This document shows positions 1 to 64,000 of a stretch of DNA of 64,000 bases, one piece after another. A program made the position numbers and the translations under genes. The stretch lies in NCBI GenBank assembly GCA_033030425.1, contig JAUFSD010000017.1, positions 1,054,001 to 1,118,000 of the forward strand. Direction: 5' to 3'. How positions within the stretch are numbered: position 1 is the stretch's first letter; each line of letters starts with the position of its first letter. Source of the DNA: Verpa conica. Its lineage: Eukaryota; Ascomycota; Pezizomycetes; Pezizales; Morchellaceae. The notes beneath the pieces are model-generated. The model was not told the origin of the DNA, did not search any database, and worked only from the letters and a program-made list of their open reading frames with translations.

Positions 1-953
1 AAAGTACAGGCGATCATGTTCCACCACCTGTCGATTCATCTTCCAGACCTACTATCATTGCAGGAGGGGCTGTTGCAATCCCAAATTTCCCCCCTCGGTC
101 AGTTGATGAGGACGAGATGACGGCAGCAGGTATTCCCCACCCACCAGCTCAACCGCCAAGGTCTCCAACTCCTCCAACTCCCGAGATCCCAGGTAGCCCC
201 ATTCGGATTGCCATGCCTGTATCTAGACAGCCGGAAGACCCCATTACAAGACACGAACCAGAACCTGAGTCTTCGGTACCACTAGAGAGTTTGAGTAGGG
301 TTGCTCCACAGGAACATGATCTAGAGGAGGAAGAGCCAGCAAGAGTTAGGTCTGAAATTGTGGGTGTAGGAGCAGGAGGCGAAGCAGTCGATGGGGGGAG
401 CGTGGGAAGGCGGGCTCTTGTCTTATTTGATTACGAAGCGAGTGAGCCGAATGAAATTAATTTAGTTGAGGGACAGGTTGTTGGAGAAGTCGATATGGTG
501 GATGAGGTAAACTATTGTGTTTTAGTCTTTTCCTCGCGTATATTCCATTAAGCTAATTAAACTAGGATTGGTGGGCCGGTCGCAACGCCGTGGGAGAGCA
601 TGGTCTTTTCCCAAGCAATTACGTCGAACTCATTGAAGAAACTACAGAGGAGCATGCTCCTCCCCCACTAGTTGGTAGACCAACTACAGAATCGCCCGAG
701 CCACAGACAGAACCCCAGAGTACCGGGCCATCAGCAATCGCCCAGTACGATTATGAGGCTACTGAAGAAAATGAACTCAGCTTCCCTGAGGAAGCAGTCA
801 TCGAAGATATTGAATTCCCAGATGATGATTGGTGGTTAGGCACATATCACGGCAAGCGTGGGCTCTTTGTATGTTTTCTTATTGGCCCCTAGTTCTCATT
901 AACAATACTGATTATATAAACAGCCTGCGAACTATGTTGAATTACGTCAGTAG
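1..953 (+). CDS. abp1: Abp1/drebrin-like actin-binding protein, C-terminal part (5' end outside window)
   Basis: Partial gene, open from the window edge (codons in frame from base 3). Exons are 1-506, 566-868 and 924-953; both introns (59 and 55 nt) are phase 0 with GT/AG ends. The visible part starts with a Pro/Glu-rich linker, followed by two SH3 domains: the first has ALVLFDYEA, then DWWAGRN and GLFPSNYVEL after intron 1; the second has AIAQYDYEA, DDWWLG and GLF, with PANYVELRQ and the stop supplied by the tiny last exon. A tandem SH3 pair at the extreme C-terminus, ending in ANYVEL, is the layout of fungal Abp1, which binds actin filaments through an N-terminal ADF-H domain and activates Arp2/3 at endocytic patches. 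The ADF-H domain would lie upstream and is not seen, so another double-SH3 adaptor cannot be excluded. Confidence 0.75.
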
Positions 954-1594
954 TTGCTGGGTTATAGTGCTACGATTTAACAGATTGGAAAATACCATAT
1001 AATTTGATTACATAGTCTAAATAGCCCCTACTTCTTGGCCTTACTTCTCGCGTGTACTTTGGCGGATATGGAAAAGCGATACTTTTCAGGACAATCCAGT
1101 GTTCTCCTAATATCTTTATTTCTTTTCCTACCTTTCCTCCCTCCTATTATAGTGGTGTCTGCTAAGGCAAAATCATGACGGGTCCTGTTAGAAAATGATA
1201 TATTATATGATCACCTGCTCCTACTCTAGTTTTTTAACATAAACTTACGAAGAAATCTTTCTGGAGGGCGCGCCTGAAAAATAGACTAATAAGGTATATG
1301 TAGATTTGATTCTTGTACAAGCTTGACCGGGCCAAACTAATCTAGTGTACTACGCGCGTGTTGCTAAGCATGTGGGCTTTGCTCATAAATGGCCTACTTT
1401 ATTTCCTACCGCAACTACTTAGATAGTACATACCCGAAAAAAGAAGTCACGCAGCTCCAAAAGTGAGCGACATTGACCCGACACCATTTTACATATGAAT
1501 AAATAAATACATTTCGTCAACCATACTAGGGAAAGTTCTGTGGTCTTGTAGGGTTCCGTTTAGTAATGCGGCTAGGATCAAGATTTTATATCCT
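954..1594. other. Intergenic, no gene seen
   Basis: 3' flank of the SH3 gene. AT-rich, all six frames short and unlike any family I know. No repeat shared with the rest of the window was recognised here. Confidence 0.5.
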
Positions 1595-2055
1595 TATATC
1601 GAATTTTCTAAGATACTACTGATGTGTGCAAAAAATGATGAGAACTCGACCCCGATAGGTCTAAAAACTGCGTACGCCACATTATGGTGCTAATAGTAGG
1701 CCTAAAAAATTGAGGCTTTTTATGGGGGGGAAGTGATGAGAGCTTTTCTATCATTCATATTTAAAAAACCACAGAAATAATAAAAATTACAAATAAATTA
1801 CAACAGCACTATGTCCTTCCTGTGATTCATCTACACATTATTTTTGTATTGTTGAGGGGTCTCTAACCTGAGTTCATAGAAGAAAGTGGCAGAAATGAAG
1901 GTCTACAAAGGTGGGACATTTTCTTGGGGCACACGGTTAATATAAACCCAAAAGCAGGCCAGCGTGGCACCCCCAGGCCAACCAGAATGCTCCACTAGCG
2001 GCCTGCCCAACCAGAGGCGGTTCTAATCACTTACCCTTAACATCTAGTACATCTA
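1595..2055 (-). repeat. Repeat family P, copy 1
   Basis: This stretch matches, in inverted orientation, the sequence from about 35958 to 37010 (interrupted there by a solo LTR). Shared landmarks are the block around ATATAAACCCAAAAGCAGG, the GGCCAGCGTGGCACCCCC block and ACTCGACNCCGATAGG. The copies are clearly diverged with small indels, so this is an old dispersed repeat. No ORF is present. It could be part of an LTR or a non-autonomous element; its ends are not defined. Confidence 0.65.
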
Positions 2056-3167
2056 AAAGAATTGATATATTATTTACTCTTAAACAGTTATCTTAGTAAA
2101 GCAGTATAGTATAACGTTGGTTGGGTAAAGAGTCCTAATGGTATCTTTATTACCTAGAAGAAGCGTAAATTAGTCAAAACTGGTTTAAGAAAACGCTAGA
2201 TTTCACCACCTATACGTGCTATTTGCATTAGATACAGTGCTCTGTATTTAGATTAGGCACTTTGAATTGTCATTGGTGACTAAGCCACCAAGCGCATCAT
2301 CTGTATAAGCAACCCTACATTAACGCATAAGCACCTACCTCAGTAGGGTTATTTAGTGAATCAAAAAATCTCAGATAGCAAGGGTCTAACGAATAAATTC
2401 GAGATAGTGGGGAGGTAGAGTTTAGGACTTAAACCCATACAACAGTAAAGTAGGCATCCTATCAGGATTTTATTATCTATCGAGTAGAGAGTGAATTAAC
2501 TAATGCTGAGGTTACTAAGTAGGTTCTATCCCTCAAAGGAAATGTAGGCGCATATAAGACATAGTTGGATACCAAAATCAGTAAGCCTCGAAGCTCTAGC
2601 GAACTACCCTGAGTCATTGGCAGCTTTTACTAGAACCCACTCCCCTATAGTTACCTATTTTATAAGACGTAATGTATAGATTCACATTACTAGATAAATC
2701 GAAAATACATGAGCCAATATAACCATTCAGTGAGTCATATCCTTGTACTACCTTCTATAACTGTTGGGGATTGTAACTGTCCTGCCAAGACGAGTGATTT
2801 ACTGTGAGAAAGTCTACTTAAATGATATCCGGCTTGTTCTAAGGTCAAACGAAGGCACATCACATAAAACATTTAAAAATTACTACGTGAATAACTTAAG
2901 TTCTCACAACCTCTAGTTATTATCCCTTCCAACAAGCGCCCAAGGCATTTCGAACCAATAAAAAAAATACACAGCGGAAAACCAAATAGAGTAACAGAAT
3001 GAATGGTAAGCTGCCTCAAGAATAAGAATGGTTGAGCCAATATAGTAGTATTGATTTTCATTATTCAAGAATGCGTGTCACCGTGTAAAATTAACCATCA
3101 TACAATCCCTCAAAAACATTAAATGCTCAAATCCACGATAATGCTTGTGATAAGCATAGCGAAAATT
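2056..3167. other. Intergenic, no gene seen
   Basis: AT-rich spacer between repeat P and the 3' end of the GPI-protein gene. No domain-bearing ORF, RNA gene or clear repeat was found. Confidence 0.5.
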
Positions 3168-4080
3168 TTAGTTCAGGTAAATGAGGCCTGTGAAGATGCA
3201 CAAGACCAAAGCCAGTGGAGAAGCAAGGTGAGAACCACTGTTGACACTTGCAGCTTCCGTAGTAGGAGTAGAACTGGCAGACGCGGTAGCGCGGGTACTT
3301 GTGCGGATGGTGGAAGACGAGTTAGAAGATCCGGAGTTGGTGGCAATAGCGGAAGTGCTTGCAGAGGTACTAGTCGCGCTAGTCGTACTGGACAATGCAG
3401 ATGCTACACTGTTGGAGCTTGAGCTAGAAGACGGGGCCGAGGACGAGGAGGTCGAAGAGGATGAAGTCGAGGAGGATGAACTGGAGGTCACGTCGGAATC
3501 AATGGCGAACATGGGTGAATAGTTGTCACTAGTACCGGCAGTGATTTGAATAGAGTAGTCGCTGCCACCCACGAGGCTCGAAGGTAGAGACCAGGTGAAA
3601 GCTCCGGTGTTAGGAATACCAGCTACATATACATGTTAGAAAACATAACATCATGGGTTAGGCACGAAACTGTTGCCAAGAACCATCTCACTAACGGCAC
3701 TACAAGCGCGCTAGGATAGGCTGTAAAATGAATCTTATAGTTTCAGTCTGGGGGCTTACTAGCAATATTCAACACTTCGTCTAAATCAGTGTCTTTGCCC
3801 TTCCTCAAGACAAGGTCACAGGAATTGCCGGATGTAACAGTCCTGAAAGTTCACCTGATCAGCGTCATAGCCCCGGTCCGTGGTTTTTTTTAACTTACCA
3901 AGTGATTGTAATATCAGAGCCGGCCTTGATGGTCCCACCAAGGGGGTTTGTAATTGGGTTCTCACCCCCAGTAACAGTGCTAACAGAGGTGGTGGTAGCA
4001 CTGGCAGATGTGGTGGTAGTACCAGCCACAAGAGATGTCAAGGCAGAGAACGCCAGGACGAGAGCGGTGGTGAAGCGCAT
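3168..4080 (-). CDS. GPI-anchored Ser/Thr-rich cell-wall protein with Kre9/KNH domain
   Basis: Three exons on the minus strand, 4080-3899, 3842-3760 and 3622-3168; introns of 56 nt (phase 2) and 137 nt (phase 1) have GTAAGT/CAG and GTAAGC/TAG ends. The product is 239 aa. Residues 1-20 are a signal peptide (MRFTTALVLAFSALTSLVAG). About residues 38-130 form a Kre9/KNH1 domain: NPLGGTIKAGSDITITW, then LVLRKGKDTDLDEVLNIA, then TGAFTWSLPSSL and SDYSIQI. A Ser/Thr-rich stalk follows, and a C-terminal hydrophobic tail (LASPLALVLCIFTGLIYLN) after a small-residue stretch fits a GPI attachment signal. Family members sit at the plasma membrane or wall and are linked to beta-1,6-glucan assembly; the exact role is not known. 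The upstream minus strand is pyrimidine-rich, as in many fungal promoters. Confidence 0.88.
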
Positions 4081-5272
4081 TGTGATTACGACTCGGGTTT
4101 ATTGAGTATAAACAATTGATTAGCGTAAGTTATTGGTAGCAAAAAGAACTTGTTCTGTAAGTGAGCGGCTAGTTGAAAAAGCGAGTAACCCTGAAATAAC
4201 GAGGGATTGACAAAGGAGTGAAAACCTGTGAGGGAGAGTAAAGGAAGGGACGCCTGTGAGGCAATAAGTGTAGATAGTGAGGGTAAAGAAAGAAGGAGGA
4301 TGAGGAGGGAAAAGGGGGAGCTGGCGTTGAGACAGGCTTTATTAAGTAGATGGGGGGTTTAGGAATGGCGGCTGTAGGTAATTGACAGGCACGGATTTTA
4401 TCATGGGTGAGATAGAGTATATGTCATGCACATGTTAGTGCGCGGGGGTGTCGCGATAGCCTTAGATGAGAGGGGTCTAATGAGAGATGAGCGGGCAAGA
4501 TTTCCCAGCCAAGTATGGCTGGAGATTTGTTTCTTTCAAAAGAGACAATTTTACACCACACCCAGGCACATATTGAGGCACACCTCCCGGCCATATAGCA
4601 GTTACAATCAATACATAGTACTCTACATAATAGGCCTTATGGGAGATGAGCAACTTGGCAAGCGAGATACAGTCTCGGCTAAGTGAACGCCGCGAATGTT
4701 TTGGGTTATTAGCCATCTCGGAAACCTGTCCCAGCGCGTACAGGCTCTAGCAGTGACAAATTAATTAGAGGTCCGAAAGTGGAAGAACCTAGGTGGGGAA
4801 TGGAGGCACTACTGCAAGGTGTAGTGTCCGCTCTTGTAAGGGTCATGTGGCATGATTGGTTGAGGAACTAGGTTGACTTTCCTATTCTAGAAAGAGCTTG
4901 GCCGCCGTTGATCCGACAACATTCGCAGAGAAAACCTTTCCCATGCCCGCGCTGTACCTGCAGCACTTTTGGATACCTTCCGCCAACCCGCACCCCACCC
5001 CACACAAGACATACCCTAAAAGTGGAGGTTTAAATAATTAAATAAAAATAATTAAATAAAAGTAAAGATAATAAGAATAATAGAATAAGATAAATAGGAA
5101 TAGAAATAATAAAAATAAGAGGAGTATCATAAAAATATACAAAAATAAGTTCTCTTTATCCCTTCAATTGTAGAGGTACTCATGGCAACCGTGATAAATA
5201 ACCCATAAGTATTACATACTCCTAAAAGCACAAAACTTGATTAATAATCTGTGAGCTCTTAAGAGTAGTTTT
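4081..5272. other. Upstream region of the GPI-protein gene and intergenic spacer
   Basis: Bases 4081-4400 are purine-rich on the plus strand (CT-rich on the coding strand of the GPI gene), consistent with a fungal promoter and leader. Bases 5030-5110 are an A/T-only low-complexity run of AATAA-like units. No supported ORF. Confidence 0.5.
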
Positions 5273-5340
5273 TGCAAAACTGGCCTATACAATCATTTAG
5301 ACTACAAGTTGTTAAGTTTAGAGTTTAGTTTGCTAATTTA
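5273..5340 (-). repeat. Decayed LTR-X 3' end fragment
   Basis: GCAAAACTGGCCTATACAAT and the following bases resemble the 3' end of LTR-X read on the minus strand (compare 6242-6300), with many substitutions. The similarity fades after about 70 bp. Confidence 0.5.
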
Positions 5341-5414
5341 TGTAACAATTTCACTCTTGCTGTGACTAGGCTTGAGCAACCTTCAGAATGACACCTACAT
5401 CAGCATATAGAAAA

Positions 5415-5451
5415 TTGTATCCTGACAGACAAGCACTCTGTCAGGATACAA
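5415..5451. repeat. Perfect 14-bp inverted repeat (hairpin)
   Basis: TTGTATCCTGACAG and CTGTCAGGATACAA face each other across a 9-base loop. It stands just outside the LTR-C copy at 5481. It could be a decayed MITE end or a structural palindrome. Confidence 0.6.
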
Positions 5452-5480
5452 GCTTACTAATTTGTACATCAGGTACATCC

Positions 5481-6095
5481 TGTGAAGAATAGCGGAGTGA
5501 CAGCTTAGGACGCGAGTCCTAATGGTATAACTCTACAGGTACGATGCACAGAAAGAAGCGTAAAGCCAGAGAATTGGTAGTAGCAACAGAGTAGACTATT
5601 ACTATAAAGAACAGGCAAGCGAGGATTCTGAGCATGTAATACTAAATAAGATAGCGTAGTAGATTGGTGTCTATGTCTAGAGAGTTACTGTCCCAGAAAG
5701 AGGGAGAACGGCCCGCTATTTATACAGAAAAGTCCTTTATCCTCCAACCGAGATAACTATGTGAAAACCGAGGTGGGAACGCCGTTTGACCCTGAAAACC
5801 GTAACAAAGTAAAGGTAACCAAAAGAAATGAGTAATACAATGCTTGTAAGCGAAATGGTGTGTTGAGTAAACATAAATGAGCGCAACAAAATATGACTCA
5901 TAACAAATGGCACAATACATGTGAGTAATAAGGTATGCGACCTTTCGATAAACATTAGTTATGTAAAAATATAATAAATGTAAAAATGTATCAAGAAAAC
6001 AATCAGTACAGCCATCGTAATGAAATGTAGCAAATGGAGATGAAATGTTATACAGTCAAGGAAAGACAGACTGAGAATCTCGAAAAAAAATAACA
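5481..6095 (-). mobile_element. Copia LTR-C, apparent solo copy A
   Basis: Full-length LTR of the copia family, from TGTGAAGAATAGCGG to the reverse of TGTTATTTTT. It carries the family's TATAAATA box. Flanks (CATCC and GCAAG) do not match, so the target duplication is lost or the copy arose by recombination. The right flank is directly an LTR-X fragment. Confidence 0.85.
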
Positions 6096-6241
6096 GCAAG
6101 GACGGAACAGATATGGTGGTAAGTACACTTATCGGCCTGTCCGCAAAGTACAGATTGGTTCACTAACAGCTTTACATGATTGCATTACTCTAGTACATCT
6201 TCGGGCTTGACTAGAATAGGACGATAGGGCCGGGACAAAGT
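6096..6241 (+). repeat. LTR-X fragment, plus orientation
   Basis: Equivalent to bases 16665-16806 of the complete LTR-X copy (GCAAGGACGGAACAGATA through GGGCCGGGACAAAG). It is followed at once by an LTR-X in opposite orientation, making a head-to-head junction. Confidence 0.75.
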
Positions 6242-7395
6242 TGTAAAACTGGCCTATACAATTGTCCAGGCTACTTCCCGTCAAGCTTAGAGTTCAGTCC
6301 AGAGGTATAAGATACCAACTACCAAGGTCTCCTCAGTCAACGGTAGTAGTTGTTCCTTTAAATCGCACAAGAGAGTTACGAACTACGATATTGTCAAGAC
6401 TCACTAGAGTTAGTTGAAATAGAGCAGAAAGTTGTTCAGTTGGAGCTTCAAAAGTCACAAGCAATTGTTTGTAATAGAGTTATAAAGTAGGTAGTTCGAT
6501 AGATTCAAATATATTGATAAGACTCGTCTTTCCCATTGATGTTCTGGTAAAGAGACAAATCTGCCGACTATTTTATATACCGCGGTTTGGGCTCGCCGAT
6601 TTATTCTAAATCCTAATACAAACGCCTGGGAACCCCCGAAGACCCTGAAAACCTGCCAAGCAATCACGCCATACAATACAAATCTTACAACACAGTAACA
6701 ACGCCAATACAAATACATTCCCCCCATACTTATACAAATCCCGACCAGTCCAAGCACTTTGTCCCAACTCTATCGTCTTATTCTAGCCAAGCCCGAAGGT
6801 GTACTAGAGTAATGCAATCATGTAAAACTGTTAGTGAACCAATCTGTACTCTACAGACGGGCCAATAAGTGTACTAACCACCGTATCTGTTCCGTTCTTG
6901 CATGTTCCCTCGTGGCAGAGAGTCACCAAAGCCCTTTGGTACTAATCAGCAAGCAGTACTGGGAAGCGGGGCCTTCCTCCATACCGTTAGTTGTCAAGAA
7001 ACATGCCCCAACTGGCGGAGGGCACAACTCTGTCAGTTCTTATCTGATTTCCTCGATTCTTTCACCAGTCAGCTCCAAATCATGCCCCCTCATATACCCT
7101 CCGGATTTGGTTCGGACAGACGAATTTTCCTGACGCTCCAGGGGTTACTCTTGAGGCCTAAAGCTTGTGTTTTTACTATGCGTTTACAGCAACTCTGAGG
7201 GGCCCCCCCAGCACCCGGTGGGTGGCACAGTGGGGCGCCCTGCAGGAGATAGCCGCCAGCAATAGTATTCACACGTGCTTCTCCCCAAACCCCCCGTTAC
7301 GTTTAAGAAACGAACAAGAGATTAGGTTACCTAGATAGTCAAACAAGTGGTCTTCATGGTTCCCAGAATACTCCTCTTATCAGATGCCTACAACA
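6242..7395 (-). mobile_element. 3' LTR (LTR-X) of decayed gypsy element 1
   Basis: 1154-bp LTR running TGTTGTAGGC (at 7395) to GGCCAGTTTTACA (at 6242) on the minus strand. It directly follows the pol reading frame of gypsy 1, so it is that element's 3' LTR. It contains the block shared with LTR-V (about 7060-7230) and a TATATAAAATAG box near 6575. Confidence 0.85.
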
Positions 7396-10395
7396 CTCAT
7401 CTACTTCGTCAGGAGTTGGTGGTCTCTGCTGGCGTCCGGGGATCTTGCTCAAGCGGTAGGGCTCGAGAAGCTCTACATGGAAGACGTTATGTATCTTGAC
7501 CTGAGGAGGCAAGTCCAACTGGCACGCGCGAGTTCCCACTAACTTAGCAATTCTGAAAGGTCCCAATTTTTTATGGTCCAGTTTCTTAGTGCTTCGGCGA
7601 CTTTTAATGTTGGCAGCGTTGACCATGATGCGATCTCCTACTTTAAAACTCGGAGGGTCCATACGTTTCTGGTCAAAGTATCTCCCCATGCGTTCTCTGG
7701 TTTCTTTCAGACGGTTGCTAGCCTTGTCGTGGATACTTCGGACATAGTGAGCGTACAGTTCACTAGCCGGATTTTTAACTTCCACTTGAGTTGGCCAGTT
7801 GGTTTGCGGGTGGTAACCATAGTTTGTGTAGAAAAGGGTTTGCTTCGTAGTAGTTGTAGCTGAGTTATTATATGCGTACTCAGCTAGGGGAAGCAATTCA
7901 ACCCAATCGTTCTGTTCGTAATTACAGAATGCACGAATGTAGTGTTCTAGTACTTGGTTGACCCGTTCTGTTTGTCCGTCTGTTTGAGGGTGGAACGCCG
8001 TGCTCATCCAAGTTTTCACGTTGAGGAGAGACATCAGCGATCCCCAGAAGCTGGAAGTAAACTTAGCGTCTCTGTCGGAGATGATGCTGAGAGGTAAGCC
8101 ATGATAGCGCCAAATTTGGCTCAGGAAAGTTTTGGCTAGGTCCTGAGCCGTAGCTGATTCTTTCAGAGGAATAAAGTGCGACATTTTTGTGAACCTGTCC
8201 ACAACGACCCATATCTGTGTCATTCCTTCAGACAAAGGTAATTGCGTAATGAAATCCATAGATACGGATTCCCACGGACAGTGTCGTGTTTCGAGAGGCA
8301 ACAGTTTACCGTACTTTTTGTGTCGGCTTGGCTTGTTGCGTTGGCAGTGGTCGCAAAAACGGACATAATCGTCTACCCAGTGATCTAGGTTCGGCCAGTA
8401 GAAGTTTTGTGAGATTAGTTCTAGTGTTTTGTCCTGGCCAAAATGTCCTGCGATTTTAGAGTCGTGTTCTGCCTCTGCAATCTCGATTTTAGAGTCGTGT
8501 TCTGCCTCTGCAATCTCGATTTTGAAGGCGTCGTTTGCTGGTATATAAAGTCTGTTTTGGAAGTATACCAGGTTGTCGTGCACTGAGAATTCCTTTGCTG
8601 CTCCTAACTCCTTCCTGAGAACCTTCTCCTTAATTCCTACCTATTTCGGGTCTCCCAGCCCCGCCTGCCGTACTTTTCCCAAAAACTCCTTGTCCCAGTT
8701 GACAATTTCCATGGCAGCAAGCGAGGCTGACGATACCAATTCCACTTCTCCAGGTTCTAACTCGAGTTATCCAGATTTGAAGAACATTTCCACAGGTTGT
8801 TTGTCAGTGGTGCCTCCCCCTTCCAGGTGGTACTCTGAACGCCTCGATAGTGCATCAGCCTTTCCGTTTTTTGCTCCGGGTCGATAAATGATTTTGAAAT
8901 CAAACTCGGCAAGGTTTTCCGCCTATTGAGCCTGTCGCCTCGTGAGTTGCTTAGTGGTAGAGAAGTATTTTAGGTTACGGTGATCGGTATAAACGACTAC
9001 CATGTACCTAGCGCCTTTGAGGTATTGCCTCCACTGCTTGAATGCTACCACTATAGCTAACATTTCCTTGTCCCAAACGTCGTAATTGATTTCCGCTGGG
9101 ACTAGCTTCCGGGAATAGAAAGCGACAGGGTGTAACTTAGTGTCAATTTCCTGGGACAGAATGGCTGCGATCGCAAAGTCGCTGGCGTCCGTTTCCACGT
9201 ACGTCTGGCGATCAGGGTCGAAGTGAGCTAGAATAGAAGCTGAGGTAAAGAGGTTTTTGAGCTTGTCAAACGCCTCTTGTGCCTCGTGTGACCACGTGAA
9301 GTTCTTAGCGCTATCTTGTCTGGTACAATCGGTTATAGGTTTACAGACCCCTGAGAAGTTATGGATAAACCTTCTATAAAAATTGGCAAACCCCATGAAA
9401 GCTTGCACATCTTTTATGCTCTGTGGAGCTCGCCATTCCAGAATTGACGTGATTTTGTCGCTGGCCATGGAGACACCTTCGGGACCTAGCATATAGCCGA
9501 GGAACTCAATTTTTTGCTGGTTGAAAAAGGATTTTTTAGGATTGGCGACCAAGTTGTTTTCCCGTAACTTCTGGAGAACAATTTTGACTAATCGAACGTG
9601 TTCCTCTGCTGTTTTGCTGTAGATTAGGATATCGTCGAGATAGACTACTATACCTTGGTCCAAGTATTCTCTGAGGATGTCGTTCATCATGTTCTGGAAT
9701 GTTGCTGGTGCGTTTACCATGCCAAACGGCATTACTAAGTACTCGTAATGTCCGTAGCGGGTTCTGAAAGCCGTTTTCTCTTCGTCCCCTTGTTTGATCC
9801 TGACAAGGTTGTACCCCTCCTTCAGGTCTATCTTCGAAAAAATGGTAGAGCCGGATACTCGATCTCTGAGCTCATCCATGAGGGGCAAAGGATACTTATT
9901 TTTGATAGTTATCCTGTTAAGCCCTCGGTAGTCGACGCAAAGTCGCAAGCTACCGTCCTTTTTCTTGACAAATAATATAGGCGACTTGCTGGGGCGGATC
10001 TTACCTAGCTGGATCATTTTTTCCAAGTATTCCTTCAACACACCCAATTCCAATGCCGATAGATTGTACACTGGACCCCAAGTAGGCTTTGCGGTTGGGT
10101 CCAGATCTATGGCATAGTCATATGGGTGTTGAGGGGACAACTCGTCGGCCTTTGACGGATAGAACATGTCCAGTAGCTCATGGTATTCCTTAGGTATTAG
10201 GCCTTCCAGCTGTTCCCTTTCGGTTAACTCACGGCTAACTGCTCCGATTGATTGGGCTTCGGGATCTTCTGCCACACTCTCGTCATAGACTACTACCGGC
10301 TTATTAACGGTACAAGCATGGAGACAATTCTTACCACGGAACTCAAGTCTTCCGTTAGAATGGAGCACTGGATTGTGTTGTTGTATCCGTCAGAA
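7354..10395 (-). pseudogene. pol: Ty3/gypsy pol pseudogene (RT-RNase H-integrase), element 1
   Basis: One minus-strand reading frame broken only by in-frame stops whose codons lie at 8923-8925, 8767-8769 and 8641-8643. In order it encodes reverse transcriptase ([21 protein letters not shown]), RNase H (ETDASDFAIAAILSQ), an integrase zinc region (HFGQDKTLELI to CDHCQRNK) and the integrase core ([29 protein letters not shown]). The first stop replaces the Trp expected after RRQA. The frame runs past the 5' end of the 3' LTR and stops about 40 nt inside LTR-X. The upstream end (protease, gag, 5' LTR) is cut off at about 10395 by the copia LTR B. All three stops are explicable by C-to-T or G-to-A transitions, as produced by RIP-type mutation. 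No chromodomain is visible. Confidence 0.9.
8452..8517 (-). repeat. 33-bp in-frame tandem duplication in gypsy 1 pol
   Basis: Bases 8452-8484 and 8485-8517 are the same 33 bp. They add a second copy of the 11-residue segment KIEIAEAEHDS just before the integrase zinc region without shifting the frame. Confidence 0.9.
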
Positions 10396-10925
10396 CTGAT
10401 TGTTTTCTTTGATACATTTTTACATTTATTACATTTTTACATAACTACTAATGTTTATCGAAAGGTCGCATACCTTATTACCTACATATATTGCGCCATT
10501 TGTTATGAGTCATATTTTGTTGCGCTCATTTATGTTTACTCAACACACCATTTCGCTTACAAGCATTGTATTACTCATTTCTTTTGGTTACCTTTACTTT
10601 GTTACGGTCTTCAGGGTCAAACGGCGTTCCCACCTCGGTTTTCACATAGTTATCTCGGTTGGAGGATAAAGGACTTTTTTGTATAAATAGCGGGCCGTTC
10701 TCCCTCTTTCTGGGACAGTAATTCTCTAGACATAGACACCAATCTACTACGCTATCTTGTTTGGTATTACATGCTCAGAATTCTCGCTTGCCTGTTCTTT
10801 ATAGTAATAGTTTATTCTGTTGCTACCACCCACTCACTGGCTTTACGCTTCTTTCTGTGCATCGTACCTGTAGAGTTATACCATTAGGACTCGCGTCCTA
10901 AGCTGTTACTCCGCTATTCTTCACA
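10396..10925 (+). mobile_element. Copia LTR-C copy B, 5'-truncated, 5' LTR of copia element B
   Basis: The LTR begins inside the family sequence (CTGATTGTTTTCTTTGATAC); about 90 bp of the normal 5' end is missing where it joins gypsy 1. It ends in TTCACA and is followed by the copia primer-binding site and gag. Its TATAAATAGCGGG box is intact. Confidence 0.85.
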
Positions 10926-10940
10926 GGTTATGAGCCCGGC
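10926..10940 (+). promoter_or_regulatory. Primer-binding site of copia B
   Basis: GGTTATGAGCCCGGC abuts the LTR. It is complementary to the anticodon stem-loop region of fungal initiator tRNA-Met (GGGCTCATAACC), the half-tRNA priming mode known from Drosophila copia. Confidence 0.7.
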
Positions 10941-11080
10941 TGCACACAACAGCTAACTCTAATCTCACAACAACACTGGCGTCTTCTGCTGTCACCTCTC
11001 CTGCTCGCTCACCCTCTCCAACTCTATCCGAACTAGACCTCCTCACATACCCTGAACTATCACTCAATCATCCCATTGAA

Positions 11081-14000
11081 ATGTCGAACAACGGCGAACC
11101 CTCTGGCACACAAAACCCGATTGAAGAGACAGTTGAAGAACTAAACCTCTCCTTCTCGGAACGCGTCAGTAAGAACAAACCTATTACCATCAAACTCGAC
11201 AATGTGCACCCTCTTGAGGGTCAACACAACTACAACACATGGGCAGCTGTGATGAAAATCATCCTGAAAGGGATGAAGGTCTACGAAATCGTGGTGGATG
11301 GAGCTGAACCACCAACCGGTTCAAGCGCAAAAGAGAAAGCAGCATACGATTCTCTATGCAACCAAGCCTCAGCGGTCTTCATTCAGGTTGTTTCAACCGA
11401 TCTTTTGGAGAAAATCATCGAACTGGAACATCCCCACAAAATGTGGACTTACCTGAGAGCAGAATTCTATCGTGACACTGCTTATGCCATGGTCTCTCAG
11501 ATCATGAACCTCACAAATCTTTCAGTTACCTACGACTCTTCCCTACCTATTTCACAGTTTATTTCATCGTTCGAAACCGAGTGGCTAAGGCTTTATAAAA
11601 TGGCCAAAAGCTCCAAAGACGACTATCGAGTACTGTTCGCAAAGTTCCTGGAACAAGACAAGGCAAAACGAGACTTCCTGCTTGGCTTTATTGTCAAGCA
11701 TCATTCAAATGTCGTGGACAATCTGTCTACAAAAGACGATCTTACCTTTTCGGATGTCAAACAAACGCTTTCTCGAACTTAGCCATCAAGACACCTCCTC
11801 TCTCCCCGATCAGCAAGCCCTCTTTGCGGCAAAACAAAAACAAAAGATCTACAAAAAGCCTGTCACCACGGCTCCACCACCCAAAATTGATGTTGAAACT
11901 TGTTCCTGGTGCAATGCACATCGTAAAGATGCGCCCCTAAAGGATAGACAACACAAATGGGAAGCCTGCGACAAGCTGAAAGCAATGCAAGCTGAAAGGA
12001 AGAAGAACAAGAAAGGGAAATCGGAAAAAGCACTGGTTACAACGGGGAAAGACTCTGACTCGGTAAGAAGAAACTCCCTATTTTATTTTGACACTGGAGC
12101 AACCTCTCATATGTGCCCTCTCGCAGAACGGTTCGAGTCTCTCCAGACATGTTCCGGATTTGTGAAGTCCTCTTCAAAGGCTTCCATGGCGATAAAGGGA
12201 ATAGGCACTGTGGTGATGGACTCTGTATTAAATGATGGGACTATTTCTTCTTTTCGTGTTCATGATGTTTTATTTGTACCTGAACTAGAGCGACCGTTAC
12301 TTTCTTGGAGGAAAATTAAGGAAAAGGGATACACCATGGTTGGTAAAAGGGATCTGATTTCAATTGTTAAGCATAATAAAATTCTTTTCGAAGCAGTTTT
12401 TGACGGAACACTTTTTAAAATACCCGAAGTAAACGACGCAGCATTCCTCACATTTGACTTTTGGCACTCTGCTTTAGGACACTTAGCTCCAAGTTCTATT
12501 GAAAAGGCTAAGGAACTTTACAGTGACGCCTCAGTCATACCACAGGCACCAACAAACTTTCACTGCCCCCAATGTTCACTCTCGAAGTCTACACACAGCA
12601 AACCAAAATCTTCCAATACACGAGCTACCCAGAAGCTGGAACTAGTACATTCCGACCTATGTGGCCCCTTCCCAGTACCTAGCTATGGAAACTCCCTCTA
12701 CTACATCACCTTTATTGATAACAAGACCAGAGTCTCCTGGGTTCGATTCCTAAAGAAGAAGTCAGATACGGCGAAAGCTATTGAAGATTTCGTCAAGGAA
12801 GTTGAACTCCAGTACAGTCTCCCTGTCAAAAGGTTTAGAACTGACAACGGAGGAGAGTATGTCAACAACACCCTGTTGACCTTCTTTGCAAACAAAGGGA
12901 TCGTGCATGAACTAACACCACCATACTCCCCGGAGTCAAATGGTGTTGCTGAACGACTGAACAGAACCATTGGTGAAGCTGTGAGAGCCATGATACTCCC
13001 TCTCGGAGACAAACGATTATGGGCCGATGCTGTAGCCACCTTCATCTACATCAAAAACCGTCAACCACACTCAAGTGTCAAGAATCAGACACCCTATGAG
13101 TGCTTTCACGATATAAAACCAACGATTCATCACCTCCAACCCTTTGGCAGAGAATGCTATGTGCACATACCTGAGAATAAACGCTCAGCTGGCAGCAAAC
13201 TCTCTCCTAGGGCAACTAGAGGCATCTTTACCGGATACACCAATGTCAACCACCACTACCGAGTGTTCCTACCAGAAGAAAAGAAGTCAGTCATAACAGG
13301 CGATGTCTTCTTTCCACCTCTGAAGCCAGAAGGGGCTCAGTTAACGAGCAAAACTCCCATCAAACACGTTATGTGGTTCAACTGGATGGATCGCAACCCT
13401 GAGACCGCAAACACTTGGTTTCTGTGAAGAATAGCGGAGTAACAGCTTAGGACGCAAGTCCTAATGGTATAACTCTACAGGTACGATGCACAGAAAGAAG
13501 CGTAAAGCCAGTGAATGGGTGGTAGCAACAGAGTAAACTATTACTATAAAGAACAGGCAAGCGAGGATTCTGAGCATGTAATACCAAACAAGATAGCGTA
13601 GTAGATTGGTGTCTATATCTAGAGAATTACAGTCCCAGAAAGAGGGAGAACGGCCCGCTATTTATACAGAAAAGTCCTTTATCCTCCAACCGAGATAACT
13701 ATGTGAAAACCGAGGTGGGAACGCCGTTTGACCCTAAAAACCGTAACAAAGTAAAGGTAACCAAAAGAAATGAGTAATACAATGCTTGTAAGCGAAATGG
13801 TGTGTTGAGTAAACATAAATGAGCGCAACAAAATATGACTCATAACAAATGGCGCAATACATGTAAGTAATAAGGTATGCGACCTTTCGATAAACATTAG
13901 TAGTTATGTAAAAATGTAATAAATGTAAAAATGTAAAAATGTATTAAGAAAACAATCAGAACTGTCATCGTAATGAACTGTAGCAAATGGAGATAAAATG

Positions 14001-15116
14001 TTATACAAACAAGGAAAGACAGACTGAGAATCTCGAAAAAATAACAGTTTCATCAAGGGCATCCTAAGGTCACTACTCTCTTCCAGCAAGCGTACAAAAA
14101 CGGAAAACGTGATGGCTTCCTAGGACCTCAATTTTGGGAATTTCAAAACCCAACTCCTTCAATTCAATCTTCCAACAATGATGATCTATACGTCAATCCG
14201 AATAACATTCTACCTTCACCTACACCCTCTGCAATGGACCTTGACTCGTTAGTCGGCTCACTTCGACTTTCACAAGCGGCACAGTCGGATCCTATGTCAG
14301 AAGTATCACACCATCCACAGTTACCCCTCGATGAATCCCTACCTTCCTTCCAATCTTCATTTCAAGCACCTAGAACACGCTACGGCAGAGAGATACACCC
14401 TCCAAGAGAATGGTGGATAGTACCTCGAGTACCTACTCCTTCTCCTGCATCTTCGGAACATGGGTCCTCTCTACCTGACGCTGAACCTCTCATGATTGAA
14501 GACACACCATCGGAAGATACCATTCTGGTGTCAGTTCTTGAAGTCAATGAACCTAAGACCTACCGACAAGCAGTTAACTCAGCTGACTCGGATAAATGGA
14601 CTCTGGCCATGAACGAAGAACTTGATTCACTTAAAGAGAATGAAGTATGGGACGTGGTTGATAAACCACCACAACAAAACATCGTGGACTCTAAGTGGGT
14701 ATTCAAGGTAAAAGGTGATGCCAACGGACAAGTTGAACGATACAAGGCTAGACTAGTCGCAAAAGGGTTCTCTCAAGAACATGGCCTTGACTACGACGAA
14801 GTCTTCTCCCCCGTTGTTCGTTTCGACTCCCTACGGCTCCTACTTGCCATCACCGCCATAAAAGGCTGGCGAGTTCATCAACTGGATGTTAAAACGGCGT
14901 TTCTTTACGGAATTTTGAACAAGGAGATTTATATGCAACTACCTGAAGGCAGCAGGTCAGACAACAAAGTTGCAAGACTAAAACGGTGTATTTATGGTTT
15001 GAAGCAATCCCCAAGGGAATGGTACGGCAGACTGGTTACCTACCTCCAACCTTACGGGTTCTCTTCCTCTGCTTTTGATCCATGTGTCCTAACCCACAGC
15101 TCTGGTGAAATATTCC
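11081..15116 (+). pseudogene. gag-pol: Ty1/copia gag-pol pseudogene, element B
   Basis: Close relative of the intact polyprotein at 24448-28875. Gag starts at 11081. One extra base near 11765 shifts the frame, so reading stops at 11782 and continues in the next frame to 13427. The second part holds the CX2C zinc-binding stretch, protease (FDTGATSHM) and the integrase D,D,E core. A solo LTR-C (13423-14046) interrupts the frame with a GTTTC duplication. The frame resumes with the linker and the first part of reverse transcriptase (from about 14052; [37 protein letters not shown]). At 15116, just before the place of the YVDD motif, the sequence switches to an inverted PBS-LTR piece, so the catalytic end of RT and all of RNase H are missing. 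Confidence 0.92.
13423..14046 (-). mobile_element. Solo copia LTR-C, copy C, inside copia B
   Basis: 624-bp LTR flanked by identical GTTTC (13418-13422 and 14047-14051). The host copia sequence reads straight through when the LTR and one GTTTC are removed. An element of the same family therefore inserted into copia B and was later reduced to a solo LTR. Confidence 0.95.
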
Positions 15117-15398
15117 GGGCTCATAACCTGTGAAAATAGCGGAGTAACAGCTTAGGACGCGAGTCCTAATGGTATAACTCTTTCTGGGACTGTAATTCTC
15201 TAGACATAGACAACAATCTACTACGCTATCTTATTTGGTATTACATGCTCAGAATTCTCGCTTGCCTATTCTTTATAGTAATAGTCTACTCTGTTGCTAC
15301 CACCCATTCACTGGCTTTACGCTTCTTTCTGTGCATCGTACCTGTAGAGTTATACCATTAGGACTCGTGTCCTAAGCTGTTACTCCGCTATTTTCACA
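15117..15398. repeat. Inverted LTR-C ends with a reversed primer-binding site
   Basis: GGGCTCATAACC (15117-15128) is the reverse complement of the first 12 bases of the copia PBS. Next come 52 bp of the LTR 3' end in minus orientation (15129-15180), then LTR sequence in plus orientation from the post-TATA region to the LTR end (15181-15398). Both arms carry the same variant end (TATTTTCACA rather than TATTCTTCACA), so they derive from one LTR. Confidence 0.85.
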
Positions 15399-16147
15399 AT
15401 ATGACCTACAAAGCCACCGGAGAAGACGGACCAGATTACCTGACATGGAAGCGTTTCTGCCAGGAAGTCATCAAAGAACTCCTAGGTTCCAACAAGGCGA
15501 TGGAAGCAGTGCAGAAAATGGGGAAATGGGAATACAAGAGCAGCATCTCCGATTATATCATGCACATGCAACTCTTGAACATGAAAGCCCGGATGTCTGG
15601 CCCAAGTTTGAGGATAGCCTTTCTCACTGGCCTCCCAGCAGCAATCAGAGATAGATTATCCATGTTCCCCGTTACCAAAGACGATGACGACTTTGTCACC
15701 AACCTAGAAGCTGCAGGTAAAAGACATGAAGAGACTGTAGAGATGGAGTGGTTGCTCTCTCGAGTCCCAGGTGCCTGAGGCGAACAATCGGCGCAACGCC
15801 ACTCTAGGTTCAAAGCAAAGCAAGCGAAGAGAGAGGAAAAGAAAGAAAAACTGGCGGGCATGGAGAAGAAGGATGATAAATCCACCCCTCCAGCAAAGAA
15901 AACTTACCCTTGAAAGCACTTCAATTTCGCGGAAGCAACCAAAGGCATCCCACAAGATGTCATGGCCAGACGAGAAAAAGAAGATACATGCCGACAATGT
16001 GGCAAGAAGGGGTATGTCTGGGGCTATTGCGCGTCAGATATTAACACCAGTGCCGCTGTTTCAGCCTTCACCTTTACCAAGCGTCTGAGAGAGGAGGAGG
16101 AAGAAACCCCAGAAGAGCCTCCCAGACCACGCAAGCAACGTCATTGA
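15399..16147 (+). pseudogene. gag: Ty3/gypsy gag pseudogene next to LTR-X
   Basis: The 125-residue frame at 15401-15778 resembles a retrotransposon gag core (LTWKRFCQEVIKELLG, YIMHMQLLNMKARM, IAFLTGLPAAIRDRL). The reading then shifts frame, and a TGA stands in the stretch KTYP*KHFNF where Trp would fit. It ends with a zinc-knuckle-like CRQCGKKGYVWGYC, in which the usual His is Tyr, and RPRKQRH-stop at 16147. Nothing resembling pol lies between it and the LTR at 16166, so the body of the element is deleted. The damage again fits C-to-T type changes plus indels. Confidence 0.75.
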
Positions 16148-16165
16148 GCCAAGGCAAAGGCCGCC

Positions 16166-17318
16166 TGTTGTAGGCACCTGATAAGAGGAGTATTTCTGGG
16201 AACCATGAAGACCACTTGTTTGACTATCTAGGTAACTAAATCCCTTGTTCGTTTCTTGAGAAATGCAATAGGGGTTTGGGGAGAAGCGCGTGTGAATATT
16301 ATTGCTGGCAGCTATCTCCTGCAGGGCGCCCCACTGTGCCACCCACCAGGTGCTGGGGGGCCCCTCAGAGTTGCTGTAAACGCATAGTAAAAACACAAGC
16401 TTTGGACCCCAAAAATAACCCCTGGAGCGTCAGGTAAGTTCGTCCGTCCGAACCAAACCCGGAGGGTATACAAGGGGGCATGATTTGGAGCTGACTGGTG
16501 AAAGAATCGAGGAAATCAGATAAGAACTGACAGAGTTGTGCCCTCCGCCAGTCGGGGCATGTTTCTTGACAAACTAACGGTATGAAGGAAGGCCCCGCTT
16601 CCCAGTACTGCTTGCTGATTAGTACCAAAGGGCTTTGGTGACTCTCTGCCACAAGGGAACATGCAAGGACGGAACAGATACGGTGGTTAGTACACTTATC
16701 GGCCCATCCGCAGAGTACAGATTGGTTCACTAACAGCTTTACATGATTGCATCACTCTAGTACACCTTTGGGCTTGACTAGAATAGACGATAGGGCCGGG
16801 ACAAAGTGCTTGGACTGGTCGGGATTTGTATAAGTATGGGGGGAATGTATTTGTATTGGCGTTGTCACTGTGTTGTAAGATTTGTATTGTATGGCGTGAT
16901 TGCTTGGCAGGTTTTCAGGGTCTTCGGGGGTTCCCAGGCGTTTATATTAGGATTTAGAATAAATCGGCGAGCCCAAACCGCGGTATATAAAATAGTCGGC
17001 AGATTTGTCTCTTTACCAAAACATTAACGGGAAGAACGAGTCTTATCAATATACTTGAATCTATCGAACTACCTGATAACTCTATTACAAACCTTTTCAC
17101 TTGTGACTTTCGAAGCTCCAACTGAACGACTTTCCGCTCTATTTGACTAACGCTAGTGAGTCTTGACGATATCGTAGTTCATAACTCTCTTGTGCGATTT
17201 AAGGGAACAACTACTACTGTTGACTGAGGAGACCTCGGTAGTTGGTATCTTATACCTTCGAACTGAACTCTAAGCTTGACGGCACGTAGCCTGGACAATT
17301 GTATAGGCCAGTTTTACA
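16166..17318 (+). mobile_element. LTR-X, complete copy
   Basis: 1153 bp, TGTTGTAGGCACC to GGCCAGTTTTACA. It includes the block shared with LTR-V (about 16320-16480) and a GGTATATAAAATAG box near 16982. Flanks CCGCC and GTGGA differ. Left is gypsy gag, right is a LINE, so one side has been rearranged. Confidence 0.88.
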
Positions 17319-18420
17319 GTGGACCCCCTCGCACGTTGACATAATAGGAAACAATAAAGTTGACGCTTTAGCCAAAAAAGCACTCGAAAAAACAGACACA
17401 TATGGTAAAGCTACCATCACCTGGCTCCAGAGCCTCCCAAGACACATTTTACAAGAACAGACAGGTTCCACAACGAAGGGACCGTACCCACTCTACAGCG
17501 AGGTAAGCAAGCGCTTTGCAGACACTCTTTTCAGAATACGCAACGAGGCAACACATATCGACCCAACACACTTTCGAACACTAGCACAGTGCAAGTGCGG
17601 AGCGAGACTCTCCAGTGTTATTTTTTCGAGATTCTCAGTCTGTCTTTCCTTAATTGTATAACATTTTATCTCCATTTGCTACATTTCATTACGATGACAG
17701 TTCTGATTGTTTTCTTGATACATTTTTACATTTATTACATTTTTACATAACTACTAATGTTTATCGAAAGGTCGCATACCTTATTCTTCACATGTATTGC
17801 GCCATTTGTTATGAGTCATATTTTGTTGCGCTCATTTATGTTTACTCAACACACCATTTCGCTTACAAGCATTGTATTACTCATTTCTTTTGGTTACCTT
17901 TACTTTGTTACGGTTTTCAGGGTCAAACGGCGTTCCCACCTCGGTTTTCACATAGTTATCTCGGTTGGAGGATAAAGGGCTTTTCTGTATAAATAGCGGG
18001 CTGTTCTCCCTCTTTCTGGGACTGTAATTCTCTAGACATAGACACCAATCTACTACGCTATCTTGTTTGGTATTACATGCTCAGAATCCTCGCTTGCCTG
18101 TTCTTTATAGTAATAGTTTATTCTGTTGCTACTACCAATTCACTGGCCCTACGCTTCTTTCTGTGCATCGTACCTGTAGAGTTATACCATTAGGACTTGC
18201 GTCCTAAGCTGTTACTCCGCTATTCTTCACATCCAGCAAGCATGTCGTACTACACTGTCCACTACTGGATCAACAAAGAAAGAAACTAATCGACCAAACA
18301 CGTGGAGGGTCCTAGGAAGACATAGTCGGGCACGACAGCTACCTACCCCTACTCTCGTTTTTGAGGGCGACGAAAAGAATTTGGAGGAGGAAAAAAGAGA
18401 AAAAGCATACAAAGTGACCT
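17319..18420 (+). pseudogene. LINE ORF2 C-terminal fragment with RNase H domain (Tad-like)
   Basis: The frame opens with the RNase H motif QWTPSHVDIIGNNKVDALAKKA, typical of fungal Tad1-group LINEs whose ORF2 ends in RNase H. A C-terminal CX-C-type stretch follows (AQCKCGARLSS, then HVVLHCPLLDQQRKKL). A solo LTR-C (17616-18231) splits the frame; after removing it and one TCCAG copy the reading continues. One TAG interrupts the tail before the natural end near 18420. Everything upstream (endonuclease, RT) is missing because LTR-X abuts at 17318. Confidence 0.8.
17616..18231 (+). mobile_element. Solo copia LTR-C, copy D
   Basis: 616-bp LTR with target duplication TCCAG (17611-17615 and 18232-18236), inserted in the LINE ORF2 fragment. 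Confidence 0.95.
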
Positions 18421-18630
18421 GCAGGGAGGAAGTTTTTCTTTTGTTTGCAGGCAAAGACATTGGGCGACAAGCGAGCATAAGATGAAAAGGTTTTTACTTG
18501 GTTTTTGATTATTTGTTTTCGTTTTGTTTTTTGTTTTTAGGCAGTAGTTTGTAGACGGCCCCCTCGGGGGCTTACGTAGTGGCCCACGGGGCTAGATTGG
18601 ACAATAAATACTTTACTTTACTTTACTTTC
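18421..18630 (+). repeat. LINE 3' UTR with stem-loop and (TTTAC)n tail
   Basis: The 3' region has a T-rich stretch, then a stem-loop (GCCCC-CTCG-GGGGC near 18560), TAGTGGCCCACGGGGCTAG, AATAAATA and a CTTTA tandem tail. Related 3' ends occur at 39540-39628 (+) and 40072-40373 (-). The tail directly abuts LTR-Y. Confidence 0.75.
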
Positions 18631-18811
18631 TTCAGTTAGTTCCAATACAAACTTTCTCTTCGCTGCCTCCCTGCTGCCACATCGCTTCACATTCGCTTAA
18701 CCCACTTCTTACTTCACAAACCTTTGGTATTTTGCTTGTAACAGATAGTTATCTTGCCATCGAGTTAGTTGTATCCTGTGGTTACGCTGTCCCTACGCTA
18801 TCCCCTTGAAA
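18631..18811 (+). repeat. LTR-Y, 3' half (Y4)
   Basis: From TTCAGTTAGTTCCAATAC to CCCCTTGAAA. It corresponds to the part of LTR-Y downstream of the LINE target site; the upstream half is lost. Confidence 0.75.
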
Positions 18812-18948
18812 CTTCCTAGTCTAGTCTAGTTAGTCAATCTCTTTGAAATAGCTACTAGGTTTAGCCTGAAACCTCACTCTTCCACAATTACTATACTAGT
18901 AAAGTGCTGAGCAGTACTTGCACCAAACTAGTATGTGATTGTGTTACA
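18812..18948 (+). repeat. LTR-S, 3' end fragment
   Basis: Shares TTAGTCAATCTCTTTGA and GCTACTAGGYTTAGCCTGAA, and the end GTGTTACA, with the complete solo LTR-S at 36334-36933. It is truncated at its left by LTR-Y. Confidence 0.75.
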
Positions 18949-18988
18949 GATTATGTACAATAAAAGCTTTTACTATATAATCTATATA

Positions 18989-19516
18989 CAGTTACTACGC
19001 AGAAATGTTTGTGATGAAACAAGTCTAAAATAACAGAATATATTTCAGTGGAGAATTCCGGTAATGTTGGTTTATGTTAGAAAATTTATAAAACTATAAG
19101 AACATCATCAGCAAGACTTTCAAATTCTCTACTGAGTATCCTGAATCTTCTAAGCCCCCCCAAGCGTCCAAAGCGTCCCAGTGTGTCCCAGTGTCTCAGG
19201 AGCGGGAAATTCAGCTAGGAAACAGATTTTAAAATATTTAATAGAGACTATTAGATTTTAAGGAAGTAGTCAGATTCAATAGGATTGTTGAAGAGAGAAA
19301 ACCGCTTTTTTTCAGTCTTGCTGATGATGCAACTAAACACTTCAAATAGAAACTTGGATGGATGAAATAGTAGAGAATTAAAGAAAATTTTGGCTGAGAA
19401 ACTATGTTTTGAGGTTGTTTTTTGGTAGATTTTTAGATTTAGATAAACATAACTTTATGAATTGTTTTGTGCCATCTGAAACCTGTTTCATCACAAATAT
19501 TTCTGCATACTGACTG
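18989..19516. mobile_element. MITE with CAGT...ACTG ends and TA duplication (family N)
   Basis: Inverted ends of about 35-40 bp: CAGTTACTACGCAGAAATG at the left and the matching CATACTGACTG at the right, with GTTTGTGATGAAAC facing GTTTCATCAC. TA lies on both sides (18987-18988, 19517-19518). CAGT ends plus a TA target point to the Tc1/mariner/pogo superfamily; there is no transposase. A second MITE (19106-19326) sits inside. Confidence 0.75.
19106..19326. mobile_element. CATCAGC-family MITE nested in N
   Basis: 221 bp with inverted ends CATCAGCAAGACT / AGTCTTGCTGATG, flanked by AT on both sides. It belongs with the other CATCAGC-ended elements at 37248, 44963, 46312 and 47863. Confidence 0.75.
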
Positions 19517-19604
19517 TACTTGTAATTAATTCATTCATTCATTTTACTATATAAACTATAGGGCTTTCTACTTTTCGCAATACTCTTGTTATAAGTAGAC
19601 AAAT

Positions 19605-19963
19605 TGTAAAAACCGATCACCTATTGGGGAACAGCAGGCGATAATCACGAGGCAAGGCTAGTATCGGGAGACTAGGAACTCAAGGACAAGGTAGGTATGG
19701 TAATGATATAAGTTGTTGCGTGAAGAACTAACTAACTGACAGAGGTGCGTCCCTTTTATACCCTTTCTGGAGGGACGCTGAGATCAACAATGAGACAATA
19801 TGAAACTGAAGGAGCGACCTCCTTCTACATGAAACTACAGACGTCTCGTCCTGCGAGGCGTTCTTCTTACATGACCAATGATAACAGGAATCCTACGAGA
19901 TATGAAACGGTACATGAAACAAGGAGATAGACAAGGCAGACTAGGAAATGGGTGTTCTTGACA
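19605..19963 (-). mobile_element. 3' LTR-U of gypsy 2
   Basis: TGTCAAGAACACCC to GATCGGTTTTTACA on the minus strand. It is preceded on that strand by the purine-rich AAAGAGGGAC (19967-19976), a likely polypurine tract. Confidence 0.93.
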
Positions 19964-20005
19964 GTAGGTCCCTCTTTAAGGGCGAAGTTCCTACGAGACC
20001 GGAGT

Positions 20006-21169
20006 CTAATTCTGTTGCCTGAGACGGCGTTGAGTGTTGCGGCGGTGGCGAGCTCCTTTAGAGAGTTTGCGCTGGGGCTTGGGGAAGTAGCTGGCCCCTT
20101 CTTTCGCACTATAGTGTACGAGGCACTCGTCATCGTAACAGGCAGTGAAGTGCATGCAGGCATGCTCGTGGTTGGCAGACTTCTTAACTGCGTCCGGAGT
20201 AGTACTTTCCTTGGGCTGTTCGAAAGTAACCCGGGGTTTGATGTTTCCCCAGGAGTCGTAGGAGTTGGCGGTGGAAGGAGCAGACTCGGCTGCAGGCGGG
20301 GCGTAGGCGAGGGGGACAAGTTCTGTTCTTTCCCCATGGGCCTTGAACATGGGAGAGAAAGGGGGTTCTTCTTGGGTGCGAGGGGTGATGTGTCCCTCCT
20401 GGACGGCTTGATTGGTGAGTCGGGTGATGAGGTCCAGCCTCTCTTTCTGCAATTCTTCTTTCTCGGTTTGTAGACGCTTCTCATACTGGGCGTTGAGAAC
20501 TGCGGTTCCCGAGATGATAGTGGAGACGTTTTTCGTAATGTTGCCAACCTCTTGGACCATTTCAATGAGGCCAGGAGGGGGGGATACTGGTGCTGGGGGA
20601 GTGGGCGAAACGACATAGGGAGACGGGTGTTCGTCTTCGCATTCACAACTATGTCTTGAGCTTACGCTCATGGGGCTGGTGGGTTGGTGGTCGGGAATAG
20701 TGGAGGCGGGGGACGAGGCAGTAATGGGGTGTCTTTCCTGGCAATCCTCGCAATATGGATCTTCGAGGATTGGGATTTCTGGCTGGGTGCTGGCGGCAGT
20801 GATTGCCACCTCGAGTTTGCTGTAGTCCAGGGTTCCATCTTCCTTGATGAGTGGGGAGAGTGGTGTTTCGGCGGGGACGTTGATTCTATTTTTAATGAGG
20901 GTTATCTGTTGCCCCAAGGCAGCGCCTGTAGTGGCAAGTACGCTGGCATGGTAGGTGTTCACCTCCATGGTGGCTTCGAGTAACCGGCACTCGAAGATAC
21001 GGAGGGCTTGGGGAAAAGCTTTGAGGGATTGGGCGGCTACTTCGTAGTCGCGTTTGGCAAGTTCCAGTTTGGTACGGAGGAGGGTGATGTGGGTATGAGT
21101 GCTTAGGCTAATGGAGGTACCGTTGACGGTAACCTTAACGGCGGGAACGGGTGCGACGTATAGAGACAT
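20006..21169 (-). CDS. ORF3 of the chromovirus, unknown function, Cys/His motifs
   Basis: 387-aa frame after pol, in the place where env stands in retroviruses. It starts at 21169, 35 nt before the pol stop and in the +1 frame relative to pol, which suggests translation by reinitiation at the overlap or by a shift. The N-terminal third is helical and Leu/Ala-rich. Near residue 140 is CEDCQERH. Pro/Ser-rich segments follow, then a predicted coiled coil around 205-260 (EKRLQTEKEELQKERLDL). Near residues 335-350 lies HACMHFTACYDDECLVH, a CX5CX4CX2H pattern that could bind zinc. The C-terminus is basic (KGARHRRNTQRRLRQQN). There is no signal peptide or membrane segment, so it is not a classical env. 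I know of no function. The frame is fully open, as are gag and pol. Confidence 0.85.
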   Translation of the reverse strand: MSLYVAPVPAVKVTVNGTSISLSTHTHITLLRTKLELAKRDYEVAAQSLKAFPQALRIFECRLLEATMEVNTYHASVLATTGAALGQQITLIKNRINVPAETPLSPLIKEDGTLDYSKLEVAITAASTQPEIPILEDPYCEDCQERHPITASSPASTIPDHQPTSPMSVSSRHSCECEDEHPSPYVVSPTPPAPVSPPPGLIEMVQEVGNITKNVSTIISGTAVLNAQYEKRLQTEKEELQKERLDLITRLTNQAVQEGHITPRTQEEPPFSPMFKAHGERTELVPLAYAPPAAESAPSTANSYDSWGNIKPRVTFEQPKESTTPDAVKKSANHEHACMHFTACYDDECLVHYSAKEGASYFPKPQRKLSKGARHRRNTQRRLRQQN

Positions 21170-24100
21170 TTTGGTTTGTGGGGGAGGGTTTATGTGGGTA
21201 GCGGTGGTGGAATTCGTGGACGAGGGATTGGGAGTTTTCGAAATTTGAAGCAGGGTACCACTCTTGGTCGTGTTCCTTTGAATAGCCTTTCCACTGAGCG
21301 CGGTAGTAGAGTTTGTTGCGAAGGAGTTTGGAATCGATAACCTGATCGATTTCGAATTCTTCGTGAGAGTTGACGATAACTGGAGGGGGAGGAGGCTGGA
21401 TATAACCGGGTATTGGTTCTGAAGAGGCTGTTTGTTCGAGAAGACTGATGTGGAATGTTGGATGGATTTTCATGGAGGGAGGAAGGTCCAATTTATAGGC
21501 GCGGGTACCTATTCGTTCGAGTACGGAGAATGGTCCTAGACGTTTGAAGTCTAGCTTGCTGGAGGGTCGTGTAGTGTTGATGTTCCGTCTGAGTAGCCAA
21601 ACTTTGTCTCCTGGTTTCAGGATAGGGTCGGGTGACCTATGTTTGTTTGACTGTTCTGCTTGTGACTCTTGGCTGAAACGGATTTCGTCACGGAGTGAAT
21701 CATGTAGTGTTTGTAACTGTTTTGTGTATGACTCGATTTCAGGGGCTTGTGTGACGGGGGCTTGTAGGTTTAGGTGGTGTTTTGGGTGGTAGCCATAGTT
21801 GGCAAAGAATGGCGAGACTTTGGTGGTGCTTGAGACTGTGTTATTGTAACAGAATTCGGCGGTGTTTAGGAGTTCCGCCCAATTGTCCTGTTGATAGTTG
21901 ACATAGGCTCGGAGGTATTGCTCTAAGATGGCGTTGACTCGTTCTGTTTGTCCGTCGGTTTGGGGGTGGAAGGCCGTGCTTAGGTTACTTTTGATTCCGA
22001 GTTCCTTGGTTAATTCTTTCCAGAGGTTTGAGGTGAACAGTGAGTCACGGTCGCTTGTGATGTCGTCCGGTAATCCATGGTGTTTGAAAACGTGTGTCAT
22101 GAATAGTTTTGCAAATTGTTGGGCTGTAAGGGATGCTTGGCAGGGCACAAAATGTGCCATTTTTGTAAGGCGGTCTACTACCACCCATAGGGCATCGTGT
22201 CCTTGTGACGTTGGCAGTCCCGTGATAAAATCCATGGATAGTGATCGCCAGGGGCGGTCAGGGGGTTGTAGGGGTTTGAGTAATCCGAAAGGGGCGTGTC
22301 TGACTGGTTTGATGCGGGCGCACGTGTCGCAGTGGTCAACGTACTTTGTGACGAATTTTCTCATTCCCGGGAAATAGTAGTCTCGTGTGATTAGTTCGAG
22401 GGTTTTTTCGCGACCGGGATGTCCTGCGGTCAGGTTGTCGTGGATCTGTTTCACGATTTGGAGACGAAGTGGGGTATTGTCAGGGATCCAGATGAGGCCA
22501 TCGTACGTTAGTAGGTTATCTTGCATGGAGCACAAGCCTAATGCAACGTCTTTTGATCTGGTGACACCACTTTTTAAGTTTTGGATTACTTGGCGTGTTA
22601 GGGGATCGTTTTGGAGTTGTTTCTGGATTTCTTCTTTGATGGTGTTGTCGGTGGCTGTATTTGTGATGGTGGCGCTTAGTTGGAACTTGTCGGGTTTCAG
22701 GAGTGTTTGTTTGAGATGTAGGTCCCCCTTTTGAGGCAGATCTCCTGATCGCCTGGTTAGAGCGTCGGGTTTTTGTCCTTGATCGCCGGGTCTGTAGGTG
22801 ATGACGAAATTGTAGCTTCCAAGAGTTTCGGCCCACCGTGCTTGTCTTCTATTTAACTCCTTGGTTGTCATGAAGTATTCCAGATTTTTATGGTCGCTAA
22901 GTACTTTGATTTGGTGTTGACTCCCTTCCAAGTATTGTCTCCATTCTCGAAACGCTGAGACTATGGCAAGGAGTTCTTTGTCGTGGATTTCGTAGTTGAT
23001 TTGGGCTGCGTTCATTTTTTTTGAGTAATATGCGATAGGGTGGAGGACTCCTTCGCTGTTAGGTTGGGAGATTACTGCAGCTACTACGTAGTCCGAAGCA
23101 TCCGTTTCTACCGTGATTTCCTTTGACGGGTCGAAGTGTTGGAGGATTGGAGCTGTGGTGAAAGCTTTTTTGAGTATGTTGAATGCTTTTCTTGCTTCCG
23201 TATTGAATTCGAACTTGACGTCTTTTTTGAGGAGTTGTGTTAACGGTTTACAGATGTTGCTGTATTTGTCGATGAAGCGTCGATAGAAGTTGGCAAATCC
23301 TAAGAAACACTGGACGTCGTGGACTGAGGCTAGGTCGGGCCATTCAGTTATGGCTTGGATTTTCTTGGGGTCCATGAACACGCCTTTGGGAGATACTATG
23401 AAACCGAGGTATTCTATCTCTTCTTGGTGGAAATGGCACTTAGAGGGCTTGAGATTGATTCCAGCATTACGAAGTTTTTTCATAACCTGGCGGACTTGAC
23501 TGACATGGGACTTCATGTCTTCGGAGTAGATGAGAATGTCATCTAGGTAGACGATACAGAAGACGTCTAGAAATTTGGACAGGATCTCATTGATCCATGC
23601 TTGGAACGTGGCAGGAGCGTTGGTGAGTCCGAAAGGCATGACAGTGTATTCGTAAAGGCCGTAGCGCGTTCGTGTTATTTTTTTTTCGAAGATTCTCAGT
23701 CTGTCTTTCCTTGTTTGTATAACATTTTATCTCCATTTGCTACATTTCATTACGATGACAGTTCTGATTGTTTTCTTTGATACATTTTTACATTTATTAC
23801 ATTTTTACATAACTACTAATGTTTATCGAAAGGCCGCATACCTTATTTCTCACATGTATTGCGCCATTTGTTATGAGTCATATTTTGTTGCGCTCATTTA
23901 TGTTTACTCAACACACCATTTCGCTTACAAGCATTGTATTACTCATTTCTTTTGGTTACCTTTACTTTGTTACGGTTTTCAGGGTTAAACGGCGTTCCCA
24001 CCTCGATTTTACATAGTTATCTCAGTTGGAGGATAAAGGACTTTTCTGTATAAATAGCGGGCCGTTCTCCCTCTTTCTGGGACTGTAATTCTCTAGACAT

Positions 24101-27100
24101 AGACACCAATCTACTACGCTATCTTGTTTGGTATTACATGCTCAGAATCCTCGCTTGCCTATTCTTTATAGTAATAGTCTACTCTGTTGCTACCACTCAT
24201 TCACTGGCTTTACGCTTCTTTCTGTGCATCGTACCTGTAGAGTTATACCATTAGGACTTGCGTCCTAAGCTGTTACTCCGCTATTCTTCACAGGTTATGA
24301 GCCCGGCTGCACACAACAGCTAACTCTAATCTTACAACAACACTGGCGTCTTCTGCTGTCATCTCTCCTGCTCGCTCAATATCTCCAACCCTATCCGAAC
24401 TAGACCTCCTCACATACCCTGAGTTATCGCTCAACCATCCCATCGAAATGTCGAACAACGGCGAACCCTCTGGCACACAAGACCCGATTGAGGAGAAAGT
24501 TGAAGAACTAAATCTCTCCTTCTCGGAACGCGTCAGTAAGGATAAACCTATCACCATCAAACTCGACAATGTGCGCCCTCTCGAGGGACAACACAACTAC
24601 AACACATGGGCAGCCGTGATGAAAATCATCCTGAAAGGGATGAAGGTCTACGAAATCGTGGTGGACGGAGCTGAACCACCAACCGGTTCAAGCGCAAAAG
24701 AGAAAGCAGCATATGAATCTCTATGCAACCAAGCCTCAGCGGTCTTCATTCAGGTTGTTTCAACCGATCTTTTGGAGAAAATCATCGAACTGGAACATCC
24801 CCACAAAATGTGGACTTACCTGAGAGCAGAATTCTATCGTGACACTGCTTATGCCATGGTCTCTCAGATCATGAACCTCACAAATCTCTCAGTTACCTAC
24901 GACCCTTCCCTACCTATTTCACAGTTTATCTCATCGTTCGAAACCGAGTGGCTAAGGCTCTATAAAATGGCCAAAAGCTCCAAAGACGACTATCGAGTAC
25001 TGTTTGCAAAGTTCCTGGAACAAGACAAGGCAAAACGAGATTTTTTGCTTGGCTTTATTGTCAAGCATCATTCAAATGTCGTGGACAATCTGTCTACAAA
25101 AGACGACCTCACTTTCTCGGATGTCAAGCAACGTCTCCTCGAACTCAGCCATCAAGACACCTCCTCCCTTCCCGATCAGCAAGCCCTCTTTGCGGCAAAA
25201 CAAAAACAAAAGACCTACAAAAAGCCTGTTACCACGGCTCCACCTCCCAAAACTGATGTTGAAACTTGTTCCTGGTGCAACGCACATCGTAAAGATGCGC
25301 CCCTAAAGGATAGACAACACAAATGGGAAGCCTGCGACAAGCTGAAGGCAGTGCAAGCTGAAAGGAAGAAGAACAAGAAAGGGAAATCGGAAAAAGCACT
25401 GGTTACAACGGGGAAAGACTCTGACTCGGTAAGAAGAAACTCCCTATTTTACTTTGACACCGGAGCAACCTCTCATATGTGCCCCCTCGCAGAACGGTTC
25501 GAGTCTCTCCAGACATGTTCCGGATTTGTGAAGTCCTCTTCAAAGGCTTCAATGGCGATAAAAGGAAAAGGCACTGTGATGATGGACTCTGTGTTAAATG
25601 ATGGGACTATTTCTTCTTTTCGTGTTCATGATGTTTTATTTGTACCTGAACTAGAGCGACCGTTACTTTCTTGGAGGAAAATCAAGGAAAAGGGATATAC
25701 CATGGTTGGTAAAGGGGATCTGATTTCAATTGTTAAGCATAATAAAATTCTTTTCGAAGCAGTTTTTGACGGAACCCTTTTTAAAATACCCGAAGTAAAC
25801 GACGCAGCATTCCTCACATTTGACTTTTGGCACTCTGCTCTAGGACACCTAGCCCCAAGCTCTATTGAAAAGGCTAAGGAACTTTACAGTGACGCCTCAG
25901 TCATACCACAGGCACCAACAAACTTTCACTGCCCCCAATGTTCACTCTCGAAGTCTACACACAGCAAACCAAAATCTTCCAATACACGAGCTACCCAGAA
26001 GTTGGAACTAATACACTCCGACCTATGTGGCCCCTTCCCAGTACCTAGCTATGGAAACTCCCTCTATTACATCACCTTTATCGATGACAAAACCAGAGTC
26101 TCCTGGGTTCGATTCCTAAAGAAGAAATCAGAAACGGCGAAAGCTATTGAAGATTTTGTCAAGGAAGTTGAACTTCAGTACAGTCTTCCTGTCAAAAGGT
26201 TCAGGACTGACAATGGAGGAGAGTATGTCAACAACACCCTGTTGACCTTCTTTGCAAACAAAGGGATCGTGCACGAACTAACACCACCATACTCCCCCGA
26301 GTCAAATGGTGTTGCTGAACGACTGAACAGAACCATTGGTGAAGCTGTGAGAGCCATGATACTCCCCCTCGGAGACAAACGATTATGGGCCGATGCTGTC
26401 GCCACCTTTATTTACATCAAAAACCGTCAACCACACTCAAGTGTCAAGAATCAGACACCCTATGAGTGCTTCCACGATATAAAACCAACGATTCACCACC
26501 TCCAACCCTTTGGCAGAGAATGCTATGTGCACATACCTGAAAATAAACGCTCAGCTGGAAGCAAACTCTCTCCTAGGGCAACTAGAGGCATTTTTACCGG
26601 ATACACCAATGTCAACCATCACTACCGAGTGTTCCTACCAGAAGAAAAGAAGTCAGTCATAACAGGCGATGTCTTCTTTCCACCTCTGAAGCCAGAAGGG
26701 GCTCAATTAACGAACAAAACCCCCATCAAACACGTTGTACGAAAATCACCCAACACATCTATCTCCTACACTGAGACTGAAGGGTTTCCAACTGACGAGA
26801 TGTGGTTTAACTGGATGGATCGCAACCCTGAAACTGCAAACACCTGGTTTCATCAAGGGCATCCTAAGGTCACTACACTCTTTCAGCAAGCGTACGAAAA
26901 TGGAAAACGTGACGGCTTCCTAGGACCTCAATTCTGGGAATTTCAAAACCCAACTCCTTCAATTCAATCTTCCAACAATGATGATTTATACGTCAATCCG
27001 AATAACATTCCACCCTCACCTACACCCTCTGCAATGGACCTTGACTCGTTAGTCGGCTCACTTCGACTTTCACAAGCGGCACAGTCAGATCCTATGTCAG

Positions 27101-30100
27101 AAGCATCACACCATCCACAGTTACCCCTCGATGAATCCCTACCTTCCTTTCACTCTTCATTTCAGGCTCCTAGAACTCGTTACGGCAGAGAGATACACCC
27201 TCCAAGAGAATGGTGGATAGTACCTCGAGTACCTACCCCTCCTCCTGCATCTTCGGAACATGGATCCACTCTACCTGACGCTGAACCTCTCATGATTGAA
27301 GACACACCATCGGAAGATACCATTCTGATGTCAGTTCTCGAAGTCAGTGAACCTAAGACCTACCGACAAGCAGTTAATTCAGCTGACTCGGATAAATGGA
27401 CTCTGGCCATGAACGAAGAACTCGACTCACTTAAAGAGAATGAAGTATGGGATGTGGTTGATAAACCACCACAACGAAACATCGTGGACTCTAAGTGGGT
27501 ATTCAAGGTAAAAGGTGATGCCAACGGACAAGTTGAACGATACAAGGCTAGATTAGTCGCAAAAGGGTTTTCACAAGAACATGGCCTTGACTACGACGAA
27601 GTCTTCTCTCCCGTTGTTCGCTTCGACTCCCTACGGCTCTTACTTGCCATCACCGCCATAAAAGGCTGGCGAGTCCGTCAACTGGATGTTAAAACGGCGT
27701 TTCTTTACGGAATTTTGAACAAGGAAATCTACATGCAACTACCTGAAGGCAGCAGGTCAGACAACAAAGTTGCAAGACTAAAACGGTGTATTTATGGTTT
27801 GAAGCAATCCCCAAGGGAGTGGTACGGCAGGCTGGTTACCTACCTCCAACCTTACGGATTCTCTTCCTCTGCCTTTGATCCATGTGTTCTAACCCACAGC
27901 TCTGGTGAAATATTCCTGGCCATCTATGTGGACGACATTACTCTCTTTGGACCCGATAACGATCTAGTCGAGCAGTCCGTACAACTTATGAAGTCGGAAT
28001 TCAAAGTCAATGACATGGGCTCTCTAAACTACCTCCTCGGCATCCAAATCGAGTACAACAAGGACGGAATATCCCTATCGCAAACTGCATTTATCGATAA
28101 GATCCTATCACGCTTCTCAATGACAGATTGCAACCCAGTCACCACGCCCATCGACCCTAACCATCGTCTGATGAAGGCTTGTGATAATGACGAACGGGTC
28201 AATGCAACTGAGTACAGACAGATAATAGGCTCTCTTATGTATCTCGTCACTGCGACTAGGCCCGACCTTGCCTACACAATAACTCACCTATCTCAATTTT
28301 GTTCGGACCCAATCAAAGTACATCTTAACGCTGCAAAGCGCGTACTCCGTTACCTCAAAGGCACAAAGAACCGGAAACTACTTTATCCTACCGGAACCTC
28401 TTTACATCTATCTGCTTTCACTGATGCATCTCACGGAAACTGTCTCGATACAAGAAGGAGCTTCTCTGGGTACCTATTCCAACTTGGCCAATCAACTATA
28501 TCCTGGTGTTCCCGAAAGCAAAAATCAGTTGCCACCTCTACCTGTGAGGCTGAATACATGGCACTGGCTATGACGGCAAAACACTACTTATGGTTGACTC
28601 GTGCTATTAACGAGTTGTTAAAGACCCAGATTCCTCACGCTCTTCTCTGTGATAGCAACTCCGCTGACGATATCGCTCGGAATCCTAAGCTAAACGATAG
28701 ATCCAAACACATAGACATCTCCTATCACTTCGTCCGAGAACTCGTCGAAGATGGAACGATCAATCTATTACATGTTGCCTCTGCGGATAACTTTGCAGAC
28801 ATTTGCACCAAGGGTTTACCACGACAGACACACGACCACTTATGTAGTTACATCTTTAACGAGACTACAAAGTGAGAAGGGGTGTTATTTTTTTTTCGAA
28901 GATTCTCAGTCTGTCTTTCCTTGTTTGTATAACATTTTATCTCCATTTGCTACATTTCATTACGATGACAGTTCTGATTGTTTTCTTTGATACATTTTTA
29001 CATTTATTACATTTTTACATAACTACTAATGTTTATCGAAAGGCCGCATACCTTATTTCTCACATGTATTGCGCCATTTGTTATGAGTCATATTTTGTTG
29101 CGCTCATTTATGTTTACTCAACACACCATTTCGCTTACAAGCATTGTATTACTCATTTCTTTTGGTTACCTTTACTTTGTTACGGTTTTCAGGGTTAAAC
29201 GGCGTTCCCACCTCGATTTTACATAGTTATCTCAGTTGGAGGATAAAGGACTTTTCTGTATAAATAGCGGGCCGTTCTCCCTCTTTCTGGGACTGTAATT
29301 CTCTAGACATAGACACCAATCTACTACGCTATCTTGTTTGGTATTACATGCTCAGAATCCTCGCTTGCCTATTCTTTATAGTAATAGTCTACTCTGTTGC
29401 TACCACTCATTCACTGGCTTTACGCTTCTTTCTGTGCATCGTACCTGTAGAGTTATACCATTAGGACTTGCGTCCTAAGCTGTTACTCCGCTATTCTTCA
29501 CAGTTCGAAATGCTGTTTTCCATTCGTCCCCTTCTGCTATTCGGATATGGTGGTATCCTTCTCGGATGTCTAATGACGTATAGACCTTGGCTGACTTTAG
29601 ACGATCTAAAGCTTCGTTAATTAGTGGCAAGGGGTACCGGTCTTTAACGGTGACGGCGTTAAGTCCGCGGTAGTCGACACACAGCCGCATTGATCCATCT
29701 TTTTTCTTAACAAATAGGATGGGTGCTCCGGCTGAGGAAGATGAGGATCTAATCCATCCCCTCTTCAGGTAGGTTTCCAGGTATTCGCGTAGAGTTTTCA
29801 ACTCCGCTTCTGACAATGAGTACAGTTGTTTGAATGGCGGAGTGGTTCCTGGCATGAGATTGATCTTATGATCTGCTTGACGACGAGGAGGCGGGTCGGT
29901 AGGTTCGCGCTCGTGGAATATATCGAGGAAGTCGTGGTATTCGACGGGTAGAAGATTTTTTGCTTCTGGGGACTTGGCTGGGGGTTGAGTATCCTTTCTC
30001 ATGTATTCGTATTTGTCCGAAGCACAAAGTTCTAATGCATGATTGATTTCTCGGATGGTGAGGAGGCAGGGTTCGCCTTGTTTCGCAGATCGTTTAAACG

Positions 30101-30818
30101 CAGCTGCTCCTACTAGGCTTATATCTGCTGTCTTGAGGTGTTGGATAATTGCAGGCTTCTCAGGGAGGGCTTGGACGACACTTGGTACGTTAAGGCACTC
30201 CTCCTGACAAGTTTTGGACGTGAAGTTGACTTGGTGTTCTTTCCACATAATTTCCGGGTTATGTTTTTTGAACCAGGGGATTCCTAGGATTACTGGGTAG
30301 TGTCCTAGTTTGGTGACTTGGAGGGTTTCCGTTTCTTGGTGGTTTCCTATTTTTATAGGCAGTTTGACTTGGTGAGTGATGGTGCCGTTTTGGGAGGTTG
30401 ATCCATCGATAAGGGTAAGTGGTTGTGCCACTTTCTTGGCTTGGACTGGGAATTGCTTTTGATTGGCGAAACTGCGGTCGATGAAGTTTCCAGTTGCTCC
30501 GCTATCTAGCATGGCAAAGGTTTCAATGACTTGGGTTCCGAGGCTGATTTGTACCGGAAGGATGAGGTGGTCGTCTAGGGCGTGTTTTGGAGGGATGTCA
30601 GAAGAACAGGACAGTCCAGCTGTACTGAATGATGTATGGTTTTCGGGGAGGTCTTGAAGTGGGGCGAAGCGTGATGGTTTGGCAACTCTAGGGGGTTCCT
30701 TCGCCAGGGGTAGGTTGCGCTTTACTCCTGGTCTTCCTCGTTTCCCGATTCTTCGAGATTTTGTGTGGAGGTACCGGCTAGTCTTCTGGGCTTTGGTTTC
30801 CACGTTTTCTCTGGGCAC
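21135..30818 (-). CDS. pol: Chromovirus pol: protease-RT-RNase H-integrase-chromodomain, split by copia
   Basis: Two minus-strand segments, 30818-29503 and 23667-21135, form one frame of about 1282 codons once the copia insertion and one GTTCG are removed; the break falls in TAFRT|RYG. In order: protease with [13 protein letters not shown] ([39 protein letters not shown]), RNase H ([24 protein letters not shown]), integrase zinc region ([11 protein letters not shown] to CDTCARIK), integrase core ([33 protein letters not shown]) and a C-terminal chromodomain ([29 protein letters not shown]). Pol overlaps the end of gag in the -1 frame and must be reached by frameshifting. The chromodomain places it in the chromoviruses, which target histone marks. 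As it stands the gene is inactivated by the nested copia. Confidence 0.95.
23673..24292 (+). mobile_element. 5' LTR-C of copia E
   Basis: TGTTATTTTT to TATTCTTCACA. The promoter TATAAATA is at 24049-24056; the pyrimidine-rich CGTTCTCCCTCTTTCTGGG follows it. Confidence 0.95.
24293..24307 (+). promoter_or_regulatory. Primer-binding site of copia E (initiator tRNA-Met, internal)
   Basis: GGTTATGAGCCCGGC directly after the 5' LTR pairs with the anticodon arm of fungal initiator tRNA-Met (GCCGGGCTCATAACC), indicating a half-tRNA primer as in Drosophila copia. Confidence 0.75.
24448..28875 (+). CDS. gag-pol: Copia Gag-Pol polyprotein, intact (1475 aa)
   Basis: Single frame holding all functions of a Ty1/copia element. 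Gag covers about residues 1-230 ([20 protein letters not shown] region). Near 271-295 is a stretched zinc-binding pattern CSWC...H....C (CX2CX13HX4C) in place of the usual CX2CX4HX4C knuckle. Protease DTGATSHM is near 336. The integrase zinc region (FWHSALGHL to CPQCSLSK) is near 455-505; its D,D,E core has acidic residues near 524 (HSDLCGPF), 588 (RTDNGGEY) and 618 ([14 protein letters not shown]). RT starts near 960 with YVDDI at about 1160. RNase H has FTDASHG near 1324 and CEAEYMAL near 1366. ATG context follows about 155 nt of leader after the LTR. There is no frameshift between gag and pol, as is normal for many copia elements. Confidence 0.97.
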   Translation: MSNNGEPSGTQDPIEEKVEELNLSFSERVSKDKPITIKLDNVRPLEGQHNYNTWAAVMKIILKGMKVYEIVVDGAEPPTGSSAKEKAAYESLCNQASAVFIQVVSTDLLEKIIELEHPHKMWTYLRAEFYRDTAYAMVSQIMNLTNLSVTYDPSLPISQFISSFETEWLRLYKMAKSSKDDYRVLFAKFLEQDKAKRDFLLGFIVKHHSNVVDNLSTKDDLTFSDVKQRLLELSHQDTSSLPDQQALFAAKQKQKTYKKPVTTAPPPKTDVETCSWCNAHRKDAPLKDRQHKWEACDKLKAVQAERKKNKKGKSEKALVTTGKDSDSVRRNSLFYFDTGATSHMCPLAERFESLQTCSGFVKSSSKASMAIKGKGTVMMDSVLNDGTISSFRVHDVLFVPELERPLLSWRKIKEKGYTMVGKGDLISIVKHNKILFEAVFDGTLFKIPEVNDAAFLTFDFWHSALGHLAPSSIEKAKELYSDASVIPQAPTNFHCPQCSLSKSTHSKPKSSNTRATQKLELIHSDLCGPFPVPSYGNSLYYITFIDDKTRVSWVRFLKKKSETAKAIEDFVKEVELQYSLPVKRFRTDNGGEYVNNTLLTFFANKGIVHELTPPYSPESNGVAERLNRTIGEAVRAMILPLGDKRLWADAVATFIYIKNRQPHSSVKNQTPYECFHDIKPTIHHLQPFGRECYVHIPENKRSAGSKLSPRATRGIFTGYTNVNHHYRVFLPEEKKSVITGDVFFPPLKPEGAQLTNKTPIKHVVRKSPNTSISYTETEGFPTDEMWFNWMDRNPETANTWFHQGHPKVTTLFQQAYENGKRDGFLGPQFWEFQNPTPSIQSSNNDDLYVNPNNIPPSPTPSAMDLDSLVGSLRLSQAAQSDPMSEASHHPQLPLDESLPSFHSSFQAPRTRYGREIHPPREWWIVPRVPTPPPASSEHGSTLPDAEPLMIEDTPSEDTILMSVLEVSEPKTYRQAVNSADSDKWTLAMNEELDSLKENEVWDVVDKPPQRNIVDSKWVFKVKGDANGQVERYKARLVAKGFSQEHGLDYDEVFSPVVRFDSLRLLLAITAIKGWRVRQLDVKTAFLYGILNKEIYMQLPEGSRSDNKVARLKRCIYGLKQSPREWYGRLVTYLQPYGFSSSAFDPCVLTHSSGEIFLAIYVDDITLFGPDNDLVEQSVQLMKSEFKVNDMGSLNYLLGIQIEYNKDGISLSQTAFIDKILSRFSMTDCNPVTTPIDPNHRLMKACDNDERVNATEYRQIIGSLMYLVTATRPDLAYTITHLSQFCSDPIKVHLNAAKRVLRYLKGTKNRKLLYPTGTSLHLSAFTDASHGNCLDTRRSFSGYLFQLGQSTISWCSRKQKSVATSTCEAEYMALAMTAKHYLWLTRAINELLKTQIPHALLCDSNSADDIARNPKLNDRSKHIDISYHFVRELVEDGTINLLHVASADNFADICTKGLPRQTHDHLCSYIFNETTK
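28874..28882 (+). promoter_or_regulatory. Polypurine tract of copia E
   Basis: GAGAAGGGG immediately precedes the 3' LTR; its first bases overlap the polyprotein stop codon. Confidence 0.8.
28883..29502 (+). mobile_element. 3' LTR-C of copia E
   Basis: 620 bp, apparently identical to the 5' LTR at 23673-24292. Confidence 0.95.
30704..30746 (-). promoter_or_regulatory. -1 ribosomal frameshift signal between gag and pol
   Basis: On the minus strand the heptamer G GGA AAC (30746-30740) lies in the gag frame within SGNEE. An 8-nt spacer follows, then a stem-loop at 30731-30704: CCAGGAGTA pairs with TACCCCTGG (8 of 9 pairs, one A-C mismatch) across a 10-nt loop. Slipping back one base at GGGAAAC enters the pol frame (IGKRGRPG). 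The gag stop at 30722-30724 falls within the loop structure. Confidence 0.75.
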
Positions 30819-31699
30819 TTATCTGCCATGTGGTTGGGTTTTCCACAGTACATGCAGAGGTTGTTTTCGAACCGTCTCTTTTTTTCCTTGTCGGTAAGTG
30901 GAAGGAATTTCTTTTTTCTAGAGGCGTCTAGGTCCATAGGGTCTCCTGGAGGTGATTCCGTGGTGGTGATTGGAGGCGGGCTTGGATTGGGTGCGAACGT
31001 TCCATTGGTGTGTCTGGGAACGTAGGGCTGAGTATAGGCCTTCGTAGTGGGTGCTTTGGGTGCATGACTGTCCCACTTGGTGGTGCGGACTTTGCTGGCT
31101 ATTATTTCGTTGTCTAGGTTGATGCACAGTAGTGCGAATTCCCTTAGTGTTGCTGGTTTATTGATAATGGCGGTTAGTTTAGCCCTTATGTTCCGGGCTA
31201 GTCCATCGTAGAACTCGTCTTTCAATGCTTCCTCGTTCCATCCTAGTAAATCCATGTCGGTTTGGAATTTAGTCCAATACTCGTTTACTGTTCCGGTCTG
31301 GCACAGGTTTCTTATTCGTTGTTTGGCGGCTTCTTTCGTGTCTGCTTCGCCGAAAGCTTTTTTGAGGGCATCCTTAAATGTTTCCCAGGTGGTGTACGTT
31401 TTGTTTTCGAGAACTGAAAACATCCAGGACCCTGCTTGATCCTTCATTTTATTGCTGGCGTATATGAGTTTTTGCATATCTGTGGCGTCTGTATACTCTG
31501 TGAACTTATTTTCGCACTGTCGTAGCCATGTGCGGATTTTCGTGGGTTCGCCTTTGAACTCATCGGCGTCTGGTATTTTCATTGTTCGTGGCTTGTTGTT
31601 TTTTGTTGCTGCTACTTGTTCAAGTAGTTGGACTAGAGCGTCATTGCTCATTTGGACTGGGTTGCTACCGCCTGCGGTAGTTTCTGCTGATGAAGACAT
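30722..31699 (-). CDS. gag: Chromovirus Gag (325 aa)
   Basis: Structural protein of gypsy 2. Residues 40-200 form a retrotransposon gag core ([47 protein letters not shown]). A canonical CCHC knuckle [14 protein letters not shown] lies near residue 282-295, followed by a basic and then acidic tail. The frame is complete. The last ~97 nt overlap pol in the -1 frame and hold the GGGAAAC shift site. The start ATG is the first of the frame, about 190 nt after the 5' LTR. Confidence 0.93.
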
Positions 31700-31874
31700 T
31701 CTGTTGTCGGATTGGAACGGGGTTTCTGGAGTTATTGGTCTGGATTGGGGGTCTGGGGTAATGGGGCTGGTTGCCCTGTCTGGTACTTCCTGTAATAAGG
31801 GTCCGAAAAGGGTATCTAGATTAAATGATACGTTTTGATCCAGATTGAAGACTATCGGGTGCTGCGTAGGGTAG

Positions 31875-31883
31875 ACGCAACAA
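31875..31883 (-). promoter_or_regulatory. Putative self-priming primer-binding site of gypsy 2
   Basis: Two bases after the 5' LTR the minus strand reads TTGTTGCGT. There is no TGG start as expected for a tRNA 3'-end primer. Instead it is exactly complementary to ACGCAACAA inside the LTR (plus bases 31994-32002), about 33 nt downstream of the TATAAAA box (32035-32041), where the mRNA should start. This is the layout of Tf1-type self-priming. Confidence 0.55.
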
Positions 31884-31885
31884 AG

Positions 31886-32244
31886 TGTAAAAACCGATCA
31901 CCTATTGGGGAACAGCAGGCGATAATCACGAGGCAAGGCTAGTATCGGGAGACTAGGAACTCAAGGACAAGGTAGGTATGGTAATGATATAAGTTGTTGC
32001 GTGAAGAACTAACTAACTGACAGAGGTGCGTCCCTTTTATACCCTTTCTGGAGGGACGCTGAGATCAACAATGAGACAATATGAAACTGAAGGAGCGACC
32101 TCCTTCTACATGAAACTACAGACGTCTCGTCCTGCGAGGCGTTCTTCTTACATGACCAATGATAACAGGAATCCTACGAGATATGAAACGGTACATGAAA
32201 CAAGGAGATAGACAAGGCAGACTAGGAAATGGGTGTTCTTGACA
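31886..32244 (-). mobile_element. 5' LTR-U of gypsy 2
   Basis: 359 bp, apparently identical to the copy at 19605-19963. TATAAAA on the minus strand at 32041-32035 is the likely promoter. Confidence 0.93.
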
Positions 32245-32818
32245 CAAATATAGGTCTTGTTTTAGTTGAGGGCTATGTCAAGAAGTAAGACATATATCAA
32301 ACTGAATAGGAATATTATTACTTTGTTCGTAATATTCTGCATTTTAAATTGAGTAATTATTTCGGTGTTTTGTTTTGTTTCATTCCCCGGTCCTCGCTTC
32401 CCAGTTAACTAAGTTGTTGTTGACTCGCTTTTTTAGCAATACACTAAAAACAGCCCCTGCTTAAAGGCCTATGAGCCTGTTTGAGAGTGCGCTTTGATAT
32501 CATTGGACATGCCCTGCCCATGGGAATACTACATAACATCTCCCACTTAATACCATAGAGCACGCTAGAGCAGTGGAGCTAGCGGAACAGTATATATATA
32601 GCATGTTTTCCTTCTTTCAGGTAGACAGAAAATCAGACCCTATGTGCATGCACATTTTTTATAGTAGAATCTTCCCGGAGCTAGACGCGGCCACAATATG
32701 CTTGTGTTACTGATCACGGATATACAGGACATTCATAAACTATCAATGAAATGACGCCAGTAAGCACTCACAGAAAATAAGTGGAAACTGGAATAGTGTC
32801 AGAGGACCATATTAAACT
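32245..32818. other. 3' flank of rad17, no gene seen
   Basis: AT-rich spacer between the chromovirus and the rad17 stop codon. It begins with the CAAAT target duplication and has no supported ORF. Confidence 0.6.
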
Positions 32819-35625
32819 CTACCAATCGTCCTCTATATCATCATCAGACAACACCAAACCTTCTACAGTCATAATGTCTAATTCTTCTACAGCCCCCTCT
32901 TTACGTTTCCACAACTTCGCCTTCGCTCGATCATTAACAGTAGCACGTATTGCCAACTCCCGTTCTTCAGCAGCTTCCAATTCATCTAGTACCTCAGTGA
33001 ATTGTTCATCTGGTACATCGTCATTTGGTACACTGATACCTCTAAGGGCTGTAACTTTCTCCAGTACTTGCATCATCCTACCCCCAGCTCTACCAGTCAT
33101 GTCAAATATCCCCGTGCCGTAGGAACTATTGGCCTTTTTCCGTTGGCGCCCTTTCAGAATGGCCTTTAAGTATGGTAATCTCTCCAATACCATTTCAGAT
33201 CTTCCGAGGATGCCACTCATATATTGGTCGTCAGATCGCCCATATCCCATGATGAGTAAATCCACCATGCCTTCAATTTCTTCCCTCTCTCTCCACAATT
33301 TTAGACTTGTAGGATAGAACATCTTGTTACCCTTGACATCCCGCTTAACAGGTGATGGTAAAGCCAACATAATTCCTCGGACTGCAGCCTGGAAGGATAT
33401 TTCGTCCTGCCTTATCCCACCGGTGCTCGTGGAGCCTTCAGACCCTTCGTAGCTACCTCCTCGCCCCCCCGTACCGAGACTCTTATGATATGGCCGAGGA
33501 GATGCCAGGATATCACTGTCACTCAAGTCACTAATACAATCATTGACACAATAGAGTAAATCCTCTAGCGAATGGGTACGGCGCGAAAAGCCACCAAGAA
33601 AGTTGCAGGAACCGAGATAGTTCTCATGGAGCCCAGATATTAGGGTTTGAGTATCAGCACCTGCTTCGTCCATCAGGTTATTGACGTCAACTCTACTTGC
33701 TCTGGTTTGATAGGGATGAATATCTAACAATGGCTTTGGTGGAGGAGGAACATAGAGATCATCTACATCATCTCCATATCCTATTTAAACAATATCATTA
33801 GCCTAAAGAGATCACGAGGGAACTAGGAAGTGAGGTTATAGATGCTCACTCTTATTGTATACCACTTTACCCACTGCATGAAAAACCCCAAACCTTGATT
33901 CTCGCTGGTTCACCCCCATCAACATCTTCTGTTCAAGCTCGCTGAGCTTACTGTCCCTTAATTTCTGTCTCTTTTTCCTCGTAGATGATACTCTCTCAGA
34001 GAATGCGCCTAGTTCTCCGTTTACTGCCAAAAACTCAAGGCCCATGATTGCACTCCTTATATCACCACTAGTTGATAAAGCCTCCATTAAAGACTTACTG
34101 GGGCCAAATTTGCGACCGGACTCGCGCGACTCTTGGGCCATTATGCTAGAAAGAGCTTTGAGCATAAAAGTAGGAGCAATCTTATTAAATGTGACGGAGG
34201 TGGATAGGGGATGATGTAGGATATCAGGGGACAATAAGCGGTGAGCGGTGAAAGCGCTAGGGCCAGTAACAATGGCACTTTCGGATATTATAAGTACCAA
34301 TGGTGGAAGCGGAGGTGAGGTGCGTGGGGGTGCAGGTATTGCAAGATATGACTTGATTGTATGTCGAAAAGATACCTGGGGAGCTGTGGAAGAGGTGAAT
34401 AGGGTATTAGGGAACTCCTCGATCAATATGAGCATTTTCTTGTTATCTCCAGTATCTGACTTTATACTCGGTGGAGTAGATTTCGTTCCGGTGAAAGTAG
34501 GTGAAGTTGAGACCATGTCCAAACTACCAAACTTACATGCCCTGCCTACGAACTCCTCAAAAAGGCCTGATAACCCTGCGCTGAAGGCCCCCTCTTCTCC
34601 ATGTCTATTTCTCAGCGTAGCACTGCTAGGATTCTTCCATTCCAGTACCTCAAAGCCCAATTCTTTTGACAGAATATTGATAGTAGCCGTCTTCCCAACG
34701 CCGGCGGAGCCTTTTAGTACCAACATCCTCTGTTTAGAAAAACCATCTGAGACATGCTCTAGCCAAGATCTGACTTCTGACACTTTTTTTGGATTGACTG
34801 CAAGATCCGCTGAGGAGTTCGGCGAAAACCGTTCAGGCCATGGGCGAGGGTCAGACACTACACAACATTAGCGTCAATAGTAATGATGGTAGAAGGGCTG
34901 CCCTGCCGAGGGATAAATACCAACTGTTTTAAACCTATTGATCGTTACTGGGGCCAGTGGGACTGGATTTCTTGACCCTCGAAGCGCGCTAGTGTAGTTA
35001 TTGGCACTTTTGGTATTGATTTTTGATTGCGACCTTCCAATCTTCATAGGTGGTTTGTTCTTATAATCACCTCTAGTTCCACACCCGCTACTTGCCACCA
35101 CAATTGAATGTAGGCTCTGAGGGCTAATGCTTTTTCTAGGGTTTATGCTGCCCCACAAGGTATCGTCGTCAGAGAAAGCATCCTCAATAAGGTCATCAAG
35201 ATCTTCATGCTGTGAAGTTGTCCGCGAATTTGTAGCAGACTGCGGTGAAGAGGATGTAGGAAACTGAGGTCCCGTGAAATACGAATGGAGGGGCAAGATC
35301 TTCGTTAGGGGCTAATTGAGATGTTAATTGGTTTGGGTTTGAAGGCTACGGGTTAGAAGAGGTGACTGGAGCTTACTGGAGTGGAAGAAGATACCACTGA
35401 GGTAGACCTACGAGCTACTATTACAGATTGTGGGGCATTGCTACTATAAGAGAGATTGGGCGGGTTATGCGAAACTGAGCGTGTTAAACCGGGTTCCGGG
35501 GGTACTCTCTGTGAGGATTTGGGAGGGGGAGATGAGCCATCATCGTCAGAGGAGATCACGACGAATTTACGTTTCTTAGAGAGACAGTGAGATGACATAG
35601 TTCTGTAGGAAGTTAGAGGGCTCAA
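32819..35625 (-). CDS. rad17: Rad17/Rad24 DNA-damage checkpoint clamp loader subunit
   Basis: Four exons on the minus strand: 35625-35377, 35311-34921, 34857-33850 and 33780-32819, with introns of 65, 63 and 69 nt (phases 0, 1, 1). The product is 869 aa. Rad17 replaces the large RFC subunit and loads the 9-1-1 clamp at damaged DNA in the nucleus to start ATR-type signalling. The N-terminus is Ser-rich and likely disordered with basic KKRK. Exon 3 holds the family signature PWPERFSPNSSADLAVNPKK, Walker A GSAGVGKT and Walker B LILIEEFPN. Exon 4 is the less conserved C-terminal part and ends in the acidic LSDDDIEDDW, reminiscent of the conserved C-terminal motif of Rad17 proteins. An alternative start exists at an ATG nine codons in (MSSHCLSKKRKF, 35598). 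All splice sites give one continuous frame. Confidence 0.92.
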
Positions 35626-35789
35626 TGAATTTAACAGTTGATTGAAGGGGGGATATGTTGAGCCGATGAGGAGGACGCGACAATCATGTTATCATGTGAT
35701 AAGGTCACGTAATTTATGGTGAAACCGCCCGCGACAGTGATTCCGCTCAGTGCCAAGTTCCCGGAGCTCCGCCCGGCGGGGCAAAAGTA

Positions 35790-35955
35790 CAGTCGTTCAC
35801 GGGGTAATGGCGAACACTGGGTAATGGCGAACAGGGGTTAGCAATAGTATATCTGAGCACTGAGCCGTCAAATTGTGGTCAGAGCTAGTGACTTTATTGG
35901 TCTATAATCCCTGTTCGCCATTACCCAGTATTCGCCATTACCCCGTGAACGACTG
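35790..35955. mobile_element. 166-bp MITE with CAGTCG ends and TA duplication
   Basis: Near-perfect inverted ends of about 48 bp (CAGTCGTTCACGGGGTAATG and its reverse), each containing GGGTAATGGCGAACA twice in tandem. TA flanks both ends. CAGT ends with a TA target suggest a pogo/Tc1-type non-autonomous element. It stands in the upstream region of rad17, 165 bp before its ATG. Confidence 0.88.
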
Positions 35956-35957
35956 TA

Positions 35958-37010
35958 CTAGGGTACGAGGGTAAGTGATCAGAACTGCCTCCGGTTGGGC
36001 AGACCGCTAGTGGAGGGTTGTGGTTGGTCTGGGGGTGCCACGCTGGCCTGCTTTTGGGTTTATATCAACTGTGTGCCCCAAGAAAATTCCCCACCTTCAC
36101 AACACAAATTTGACCCTGATTTATGCTGTTTTCTGCAAAAAGTCAAGGTTAGAGGCCTGAAATATTAACAAAAAATATCTAGAGGAGGCACAGAAGAACC
36201 ACAATACTGTAGCAATTTACTAGGGGTTTTTAAGATTTTTTTTTTGTCTTTTAAACAGGAGTATTAGAAAAGTTCTGATGATTATTTTCTCCCATACAAA
36301 GCCTGGACTCCTTAGATGCACTATTGACTCAATTGTAACACAATTACACACTAGTTTAGTGCAAACGCTGCTCGGCACTAATCTAGTGGATGAATTGCAG
36401 TAGGGGGAGGTTTCAGGCTAAGCCTAGTAGCTATCTCAAAGAGATTGACTAACTAGACTAAACTCGGTAGGTGAATATACTGATATAAACTAAAAATAGC
36501 CGGTCAATTGCATATATTGATAACTAACTTAGGTAGCTGAATCCTGCCAACCCAAAACTAGCTAGACACGGCAGGTTTTATACTAAAAACAAAAACATAC
36601 ATAAACTAGCCGGGGCATTCCATGCTCCGGTCCAAAAACAAATAAACAGTAATCAAAAATAACCCGGCACAACCATTCCTCCATTCCTGTCATGTTCCTT
36701 TGATCCTGGTTCTCTAATCTCCTATCCATGCCAGAATCAAACAATAAAGAAATACTAATCTTCCCGATTCGGTACCACCCCGGTACAATAATTGCTCTGC
36801 TTCCGGCGAGGTTCCCAAACATAGTAAAAATTAGCTCCAAAGAAACAGACAAAGAAATCCCAAGATGGTTAGTGCCATAACAGCTTCCAAAACAAGTAAA
36901 ACAAAACAAAGTAACACAGCAGGGACGGTTACATTAATAGTGTGGTGCACGTTATGTTTAAGCCTATCGGTGTCGAGTTCTGATTACTTTTGTTCATACC
37001 CTAGTACTTG
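35958..37010 (+). repeat. Repeat family P, copy 2, split by solo LTR-S
   Basis: Inverted relative to 1595-2055. The match runs through GGTAAGTGATCAGAACTG and TGGGTTTATATCAACTGTG up to 36333 and resumes after LTR-S at 36934 (CCTATCGGTGTCGAGTTCTG). Confidence 0.65.
36334..36933 (-). mobile_element. Solo LTR-S
   Basis: 600 bp with ends TGTAAC...GTTACA. Read on the minus strand it starts TGTAACCGTCCCTGC. Flanks TCAAT and TTAAT differ by one transition, fitting an aged 5-bp duplication. Fragments of the same LTR lie at 18812-18948 and 49674-49729. Confidence 0.8.
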
Positions 37011-37247
37011 GTACCGTGGAGCACACTAGTGCTGTGACAAATATCTTTGGTCACGCGCATGGCAATGGCCCCCCGAGGCCTCACTCGCCCAACCACGTAC
37101 CCGTACCCCACCAATTATTGCTATAGACAAGCGATTTTTGCAGGAGTAATATACTATCTAATAAATAAATCCATACTATCTAATAATTTGTGTACCAACT
37201 CTTTACCTTTATAACAGCCTCAATCTTCCTAGGTATGCAATCAACTA
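37011..37247. other. Spacer with short direct repeat
   Basis: Contains ATACTATCTAATAA twice (37149 and 37173 region). No gene. Confidence 0.4.
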
Positions 37248-37857
37248 CATCAGCAAAAGTACTTTTCAATCCCAGAGCATCCTTGGGACAACTGTGGGAC
37301 AAATTACATAGTAGCTGGAGACACCACCCAGTCCCAAGAGACAAAATGCCTGTCTCTGGGATGGATCTTGAGACTGGGTGGTGTCTCTATTCTGTCCCAA
37401 TTGCGTCCCAGTTGTGTCCCCCACTGTTTCAAGGGGGCAGCGTGAGAACAGCGTGGCCACAGGATACAACTAACTCAATGGCAAGGTAACTATCCGTTAC
37501 AAGCAAAATACCAAGGGTTTGTGGAGTAAGAAGTGGTTTCAGCGATCGCGTAGCGATGGAGCAGCAGAGAGGCAGCGAAGAAAGAAGTTTGTATTGAATC
37601 TAACTGAAGAAACGTTGCGTAAGGAAAGAAAGAGAAAAACTATTACAGAGAGGAAGCAACGCTCCCTATTTATACAAAAATCTCCACTTTCTATAATGCC
37701 TTTGTCCTTTTCCCCGACACTGGTTACCCTGCCTCCTTCCTTGCCTGAGTCACACCAAGACTCACCCTGTCGTCCTAATCACTCCATGAAACACTGTTCC
37801 CCTTATCTCTGAGACTATCTGGGACTATTTTTGAAGAAAAAAAAACTTTTGCTGATG
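37248..37857. mobile_element. CATCAGC-family foldback MITE W1, split by LTR-Y
   Basis: Ends CATCAGCAAAAGT and ACTTTTGCTGATG flanked by TA on both sides. Inside, GGAGACACCACCCAGTCCC faces GGGACTGGGTGGTGTCTC-like sequence, giving a long hairpin. LTR-Y1 is inserted at CACTG. A copy without that insertion lies at 44963-45200. Confidence 0.85.
37427..37791 (-). mobile_element. LTR-Y, complete solo-like copy Y1 (empty LINE target)
   Basis: 365 bp between CACTG duplications (37422-37426 and 37792-37796). Ends are TTTCA and TGAAA rather than TG...CA. On the minus strand it has TATAAATAGGGAGCGTTGC followed by the CTGTAATAG stretch and the uninterrupted LINE target CGTTTCTTCAGTTAG. Confidence 0.85.
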
Positions 37858-38344
37858 TATAGTGAGCACGGTATTAAATCCGGACCAATAAAAACTGGGC
37901 TTGGAACACACCTATCATGCCTAAAAGTGCCAAAGTATACCCAAGTATGCTCATGTATGCCTAATATTGTTGACTACTTCCCTTCAAAATACAAACTTGC
38001 TTATAACACTTCCAAAAGATATCCAGTAACTAATATACCCCAGTATTTTAACATGAAAAACAGCACTTTGATAAACAATACTAAAAAAACATACTTAAGT
38101 AGATCTGATCATGGGCTGGGTATAATAGATGGGATTCAGTGTAAAGTAAAGGAAGTGATTCTATTAATTCAATAGAGAATTCTGTTCCCTATTTATATAT
38201 AATTATTGTTACATAAATATTATAAAGAATTCTTGCCAGAATGCTTTTCCTTGTTCTATAAACTTCCACAACATTCTAGATGATTCTATTATACTAATAC
38301 ATTTCAAGGGAACAACTGTTGTGGACAGTCTCGAAGATATTGGG
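37858..38344. other. AT-rich spacer, no gene seen
   Basis: No domain-bearing ORF. The last bases before LTR-Y2 and the first after it (39814 on) read together as a short open stretch, too brief to assign. Confidence 0.4.
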
Positions 38345-38349
38345 GAAAC

Positions 38350-39808
38350 TTTCACGGAATGATCGGGGACGCCAGGGTGAGCCTTATTGTGACTCATGCA
38401 AGGAGGGAGGTAGGGTAACAGGTGTCGAGAATGAGGACAAAGGCATTGTACAAGTGGGGACTTTTTGTATAAATAGGGAGCGTTGCTCCCTCTCTGTAAT
38501 AGTTTTCTTTCTTCTCTTTTTCACGCAACGTCTCTTCCTCGTTATGAGGCATACCCACTCGGAACTCCAACCTCGTCGACGATAGAGTTACTGGCAAACC
38601 TTCGGGCGCGCATAACTTCTTCAGCAAAATACCTCTGTTGTACACGTTGAGCATGGGAATACCGCAAACCTTCGGGCGCGCTGGTTCCTCTTTGTCGAAC
38701 TCTACCTTCTTTCTGGTGCCCCCTCGGGGGAGTTGCGTCCACCAGCCCCTATTACCTCCGGACTTCACACTGCCAGTCTCTGTAAGCCTAGCGCTGGAAC
38801 CTCTGTCAAAGTCTTCCGGAAACCCTCTCCATCTCATTTGATTTGGATGAGCCCTTACTCGTTGCCTTCGGGCGCTCATTACAAGTTTGGGGATCCCTCA
38901 ACCAAGGACCATTCCCCACCACTACCAGCGAGCGGGCAGCCCCCCTCAACAACACATTATTTTACCGGACCAGGCAGACTCGATTCTCCAGGTTCCTCAC
39001 TATACGATAACACTTTCTCCGACCGGAAAAAGTGTACCAGTCAAGAAGTGGTTGACATCCGGTTCTCATACGGTCAACCACCCCCTTACTATCAACGGTA
39101 TGCCGACTGACAACGGTCTCTACCTCCCCTACCTCGGTTCCACATAGTGGAAACTCAACTCTACTTTACATCCTACGCTCCCCTTACCTCTCTGCCAGAG
39201 GATTGTCCGTGTCTAGTCTCGGCTAGGGAAAGGGTTACGACGCCGGGAAACGGGAGCTCCTGTCCGTGAGGAACTGTTCATCATTTGCACCGCGATGTTA
39301 GTGAACCTCACTCAGGACCCGATACACCCCCCGGGATTCAAGCCCATCGACATGAAACGCCAGATTGGAAGATGCTTTTGGAAGAGCAAGAGTTGTTTAT
39401 TATTTGGTTACATGTTCTTTCTTTGGTGTCGCTTAGTTAGTTCTATGTGTTCTCTCTTTGGTGTGTTCCTCTACGCGTTTAGTTCGTAGATACATGTACA
39501 TTCTTTGGCCGGTACCCAGTACCGTTTAGTTAGTTTTGGCGGAGTTGTTTGGCGGTCTCTTCGGAGACTTACTTAGTGGGCCTCGGGCCTAGATAGGAAA
39601 TAAATACTCTCTCTCTCTCTCTCTCTTCAGTTAGATTCAATACAAACTTCTTTCCTCGCTGCCTCTCTGCTGTTCCATCGCTTCGCGATCGCTGAAACCA
39701 CTTCTTACTTCACAAACCTTTGGTATTTTGCTTGTAACGGATAGTTACCTTGCCATCGAGTTAGTTGTATCCTGTGGTCATGCTGTCCTCACGCTGTCCC
39801 CCTTGAAA
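38350..39808 (+). mobile_element. LTR-Y copy Y2 carrying a LINE-tailed insertion
   Basis: TTTCACGGAATGATC to CCCCTTGAAA, flanked by GAAAC on both sides (38345-38349 and 39809-39813). Its TATAAATAGGGAGCGTTGC box lies at about 38467. The insertion at 38538-39628 separates the halves. Confidence 0.85.
38538..39628 (+). mobile_element. Non-coding retroelement with LINE-type 3' end, inside LTR-Y2
   Basis: About 1.09 kb, GC-rich, no coding ORF. Its 3' end matches the LINE 3' UTR: a GTCTC-TTCG-GAGAC hairpin, TTAGTGGGCCTCGGGCCTAG, AATAAATA and a (CT)n tail. TCTCTTC flanks it on both sides. It contains several CCTTCGGG (UUCG-type tetraloop) and CCCCCTCGGGGG hairpins (near 38599, 38669, 38720, 38865). 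It may be a SINE-like passenger of the LINE or a non-coding segment of it. Confidence 0.65.
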
Positions 39809-39881
39809 GAAACGTATGGAGCAACCAATTCCAAATTGGACCGGCGCCTGTGGAAGTGGGTCACCTTCAACACTGTCCCCA

Positions 39882-40071
39882 TTTCAAGGGGGACAGCATA
39901 GGGGCAGCGTATCCACAGGACACAACTAACTTAATGGCACGGTAACTATCCGTTACAAGCAAAATACCAAGAGTTTGTGAACTAGTCACAGTGGGTTCAG
40001 CAATCACGTAGTGATGTAGTAGTAAAGAGACAGCGAAGAAGAAAAGTTTCTATTAATTCTAACTGAAGAAA
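39882..40071 (-). repeat. LTR-Y3, 3' half, flanking LINE L3
   Basis: Minus-strand LTR-Y from the LINE target site to its TTGAAA end. The other half is at 43385-43424. Confidence 0.8.
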
Positions 40072-40373
40072 GTAAAGTAAAGTAAAGTATTTATTGTCTG
40101 ATCTAGCCCTGTGGGCCACTACGTAACCCTCGAGGGAGCCACCTACAAACTTCTGCCTAAACAAAACAAAAACAAAAAACAACAAAAAATAACGCAAACA
40201 AATATAAAGTAAAGCGTAACCAAGTAAAAAAAATCCCTAGCCATTCTATGCTTGCTTATTGCCCGATGCTCCTGCCTGCAAACAAAAGAAAAACTTCCTC
40301 CCCGCAGGTCACCTTATGCGCTTTCTGTCCTTCCTCCAAATTTTTTTGTCGCTCTTACAAACGATAGTAGGAG

Positions 40374-41528
40374 TGTTGTAGACACCTGATAAGAGGAGTA
40401 TTTCTGGGAACCATGAAGACTACTTGTTTGACTATCTAGGTATTTTGATCCCTTGTTCGTTTCTCAACGTGTCAGGGGTTTGGGGAGAAGCGCGTGGGAA
40501 TATAATTGCTGGCAGCTATCTCTTGCGCGGCGCCCCACTGGGCCACCCGCCGGGTACTGAGGGGGGCCCCCAAAGTTGCTGTAAAGGTATAGTAAAAACA
40601 CAAGCTTTGGACCCCAAAAAATAACCCCTGGAGTGTCAGGAAAATTCGTTCGTCTGAACCAAATCCGGAGGGTATATGAGGGGGCATAATTTGGAGCTGA
40701 CTGGTGAAGAAATCGAGGAAATCAGATAAGAACTGACGGAGTTGTGCCCTCCGCCAGTTGGGGCATGTTTCTTGACAAACTAACGGTATGGAGGAAGGCC
40801 CCGCTTCCCAGTACTGCTTGCTAATTAGTACCAAAGGGCTTTGGTGACTCTCTGCCACAAGGAAACATGCAAGGACGGAACAGATACGGTGGTTAGTACA
40901 CTTATTGGCCCATCCGCAGAGTACAGATTGGTTCACTAACAGCTTTACATGATTGCATTACTCTAGTACACCTTTGAGCTTGACTAGAATAGACAATAGG
41001 GCTGGGACAAAGTGCTTGGACTGGTTGGGATTTGTATAAGTATGAGGGAAATGTATCTGTATTGGTGTTTTGACGGTGTTGTAAGATTTGTATTGTATGG
41101 CGTGATTGCTTGGCAGGTTTTCAGGGTCTTCAGGGGTTCCCAGGCGTTTGTATTAGGATTTAGAAGAAATCCACGAGCCCAAACTGCGGTATATGAAATA
41201 GTCGGCAGATTTGTCTCTTTACCAGAACATCAACGGGAAGAACGAGTCTTATCAATATATTTGAATCTATCGAACTACTTTTACCTTTAAATTATTACAA
41301 CAACCTTTACTTGTGACTTTCGTGCTTCACTAAACAACTTTCCGCTCTATCAAAAACTAACTCTAGTGAATCCTGACGATATCGTAGTTCGTAACTCCCT
41401 TGTGCAATTTAAAAGAATAACTACTACCGTTGACTGAGGAGACCTTGGTAGCTGGTATCTTATACTTTCGAACTGAACTTTGAGCTTGACGAGACGTAGC
41501 CTGGACAGTTGTATAGGCCAGTTTTACA
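40374..41528 (+). mobile_element. LTR-X, complete copy inside LINE L3
   Basis: 1155 bp, TGTTGTAGACACC to GGCCAGTTTTACA. Flanks AGGAG and GCCGT do not match, and LINE ORF2 is missing across the junction, so insertion was accompanied or followed by a deletion. Confidence 0.88.
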
Positions 41529-43079
41529 GCCGTGTACCAAATATTTTGTCAGTCTGGAGTTGCGTTTGTTATTTTTTTTTTTTCGAGATTCTCAGTCTGT
41601 CTTTCCTTGTTTGTATAACATTTTATCTCCATTTGCTACATTTCATTACGATGACAGTTCTGATTGTTTTTTTGATACATTTTTACATTTATTACATTTT
41701 TACATAACTACTAATGTTTATCGAAAGGTCGCATACCTTATTACTCACATGTATTGCGCCATTTGTTATGAGTCATATTTTGTTGCGCTCATTTATGTTT
41801 ACTCAACACACCATTTCGCTTACAAGCATTGTATTACTCATTTCTTTTGGTTACCTTTACTTTGTTACGGTTTTCAGGGTTAAACGGCGTTCCCACCTCG
41901 ATTTTCACATAGTTATCTCGGTTGGAGGATAAAGAACTTTTCTGTATAAATAGCGGGCCGTTCTCCCTCTTTCTGGGACAGTAATTCTCTAGACATAGAC
42001 ACCAATCTACTATGCTATCTTGTTTGGTATTACATGCTCAGAATCCTCGCCTGCCTGTTCTTTATAGTAATAGTTTATTCTGTTGCTACTACCAATTCAC
42101 TGGCCTTACGCTTCTTTCTGTGCATCGTACCTGTAGAGTTATACCATTAGGACTTGCGTCCTAAGCTGTTACTCCGCTATTCTTCACAGCGTTTAACCTC
42201 CACGACGCTAAATTTGTGTTTGTTGAGAGTATCCGCTATTTCCTTGGTGAATTTGAGAAGGTGTGAGGATTCCTGATCAAAGGGGGCTAATGCCACGATT
42301 GTTTGTTTGCCGAGTTTTTTCATCATGAGGACTTTCTGTCTGGTTGATTCTAGTCCTTTGCTTATAATGTGGTGAAGCGCATTATCGGTGGTGGTTGTAG
42401 GAATGTCGCTGATGGTTTTGATGATGATTTCTCTATTTACCCTAGAGAATTCTGGTTTGAAGAGCGGAGCCTTCTTCTTTGGTGCCAGTTTTTCCCAGTT
42501 ACTTGTTTTTGGTGCCGATGCTGCTGCTGTTGCGTAGCTCTTGTTACTGTTGTTTTTGGGCGGTTGGGCTTGATTGCTCTTTTTGTTTTGCTGTTGCCCT
42601 GGTCTGGTGTCTCTGGAGATAGGAGGGGGATTTGTTGGGGCCGGGTGGCTGGCAGCTACTTTTAGTTGTAGCATGTTGGTGGTGATGGTGTTGTGCCTGA
42701 CTTGCGCGTCCAAGACTTGTTTCTGGATAATTTCTTTGAGATCAGAGATCTCGTTCCTGAGCTTTGCAATCTCGGACTGGTTTTCTAGGGAGGATTCTCC
42801 AACCAACCACGCTATGTAGTTGAAGGCTCCTGACTTAGATATGGTGGAGTCTTGCCCTACCAAAAGGTAGTTGGTTTCTGGGTCGTATTCTTGTGTGTAT
42901 AGGGGAGCGGTAAAATCTACATCTCCTTCGCTGGAGTTGGAGTCTCTATTCTCATCCATTGCTTCTTCCTCAACCATGGGGGAAGTGGGGTTAGGCATGG
43001 TTGAGGTGTCCGTTGTGAATTCCGGTGTGTTGTCTGGGCCTGTAGTGGTTCCAAAGAGGAGGGTGTTTTGCCTGGACAT
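41529..43079 (-). pseudogene. LINE ORF1 (gag-like) fragment, split by solo LTR-C
   Basis: About 300 codons from ATG 43079: acidic N-terminus, coiled coil (SEIAKLRNEISDLKEIIQ), a Gln/Asn/Pro-rich linker and a C-terminal part with FSRVNREIIIKTISDIPT and ALHHIISKGLE that resembles Tad-type ORF1. A solo LTR-C interrupts it after VEVKR. After removing that LTR and one GCGTT, reading continues NSRLTKYLVHG until LTR-X cuts it at 41528. ORF1 proteins bind element RNA. The remaining frame is open, so damage is by insertion and truncation only. Confidence 0.7.
41567..42188 (+). mobile_element. Solo copia LTR-C, copy F
   Basis: 622-bp LTR with target duplication GCGTT (41562-41566 and 42189-42193), in the LINE ORF1. 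Confidence 0.95.
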
Positions 43080-43384
43080 CTTGCTAGGCGAGCTTGACCG
43101 GTAGTTTGAGGAGGAGTTGGTTTGCTTAAGGCTGCGCTTCTCTGGGGAGAGCGGTAGCGCAAATATCTTCGGTAGGAGAGGAGGGGATGGATGGGCTCTC
43201 AGGACGCAAAGCTGAAGTATCCACGGTGTCTGTAGTGTGGTGTCTTCAAGCTATCTGATAGTGTTGAAGAGGAACGTTGATGGAACTAAAGCGGGGAAGT
43301 TGTCTGAAGTTATGAAAATAAAGAATTTTGGTGTGTGTAACCGTTGATTAGGGTAATTTCCGAAGTATTTTGTCCCTAACAATC

Positions 43385-43424
43385 AAGAAATGTTGTATAA
43401 AGAAAAGAGAAAAAAAACTATTAC
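43385..43424 (-). repeat. LTR-Y3, piece of 5' half next to LINE L3 5' end
   Basis: Minus strand GTAATAGTTTTTTTCTC through ACAACATTTCTT, matching LTR-Y just upstream of the LINE target. It is truncated at 43424 by LTR-V1. Confidence 0.65.
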
Positions 43425-44684
43425 TGTGACGATTTAACCATTGTCATGACTAGTCTTAAGTACCTCTCCATATAGAGACATCTAAGGATCTCCCTTGAGG
43501 GATAGGACTAGCTATCCTATTCCGGTCAATAGATACTAAGGAAAGTCATTACTATGATAACCCGATCCCTAAGCGAGCTGGCAAGCCCCTAGGACGGAGC
43601 GAAGCTCACTGTCGTCGGTATGTGACAGAGACTAGAGTAATGCGTCTGTAGCTTATAGCTACGGGAGATACTAGTGCAATGAGACTGAAGCAGTTGCCTC
43701 CATGAACAGAGTTAAGCTCCTGTTCCTCTAGGAGGAATAACAACGGCTTCGCTGATGGCCAACCTTATGGGAGGCCGAGAGCCGTGAGACAAGAGCAAAG
43801 CTATGCTTAGTAGTTAGGGCCGCCAGCAAAAATAATAATTAACCTGGCGGCGTCACGAATCGAACCATACGGGGCTACGCCGTGTGCTTCGCCTTAAGAT
43901 CCTTATGGATCAAGATTACCTCTCCACCACGTCCCCAGATTGGACTAGGAACGTGGGAAGGGAATCTAAGCAATGGCAGGAATCACCAGTGGGTTACCCT
44001 ACCTAGGGGACTCTGTGTTTCTCTAACACTCGCGAGGCGCCCCACTGTGCCACCCGCCGTTTGCAGAGGGGGCCCCCCCTGAGTTGCAGATTCCCTAACA
44101 AAAAGACAAGTTTTGGACCCCAAAAATAATCCCAAAACCGTCAGGAAAATTCGTCCAACCAAACCAAACTCGGAGAGTATATGGGGGACAGTGCTGCGAA
44201 TCCATAGGTGCAATTGGATTTGAAATCGGACCATTATAGCAAAAGTTACAGAGCTTTTAGTAACCAACGCTTTTTAGTCGCTAGTCTATCGACCCCGCTA
44301 GTTCTTAGGGGCGCTCTAGACACAGTTGATTTCCAAGCACGGAGGAATTGTTCCCCGCTTCTTGGCAGCCTGCTTGCAATCAAATTCATAGCTTAAACCC
44401 ATCCTTCCCCCCAGGACAACCATTCTTGCTAGTCAACGAACAACCGTTGTTCAGAGACCCTCATACTCTTCGCTAAAGACGTTTGTCTTTCCCTGGGAAG
44501 CAGAGCCTTTTAAAGTCTTTAGTTATCAACCCATTAAATCCTTATTCCTGTTTTGCCTAGGGACTGTCGACCTTCCGTGTTGACGAGCGGTTCTAAGCCT
44601 CGCTGCTGAAGCTTCTCGTCAGAAAGGGAGGTTGTTGGTTTTTTTTTGGTACGGCAGTACTCCCCTAGGAGTGCCCCCGTTACA
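43425..44684 (+). mobile_element. LTR-V, copy V1
   Basis: 1260 bp, TGTGACGATTTAACC to CCCCCGTTACA. Bases 44035-44180 are the block shared with LTR-X (GGCGCCCCACTGTGCCACCC, TTTGGACCCCAAAAATAA). On the opposite strand it has a tRNA-like stretch with GGTTCGATTCG (about 43845-43945). An inverted copy lies at 51297-52916. No matching 5-bp flanks. Confidence 0.8.
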
Positions 44685-45670
44685 CCATGTTCTAAATGTA
44701 GTTAGCTGGGTATCATAGTAAAAGCAATACTGATCAGCTATATACACTCAACCCATATAGAAATTGTAGTCAACAATAACTACTGGAATCTGTAGTTCTT
44801 TTGATTGCTTTTCTCAAAATTCTACCAGCACTTGACAATGGTTCATTAGCAAAAAAAAAAATTATTTCTCCCAGTCTCCTGAAGATTGCTTAGAAAGACT
44901 TTTTGATAAAGTTATCTCCAGGAGCTATTGGGAGACACACAGCTTTCCTGAAAATCTGACTTCATCAGCAAAAGTACTTTTTAATCCCAGAGCATCCCTG
45001 GGACAACTGTGGGACAAATTACATAGTAGCTGGAGACACCACCCAGTCCCAAGAGACAATGCCTGTCCCTGGGATGGATCTTGGGACTGGGTGGTGTCTC
45101 TATTCTGTCCCAATTGTGTCCCAGTTGTGTCCCCCACTGTCCCTCTTATCCCTGGGACTATCTGAGACTATTTTTAAAGAAAAAAAAACTTTTGCTGATG
45201 TTCTAGAAATTAAATTTCAAAGAAATATTTCTTGGAAATAGAAATTTGGTATTTTGTCTCCAGGAGAACTGGGAGAAATTTTTTTTTTGTCAATAATTGT
45301 CTTTATTCAACATCAGCAAAACTAGAATGTTCCGTCAGGAGCATCTGAGGCCTCTGAGACCCGGATTCTCGGGACGGAAATCACCCTTCAGGAGAAAGTT
45401 TTTATGTCTGACATACTAGCGCATGCGTTCAAGCCCTCCAGGATATCTCTGGAGGCTTTGAATGTGGCTTCTAGAGGCGTTAGAAGGCGTCAGGAGGCGT
45501 TAGGAGACTGCTATAGCAGCATCTGGAGATCTCAGAAAGCTTCAAAAACACTGCAGGAGACTCGGGTATTTTCTTGTCTCGCTGGTAGTTATGCTAGAGT
45601 CTCGGTTCTAAATTCTCTATATTCTATGCATTTTGCTATGTACACTATCTACTCTATATACACATAATGC
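44685..45670. other. Nested inverted-repeat region, no gene
   Basis: A larger inverted repeat (TTTCTCCCAGTCTCCTG at 44874 against CAGGAGAACTGGGAGAAA near 45263) encloses MITE W2. Another CATCAGCAAAA end appears at 45311, followed by repeated AGGCGTYAGRAGGCG-like units to about 45510. No coding ORF. Confidence 0.5.
44963..45200. mobile_element. CATCAGC-family foldback MITE W2
   Basis: 238 bp, same family as W1 without the LTR-Y insertion; ends CATCAGCAAAAGT / ACTTTTGCTGATG, flanked by TT on both sides. The interior forms a long hairpin around CCACCCAGTCCC / GGGACTGGGTGG. Confidence 0.85.
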
Positions 45671-45677
45671 TTGCTCT

Positions 45678-45683
<6 letters not shown>

Positions 45684-45730
<47 letters not shown>

Positions 45731-45763
45731 CTTGCCTGCTTGCTTGCTTGCCTGCTTGCCTGC
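45684..45763 (+). repeat. (TGCC)n microsatellite
   Basis: Tandem CCTG/TGCC units, degenerating to TGCTTGCC at the right. Confidence 0.95.
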
Positions 45764-45769
45764 TGTCAC

Positions 45770-46311
45770 GCTGGGCGTCGGATATGGGGGGTTTGTACCG
45801 TGACAAATAGATTGTTCGCTTGGTGGCCTGAGGGCTGCTGGAGGCTGCTGGAGGCTTGTTGGGGGTCTTAGGGGGTCCTGCTGCTGCTGTTGTGCTGGGG
45901 GTTCTCTAGAGGTCACGTCAACATGTTGGACATTGGGGGTTTGTACTTCGACGGGAAAATTGCTTGCTTGGTAGCTCAGGGGCTGCTGGAGGCTTGCTGG
46001 AGGTCCTGGGGGTCCTAGAGTGGTCTGCTGCCTGCTGCTGCGCTGGATGTCAGCTCAAAGTCCAGTTGACATGTCGGACAAAAGGTGTTTGTACCTGGAC
46101 AGGTAGGTTGTTTGCTTGATGGCCTAAAGGCTGCAGGAGCCTTGCTAGAGGTCCTGGGGGGTCCTAGGGGGTCCTGCTGCTGCTGTTGCGCTGAGAGTTC
46201 TCTGGTAGTTCTCTGGGTGTCACGCCAATGCATTGGACATGATGAGTTTATACTGTGACAGGTAGGTTGTTCCCTTGGTGGCTCGAGGGCTGCTGGAGGC
46301 TTTCTGGGGGT
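45770..46311. repeat. ~150-bp satellite R, left block
   Basis: The landmark GACAGGTAGGTTGTT (and variants) recurs at 45802, 45950, 46098 and 46257, giving periods of 148, 148 and 159 bp. Each unit has GGCTGCTGGAGGCTTGCTGG and a CCTGCTGCTGCTGTTG stretch. The array is split by MITE T1 and resumes at 50872. Confidence 0.85.
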
Positions 46312-46879
46312 ATCAGCAAACCTGCAATCGTGTCCTGACGCAATTTGTGTAGCAACTGTTGCATCACAGGAAGTCACCTGCGTTACAAGCATCCCCAGCA
46401 CCCCAAGCGTCACCATACCACTGCTAGTACCAGGAGCGCCCCACAAGAGACTCTGGGAACCGTACTACTTAAAATTATGTTGTGAGAGAACCATTGTTCT
46501 CTCCTACCTGCAGATTACTAGCCTTTATTAACTACTGTTCTCTTCAGAAAAACAAGCAAGGTTTTGGAGGCGCGTTCCGCCAACCCTAACCCTGCTGGGA
46601 TACACCTAACCCTGCTTGGATACCCCTAACCCCTACCCCTATTCCTCCAGGGACTTCACCAAAATTCTCTAAGTCCCTGAACACACCACACCACACCCAT
46701 CTCATTGCACCACACCACATCTACCCCCTACCCCCTACCGCCTCTCCCCTACCCCTCTCCTCTATTTCTCTATTGCTATTTGAACAGTAAAAGCTAACTT
46801 ATATGCAGGCTGTCTTGTTTCCTTTCACCCGTGTCATGACGCGTTCTACTGATGCGTCATGCTAGCAGCAAGACCCTCG

Positions 46880-47397
46880 AGACCCCGCCAGGCGACAGCA
46901 GTAGAACCTCCTAAGCAGCAGCAGGTGGACCCTCTAAGCGACAGCAGTAGGAGGACCCTAAGCGACAGTAGCAGGGTTCTCAAGACCCTCCAAGCGACAG
47001 CAGCAAGACCCCCTAAGCAGCTGCAGCAGGACTCCTAAGCAACAGCAGCAAGACCCCCTAAGCAACAGCAGCAGGACTCCTAAGCGACAGCAGCAGGACT
47101 CCTAAGCGACAGCAGCAAGACCCACTAAGCGACAGCAGCAGGACCCCCTAAGCGACAGCAGCAAGACCCTCGAGACCCTCCTAAGCAGCAGCAGCAGGAC
47201 CCTCCAGGCGACAGCAGCAGGACCCCCTAGGCGACAGCAGTAAAACCCCCTAAGCAACAGTAGCAGGACTCTTGAAACTCCTCCCAAGCGACAGCAGCAA
47301 GACCTCCTAAGCGACAGCAGCAAGTCCCTCTAGGCGACAGCAGCAGGACTCTCAAGACTCCCCCCAGGCGGCAGCAGCAGGACCCCCTAGGCGACAG
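46880..47397 (+). repeat. ~23-bp CAG-rich minisatellite in T1
   Basis: Variable units of the type GACCCCCTAAGCGACAGCAG, about 23 bp, with GCGACAG/GCAGCAG variation and occasional CTCGAGACCCTCC spacers. Confidence 0.9.
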
Positions 47398-47862
47398 TGT
47401 GAAGAATAGCGGAGTAACAGCTTAGGACGCAAGTCCTAATGATATAACTCTACAGGTACGATGCACAGAAAGAAGCGTAAGGCCAGTGAATTGGTGGTAG
47501 CAACAGAATAAACTATTACTATAAAGAACAGGCAAGCGAGGATTCTGAGCATGTAATACCAAACAAGATAGCGTAGTAGATTGTTGTCTATGTCTAGAGA
47601 ATTATTGTCCCAGAAAGAGGGAGAACAGCCCGCTATTTATACAGAAAAGTTCTTTATCCTCCAACCGAGATAACTATGTGAAAACCAAGGTGGGAACGCT
47701 GTTTGACCCTGAAAACCGTCACAAAGTAAAGGTAACCAAAAGAAATGAGTAATACAATGCTTGTAAGCGAAATGGTGTGTTGAGTAAACATAAATGAGCG
47801 CAACAAAATATGACTCATAACAAATGGCGCAATACATGTAGATAATAAGGTATGCGATCATA

Positions 47863-49521
47863 CATCAGCAAACCTGCAATCGTGTCCTGACGCAATTGGT
47901 ATAGCAACTGTTGCATCACAGGAAGTCACCTGCGTCACAAGCATCTCCAGCACCCCTAGCGTCACCATACTACTGCCAGTACCAGGAGCGCCCCACAAGA
48001 GGCTCTGGGAACCGTACTACTTAAAATTATGTTTCTTGTGAGAGAACCATTGTTCCCTCCTACCCGCAGATTACTAGCTTTTATTAACTACCGTTCTCTT
48101 CAGAAAAACAAGCGAGGTTTTGGAGGCGCGTTCCGCCAACCCTAACCCTGCTGGGATACACCTAACCCCTACCCCTATTCCTCCAAGGACTTTGCCAAAA
48201 TTCTCTAAGTCCCTGAACACACCACACCACACCAATCTCATCGCACCATACCACGTCTACTCCCTACCCCCTACCCCCTACCCCTCTCTCCTACCCCTCT
48301 CCCCTACCCCTCTCCCCTATTTCTCTATTGCTATTTGAACAGTAAAAGCTAACTTATATGCAGGCTGTCTTGTTTCCTTTCACCCGTGTCATGACGCGTT
48401 CTACCGACGCGTCGTGCTAGTAGCAAGGCCCTCGAGACCCCGGCCAGGCGACAGCAACAGGACCTCCTAAGCAGCAGGACCTCCTAAGCAGCAGCAGGAA
48501 GACCACTAAGCAACAGTAGCAGGGTCCTCGAGACCCTCCAGGCGACAGCAGCACAATCCCCTAAGCAGCTGCAGCAGGACTCCTAAGCGACAGCAGCAGG
48601 ACTCTCGAGACCCCCTCCAGGTGACAGCAGCAAGACCTCCTAAGCAGCAGCAGCAGGACCCCCTAAGCGACAGCAGCAAGACCTCCTAAGCAGCAGCAGC
48701 AGAACCCCCTAAGCAGCAGCAGCAAGACCCTCCAGGCGACAGCAGCAGGACCTCCTAAGCAGCAGCAGCAAGACCCTCCAGGCGACAGCAGCAGGACTCT
48801 TGAGACCCCCTCCAGGCAACAGCAGCAAGACCTCCTAAGCAGCAGCAGCAAGACCCCCTAAGCGACAGCAGCAGGACCCCCTAAGCGACAGCAGCAGGAC
48901 CTCCTAAGCAGCAGCAGCAAGACCCCCTAAGCGACAGCAGCAGGGTCCTCGAGACCCTCCAGGCGACAGCAGCAGGACCTCCTAAGCGACAGCAGCAGGA
49001 GGACCCCTAAGCGACAGTAGCAGGGTCCTCGAGACCCTCCAGGCGACAGCAGCAAGACCTCCTGAGCAGTAGCAGCAAGACCCTCGAGACCCCTCCCCCA
49101 AGCGACAGCAGGAGGACCTCCTAAGCAGCAGCAGCAGGACCCTTCAAGTGACAGCAGCAGGATCCTCGAAACCGTTAGGGTGACAAGCAGGTGCTGAGGA
49201 CAAGCGAATTAGGGATATTTTGTACATATTAGATAGCATATAATAAAATAATTGAGAACCATACTAGTACTTCTGTGATGTGACTGTGACAAGAGGGTGA
49301 CAGTACCAAGCAGCACCAGAGAATGTCAGGAAGCCTACCAGAAAGCGTCAGAGGCATCAGGAGCCTTTGGTGTTGTGTCAGGAGCCTCTGACGCCTTCAG
49401 CGGAGTGTCAGGAGCCCCTGACGCCTCACAGTAGTGTCATATTCGGCCAATTGCCGAATGTGGCATCCCTAGCGTCCCGTGCTACAGTTGCTCCTGACGC
49501 AATCTTGCAGGTTTGCTGATG
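47863..49521. mobile_element. Complete CATCAGC-family element T2 (1.66 kb) with minisatellite
   Basis: 17-bp inverted ends CATCAGCAAACCTGCAA / TTGCAGGTTTGCTGATG and TA on each side (47861-47862, 49522-49523). The left 550 bp are unique with a C-rich CCCCTACCCC tract; bases 48420-49180 are the CAG-rich ~23-bp minisatellite; the right 330 bp have repeated CCTGACGC/GCGTCAGGAG motifs. No transposase ORF, so it is non-autonomous. Confidence 0.88.
48420..49180 (+). repeat. ~23-bp CAG-rich minisatellite in T2
   Basis: About 30 variable units of GACCTCCTAAGCAGCAGCAG and GCGACAGCAGCAGGACCCCC type. Unit order differs from the array in T1. Leu/Arg/Cys-rich reading frames across it are by-products of the repeat. 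Confidence 0.9.
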
Positions 49522-49673
49522 TAGGTAAACATTAATAGTTATGTAAAAATGTAATAAATGTAAAAATGTATAAAAAAAACAATCAGAACTGTCGTCGTAA
49601 TGAAATGTAGCAAATGGAGAAAAAATGTTATACAAACAAGGAAAGACAGACTGAGAATCTCGAAAAAATAACA

Positions 49674-49729
49674 ACCGCATACAAAACAAGTAAAACAAAG
49701 GGCAAAGTAACACAGCAGGGGCGGTTACA
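49674..49729 (-). repeat. LTR-S 5'-end fragment
   Basis: Matches the outer end of LTR-S at 36878-36933 (AACAAGTAAAACAAA through GGTTACA). Confidence 0.75.
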
Positions 49730-49978
49730 AAGACCCCCTAAGCGACAGCAGCAGGACTCTCAAGACCCCCTCCAGACGACAGCAGCAAGACCTCCTAAGC
49801 AGTAGCAGCAAGACCCTTGAGACCCCCCATGTGACAGAAGCAGGACCTCCTAAGCAGCAGCAGCAGGACCTTTCAAGTGACAGCAGCAGGATCCTCGAGT
49901 CCGTTAGGGTGACAAGCAGGTGCTGAGGACAAGCAAATTGGGGATATTTTGTACATATTAGATAGCATATAATAAAAT

Positions 49979-50594
49979 TGTTATTTTTTCGAGATTCTCA
50001 GTCTGTCTTTCCTTGATTGTATAACATTTTATCTCCATTTGCTACATTTCATTACGACGGCAGAGCTGATTGTTTTTTTGATACATTTTTACATTTATTA
50101 CATTTTTACATAACTACTAATGTTTATCGAAAGGTCGTATACCTCATCACTCACAAGTATTGTGCCATTTGTTATGAGTCATATTTTGTTGCGCTTATTT
50201 ATGTTTACTTAACACACCATTTCGCTTACAAGCATTGTATTACTCATTTCTCTTGGTTACCTTTACTTTGTTACGGTTTTCAGGGTCAAACGGCGTTCCC
50301 ACCTCAGTTTTTACATAGTTATCTCGGTTGGAGGATAAAGGACTTTTCTGTATAAATAGCGGGCCGTTCTCCCTCTTTCTGGGACAGTAATTCTCTAGAC
50401 ATAGACACCAATCTACTACGCTATCTTGTTTGGTATTACATGCTCAGAATCCTCGCCTGCCTCTTCTTTATAGTAATAGTTTATTCTGTTGCCACTACCA
50501 ATTCATTGGCTTTACGCTTCTTTCTGTGCATCGTACCTGTAGAGTTATATCATTAGGACTTGCGTCCTAAGCTGTTACTCCGCTATTCTTCACA
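49979..50594 (+). mobile_element. Solo copia LTR-C, copy H
   Basis: 616-bp LTR with target duplication AAAAT (49974-49978 and 50595-50599), inserted in T1. The uninterrupted site is visible in T2 (ATAATAAAATAATTGAG). Confidence 0.95.
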
Positions 50595-50871
50595 AAAATA
50601 ATTGAGAACCATACTAGTACTTCTGTGATGTGACCGTGACAAGAGCGTGACAGTACCAAGCAGCACCAGAGAACCTCAGGAAGCCTACCAGAAAGCGTCA
50701 GAGGCATCAAGAGCCTTTGGTGTTGCGTCAGGAGCCTCTGACGCCTTCAGCAGAGCGTTAGGAGCTCCTGACGCTTCACAGTAGCGTCATATTTGCCCAA
50801 TTGCCGAATGTGGCATCCCTAGCGTCCCGTGCTACAGTTGCTCCTGACGCAATCTTGCAGGTTTGCTGATG

Positions 50872-51095
50872 GGTGCTGGAGGCTTTCTGGAGGGGTTCTG
50901 CTGCAGCTGTCGCTGAGGGTCCTCTGGGGGTCACGTTGACATATCTGACATAGAGGGTTTGTACCTTGACAGGTAGGTTGTTCGCTTGATGGCCCAAAGG
51001 CTGCTGGAGCTTTGCTGGAGGTCCTGGAGGGGTCCTGCTGCAGTGGTTGCACCGAGAGATCTCTGGAGGTCATGTTGACGTCGTAGACATAGGGA
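50872..51095. repeat. ~150-bp satellite R, right block
   Basis: About one and a half units, including GACAGGTAGGTTGTTCGCTT at 50969. Confidence 0.8.
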
Positions 51096-51178
51096 GTTCT
51101 TTAGTAGCAGGCTTTGCTGGGAAAGATTCTTCTGAATAGATTGTTAGCTCTATACTAGACTGCTTGTAGGTAAGGAGG

Positions 51179-51296
51179 TTTCACAGATAAGAATACAGGG
51201 TGAGTCGTAGCATTGACTCATGCACGCAGGAATAATAGGAAGGAAGGAAGAGGGATTTTGGGGTATAAATAGGAAGCCTCGCTCCCCTCTTGTAAT
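51179..51296 (+). repeat. LTR-Y 5' part (Y5), diverged
   Basis: TTTCACAGATAAGAATAC, GGGTGAGTC, GACTCATGCACGCAGGA and a TATAAATAGGAAGCCTCGC box match LTR-Y. It is cut at 51296 by LTR-V2. Confidence 0.65.
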
Positions 51297-52916
51297 TGTA
51301 ACGGGGCACTCCCAGGGGAGTACTGCCGTACCAAAAAAAACCAACAACCTCCCTTTCTGACGAGAAGCTTCAGCAGCGAGGCTTAGAACCGCTCGTCAAC
51401 ACGGAAGGTCGACAGTCCCTAGGCAAAACAGGAATAAGGATTTAATGGGTTGATAACTAAAGACTTTAAAAGGCTCTGCTTCCCAGGGGAAGACAAACGT
51501 CTTTAGCGAAGAGTATGAGGGTCTCTGAACAACGGTTGTTCGTTGACTAGCAAGAATGGTTGTCCTGGGGGGAAGGATGGGTTTAAGCTATGAATTTGAT
51601 TGCAAGCAGGCTGCCAAGAAGCGGGGAACAATTCCTCCGTGCTTGGAAATCAACTGTGTCTAGAGCGCCCCTAAGAACTAGCGGGGTCGATAGACTAGCG
51701 ACTAAAAAGCGTTGGTTACTAAAAGCTCTGTAACTTTTGCTATAATGGTCCGATTTCAAATCCAATTGCACCTATGGATTCGCAGCACTGTCCCCCATAT
51801 ACTCTCCGAGTTTGGTTTGGTTGGACGAATTTTCCTGACGGTTTTGGGGTTATTTTTGGGGTCCAAAACTTGTCTTTTTGTTAGGGAATCTGCAACTCAG
51901 GGGGGCCCCCTCTGCAAACGGCGGGTGGCACAGTGGGGCGCCTCGCGGGTGTTAGAAAACACAGAGTCCCCTAGGTAGGGTAACCCACTGGTGATTCCTG
52001 CCATTGCTTAGATTCCCTTCCCACGTTCCTAGTCCAATCTGGGGACGTGGTGGAGAGGTAATCTTGATCCATAAGGATCTTAAGGCGAAGCACACGGCGT
52101 AGCCCCGTATGGTTCGATTCGTGACGCCGCCAGGTTAATTATTATTTTTGCTGGCGGCCCTAACTACTAAGCATAGCTTTGCTCTTGTCTCACGGCTCTC
52201 GGCCTCCCATAAGGTTGGCCATCAGCGAAGCCGTTGTTATTCCTCCTAGAGGAACAGGAGCTTAACTCTGTTCATGGAGGCAACTGCTTCAGTCTCATTG
52301 CACTAGTATCTCCCGTTGTCAAGAACGCCCATTTCCTAGTCAGCCTTGTCTATCTCCTTGTCTCATGTATCGTTTCATATCTCGTAGGATTCCTGTTATC
52401 ATTGGTCATGTAAGAAGTATGCCTCGCAGGACGAGACGTCTATAGTTTCATGTAGAAGGAGGTCACTCCTTCAGTTTCATATTGTCTCATTGTTGATCTC
52501 AGCGTCCCTCCAGAAAGGGTATAAAAGGGACGCATCTCTGTCAGTTAGTTAGTTCTTCACGCAACAACTTGCATTCATACCTTACCTACCTTGTCTCTGA
52601 ATTCCTAGTCTCTCGATACTAGTCTTGCCTCGTGATTATCGCCTGCTGTTCCCCAATAGGTGATCGGTTTTTACACCCGTAGCTATAAGCTACAGACGCA
52701 TTACTTTGGTCTCTGTCGCATACCGACGACAGTGAGCTTCGCTCCGTCCTAGGAGCTCGCCAGCTCGCTTAGGGATCGGGCTATCATAGTAATGATTTTC
52801 CTTAGTATCTATTGACCGGAATAGGATAGCTAGTCCTGCCCCTCAAGGGAGATCCTTAGGTGTCCCTATATGGAGAGGTACTCAAGACTAGTCATGACGA
52901 AGGTTAAATCGTCACA
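51297..52916 (-). mobile_element. LTR-V, copy V2, carrying solo LTR-U
   Basis: Inverted, nearly identical copy of V1; 1260 bp plus the nested LTR-U (52317-52675). The tRNA-like stretch with GGTTCGATTCG reads forward here (about 52040-52130). Confidence 0.8.
52317..52675 (+). mobile_element. Solo LTR-U
   Basis: 359 bp, same family as the gypsy 2 LTRs but with several differences. Target duplication CCCGT (52312-52316 and 52676-52680). It keeps the CACGCAACAACTT segment thought to pair with the primer-binding site. Confidence 0.95.
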
Positions 52917-53040
52917 CATGGTGTCCTATTTTTTTTTGGACTCCTGATACAGCTTTTGTTAATTCCTATATTATTTATCGAGATCTGGATACGTTTAAAG
53001 GTATTACCCATAAAGGCTTTTGGTTACAGGTAGCTTGAGA

Positions 53041-53873
53041 TCTCAATTTAGTGGGGGCAAATGTAGCAGAAGCGAAGAGGTCCAAAAAGTGGCAGGTGTC
53101 AATGATTGTTGATGCAGGAAAAATGTTTGTCAAAGAAATAAAATATGTCACTAAATCTACAGGCCTATCCCTTAATTGTGGCACCAAAGAACACCTATTT
53201 CTCGCTCATAAAAGCCAAAAAAAAAGTGCTGCCTATGTAGGTTTAAGTTTAAAGAAGCAGCAAAAAATGGGGGAGGGGGTCCTGGGAGTAGTATTTGTCT
53301 TAGTGTTTGTCATGGGGGATTCGGTCCCCCAAACTCTTCGGGGAACTGCGCCAAGAAACCGCCCCGAACCGCCCTATTCACTGGCCGGGTTAGGTTTGCC
53401 CTTTAAAAATCCCCTATTAACCGAAATTTAACCTAATTAACTGCAGTGGCCCCAATAGGGCTCCACCCGTTATCCCTCCATTGGGGCGGTTTCCGCTGGG
53501 GAGAGTTCTATTTCTGCACCACTATGTACATATCGCCATTCATACGCCTTCCATACGCCTCCCACAGTGCTTTGGAACTCAATTGCAGTCCCCAAAGGCT
53601 GTATATATCGATTTTGCTCTAATAGGGGCCCCGAGATGCACGGTCCTCCCCCCGTTCTTTGCTCAAAATCCGGAACCGCCCCGCCCTGTGGAGCGGTTCA
53701 GGGCGGTTTCTTGGCGCGGTTCCCCAAGGAGTTTGGGGGACCGAGTCCCCCGTGACGAACACTACCTGGGGGAAGAGGATATAAAACTCATTGGGAGTGC
53801 TCTACATGCAAATTATCTTTATGTCTTAATACCACCCACAATTGCTTTACAGAGTTTCATATGATATAGCTCT
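53041..53873 (+). pseudogene. Probable piggyBac-like transposase C-terminal remnant, split by MITE
   Basis: Around the MITE lie short open pieces. After it, a frame reads THWECSTCKLSLCL...NCFTEFH then stop, the CX2C...CX..C...H pattern at the end of piggyBac-type (DDE_Tnp_1_7) transposases. Before it, another frame has KPKKKCCLCRFKFKEAAKNG, the first CX2C pair expected there. The catalytic domain is not visible and a frameshift must be assumed, so the assignment is tentative. Confidence 0.4.
53303..53762. mobile_element. 460-bp hairpin MITE with ~70-bp inverted ends
   Basis: Left end GTGTTTGTCATGGGGGATTC and right end in reverse; arms run through CCCCCAAACTC and GCGCCAAGAAACCGCCC and match with scattered transitions. 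TA flanks both ends (53301-53302, 53763-53764). No transposase. Tc1/mariner-type by target. Confidence 0.88.
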
Positions 53874-55417
53874 CCTTTGTATTTTAATACCCTTTTCCTA
53901 TTTAATTTAATTTAATTTGTGGTGGGGGGACCCGGTATAATTCGCACGGTTTTCCGTGCTATTTTCGCTACTGTCCAGGGGATAGTACCTAGAACTACTG
54001 TGATAAATCTATATTGTTATTGTGATTGTGTTGTCTTATCGTGTTGTTTTGTTGCAACCTCCCTATGAGTGTTTAATAAACGCCTAGGTACTTATGTCCC
54101 TTATATAAATTTACTTAATTGTGTGTTTGTGGTTGCCGCCTCGCCTCCTGGTCCTCCTCGCTCCCCGGTCAACTACATTAGGTGGTAAGCCTCAACCTAC
54201 TCCCTAGAATTTATACAATAAACGCTATTTCTACTGGCTCGGCAAATCCGATGAGGGTTCTAGCATTCATTTTATTTATGATGCCCACCCAACCGTATTT
54301 TAGATAGTAACATAGTTGTATATTACTAAGTCAGTTAATGTTAGATCGAAGTCCAAGGTAGAGTTTGGGAGTCAAATACACCTTATATACTAGTAGAGAG
54401 TGATTAATATTAATAAATCGTACCCAAGTCTAGAGCAGATCATAATAGAGTGATTTACTCTATCTAATTTGCGCCATTTACTGTCTTCCAACCTTTCCCT
54501 TAAAGCTTATTGAAACTTTTCTAGTGGCTACCGATTGCACCACGAGAGGCTACTCCACTTCTAACACTGATACCTAGATAATTATTTTTAGCGGACTGTA
54601 TAAAGAGTTTGATCTAGGCGATCCTATTTCTGGTAGTTAGCTGTCTTTGAACAGCCGCTGCCTCATAGCAAATAATACAATGGTTCAAATGGTACTATAG
54701 TACTCTTATAAAGTTCACAAGAAACGAGGTTTAATTAGGATAGCCGAAATCCACAATAACATGATCCCCAAACCTAAATAGGCCTAAACAATATTTCTTT
54801 GAGGTTTCTAAACCATTCTTATTGTTGCAGCTACTTTTATTCCCCTCATAGTCACTTCTGTTGTTTCTCATATCATTTTGGCGGCCGCATCAATTCAAAC
54901 GTCTTAACACTTGAGCACAGGTATAGAGCTGATAAATATCCAATCGACAAAGGAAAAAAATAGATTGGCCTAGGGCTACATCTCTACGATATTGGAATAT
55001 CTAGAGTGTAGTGAATATATACCTCAATTGATAGATTTAGAAGTCCGTTGATGTGATTCACAAGATATATACAAAAATAGAAACTATTCGGCCATGAAGA
55101 TAAGATCGCAATCATGCAGAAACAGATATTAATAATAGATCATGAGCGAATATCAATCAATACACTAGAGTAGAGAGAAAGAAACATGAGAAAGGAAATA
55201 TTTTATGCACCACGAACCCAACGCTACCAAAGTGAAACCCAATGCTCCATACTCAAACCCCAAAAAAAAGAGAGCAACTCCACAATCATGAAGGAAGAGA
55301 GGCCTTTGGCTTTTCCAGTGCGAAAAACAAACCCATTGAAATAGATAGAAAGAAAGAAAAAGACATTATACGCCGATCGGAATCTCCCACATTACAAGCT
55401 AAAGGCCCCGCACCCTG
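53874..55417. other. Intergenic, no gene seen
   Basis: AT-rich 3' flank of the coiled-coil gene, including a TTTAATTTAATTTAATT stretch near 53898. No supported feature. Confidence 0.5.
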
Positions 55418-58400
55418 CTATTTCTTCGCCTTCCTGAGACCTGACTTCTTCGGGAGTTTGCTCTTCTTTGAGGACTTCTTTGGCTCTTCTTTAGGAATGC
55501 TGACCTCCTCCTCGGCAGGAATCTCTGAGTTCTCAATCTCGATGTTTTCGGTTGTATCTTTGGCCAACTCAGATTCCGCCATGATTTCCTCTGTTGATTC
55601 GACTTTTGGGAGTATCTCCTCTTCGGCGTCATGGACCTCGACAGATTCTTCGGCCATCTCAGCAGAAGTGGGTTGCACAATACTCTCATTGGCCACCTCG
55701 ACAGTAACATCTTCAGTCGCTTTCGCCTCCTCAACTTTCGCCTCTTCTTCTGGGAGGGCGATGTGTTCCTCAATGATCTCCCTCGTCTCTAGATCCAACT
55801 CCTTCTCGATGTCAACACCTCCGATGATTGATTCAGTCATCATTTCCTCTGAATCATTGACCTCTTTGATCTCTTCATTCAACACCACATCCTCAACCTT
55901 GACCTCTCCCCCCTCCACCTCAGCATTTACTTCGAGTTCTTCAGTGATTACCGCAACTTCTTCTGCCTCAGCATTCGCCTCGACATTTGCAGTAACCCCA
56001 GAGAAGTCCTCTTCCGCTTCAGCCCTTTCTTCGACCTCCGCAATGACTTCCACAATCCTTTCTTCCTCCTCGCCTTTTGATTCAACCTCCTTCTCCGCCT
56101 CGACCTCAATAAGCATCTCCTGAGTTTCGACCTTTGGCTCAACCTCTTCAATAAACTCTACAGCCTTTTCTGCTACCGTTTTGTCTGATCCTATCCCGTC
56201 AACGATCTCCATTACTGCTTGAACCTCTACATCTTTATCACATCAGGTCAGTATAAAATAATATCTAGAATCATGAGTTGGAATTACCGTGTGCAAAGAC
56301 AATCTCTCCATGAACCTCTTGCTCCTCAACCACTTCTACAGGTGTCGTCTCTTGTGGAATATCAGCGACCTCGGCAACAGCCTCCTCGGTAGAGGGCTCA
56401 GCATTGGCAAGTTCAACCTCAAGATGATTCTCGGGTCCTGTCTCAACTTCAAGAGGTGCAGTCTCGACCTCTTTTAGTGCCTCGAAATCTGTGACCTTTG
56501 CTAATTCAACAGCTAATTCAGCCTCCCTCAATGCTTCCTCAACTGCTTTCTCGGCTTCGTCTTCCACCTTTGACTGTTCCTCGACCTCCATGGTGACCTC
56601 TTCTACAGCAATTATTTCTTCAGCCACTGCGGTCTCGGAAACTGTAGCCTCCTCCTTGACTTCTTCAATTACGCGATTGATTTCAAGCTGAGCTAGGTGG
56701 TCCTTAAGCATCATAGGAATTGGCAACTGCATAAGGTTAAGCTCCCATCTCCGTTGAAGGACAGGCAAGCAATCGGTGTAAAGGGCAGTCCCTTTAGAGA
56801 AGACAAGGCCACCATCAAGCACGGCAAGAGGTCGATGAAGAGTTGGAAGGGTACCCTCTCGAGAGAAAACGGGGAGGAGTGGGAGAATCATGGCACGACC
56901 TTGGGCCGCTGCTTTGAGCTGAGAGGTGAGCATAACATTTTCGAAATATGGACTTTGCCTCTGATAGTTGTGAGACTCCCAAGAAATAATATCGGTATCG
57001 TCCGTGCTCATTGATGCGGTAATAATCTCACGTTCCATCCGGGCGTATCGCCAGGTCTCGACTGCAAACTTAACAATACGAGTGATTCCAGAAGTGATGA
57101 CGTCCATGTTCTTCTGGTCTGCGAAGGGCTTGACATATCCTGCGATCTCTTCGATCACGCTCGATGCAGCAACTCCAGCGTTCTTCTTGGCATTGGACGC
57201 TGTGTAGCCAGCAAGAAGAGTATAGTGACGCCACACCGCCTCCTTGCGGGTTGACTTCTCGCGAAGTTGGTTGGACATTGACTGGAAAAACGTGTCGGCC
57301 TTATCGTACCTCTTACCCAATGAAAATAGAAATGGTTGGAAAATCCGGTGGCAAAGATATTTGGAAATGATGTGTTGAACATATGCCATTCGGATGAGAC
57401 GAGAAGCATCGCTGTTCCCAAGCATCGAGGGAAGCCCAGAAGGGAGTTCAGCAAGTACCTTACTAGGAGGCGAAATCGGCAAGTTTGAAAACTCCCCTGA
57501 GATATCGATGATATCCTTAGCAAGCTTTTGGAAGGCATCAATGCTAGTCGTATATTAGTTTAGGGCTTCATCACAAACTCTCACTCGTGCTGATATTACT
57601 TACTAGAAGCAATCTCCGCGAGAACGAATTTCTGCACCTTCCTCTTCTTCAGCTACTCCTTTAAGTGTCTCAACAAGCTTGTTGTTGTCGTTCAAGAGAT
57701 TATTCTTTACATTCTCGAGCTGGTCGATCATCTCTTGGAGCTTGGCCTTTTCGTTTTCCCACTCGATCTTCGCCCTCTCCTTCTCGGAGATCAAGACCTC
57801 CTTATCGCCCTCAAGAGTTGCTGTCTTGTCTTCAAGAGTGGCAACAGTTCCTTCAAGTCCAGTTTTCTCGTCTTGAAGAGCGGCTTTCTCGCCAAGAAGG
57901 GTAGACTTTTCATCAAGAAGGATTGCTTTCTCTCCCTCAAGGCCTGCTTTGTCCGCTTCAAGAGTGAGTTTGCAGTCCTCAAGCATCTGCTTGTCGTCCT
58001 CAAGATTCTTGATGATCTCATCTAGTCGGGTCTTTTCGTCCTTGAAATCAGAGATGATTTTTTCTTTCTCCTCGCCCCACTCCATCTTAGCAGTTTCGAA
58101 GGTGAGGACCATTGCCGTCTTCTCACTTTCAAAGGCCTCGTGCAGCTGAGACTTCTGGGTTGTAAAATCATCCTCGATAGCCTTCTTCTGGGATACAAAG
58201 TCCTCTTCGATGGATTGCTTTTGTGAAGCGAAATCCTCAGTGATCTTCATCTTTTCAGATTCAAATTCCGCTTCAATCCTCTGTTTCTCTGCGGCAAATG
58301 CGTCCTCCATACCCGCCTTTTCTGATGCAAATGAATCTTGGATGTCTGTCTTCTCTGTGGCCCACGCATCTTCCATTCCCAACTTCTCTATAGCGAAGGC

Positions 58401-59855
58401 ATTCTCCATACTTAGCTTCTCGTTTGCAAATACCTCCTCCATTCCAGTCTTCTCCGTGGAAAATGATTCCTGCATGTCTGCCTTTTCCGTAGCAAAGACA
58501 TCTTGCATGTCCTTCTTTTCTAGTGCAAATGCCTCCTCAACTGCCTTTAGCTTTGCTGCGTGACTCTGTTCTAGTTTCTCAACCATGGCTATGTGGACCG
58601 CTTCGAGCTCCTTCACCTTGGACTCATGAAGGAACTGAATTTCTTGGACTCTGTCTGCGTGGGAAGCCTCGAGATCTTTGGTCAATGCACCGTGGTTCTC
58701 CTCTAAGGCTTTCTTCTCTGCTGCAAAGGCTTCCTCCATGGTTCTCTTCTCAGCGTCGTGGCCCTCAACCATTGAAGTTTTCTCATTATCGTGGGCTGCG
58801 AGTGTCTCCTCCTTCCACTTCTGGAACTCCTGCTCAAGTGCCTCTCTCTCTTGATTGAACTTCTGTTCAAACAGGATTCTCTCCTTGTCTTTGCTCTCTA
58901 TGGCGGCATTCAACCGCTTGACATCAGATTCCAAGTCGGCAATCTTTAGCTTTAGACGGTTGATCTCGGCAGTGTTCATCTGAAGGTTTTGCTCCATGTT
59001 CTCTTTGAGGGCCTCCAACTGCCTCTCCTTTGCTTGTAGTTCTTCAATGTCTTTGTCTTGGTCTGCGGCAATTTGATAGTAGCGTTGAAGTTCATCGTTG
59101 ACAGCATTGTATCGATCACACAGCTGTTGCAAGCTAGGGATGGACAGAGTGAGAGAGGTGACAGCGCCTTGAGCTCTCTGGATTATTCCATCAAGGTTAC
59201 TGTGTGGGTCCCCAACAAAGCCTGTCAGAGGTGGTGAGAGGCGGCCACCGTAGATTGGCCCGTCATCAATGGCATCCTCGAATGGATACATTTCTTGCCG
59301 TGGGTGACCCATCTCACTGGGCGCATGACTTGCATAGCCCTGGCTACTTATCCGACGGACGAGCTCACTTCCCCCTCGGTATCCGTGCGCAAATGAAGGT
59401 CTTCGAGTTTGTGGCTGCTGCAGATGGGCAGAGTTTGGTGCTGTTGGAGGGTATTGACCTCCATATCTGTCATCTTGACGTCTTTGAGGGTATTCTTGAG
59501 GGATCTGGATGGGCCTTGGAGGCTGGTAGTTTGAGACATGGGGCAGCTGTTGGTGGTGCTGATAGTACGAGGGGTATGAGCTTGTACTTGGGGGTGTTGT
59601 CTGATGAGGAGGAGTAGGAGGATATTGTCCATGATGCGAATATCGAGGAGAATGTGGGTATGTTGGTGATCTTGAACCTGATTTCATCATTCGGACAGGC
59701 TCTGGAAGTGGGGCTGAATTCTCTGATGGTGGAGGTGAAGCTGGTGCATCAAGGGGAGGTTCGGGGGCTCTGGGCATGCGCTCCCGGTGGTGGTGGGTTG
59801 GCTCGTCGATAGAACCCGGTGGGGTAGGGACAGACATAACAGATGTGGATGCCAT
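55418..59855 (-). CDS. Large fungal coiled-coil protein with Glu-rich tail, unknown function
   Basis: Three exons on the minus strand: 59855-57604, 57543-56288 and 56232-55418, with introns of 60 nt (phase 2) and 55 nt (phase 1); 1440 aa. Residues 1-170 are Pro/Ser/His/Gln-rich and probably disordered. About 200-740 is one long coiled coil, including degenerate repeats of about 11-14 residues of the type FASEKAGMEDAFAAEK between roughly 430 and 610. About 755-1010 is a globular helical region (SDASRLIRMAYVQHIISKYL, FQPFLFSLGKRYDKADTFF, AVETWRYARMEREI) that looks like the conserved core of a fungal family. The rest is a Val/Glu-rich repetitive tail ending in a Lys-rich cluster (KKSSKKSKLPKKSGLRKAKK). 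It is likely cytoskeletal or scaffold-like, but I cannot assign a function. Both splice joins keep one frame. Confidence 0.82.
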
Positions 59856-62800
59856 CTCAACGATTCTGATCTATCCCACAGGATTGCAAAAAAACTACTG
59901 AGCAAGAAGTTTAATCCTGACTGCTTTTTTATTCTAAGAAGGTTCGACCGTTAGTTTTGAAGATTTCCTTGATAATTATTTTATCGATGAGACTGAAGGG
60001 GGCTTATATATAATAATAGAGGGATAGGTGGTGAGGTAAGAGATATTGATTATAAAACTTACAAGACAGAAGTAAGACGAAAGGATCTTATTCTTGAATG
60101 TTCTGACTTTGAAGGGAGTGATATGAACTGTGAGTCGTGACGAAAGGCTAGAAAAAGTGGTCGTCAAAGTCAGTCTATATACTCGTAATGGTGACACTAT
60201 TGTATGAAGGCATTATGGAAAGATCTCAAGAGCGGGGAAACTAGGTGTGACTAGAGGGGGGAAGAAGCAATTGTTCTACAGAAGATACGGGCATACCGGT
60301 AGGCCAACAGCGTCAAACGGACAGGTTTTTTTGCAAGGGCGGGGTGTGGGGTACCTGCTTGCCTGGATATGCAAACAGTCAGTAAGGGTTCAGTATCTCC
60401 GGCCTGAAATTTAATAACTCGAACTAAGAGCATAAGAAAATTAAAAAAAGAAATGTTTATTACAAATTGCACCAGAATGGCAATATCTCGTGCCTTCAGA
60501 TGGTGTAATGTGTAAGATGCCCTAGAGAAGACGATGACCGCCGTGAGGATTAGGAGGGCGATATGGAAATGAGGGAGTCCGCGGGGGTTTATATGAAAAC
60601 AATTTTTGCAGAAACATGGGACGGCGGAGCGCGATGATTCGGAGAAATCAAAAAAAAATTCAAGATGGCGATATCATATTGGAAATGGAGCGGGTAAGAG
60701 CAGAGGAAGATGGTGGGGGGGGGGGGGGGCTTCAGGAGATTGTTCGCCGAGAAAAGAAAGGCAGATCTTCTTAGTAGTAAACACCATCAATAGGAGAGGA
60801 TAGCTGCTTGTGCAGGTATCGTGCTTGAGAAATTGATGGGGGGTGTGGGAGGAAATGGCCGTGTGTATGTGTGTGGGTACATGTACTTATGGTGTCGACG
60901 TAATTACGTCTATCGTCTTTGCCTTTACTTTTTTTCTTTCTTTCTTTCAGACTCGTACAACAGTATTAAAAAAAAAATCAAGAGATGTGAACAGGGTTTG
61001 GAAGTACAGCACGTTCGACGAAACAAATTCCTTCTCGACAGATGAGATACTCACGAAAAAGATTTGTGGAGGATCTTTCTACAAAAAAAAAGATACCAGG
61101 TAGGACTATTCGCTGAGAGCAATTACTGAGAAAAGTGACAGGAAACCCAAAGTCCTTATTGCGTGAATTTTTACAAATCGAGGGAGGCTGGATTGCACAA
61201 AGCCGCTCGAGGCGCACGGAATGGCCGCCAGAAACCGTGCTGACAGGAGAGACGTGGCCGCTGCCGGTTCTTCGTCGCGTCCACATTGCTATCAATGGTC
61301 AGGATTTCACCTAATTACTGCGAGTTCGTAGCCCGAGAGAGTAACGGAGAAGCAAAGTCCAGGAGGAATTGTATGAGAAAAAGATGGCTAGCTGCTGTGT
61401 TGTCAACTTACCCGCAGTTGCATGGGTACTGCAGTACGGCGTAACGAATACTTACTAGTTTTCGACTCCAGGGGTCTTATGGGGATCAGCAACTGAATGA
61501 AACGCTGCCCTAAGTGTCTGCCCTAGAGTATACACACCATGCTTACCTGCATACCCGCTCGCCGCCAATATAAGAAAGAGCTATAGAAAAAGTAGTAAAA
61601 CGATATACTTACATCGAGTCGCGGAATCGTCGTGAACTGAATGGGTAATTTAAGCCAGTAATCGCCATTTCTGCCTCTACCTCTCGGAAATATTCAATGA
61701 GCTATCGACGGAATGTAAAATAGAATAGCTACTCTAAAACCGTCACATACCACGATTACCGCGTCGGATTTTCAAATCAAACTGATCCCAAAAAGGGATC
61801 TACGTGCCAAGTTCGGGAATTTTAGACGCCGGTGTGGTGGAGATTCTTTTCCCCGGATCCAAGCCAAGCGACTAGGGTGTTGCCGGCCTCAACGGACAAC
61901 GCATCACCAATGATCTTGTATCTTGCACCACCACCATACGTCAAGCCCCGACCCGTTCTGTATTCGCTGCACCAACACTACATAAGTTCTAGCCTTAGAT
62001 ACAATGGCTTCTTAATTTCTGTCCAGAGATAGGGTTCCGTTTGGCAACCTCGGCAGCTCACATTTTGTGGGGCGAGACATCCAATAATCCCACTGACGAT
62101 TGGTACAGACATATTTGTAGGATCAAAATACTCAACCGATACCTACGTATCCGTCGATGAGAAACCCCAGTCTTCTAGCATCTAAAACGATCTCTATATG
62201 CTTTCGTTGGGACGACTGTTGATACCCGCAGTGAGATCCACGATATCAGTGATGTTTTAAAATTTAAGAGGACGAAACTCGCTTGTTACCGTAGCGGCCG
62301 TTTGTAAAAAAAACAAATCAAAAAACCAATCACTCGTTATTACTCAATGCAGAGTGATGCAGGAGCCTAAAAGTGGATCCAAGCTTTGTACCCCAATATC
62401 CTGCTGGGCCGTAGTGGTTGCCCAGACCCCAAAATTTAACTTAATTGCATGCATTTTTTTTTTACTTCAAATATTTTCTTATGGGTGTAGGTGAGAGGAC
62501 AAATATTACTGTGAGCAGAGAGGGGCCGAAGGGCCGTAGCACGAACCTGCCCCTTGTATGAAACCGGACTGCATGTTTGCTTCTGGAGATATGTAGGCAC
62601 GGGCCTATGCCAATGGGGCACTGCAAAGGTAGCTTGGAATGCAGGGTTTGGTAGGTGAGCCCACGCGTAGTGGCGTAGAATAAACAGGACCCAGAGAGGC
62701 AAATTCAACGTCGGTGGTTAAAACTCCTGCAGCTACCCAACCCGAAAGAATGTTAGGCGCATAAACCTGGGGCACATATCAATTCAGCACACACTTGTAA

Positions 62801-64000
62801 ATGAAAAAAATTAAAAATTGTTTTATCCCTTATCGCGTGTGGTGTTGTGATAATTGCTCGAGTTACCCGTTTCCTGCTAAAATAGTTAATCCGAAGCAAT
62901 CACAAGCCTCCACCCGTACATACGTACGATACCTGCCTATTATCCGGTAAACGAACGATTACCAAACAAGCACATCAGAACTCGTGATAGACAGCCGTTT
63001 GTATCCCGCATACACCAAGCCTGTACCCCGGCTGTTAGATCTAACATAGACGACGAAAATCACTGTAGTGTAATGATCAATTTTCAGAGCGCTAGCGGAG
63101 GGGTCTAATCGAGACGCATACTCTACCGTGCGGAAGAACGGTTGAAATGATAAGTATCTAATTGTATCATGGCCGGCGGGTATTTTGATAGGGACTAGCG
63201 AAAACATAATGTGATGCGGCTCCAACTACCTATTAGAAAATTATCTTTATCCAAACAACATATGATTACAAGCTGGCTTTGAAGGAAACGATCAATTCCC
63301 GCAGCCTTCTATTGCGAGCTGAAATGCAACTTGGTCAAAGCTGCGGTGTTCCGAGTAGAGCCACTTACGACAAAGCAGGAACAAATTTCTTCTGTGCTGA
63401 CAACCCCAGCGGACCCGGGCTGAATGCCGAACAAACGCCCGCTTTACAATCGGCCCTGCCTCAAAAAAGGAAGCATTTGATGATAGCGGAGACTTGTTAT
63501 ACCTCATCTTTTATTGGGCTTGCAATTTGGACTTGGCAGCGCTTTTTGGGGTCTTGGAAGTTCTTGTCTGTCGAACTATTTTCCTCGGACGTATTTACTT
63601 TTAGCTTGCTAGGTTCACCCCAGGTTGCATACAGTAACAAGGTCGAAAGTATTTCCGAGTCTAGATGACTTTACATACGAATGAGACAACAAAAATACAA
63701 AGCCATCTTAAAGTAAGTCGAACAAACAAGTTTATAAAAAATTTGCTACATAGAAAAAAGCAAAGGTGGTACCTAGCATAAGAGCTAAAGAAATCCCGGA
63801 AGTCCGCCTCACTGTTTTTTATCAGCCCTGGCTTAAAAAGCAAACCTAGGTACGCAAATTGAATAACGTCAGGATACCGAGCTTCCTTGTGTTTGTAAAC
63901 GGGATGAATATCCGAAACCTCTGGTGGGCGTACGCTAGATATCAAAACGCGCGCAGGACAATTGGATATGTTCATGTCCATCCCACTCTAAAACTGAGAT
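59856..64000. other. Upstream flank of the coiled-coil gene and intergenic DNA, no gene supported
   Basis: All ORFs are under 130 codons, overlap on both strands and show no recognisable domain. A run of G (about 60714-60730) and a TTTCTTTCTTTCTTTCAG stretch near 60935 are the only notable local features. No repeat shared with the rest of the window was recognised, so this is the quietest part of the window. Confidence 0.5.

Follow-up and report, generated by a model that had tools for sequence, protein, structure and literature searches.

Accessory genes are widespread among LTR retrotransposons, and the function of most of them is unknown. The locus analyzed here raises the question of whether the open reading frame (ORF3) that follows pol in a Ty3 element of the fungus Verpa conica is such a gene, and how it could serve the element. 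A survey of LTR retrotransposons, most of them fungal chromoviruses, includes in the legend of its Figure 3 an additional ORF with no known function (PMC2864245). Like ORF3, it is an extra ORF of LTR retrotransposons; the accessible text of the survey gives no sequence, selection test, domain, or partner element for it. The accessible part of another source (PMC3248453) makes no mention of an additional ORF. Additional ORFs of plant LTR retrotransposons are likewise conserved accessory ORFs, some with hints of a nuclear or nucleic-acid-binding role; as far as the accessible texts go, they come mostly from plant hosts, unlike the fungal ORF3 (PMC7264820, PMC11963269, PMC11728184). In the fungal Boty element, brtn is described in the part of the source available as antisense, whereas ORF3 lies in sense orientation and overlaps pol.

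The DNA analyzed, here called the window, comprises 64,000 nt of the forward strand of contig JAUFSD010000017.1 (positions 1,054,001-1,118,000; assembly GCA_033030425.1), and copies of ORF3, of its zinc cassette, and of the integrase were sought in the genome of 45.8 Mb (25 contigs). As befits a fungus, this genome has 48 matches to the fungal Zn2Cys6 domain at E 1e-3, compared with none in 14 control genomes.

ORF3 is a third gene of a chromovirus family

The element lies on the minus strand of the window in the order 5' LTR, gag, pol, ORF3, 3' LTR. Its LTRs (5', 31886-32244; 3', 19605-19963) are 359 bp long and equal at 359 of 359 bases, as an earlier sequence-only reading had judged from their appearance, and they are flanked by the target duplication ATTTG (32245-32249, CAAAT on the plus strand, and 19600-19604). 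The primer-binding site (PBS; 31864-31885) contains 9 nt complementary to LTR position 243, an arrangement typical of self-priming, and the polypurine tract (PPT) AAAGAGGGACCTAC occupies 19964-19977. The gag gene (30722-31699) encodes Retrotrans_gag and Ty3_capsid domains and one CCHC knuckle that stays below the Pfam cut-off. The pol gene is found in two pieces, the 5' part (29503-30818) with the protease and the start of the reverse transcriptase (RT), and the 3' part (21135-23672) with the RT end, RNase H, integrase, and chromodomain; across both, the Pfam domains follow the chromovirus order of protease, RT, RNase H, integrase, and chromodomain, and the C-terminus carries SH3_Tf2-1 and chromo domains (Pfam Chromo, E 2e-7).

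The two pieces are separated by a Copia element inserted on the plus strand within the RT region (23673-29502), which is not part of the chromovirus. This insertion is young; its LTRs are identical at 620 of 620 positions, its target duplication is GTTCG, and its 1475-aa ORF looks intact. Its LTR recurs at 13414-18240 of the window, where copies in either orientation enclose a truncated Copia pol. Since the insertion splits pol, the copy in the window cannot make an intact Pol, and ORF3 is untouched; the earlier description of ORF3 as being as open as gag and pol thus held for ORF3 and failed for pol.

ORF3 occupies 20006-21169 of the minus strand and encodes 387 amino acids from an ATG at 21169-21167 (context CCAAAATGTC) that is kept in 14 of 14 copies. 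The sequence-only reading had given its extent without a strand, and the same interval contains stops when read on the plus strand. The proposed 35-nt overlap with pol was confirmed, with pol ending at 21135 and ORF3 starting at 21169. The genome search found the body of ORF3 at 15 loci including the window, 14 of them without a stop and one decayed, with a TAA. These loci are the 15 best of the 75 SH3_Tf2-1 matches in the genome, a count that misses any element copies lacking that domain, so that an ORF besides gag and pol accompanies all 15 of the best integrase loci. Homologues downstream of other pol genes, which had been named as the test of a real gene, therefore exist at 14 other loci (13 open, one decayed). 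Residues 1-323 of ORF3 gave no further genome match at E below 0.83, and the ends of five other chromovirus pol genes (L039-L043) were crossed by no sense-strand ORF of at least 70 codons. By these searches, the ORF3 body appears to be found only in one chromovirus family in the Verpa conica genome. A second chromovirus in the window (7354-10368; pol 45% identical) was set aside as evidence on ORF3 because its pol is truncated before the chromodomain. Downstream of one of the other chromoviruses lie ORFs resembling those of non-LTR retroelements (L039:831-2933), and a fragment at about 17330-17600 of the window seems, by eye, to be similar to them.

The second proposed test, dN/dS among copies, also came out in favor of a gene. 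Over all pairs of the 14 open copies (Nei-Gojobori; pairs non-independent), dN/dS was 0.107, far from neutral, compared with 0.065 for the 3' pol piece (n=9, the copies with a single unbroken alignment of that piece) and 0.032 for gag (n=10). In six pairs picked by us, binomial P for ORF3 ranged from 4.6e-31 to 2.5e-17. Mean dS of ORF3 was 0.33, far above the divergence of the LTR pairs (0-15 differences per about 359 positions in the 12 copies measured), which indicates that most of the change accumulated during past cycles of transposition and was then open to selection.

The start of the gene can be seen in the position of the variable sites. Over the 300 nt that precede the ORF3 start codon, they fall on pol-frame codon positions 1, 2, and 3 in the numbers 14, 6, and 38; in the 35-nt overlap the counts are 3, 1, and 0; and in the 265 nt after the overlap, they are 16, 8, and 51 by ORF3-frame position. 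The codon-position pattern thus switches frame at the ORF3 ATG, as expected for a real gene starting there. A Pol-ORF3 fusion by frameshift was considered and dismissed: the ORF3 frame extends without a stop for 207-303 nt upstream of the ATG, yet this stretch varies as the pol frame does. As a check for a spliced message, a branch-like CTRAY motif was sought in the last 250 nt; 13 of 14 copies lack it, which is not decisive. All 14 copies are free of ATG over the 304 nt leading up to the ORF3 start codon, a gap reached by 32 of 2000 synonymous shuffles of the window copy; this is a weak signal, because equally long gaps occur elsewhere in pol. ORF3 is thus a genuine third gene of one young, self-priming fungal chromovirus family and, judged by its pattern of substitution, has its translation start at an ATG of its own, at the end of pol, and does not depend on a frameshift from pol.

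Organization and relatives of the ORF3 protein

The N-proximal Cys/His cluster of ORF3 (residues 140-181; 20627-20752, minus strand, as are all parts of the gene) contains seven residues invariant in all 14 copies, namely C140, C143, H147, H173, C175, C177, and H181. It is followed by a long helix predicted with low confidence (residues 201-257; 20399-20569), and residues 210-260 show the lowest dN/dS of the ORF3 stretches tested (0.025). Residues 1-130 are mostly helical in the same model; these helices are indications only, as the model was built from a single sequence and is poor (mean pLDDT 46.9). The middle of the protein is rich in proline and acidic residues, as judged by eye. The putative zinc cassette, which is WCCH-like, comprises residues 325-364 (20078-20197) and is absent from 7 of the 14 copies, and the protein ends in an Arg/Lys-rich tail (residues 364-387; 20009-20080) with 10 K/R and no D/E, in agreement with the basic tail described earlier. 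Overall, sequence and model point to a protein that is probably soluble and oligomeric, in which a helical body would be followed by a Cys/His-rich middle and a long helix, with the exchangeable cassette and the Arg-rich tail at the C-terminus.

Both Cys/His clusters of the sequence-only reading are present, but the first cysteine of its CX5CX4CX2H pattern, C338, is not conserved, being Ser in L016 and L032 and a residue other than Cys in L035. Since C338 varies while H336 stays, H336-x7-C344-x4-C349-x2-H352 is the likelier ligand set. The residues invariant among the cassette relatives are H336, A343, C344, Y345, D347, C349, H352, K356, Y361, and P363, and this pattern suggests that the cassette binds zinc.

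The location of ORF3 after pol would suit an envelope-like gene. The highest mean hydropathy of any 19-residue stretch (Kyte-Doolittle) is only 0.95, in keeping with the earlier view that the protein has no membrane segment, no Pfam envelope model matches, and no signal peptide is seen by eye; the earlier conclusion that ORF3 is not env therefore stands, and the envelope reading is close to refuted.

Relatives outside the family were sought in several collections. When the whole ORF3 protein (P0001) was compared with 5.8 billion proteins, 7997 candidates were scored and none of these reached E 1e-3; residues 318-387 gave one candidate in the protein collection and none at E 10; viral contigs searched with P0001, P0002, and the cassette alignment yielded no relative; and a PDB sequence search with ORF3 returned matches at chance level only (best E 0.069). 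The lack of outside homologues is weak evidence, as the collections seem poor in fungi.

The WCCH motif, found in retrotransposons and geminiviruses, is modeled in Pfam as PF03716, and all 25 of the model positions match the cassette. The copy L015 on contig C15 reached 23.2 bits in the genome search, above the cut-off of 22.4, and 19.4 bits as a protein, while the window copy stayed below the cut-off both ways (17.3 in the genome search and 13.5 as a protein); among the four ORF3 copies listed in the genome search, one passes the cut-off, and it fails as a protein. Read from the alignment, the C, C, and H of the W-x2-C-x4-C-x2-H core are kept, and its Trp is replaced by Phe in ORF3 and in the short elements described below, whereas L032 and L035 retain it. 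A literature search for "WCCH motif" found no paper.

The cassette motif is 38% identical to L032 and 31% identical to L035. The first (L032:1486-2439, minus strand) is a retroelement ORF consisting of RNase H, a linker, and a WCCH-like end, with no integrase in the ORF; the second (L035:1462-2157, minus strand) is a 232-codon ORF with a WCCH-like C-terminus that adjoins a ubiquitin hydrolase gene. A search with the L032 protein recovered 111 relatives at E up to 1, of which one (P0003) shows the strict WCCH pattern and eight a loose pattern that was written post hoc; in P0030, P0037, and P0039, a CCHC-type knuckle follows the WCCH-like pattern. By this association only, nucleic-acid binding would be the likeliest activity of the cassette.

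The zinc cassette and the short LTR family

Seven of the 14 open ORF3 copies contain the cassette, and it is missing in frame from the other seven. Young copies occur among both kinds: of the 12 copies in which both LTRs are full-length, five show no differences between them (11 of 12 have matching target duplications; the pairing left out L013, L020, and, among the short elements described below, L027), and these five comprise copies with the cassette (the window and L016) as well as without it (L021, L022, and L023). Since copies lacking the cassette also have identical LTRs, it is not needed in cis. In a tree of the ORF3 body, copies with and without the cassette are interleaved, and the strong branches force at least two changes, whereas a tree of the 3' tail is compatible with a single origin of the cassette; few branches are strong in either tree. 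Such a distribution would fit exchange by template switching, and loss in more than one lineage may be an alternative explanation.

Beyond the ORF3 family, the cassette is encoded at seven more loci, which lack the ORF3 body and apparently belong to one short LTR family, of which six (L025-L030) were analyzed, C24:548485 being left out. At E 1e-5, the sole match between the seven cassette-bearing ORF3 copies and the interior of L025 is a block of 40 codons, 84-87% identical in DNA; in L016, the shared block extends to 51 codons and roughly equals the segment missing from cassette-less copies. Nucleotide comparison shows the cassette to be shared between the chromovirus and the short LTR family, and the sharing probably arose by exchange.

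The short elements are about 2.6 kb long, with LTRs of about 424 bp and internal tandem repeats. They have a PBS and a PPT, and no match to gag or pol of the window chromovirus was found inside them, which makes them non-autonomous LTR elements. Their LTR has at least 40 near full-length matches in the genome (40 of the 40 scored, out of 84 candidates). The cassette ORF, with its own basic tail, stands directly before the PPT and has 77 codons in four of the six elements, its ends being altered in L028 and L030. A second gene after the PBS was considered and rejected, the frame having 143 codons in two of six elements (L027 and L029) and 34-83 in the others, and two frames of about 140 codons from the short elements gave no Pfam match. 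As this frame is broken in four of six, the cassette is the only protein of the short family that looks kept. The short family presumably depends on the ORF3 chromovirus, from which it would borrow Gag and Pol.

Two observations leave room for a reading in which the 40-codon block works in cis, as an RNA or DNA signal (a packaging signal, for instance), and its protein reading is incidental: in both families the PPT follows closely downstream of the block, and the short elements show no visibly stronger constraint on the ORF than on its flanks. In five of the six elements (L028, with its shifted ends, was excluded), the ORF varies at 0.020 and the adjoining noncoding DNA at 0.019 and 0.013, with 6, 3, and 8 variable sites by codon position; the ORF thus varies like flanking noncoding DNA, and no selection is visible within the short family. 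Between the families, on the other hand, the 33-codon core has dN 0.054 and dS 0.50 (ratio 0.11; 42 pairs), with binomial P of 0.0003-0.0037 for the window copy and L014 against L026 and L029, and of 0.07 (non-significant) and 0.015 for L016 against L026 and L029, respectively. This mostly synonymous change indicates that the protein sequence of the cassette has been kept. The motif is also common to the L032 and L035 proteins, and half of the autonomous copies do without the block, which makes a cis-acting signal very improbable. Among ORF3 copies, the cassette evolves faster than the rest of the protein (dN/dS 0.38 for residues 323-362 and 0.27 for the core). From these comparisons, selection on the cassette may have acted on the chromovirus side.

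Third ORFs are also described in LTR retrotransposons of bdelloid rotifers, where, according to the accessible text, their types (env, GDSL esterase, DEDDy exonuclease, coiled-coil, and transmembrane) are common to unrelated classes of retroelements (PMC5408684); here, by comparison, the shared part is a small zinc cassette, present in a chromovirus, in a non-autonomous LTR element, and in another Pol. The short family resembles TRIM, LARD, and BARE-2 elements, which the available descriptions present as short, lacking a full gag-pol, and thought to be mobilized in trans, and it differs from them in having retained one small ORF, which is homologous to the cassette in the accessory gene of the presumed partner. 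TR-GAG elements are also counted among the non-autonomous LTR elements. Our literature search, with subscription papers mostly outside it, found no non-autonomous LTR element that codes for a domain from the accessory gene of its partner. ORF3 is a gene under clear selection. One of its domains is present in some copies and missing from others that are just as young, and a stand-alone version of this domain is carried by a dependent-looking element. The natural series with and without the cassette, together with the minimal version of 77 residues, offers a direct way of testing what an accessory ORF does.

Possible roles of ORF3 and the shared LTR signals

The sequence-only reading had offered RNA packaging, silencing evasion, and integration as candidate roles. 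We hypothesize that the ORF3 product is an accessory protein that binds nucleic acid and acts in trans, and that its zinc cassette is exchanged with a dependent partner; this is the best of the mechanisms considered, held tentatively and at somewhat less than even confidence. The protein would be made from its own ATG by re-initiation or from a subgenomic mRNA and would act in trans on the nucleic acid of the element inside the virus-like particle, possibly as a nucleocapsid-like RNA-binding factor for packaging or as a chaperone, with the zinc cassette as the nucleic-acid contact. The short LTR partner, encoding the cassette and a basic tail, would borrow Gag and Pol from the chromovirus. The WCCH-like pattern and the CCHC-type knuckles in relatives of the L032 protein speak for a nucleic-acid role. 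Against this mechanism stand the weakness of the structural model of ORF3, the identical LTRs of cassette-less copies, the faster evolution of the cassette, the variation of the short ORF at the level of noncoding DNA, the non-significant comparison of L016 with L026, the single match to the strict WCCH pattern, and the CCHC-like knuckle that Gag already has. A bolder version, which we regard as quite unlikely, takes the cassette as a freely exchanged module and the short family as a parasite's parasite, whose own 77-residue factor would steer its RNA into chromovirus particles; half of the chromovirus copies would have dropped the cassette, perhaps escaping in this way.

The two families also share cis signals. 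They have the same first 11 LTR bases (TGTCAAGAACA), the same LTR end TTTTACA followed by CTTTG, and the same last 12 bases of the PPT. The common ends could suggest that ORF3 helps the cDNA to integrate or to enter the nucleus by connecting integrase, the shared LTR ends, and a host factor, and the basic tail could serve as a nuclear signal. The integrase, however, already has a chromodomain, and because it itself requires shared ends, these say nothing about ORF3; we consider a role in integration distinctly improbable.

Complementarity of 9 nt between PBS and LTR, as in self-priming of the Tf1/sushi type, was found in 12 of 13 chromovirus copies (L020 was left out of the test; the exception, L013, has an interrupted 5' LTR) and in all six short copies, and was reached by 0-3 of 200 shuffles for the former and 1-6 of 200 for the latter. 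In each family the PBS (in L025, after position 3465) is complementary to its own LTR at the corresponding place. The PBS and its LTR partner differ in sequence between the families, and each pair is still complementary; such covariation of distinct yet matching pairs is good evidence for self-priming.

Apart from their ends, the LTRs of the two families show short weak matches only, plus arrays of the motif GTTTCATRT, which occurs four times in the chromovirus LTR and five times in the short LTR (L025:3042-3465), against shuffle means of 0.006 and 0.016. The chromovirus array lies in U3, at 19798-19920 of the window and again in the 5' LTR at 32079-32201. That LTRs sharing so little otherwise have both kept these arrays favors the main rival to the packaging mechanism, in which ORF3 would be a nuclear regulator that, bound to LTR DNA or to chromatin, stimulates transcription or works against silencing, comparable with Tat and VANC, and the mini-protein of the short family would do the same or compete. 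The Arg-rich tail together with a zinc-like domain, and the proline- and acid-rich middle of the protein seen by eye, would suit such a regulator. For the chromovirus Tekay of sunflower, the accessible part of the source describes an extra protein, encoded by a 5' ORF, in which a nuclear signal is predicted and whose fold is compared with that of DRBM proteins (PMC11728184). The regulator reading is weakened by the finding that cassette-less copies are as young as others, and by the arrays themselves. The reverse complement of GTTTCATRT contains ATGAAAC, which we take to be the core of the Ste12 pheromone-response element; with a Ste12-like core in the U3 arrays, a host factor explains them without ORF3. 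We therefore rate the regulator as plausible, though on the unlikely side. If the resemblance holds, Ste12-like sites would tie both LTR families to mating signals; yeast Ty3 is described, in the accessible text of the source, as activated in mating (PMC4589538).

In the window as a whole, GTTTCATRT has 13 matches, compared with 1.38 expected, and a solo LTR of the ORF3 chromovirus lies on the plus strand at 52317-52675, flanked by the target duplication CCCGT as read by eye.
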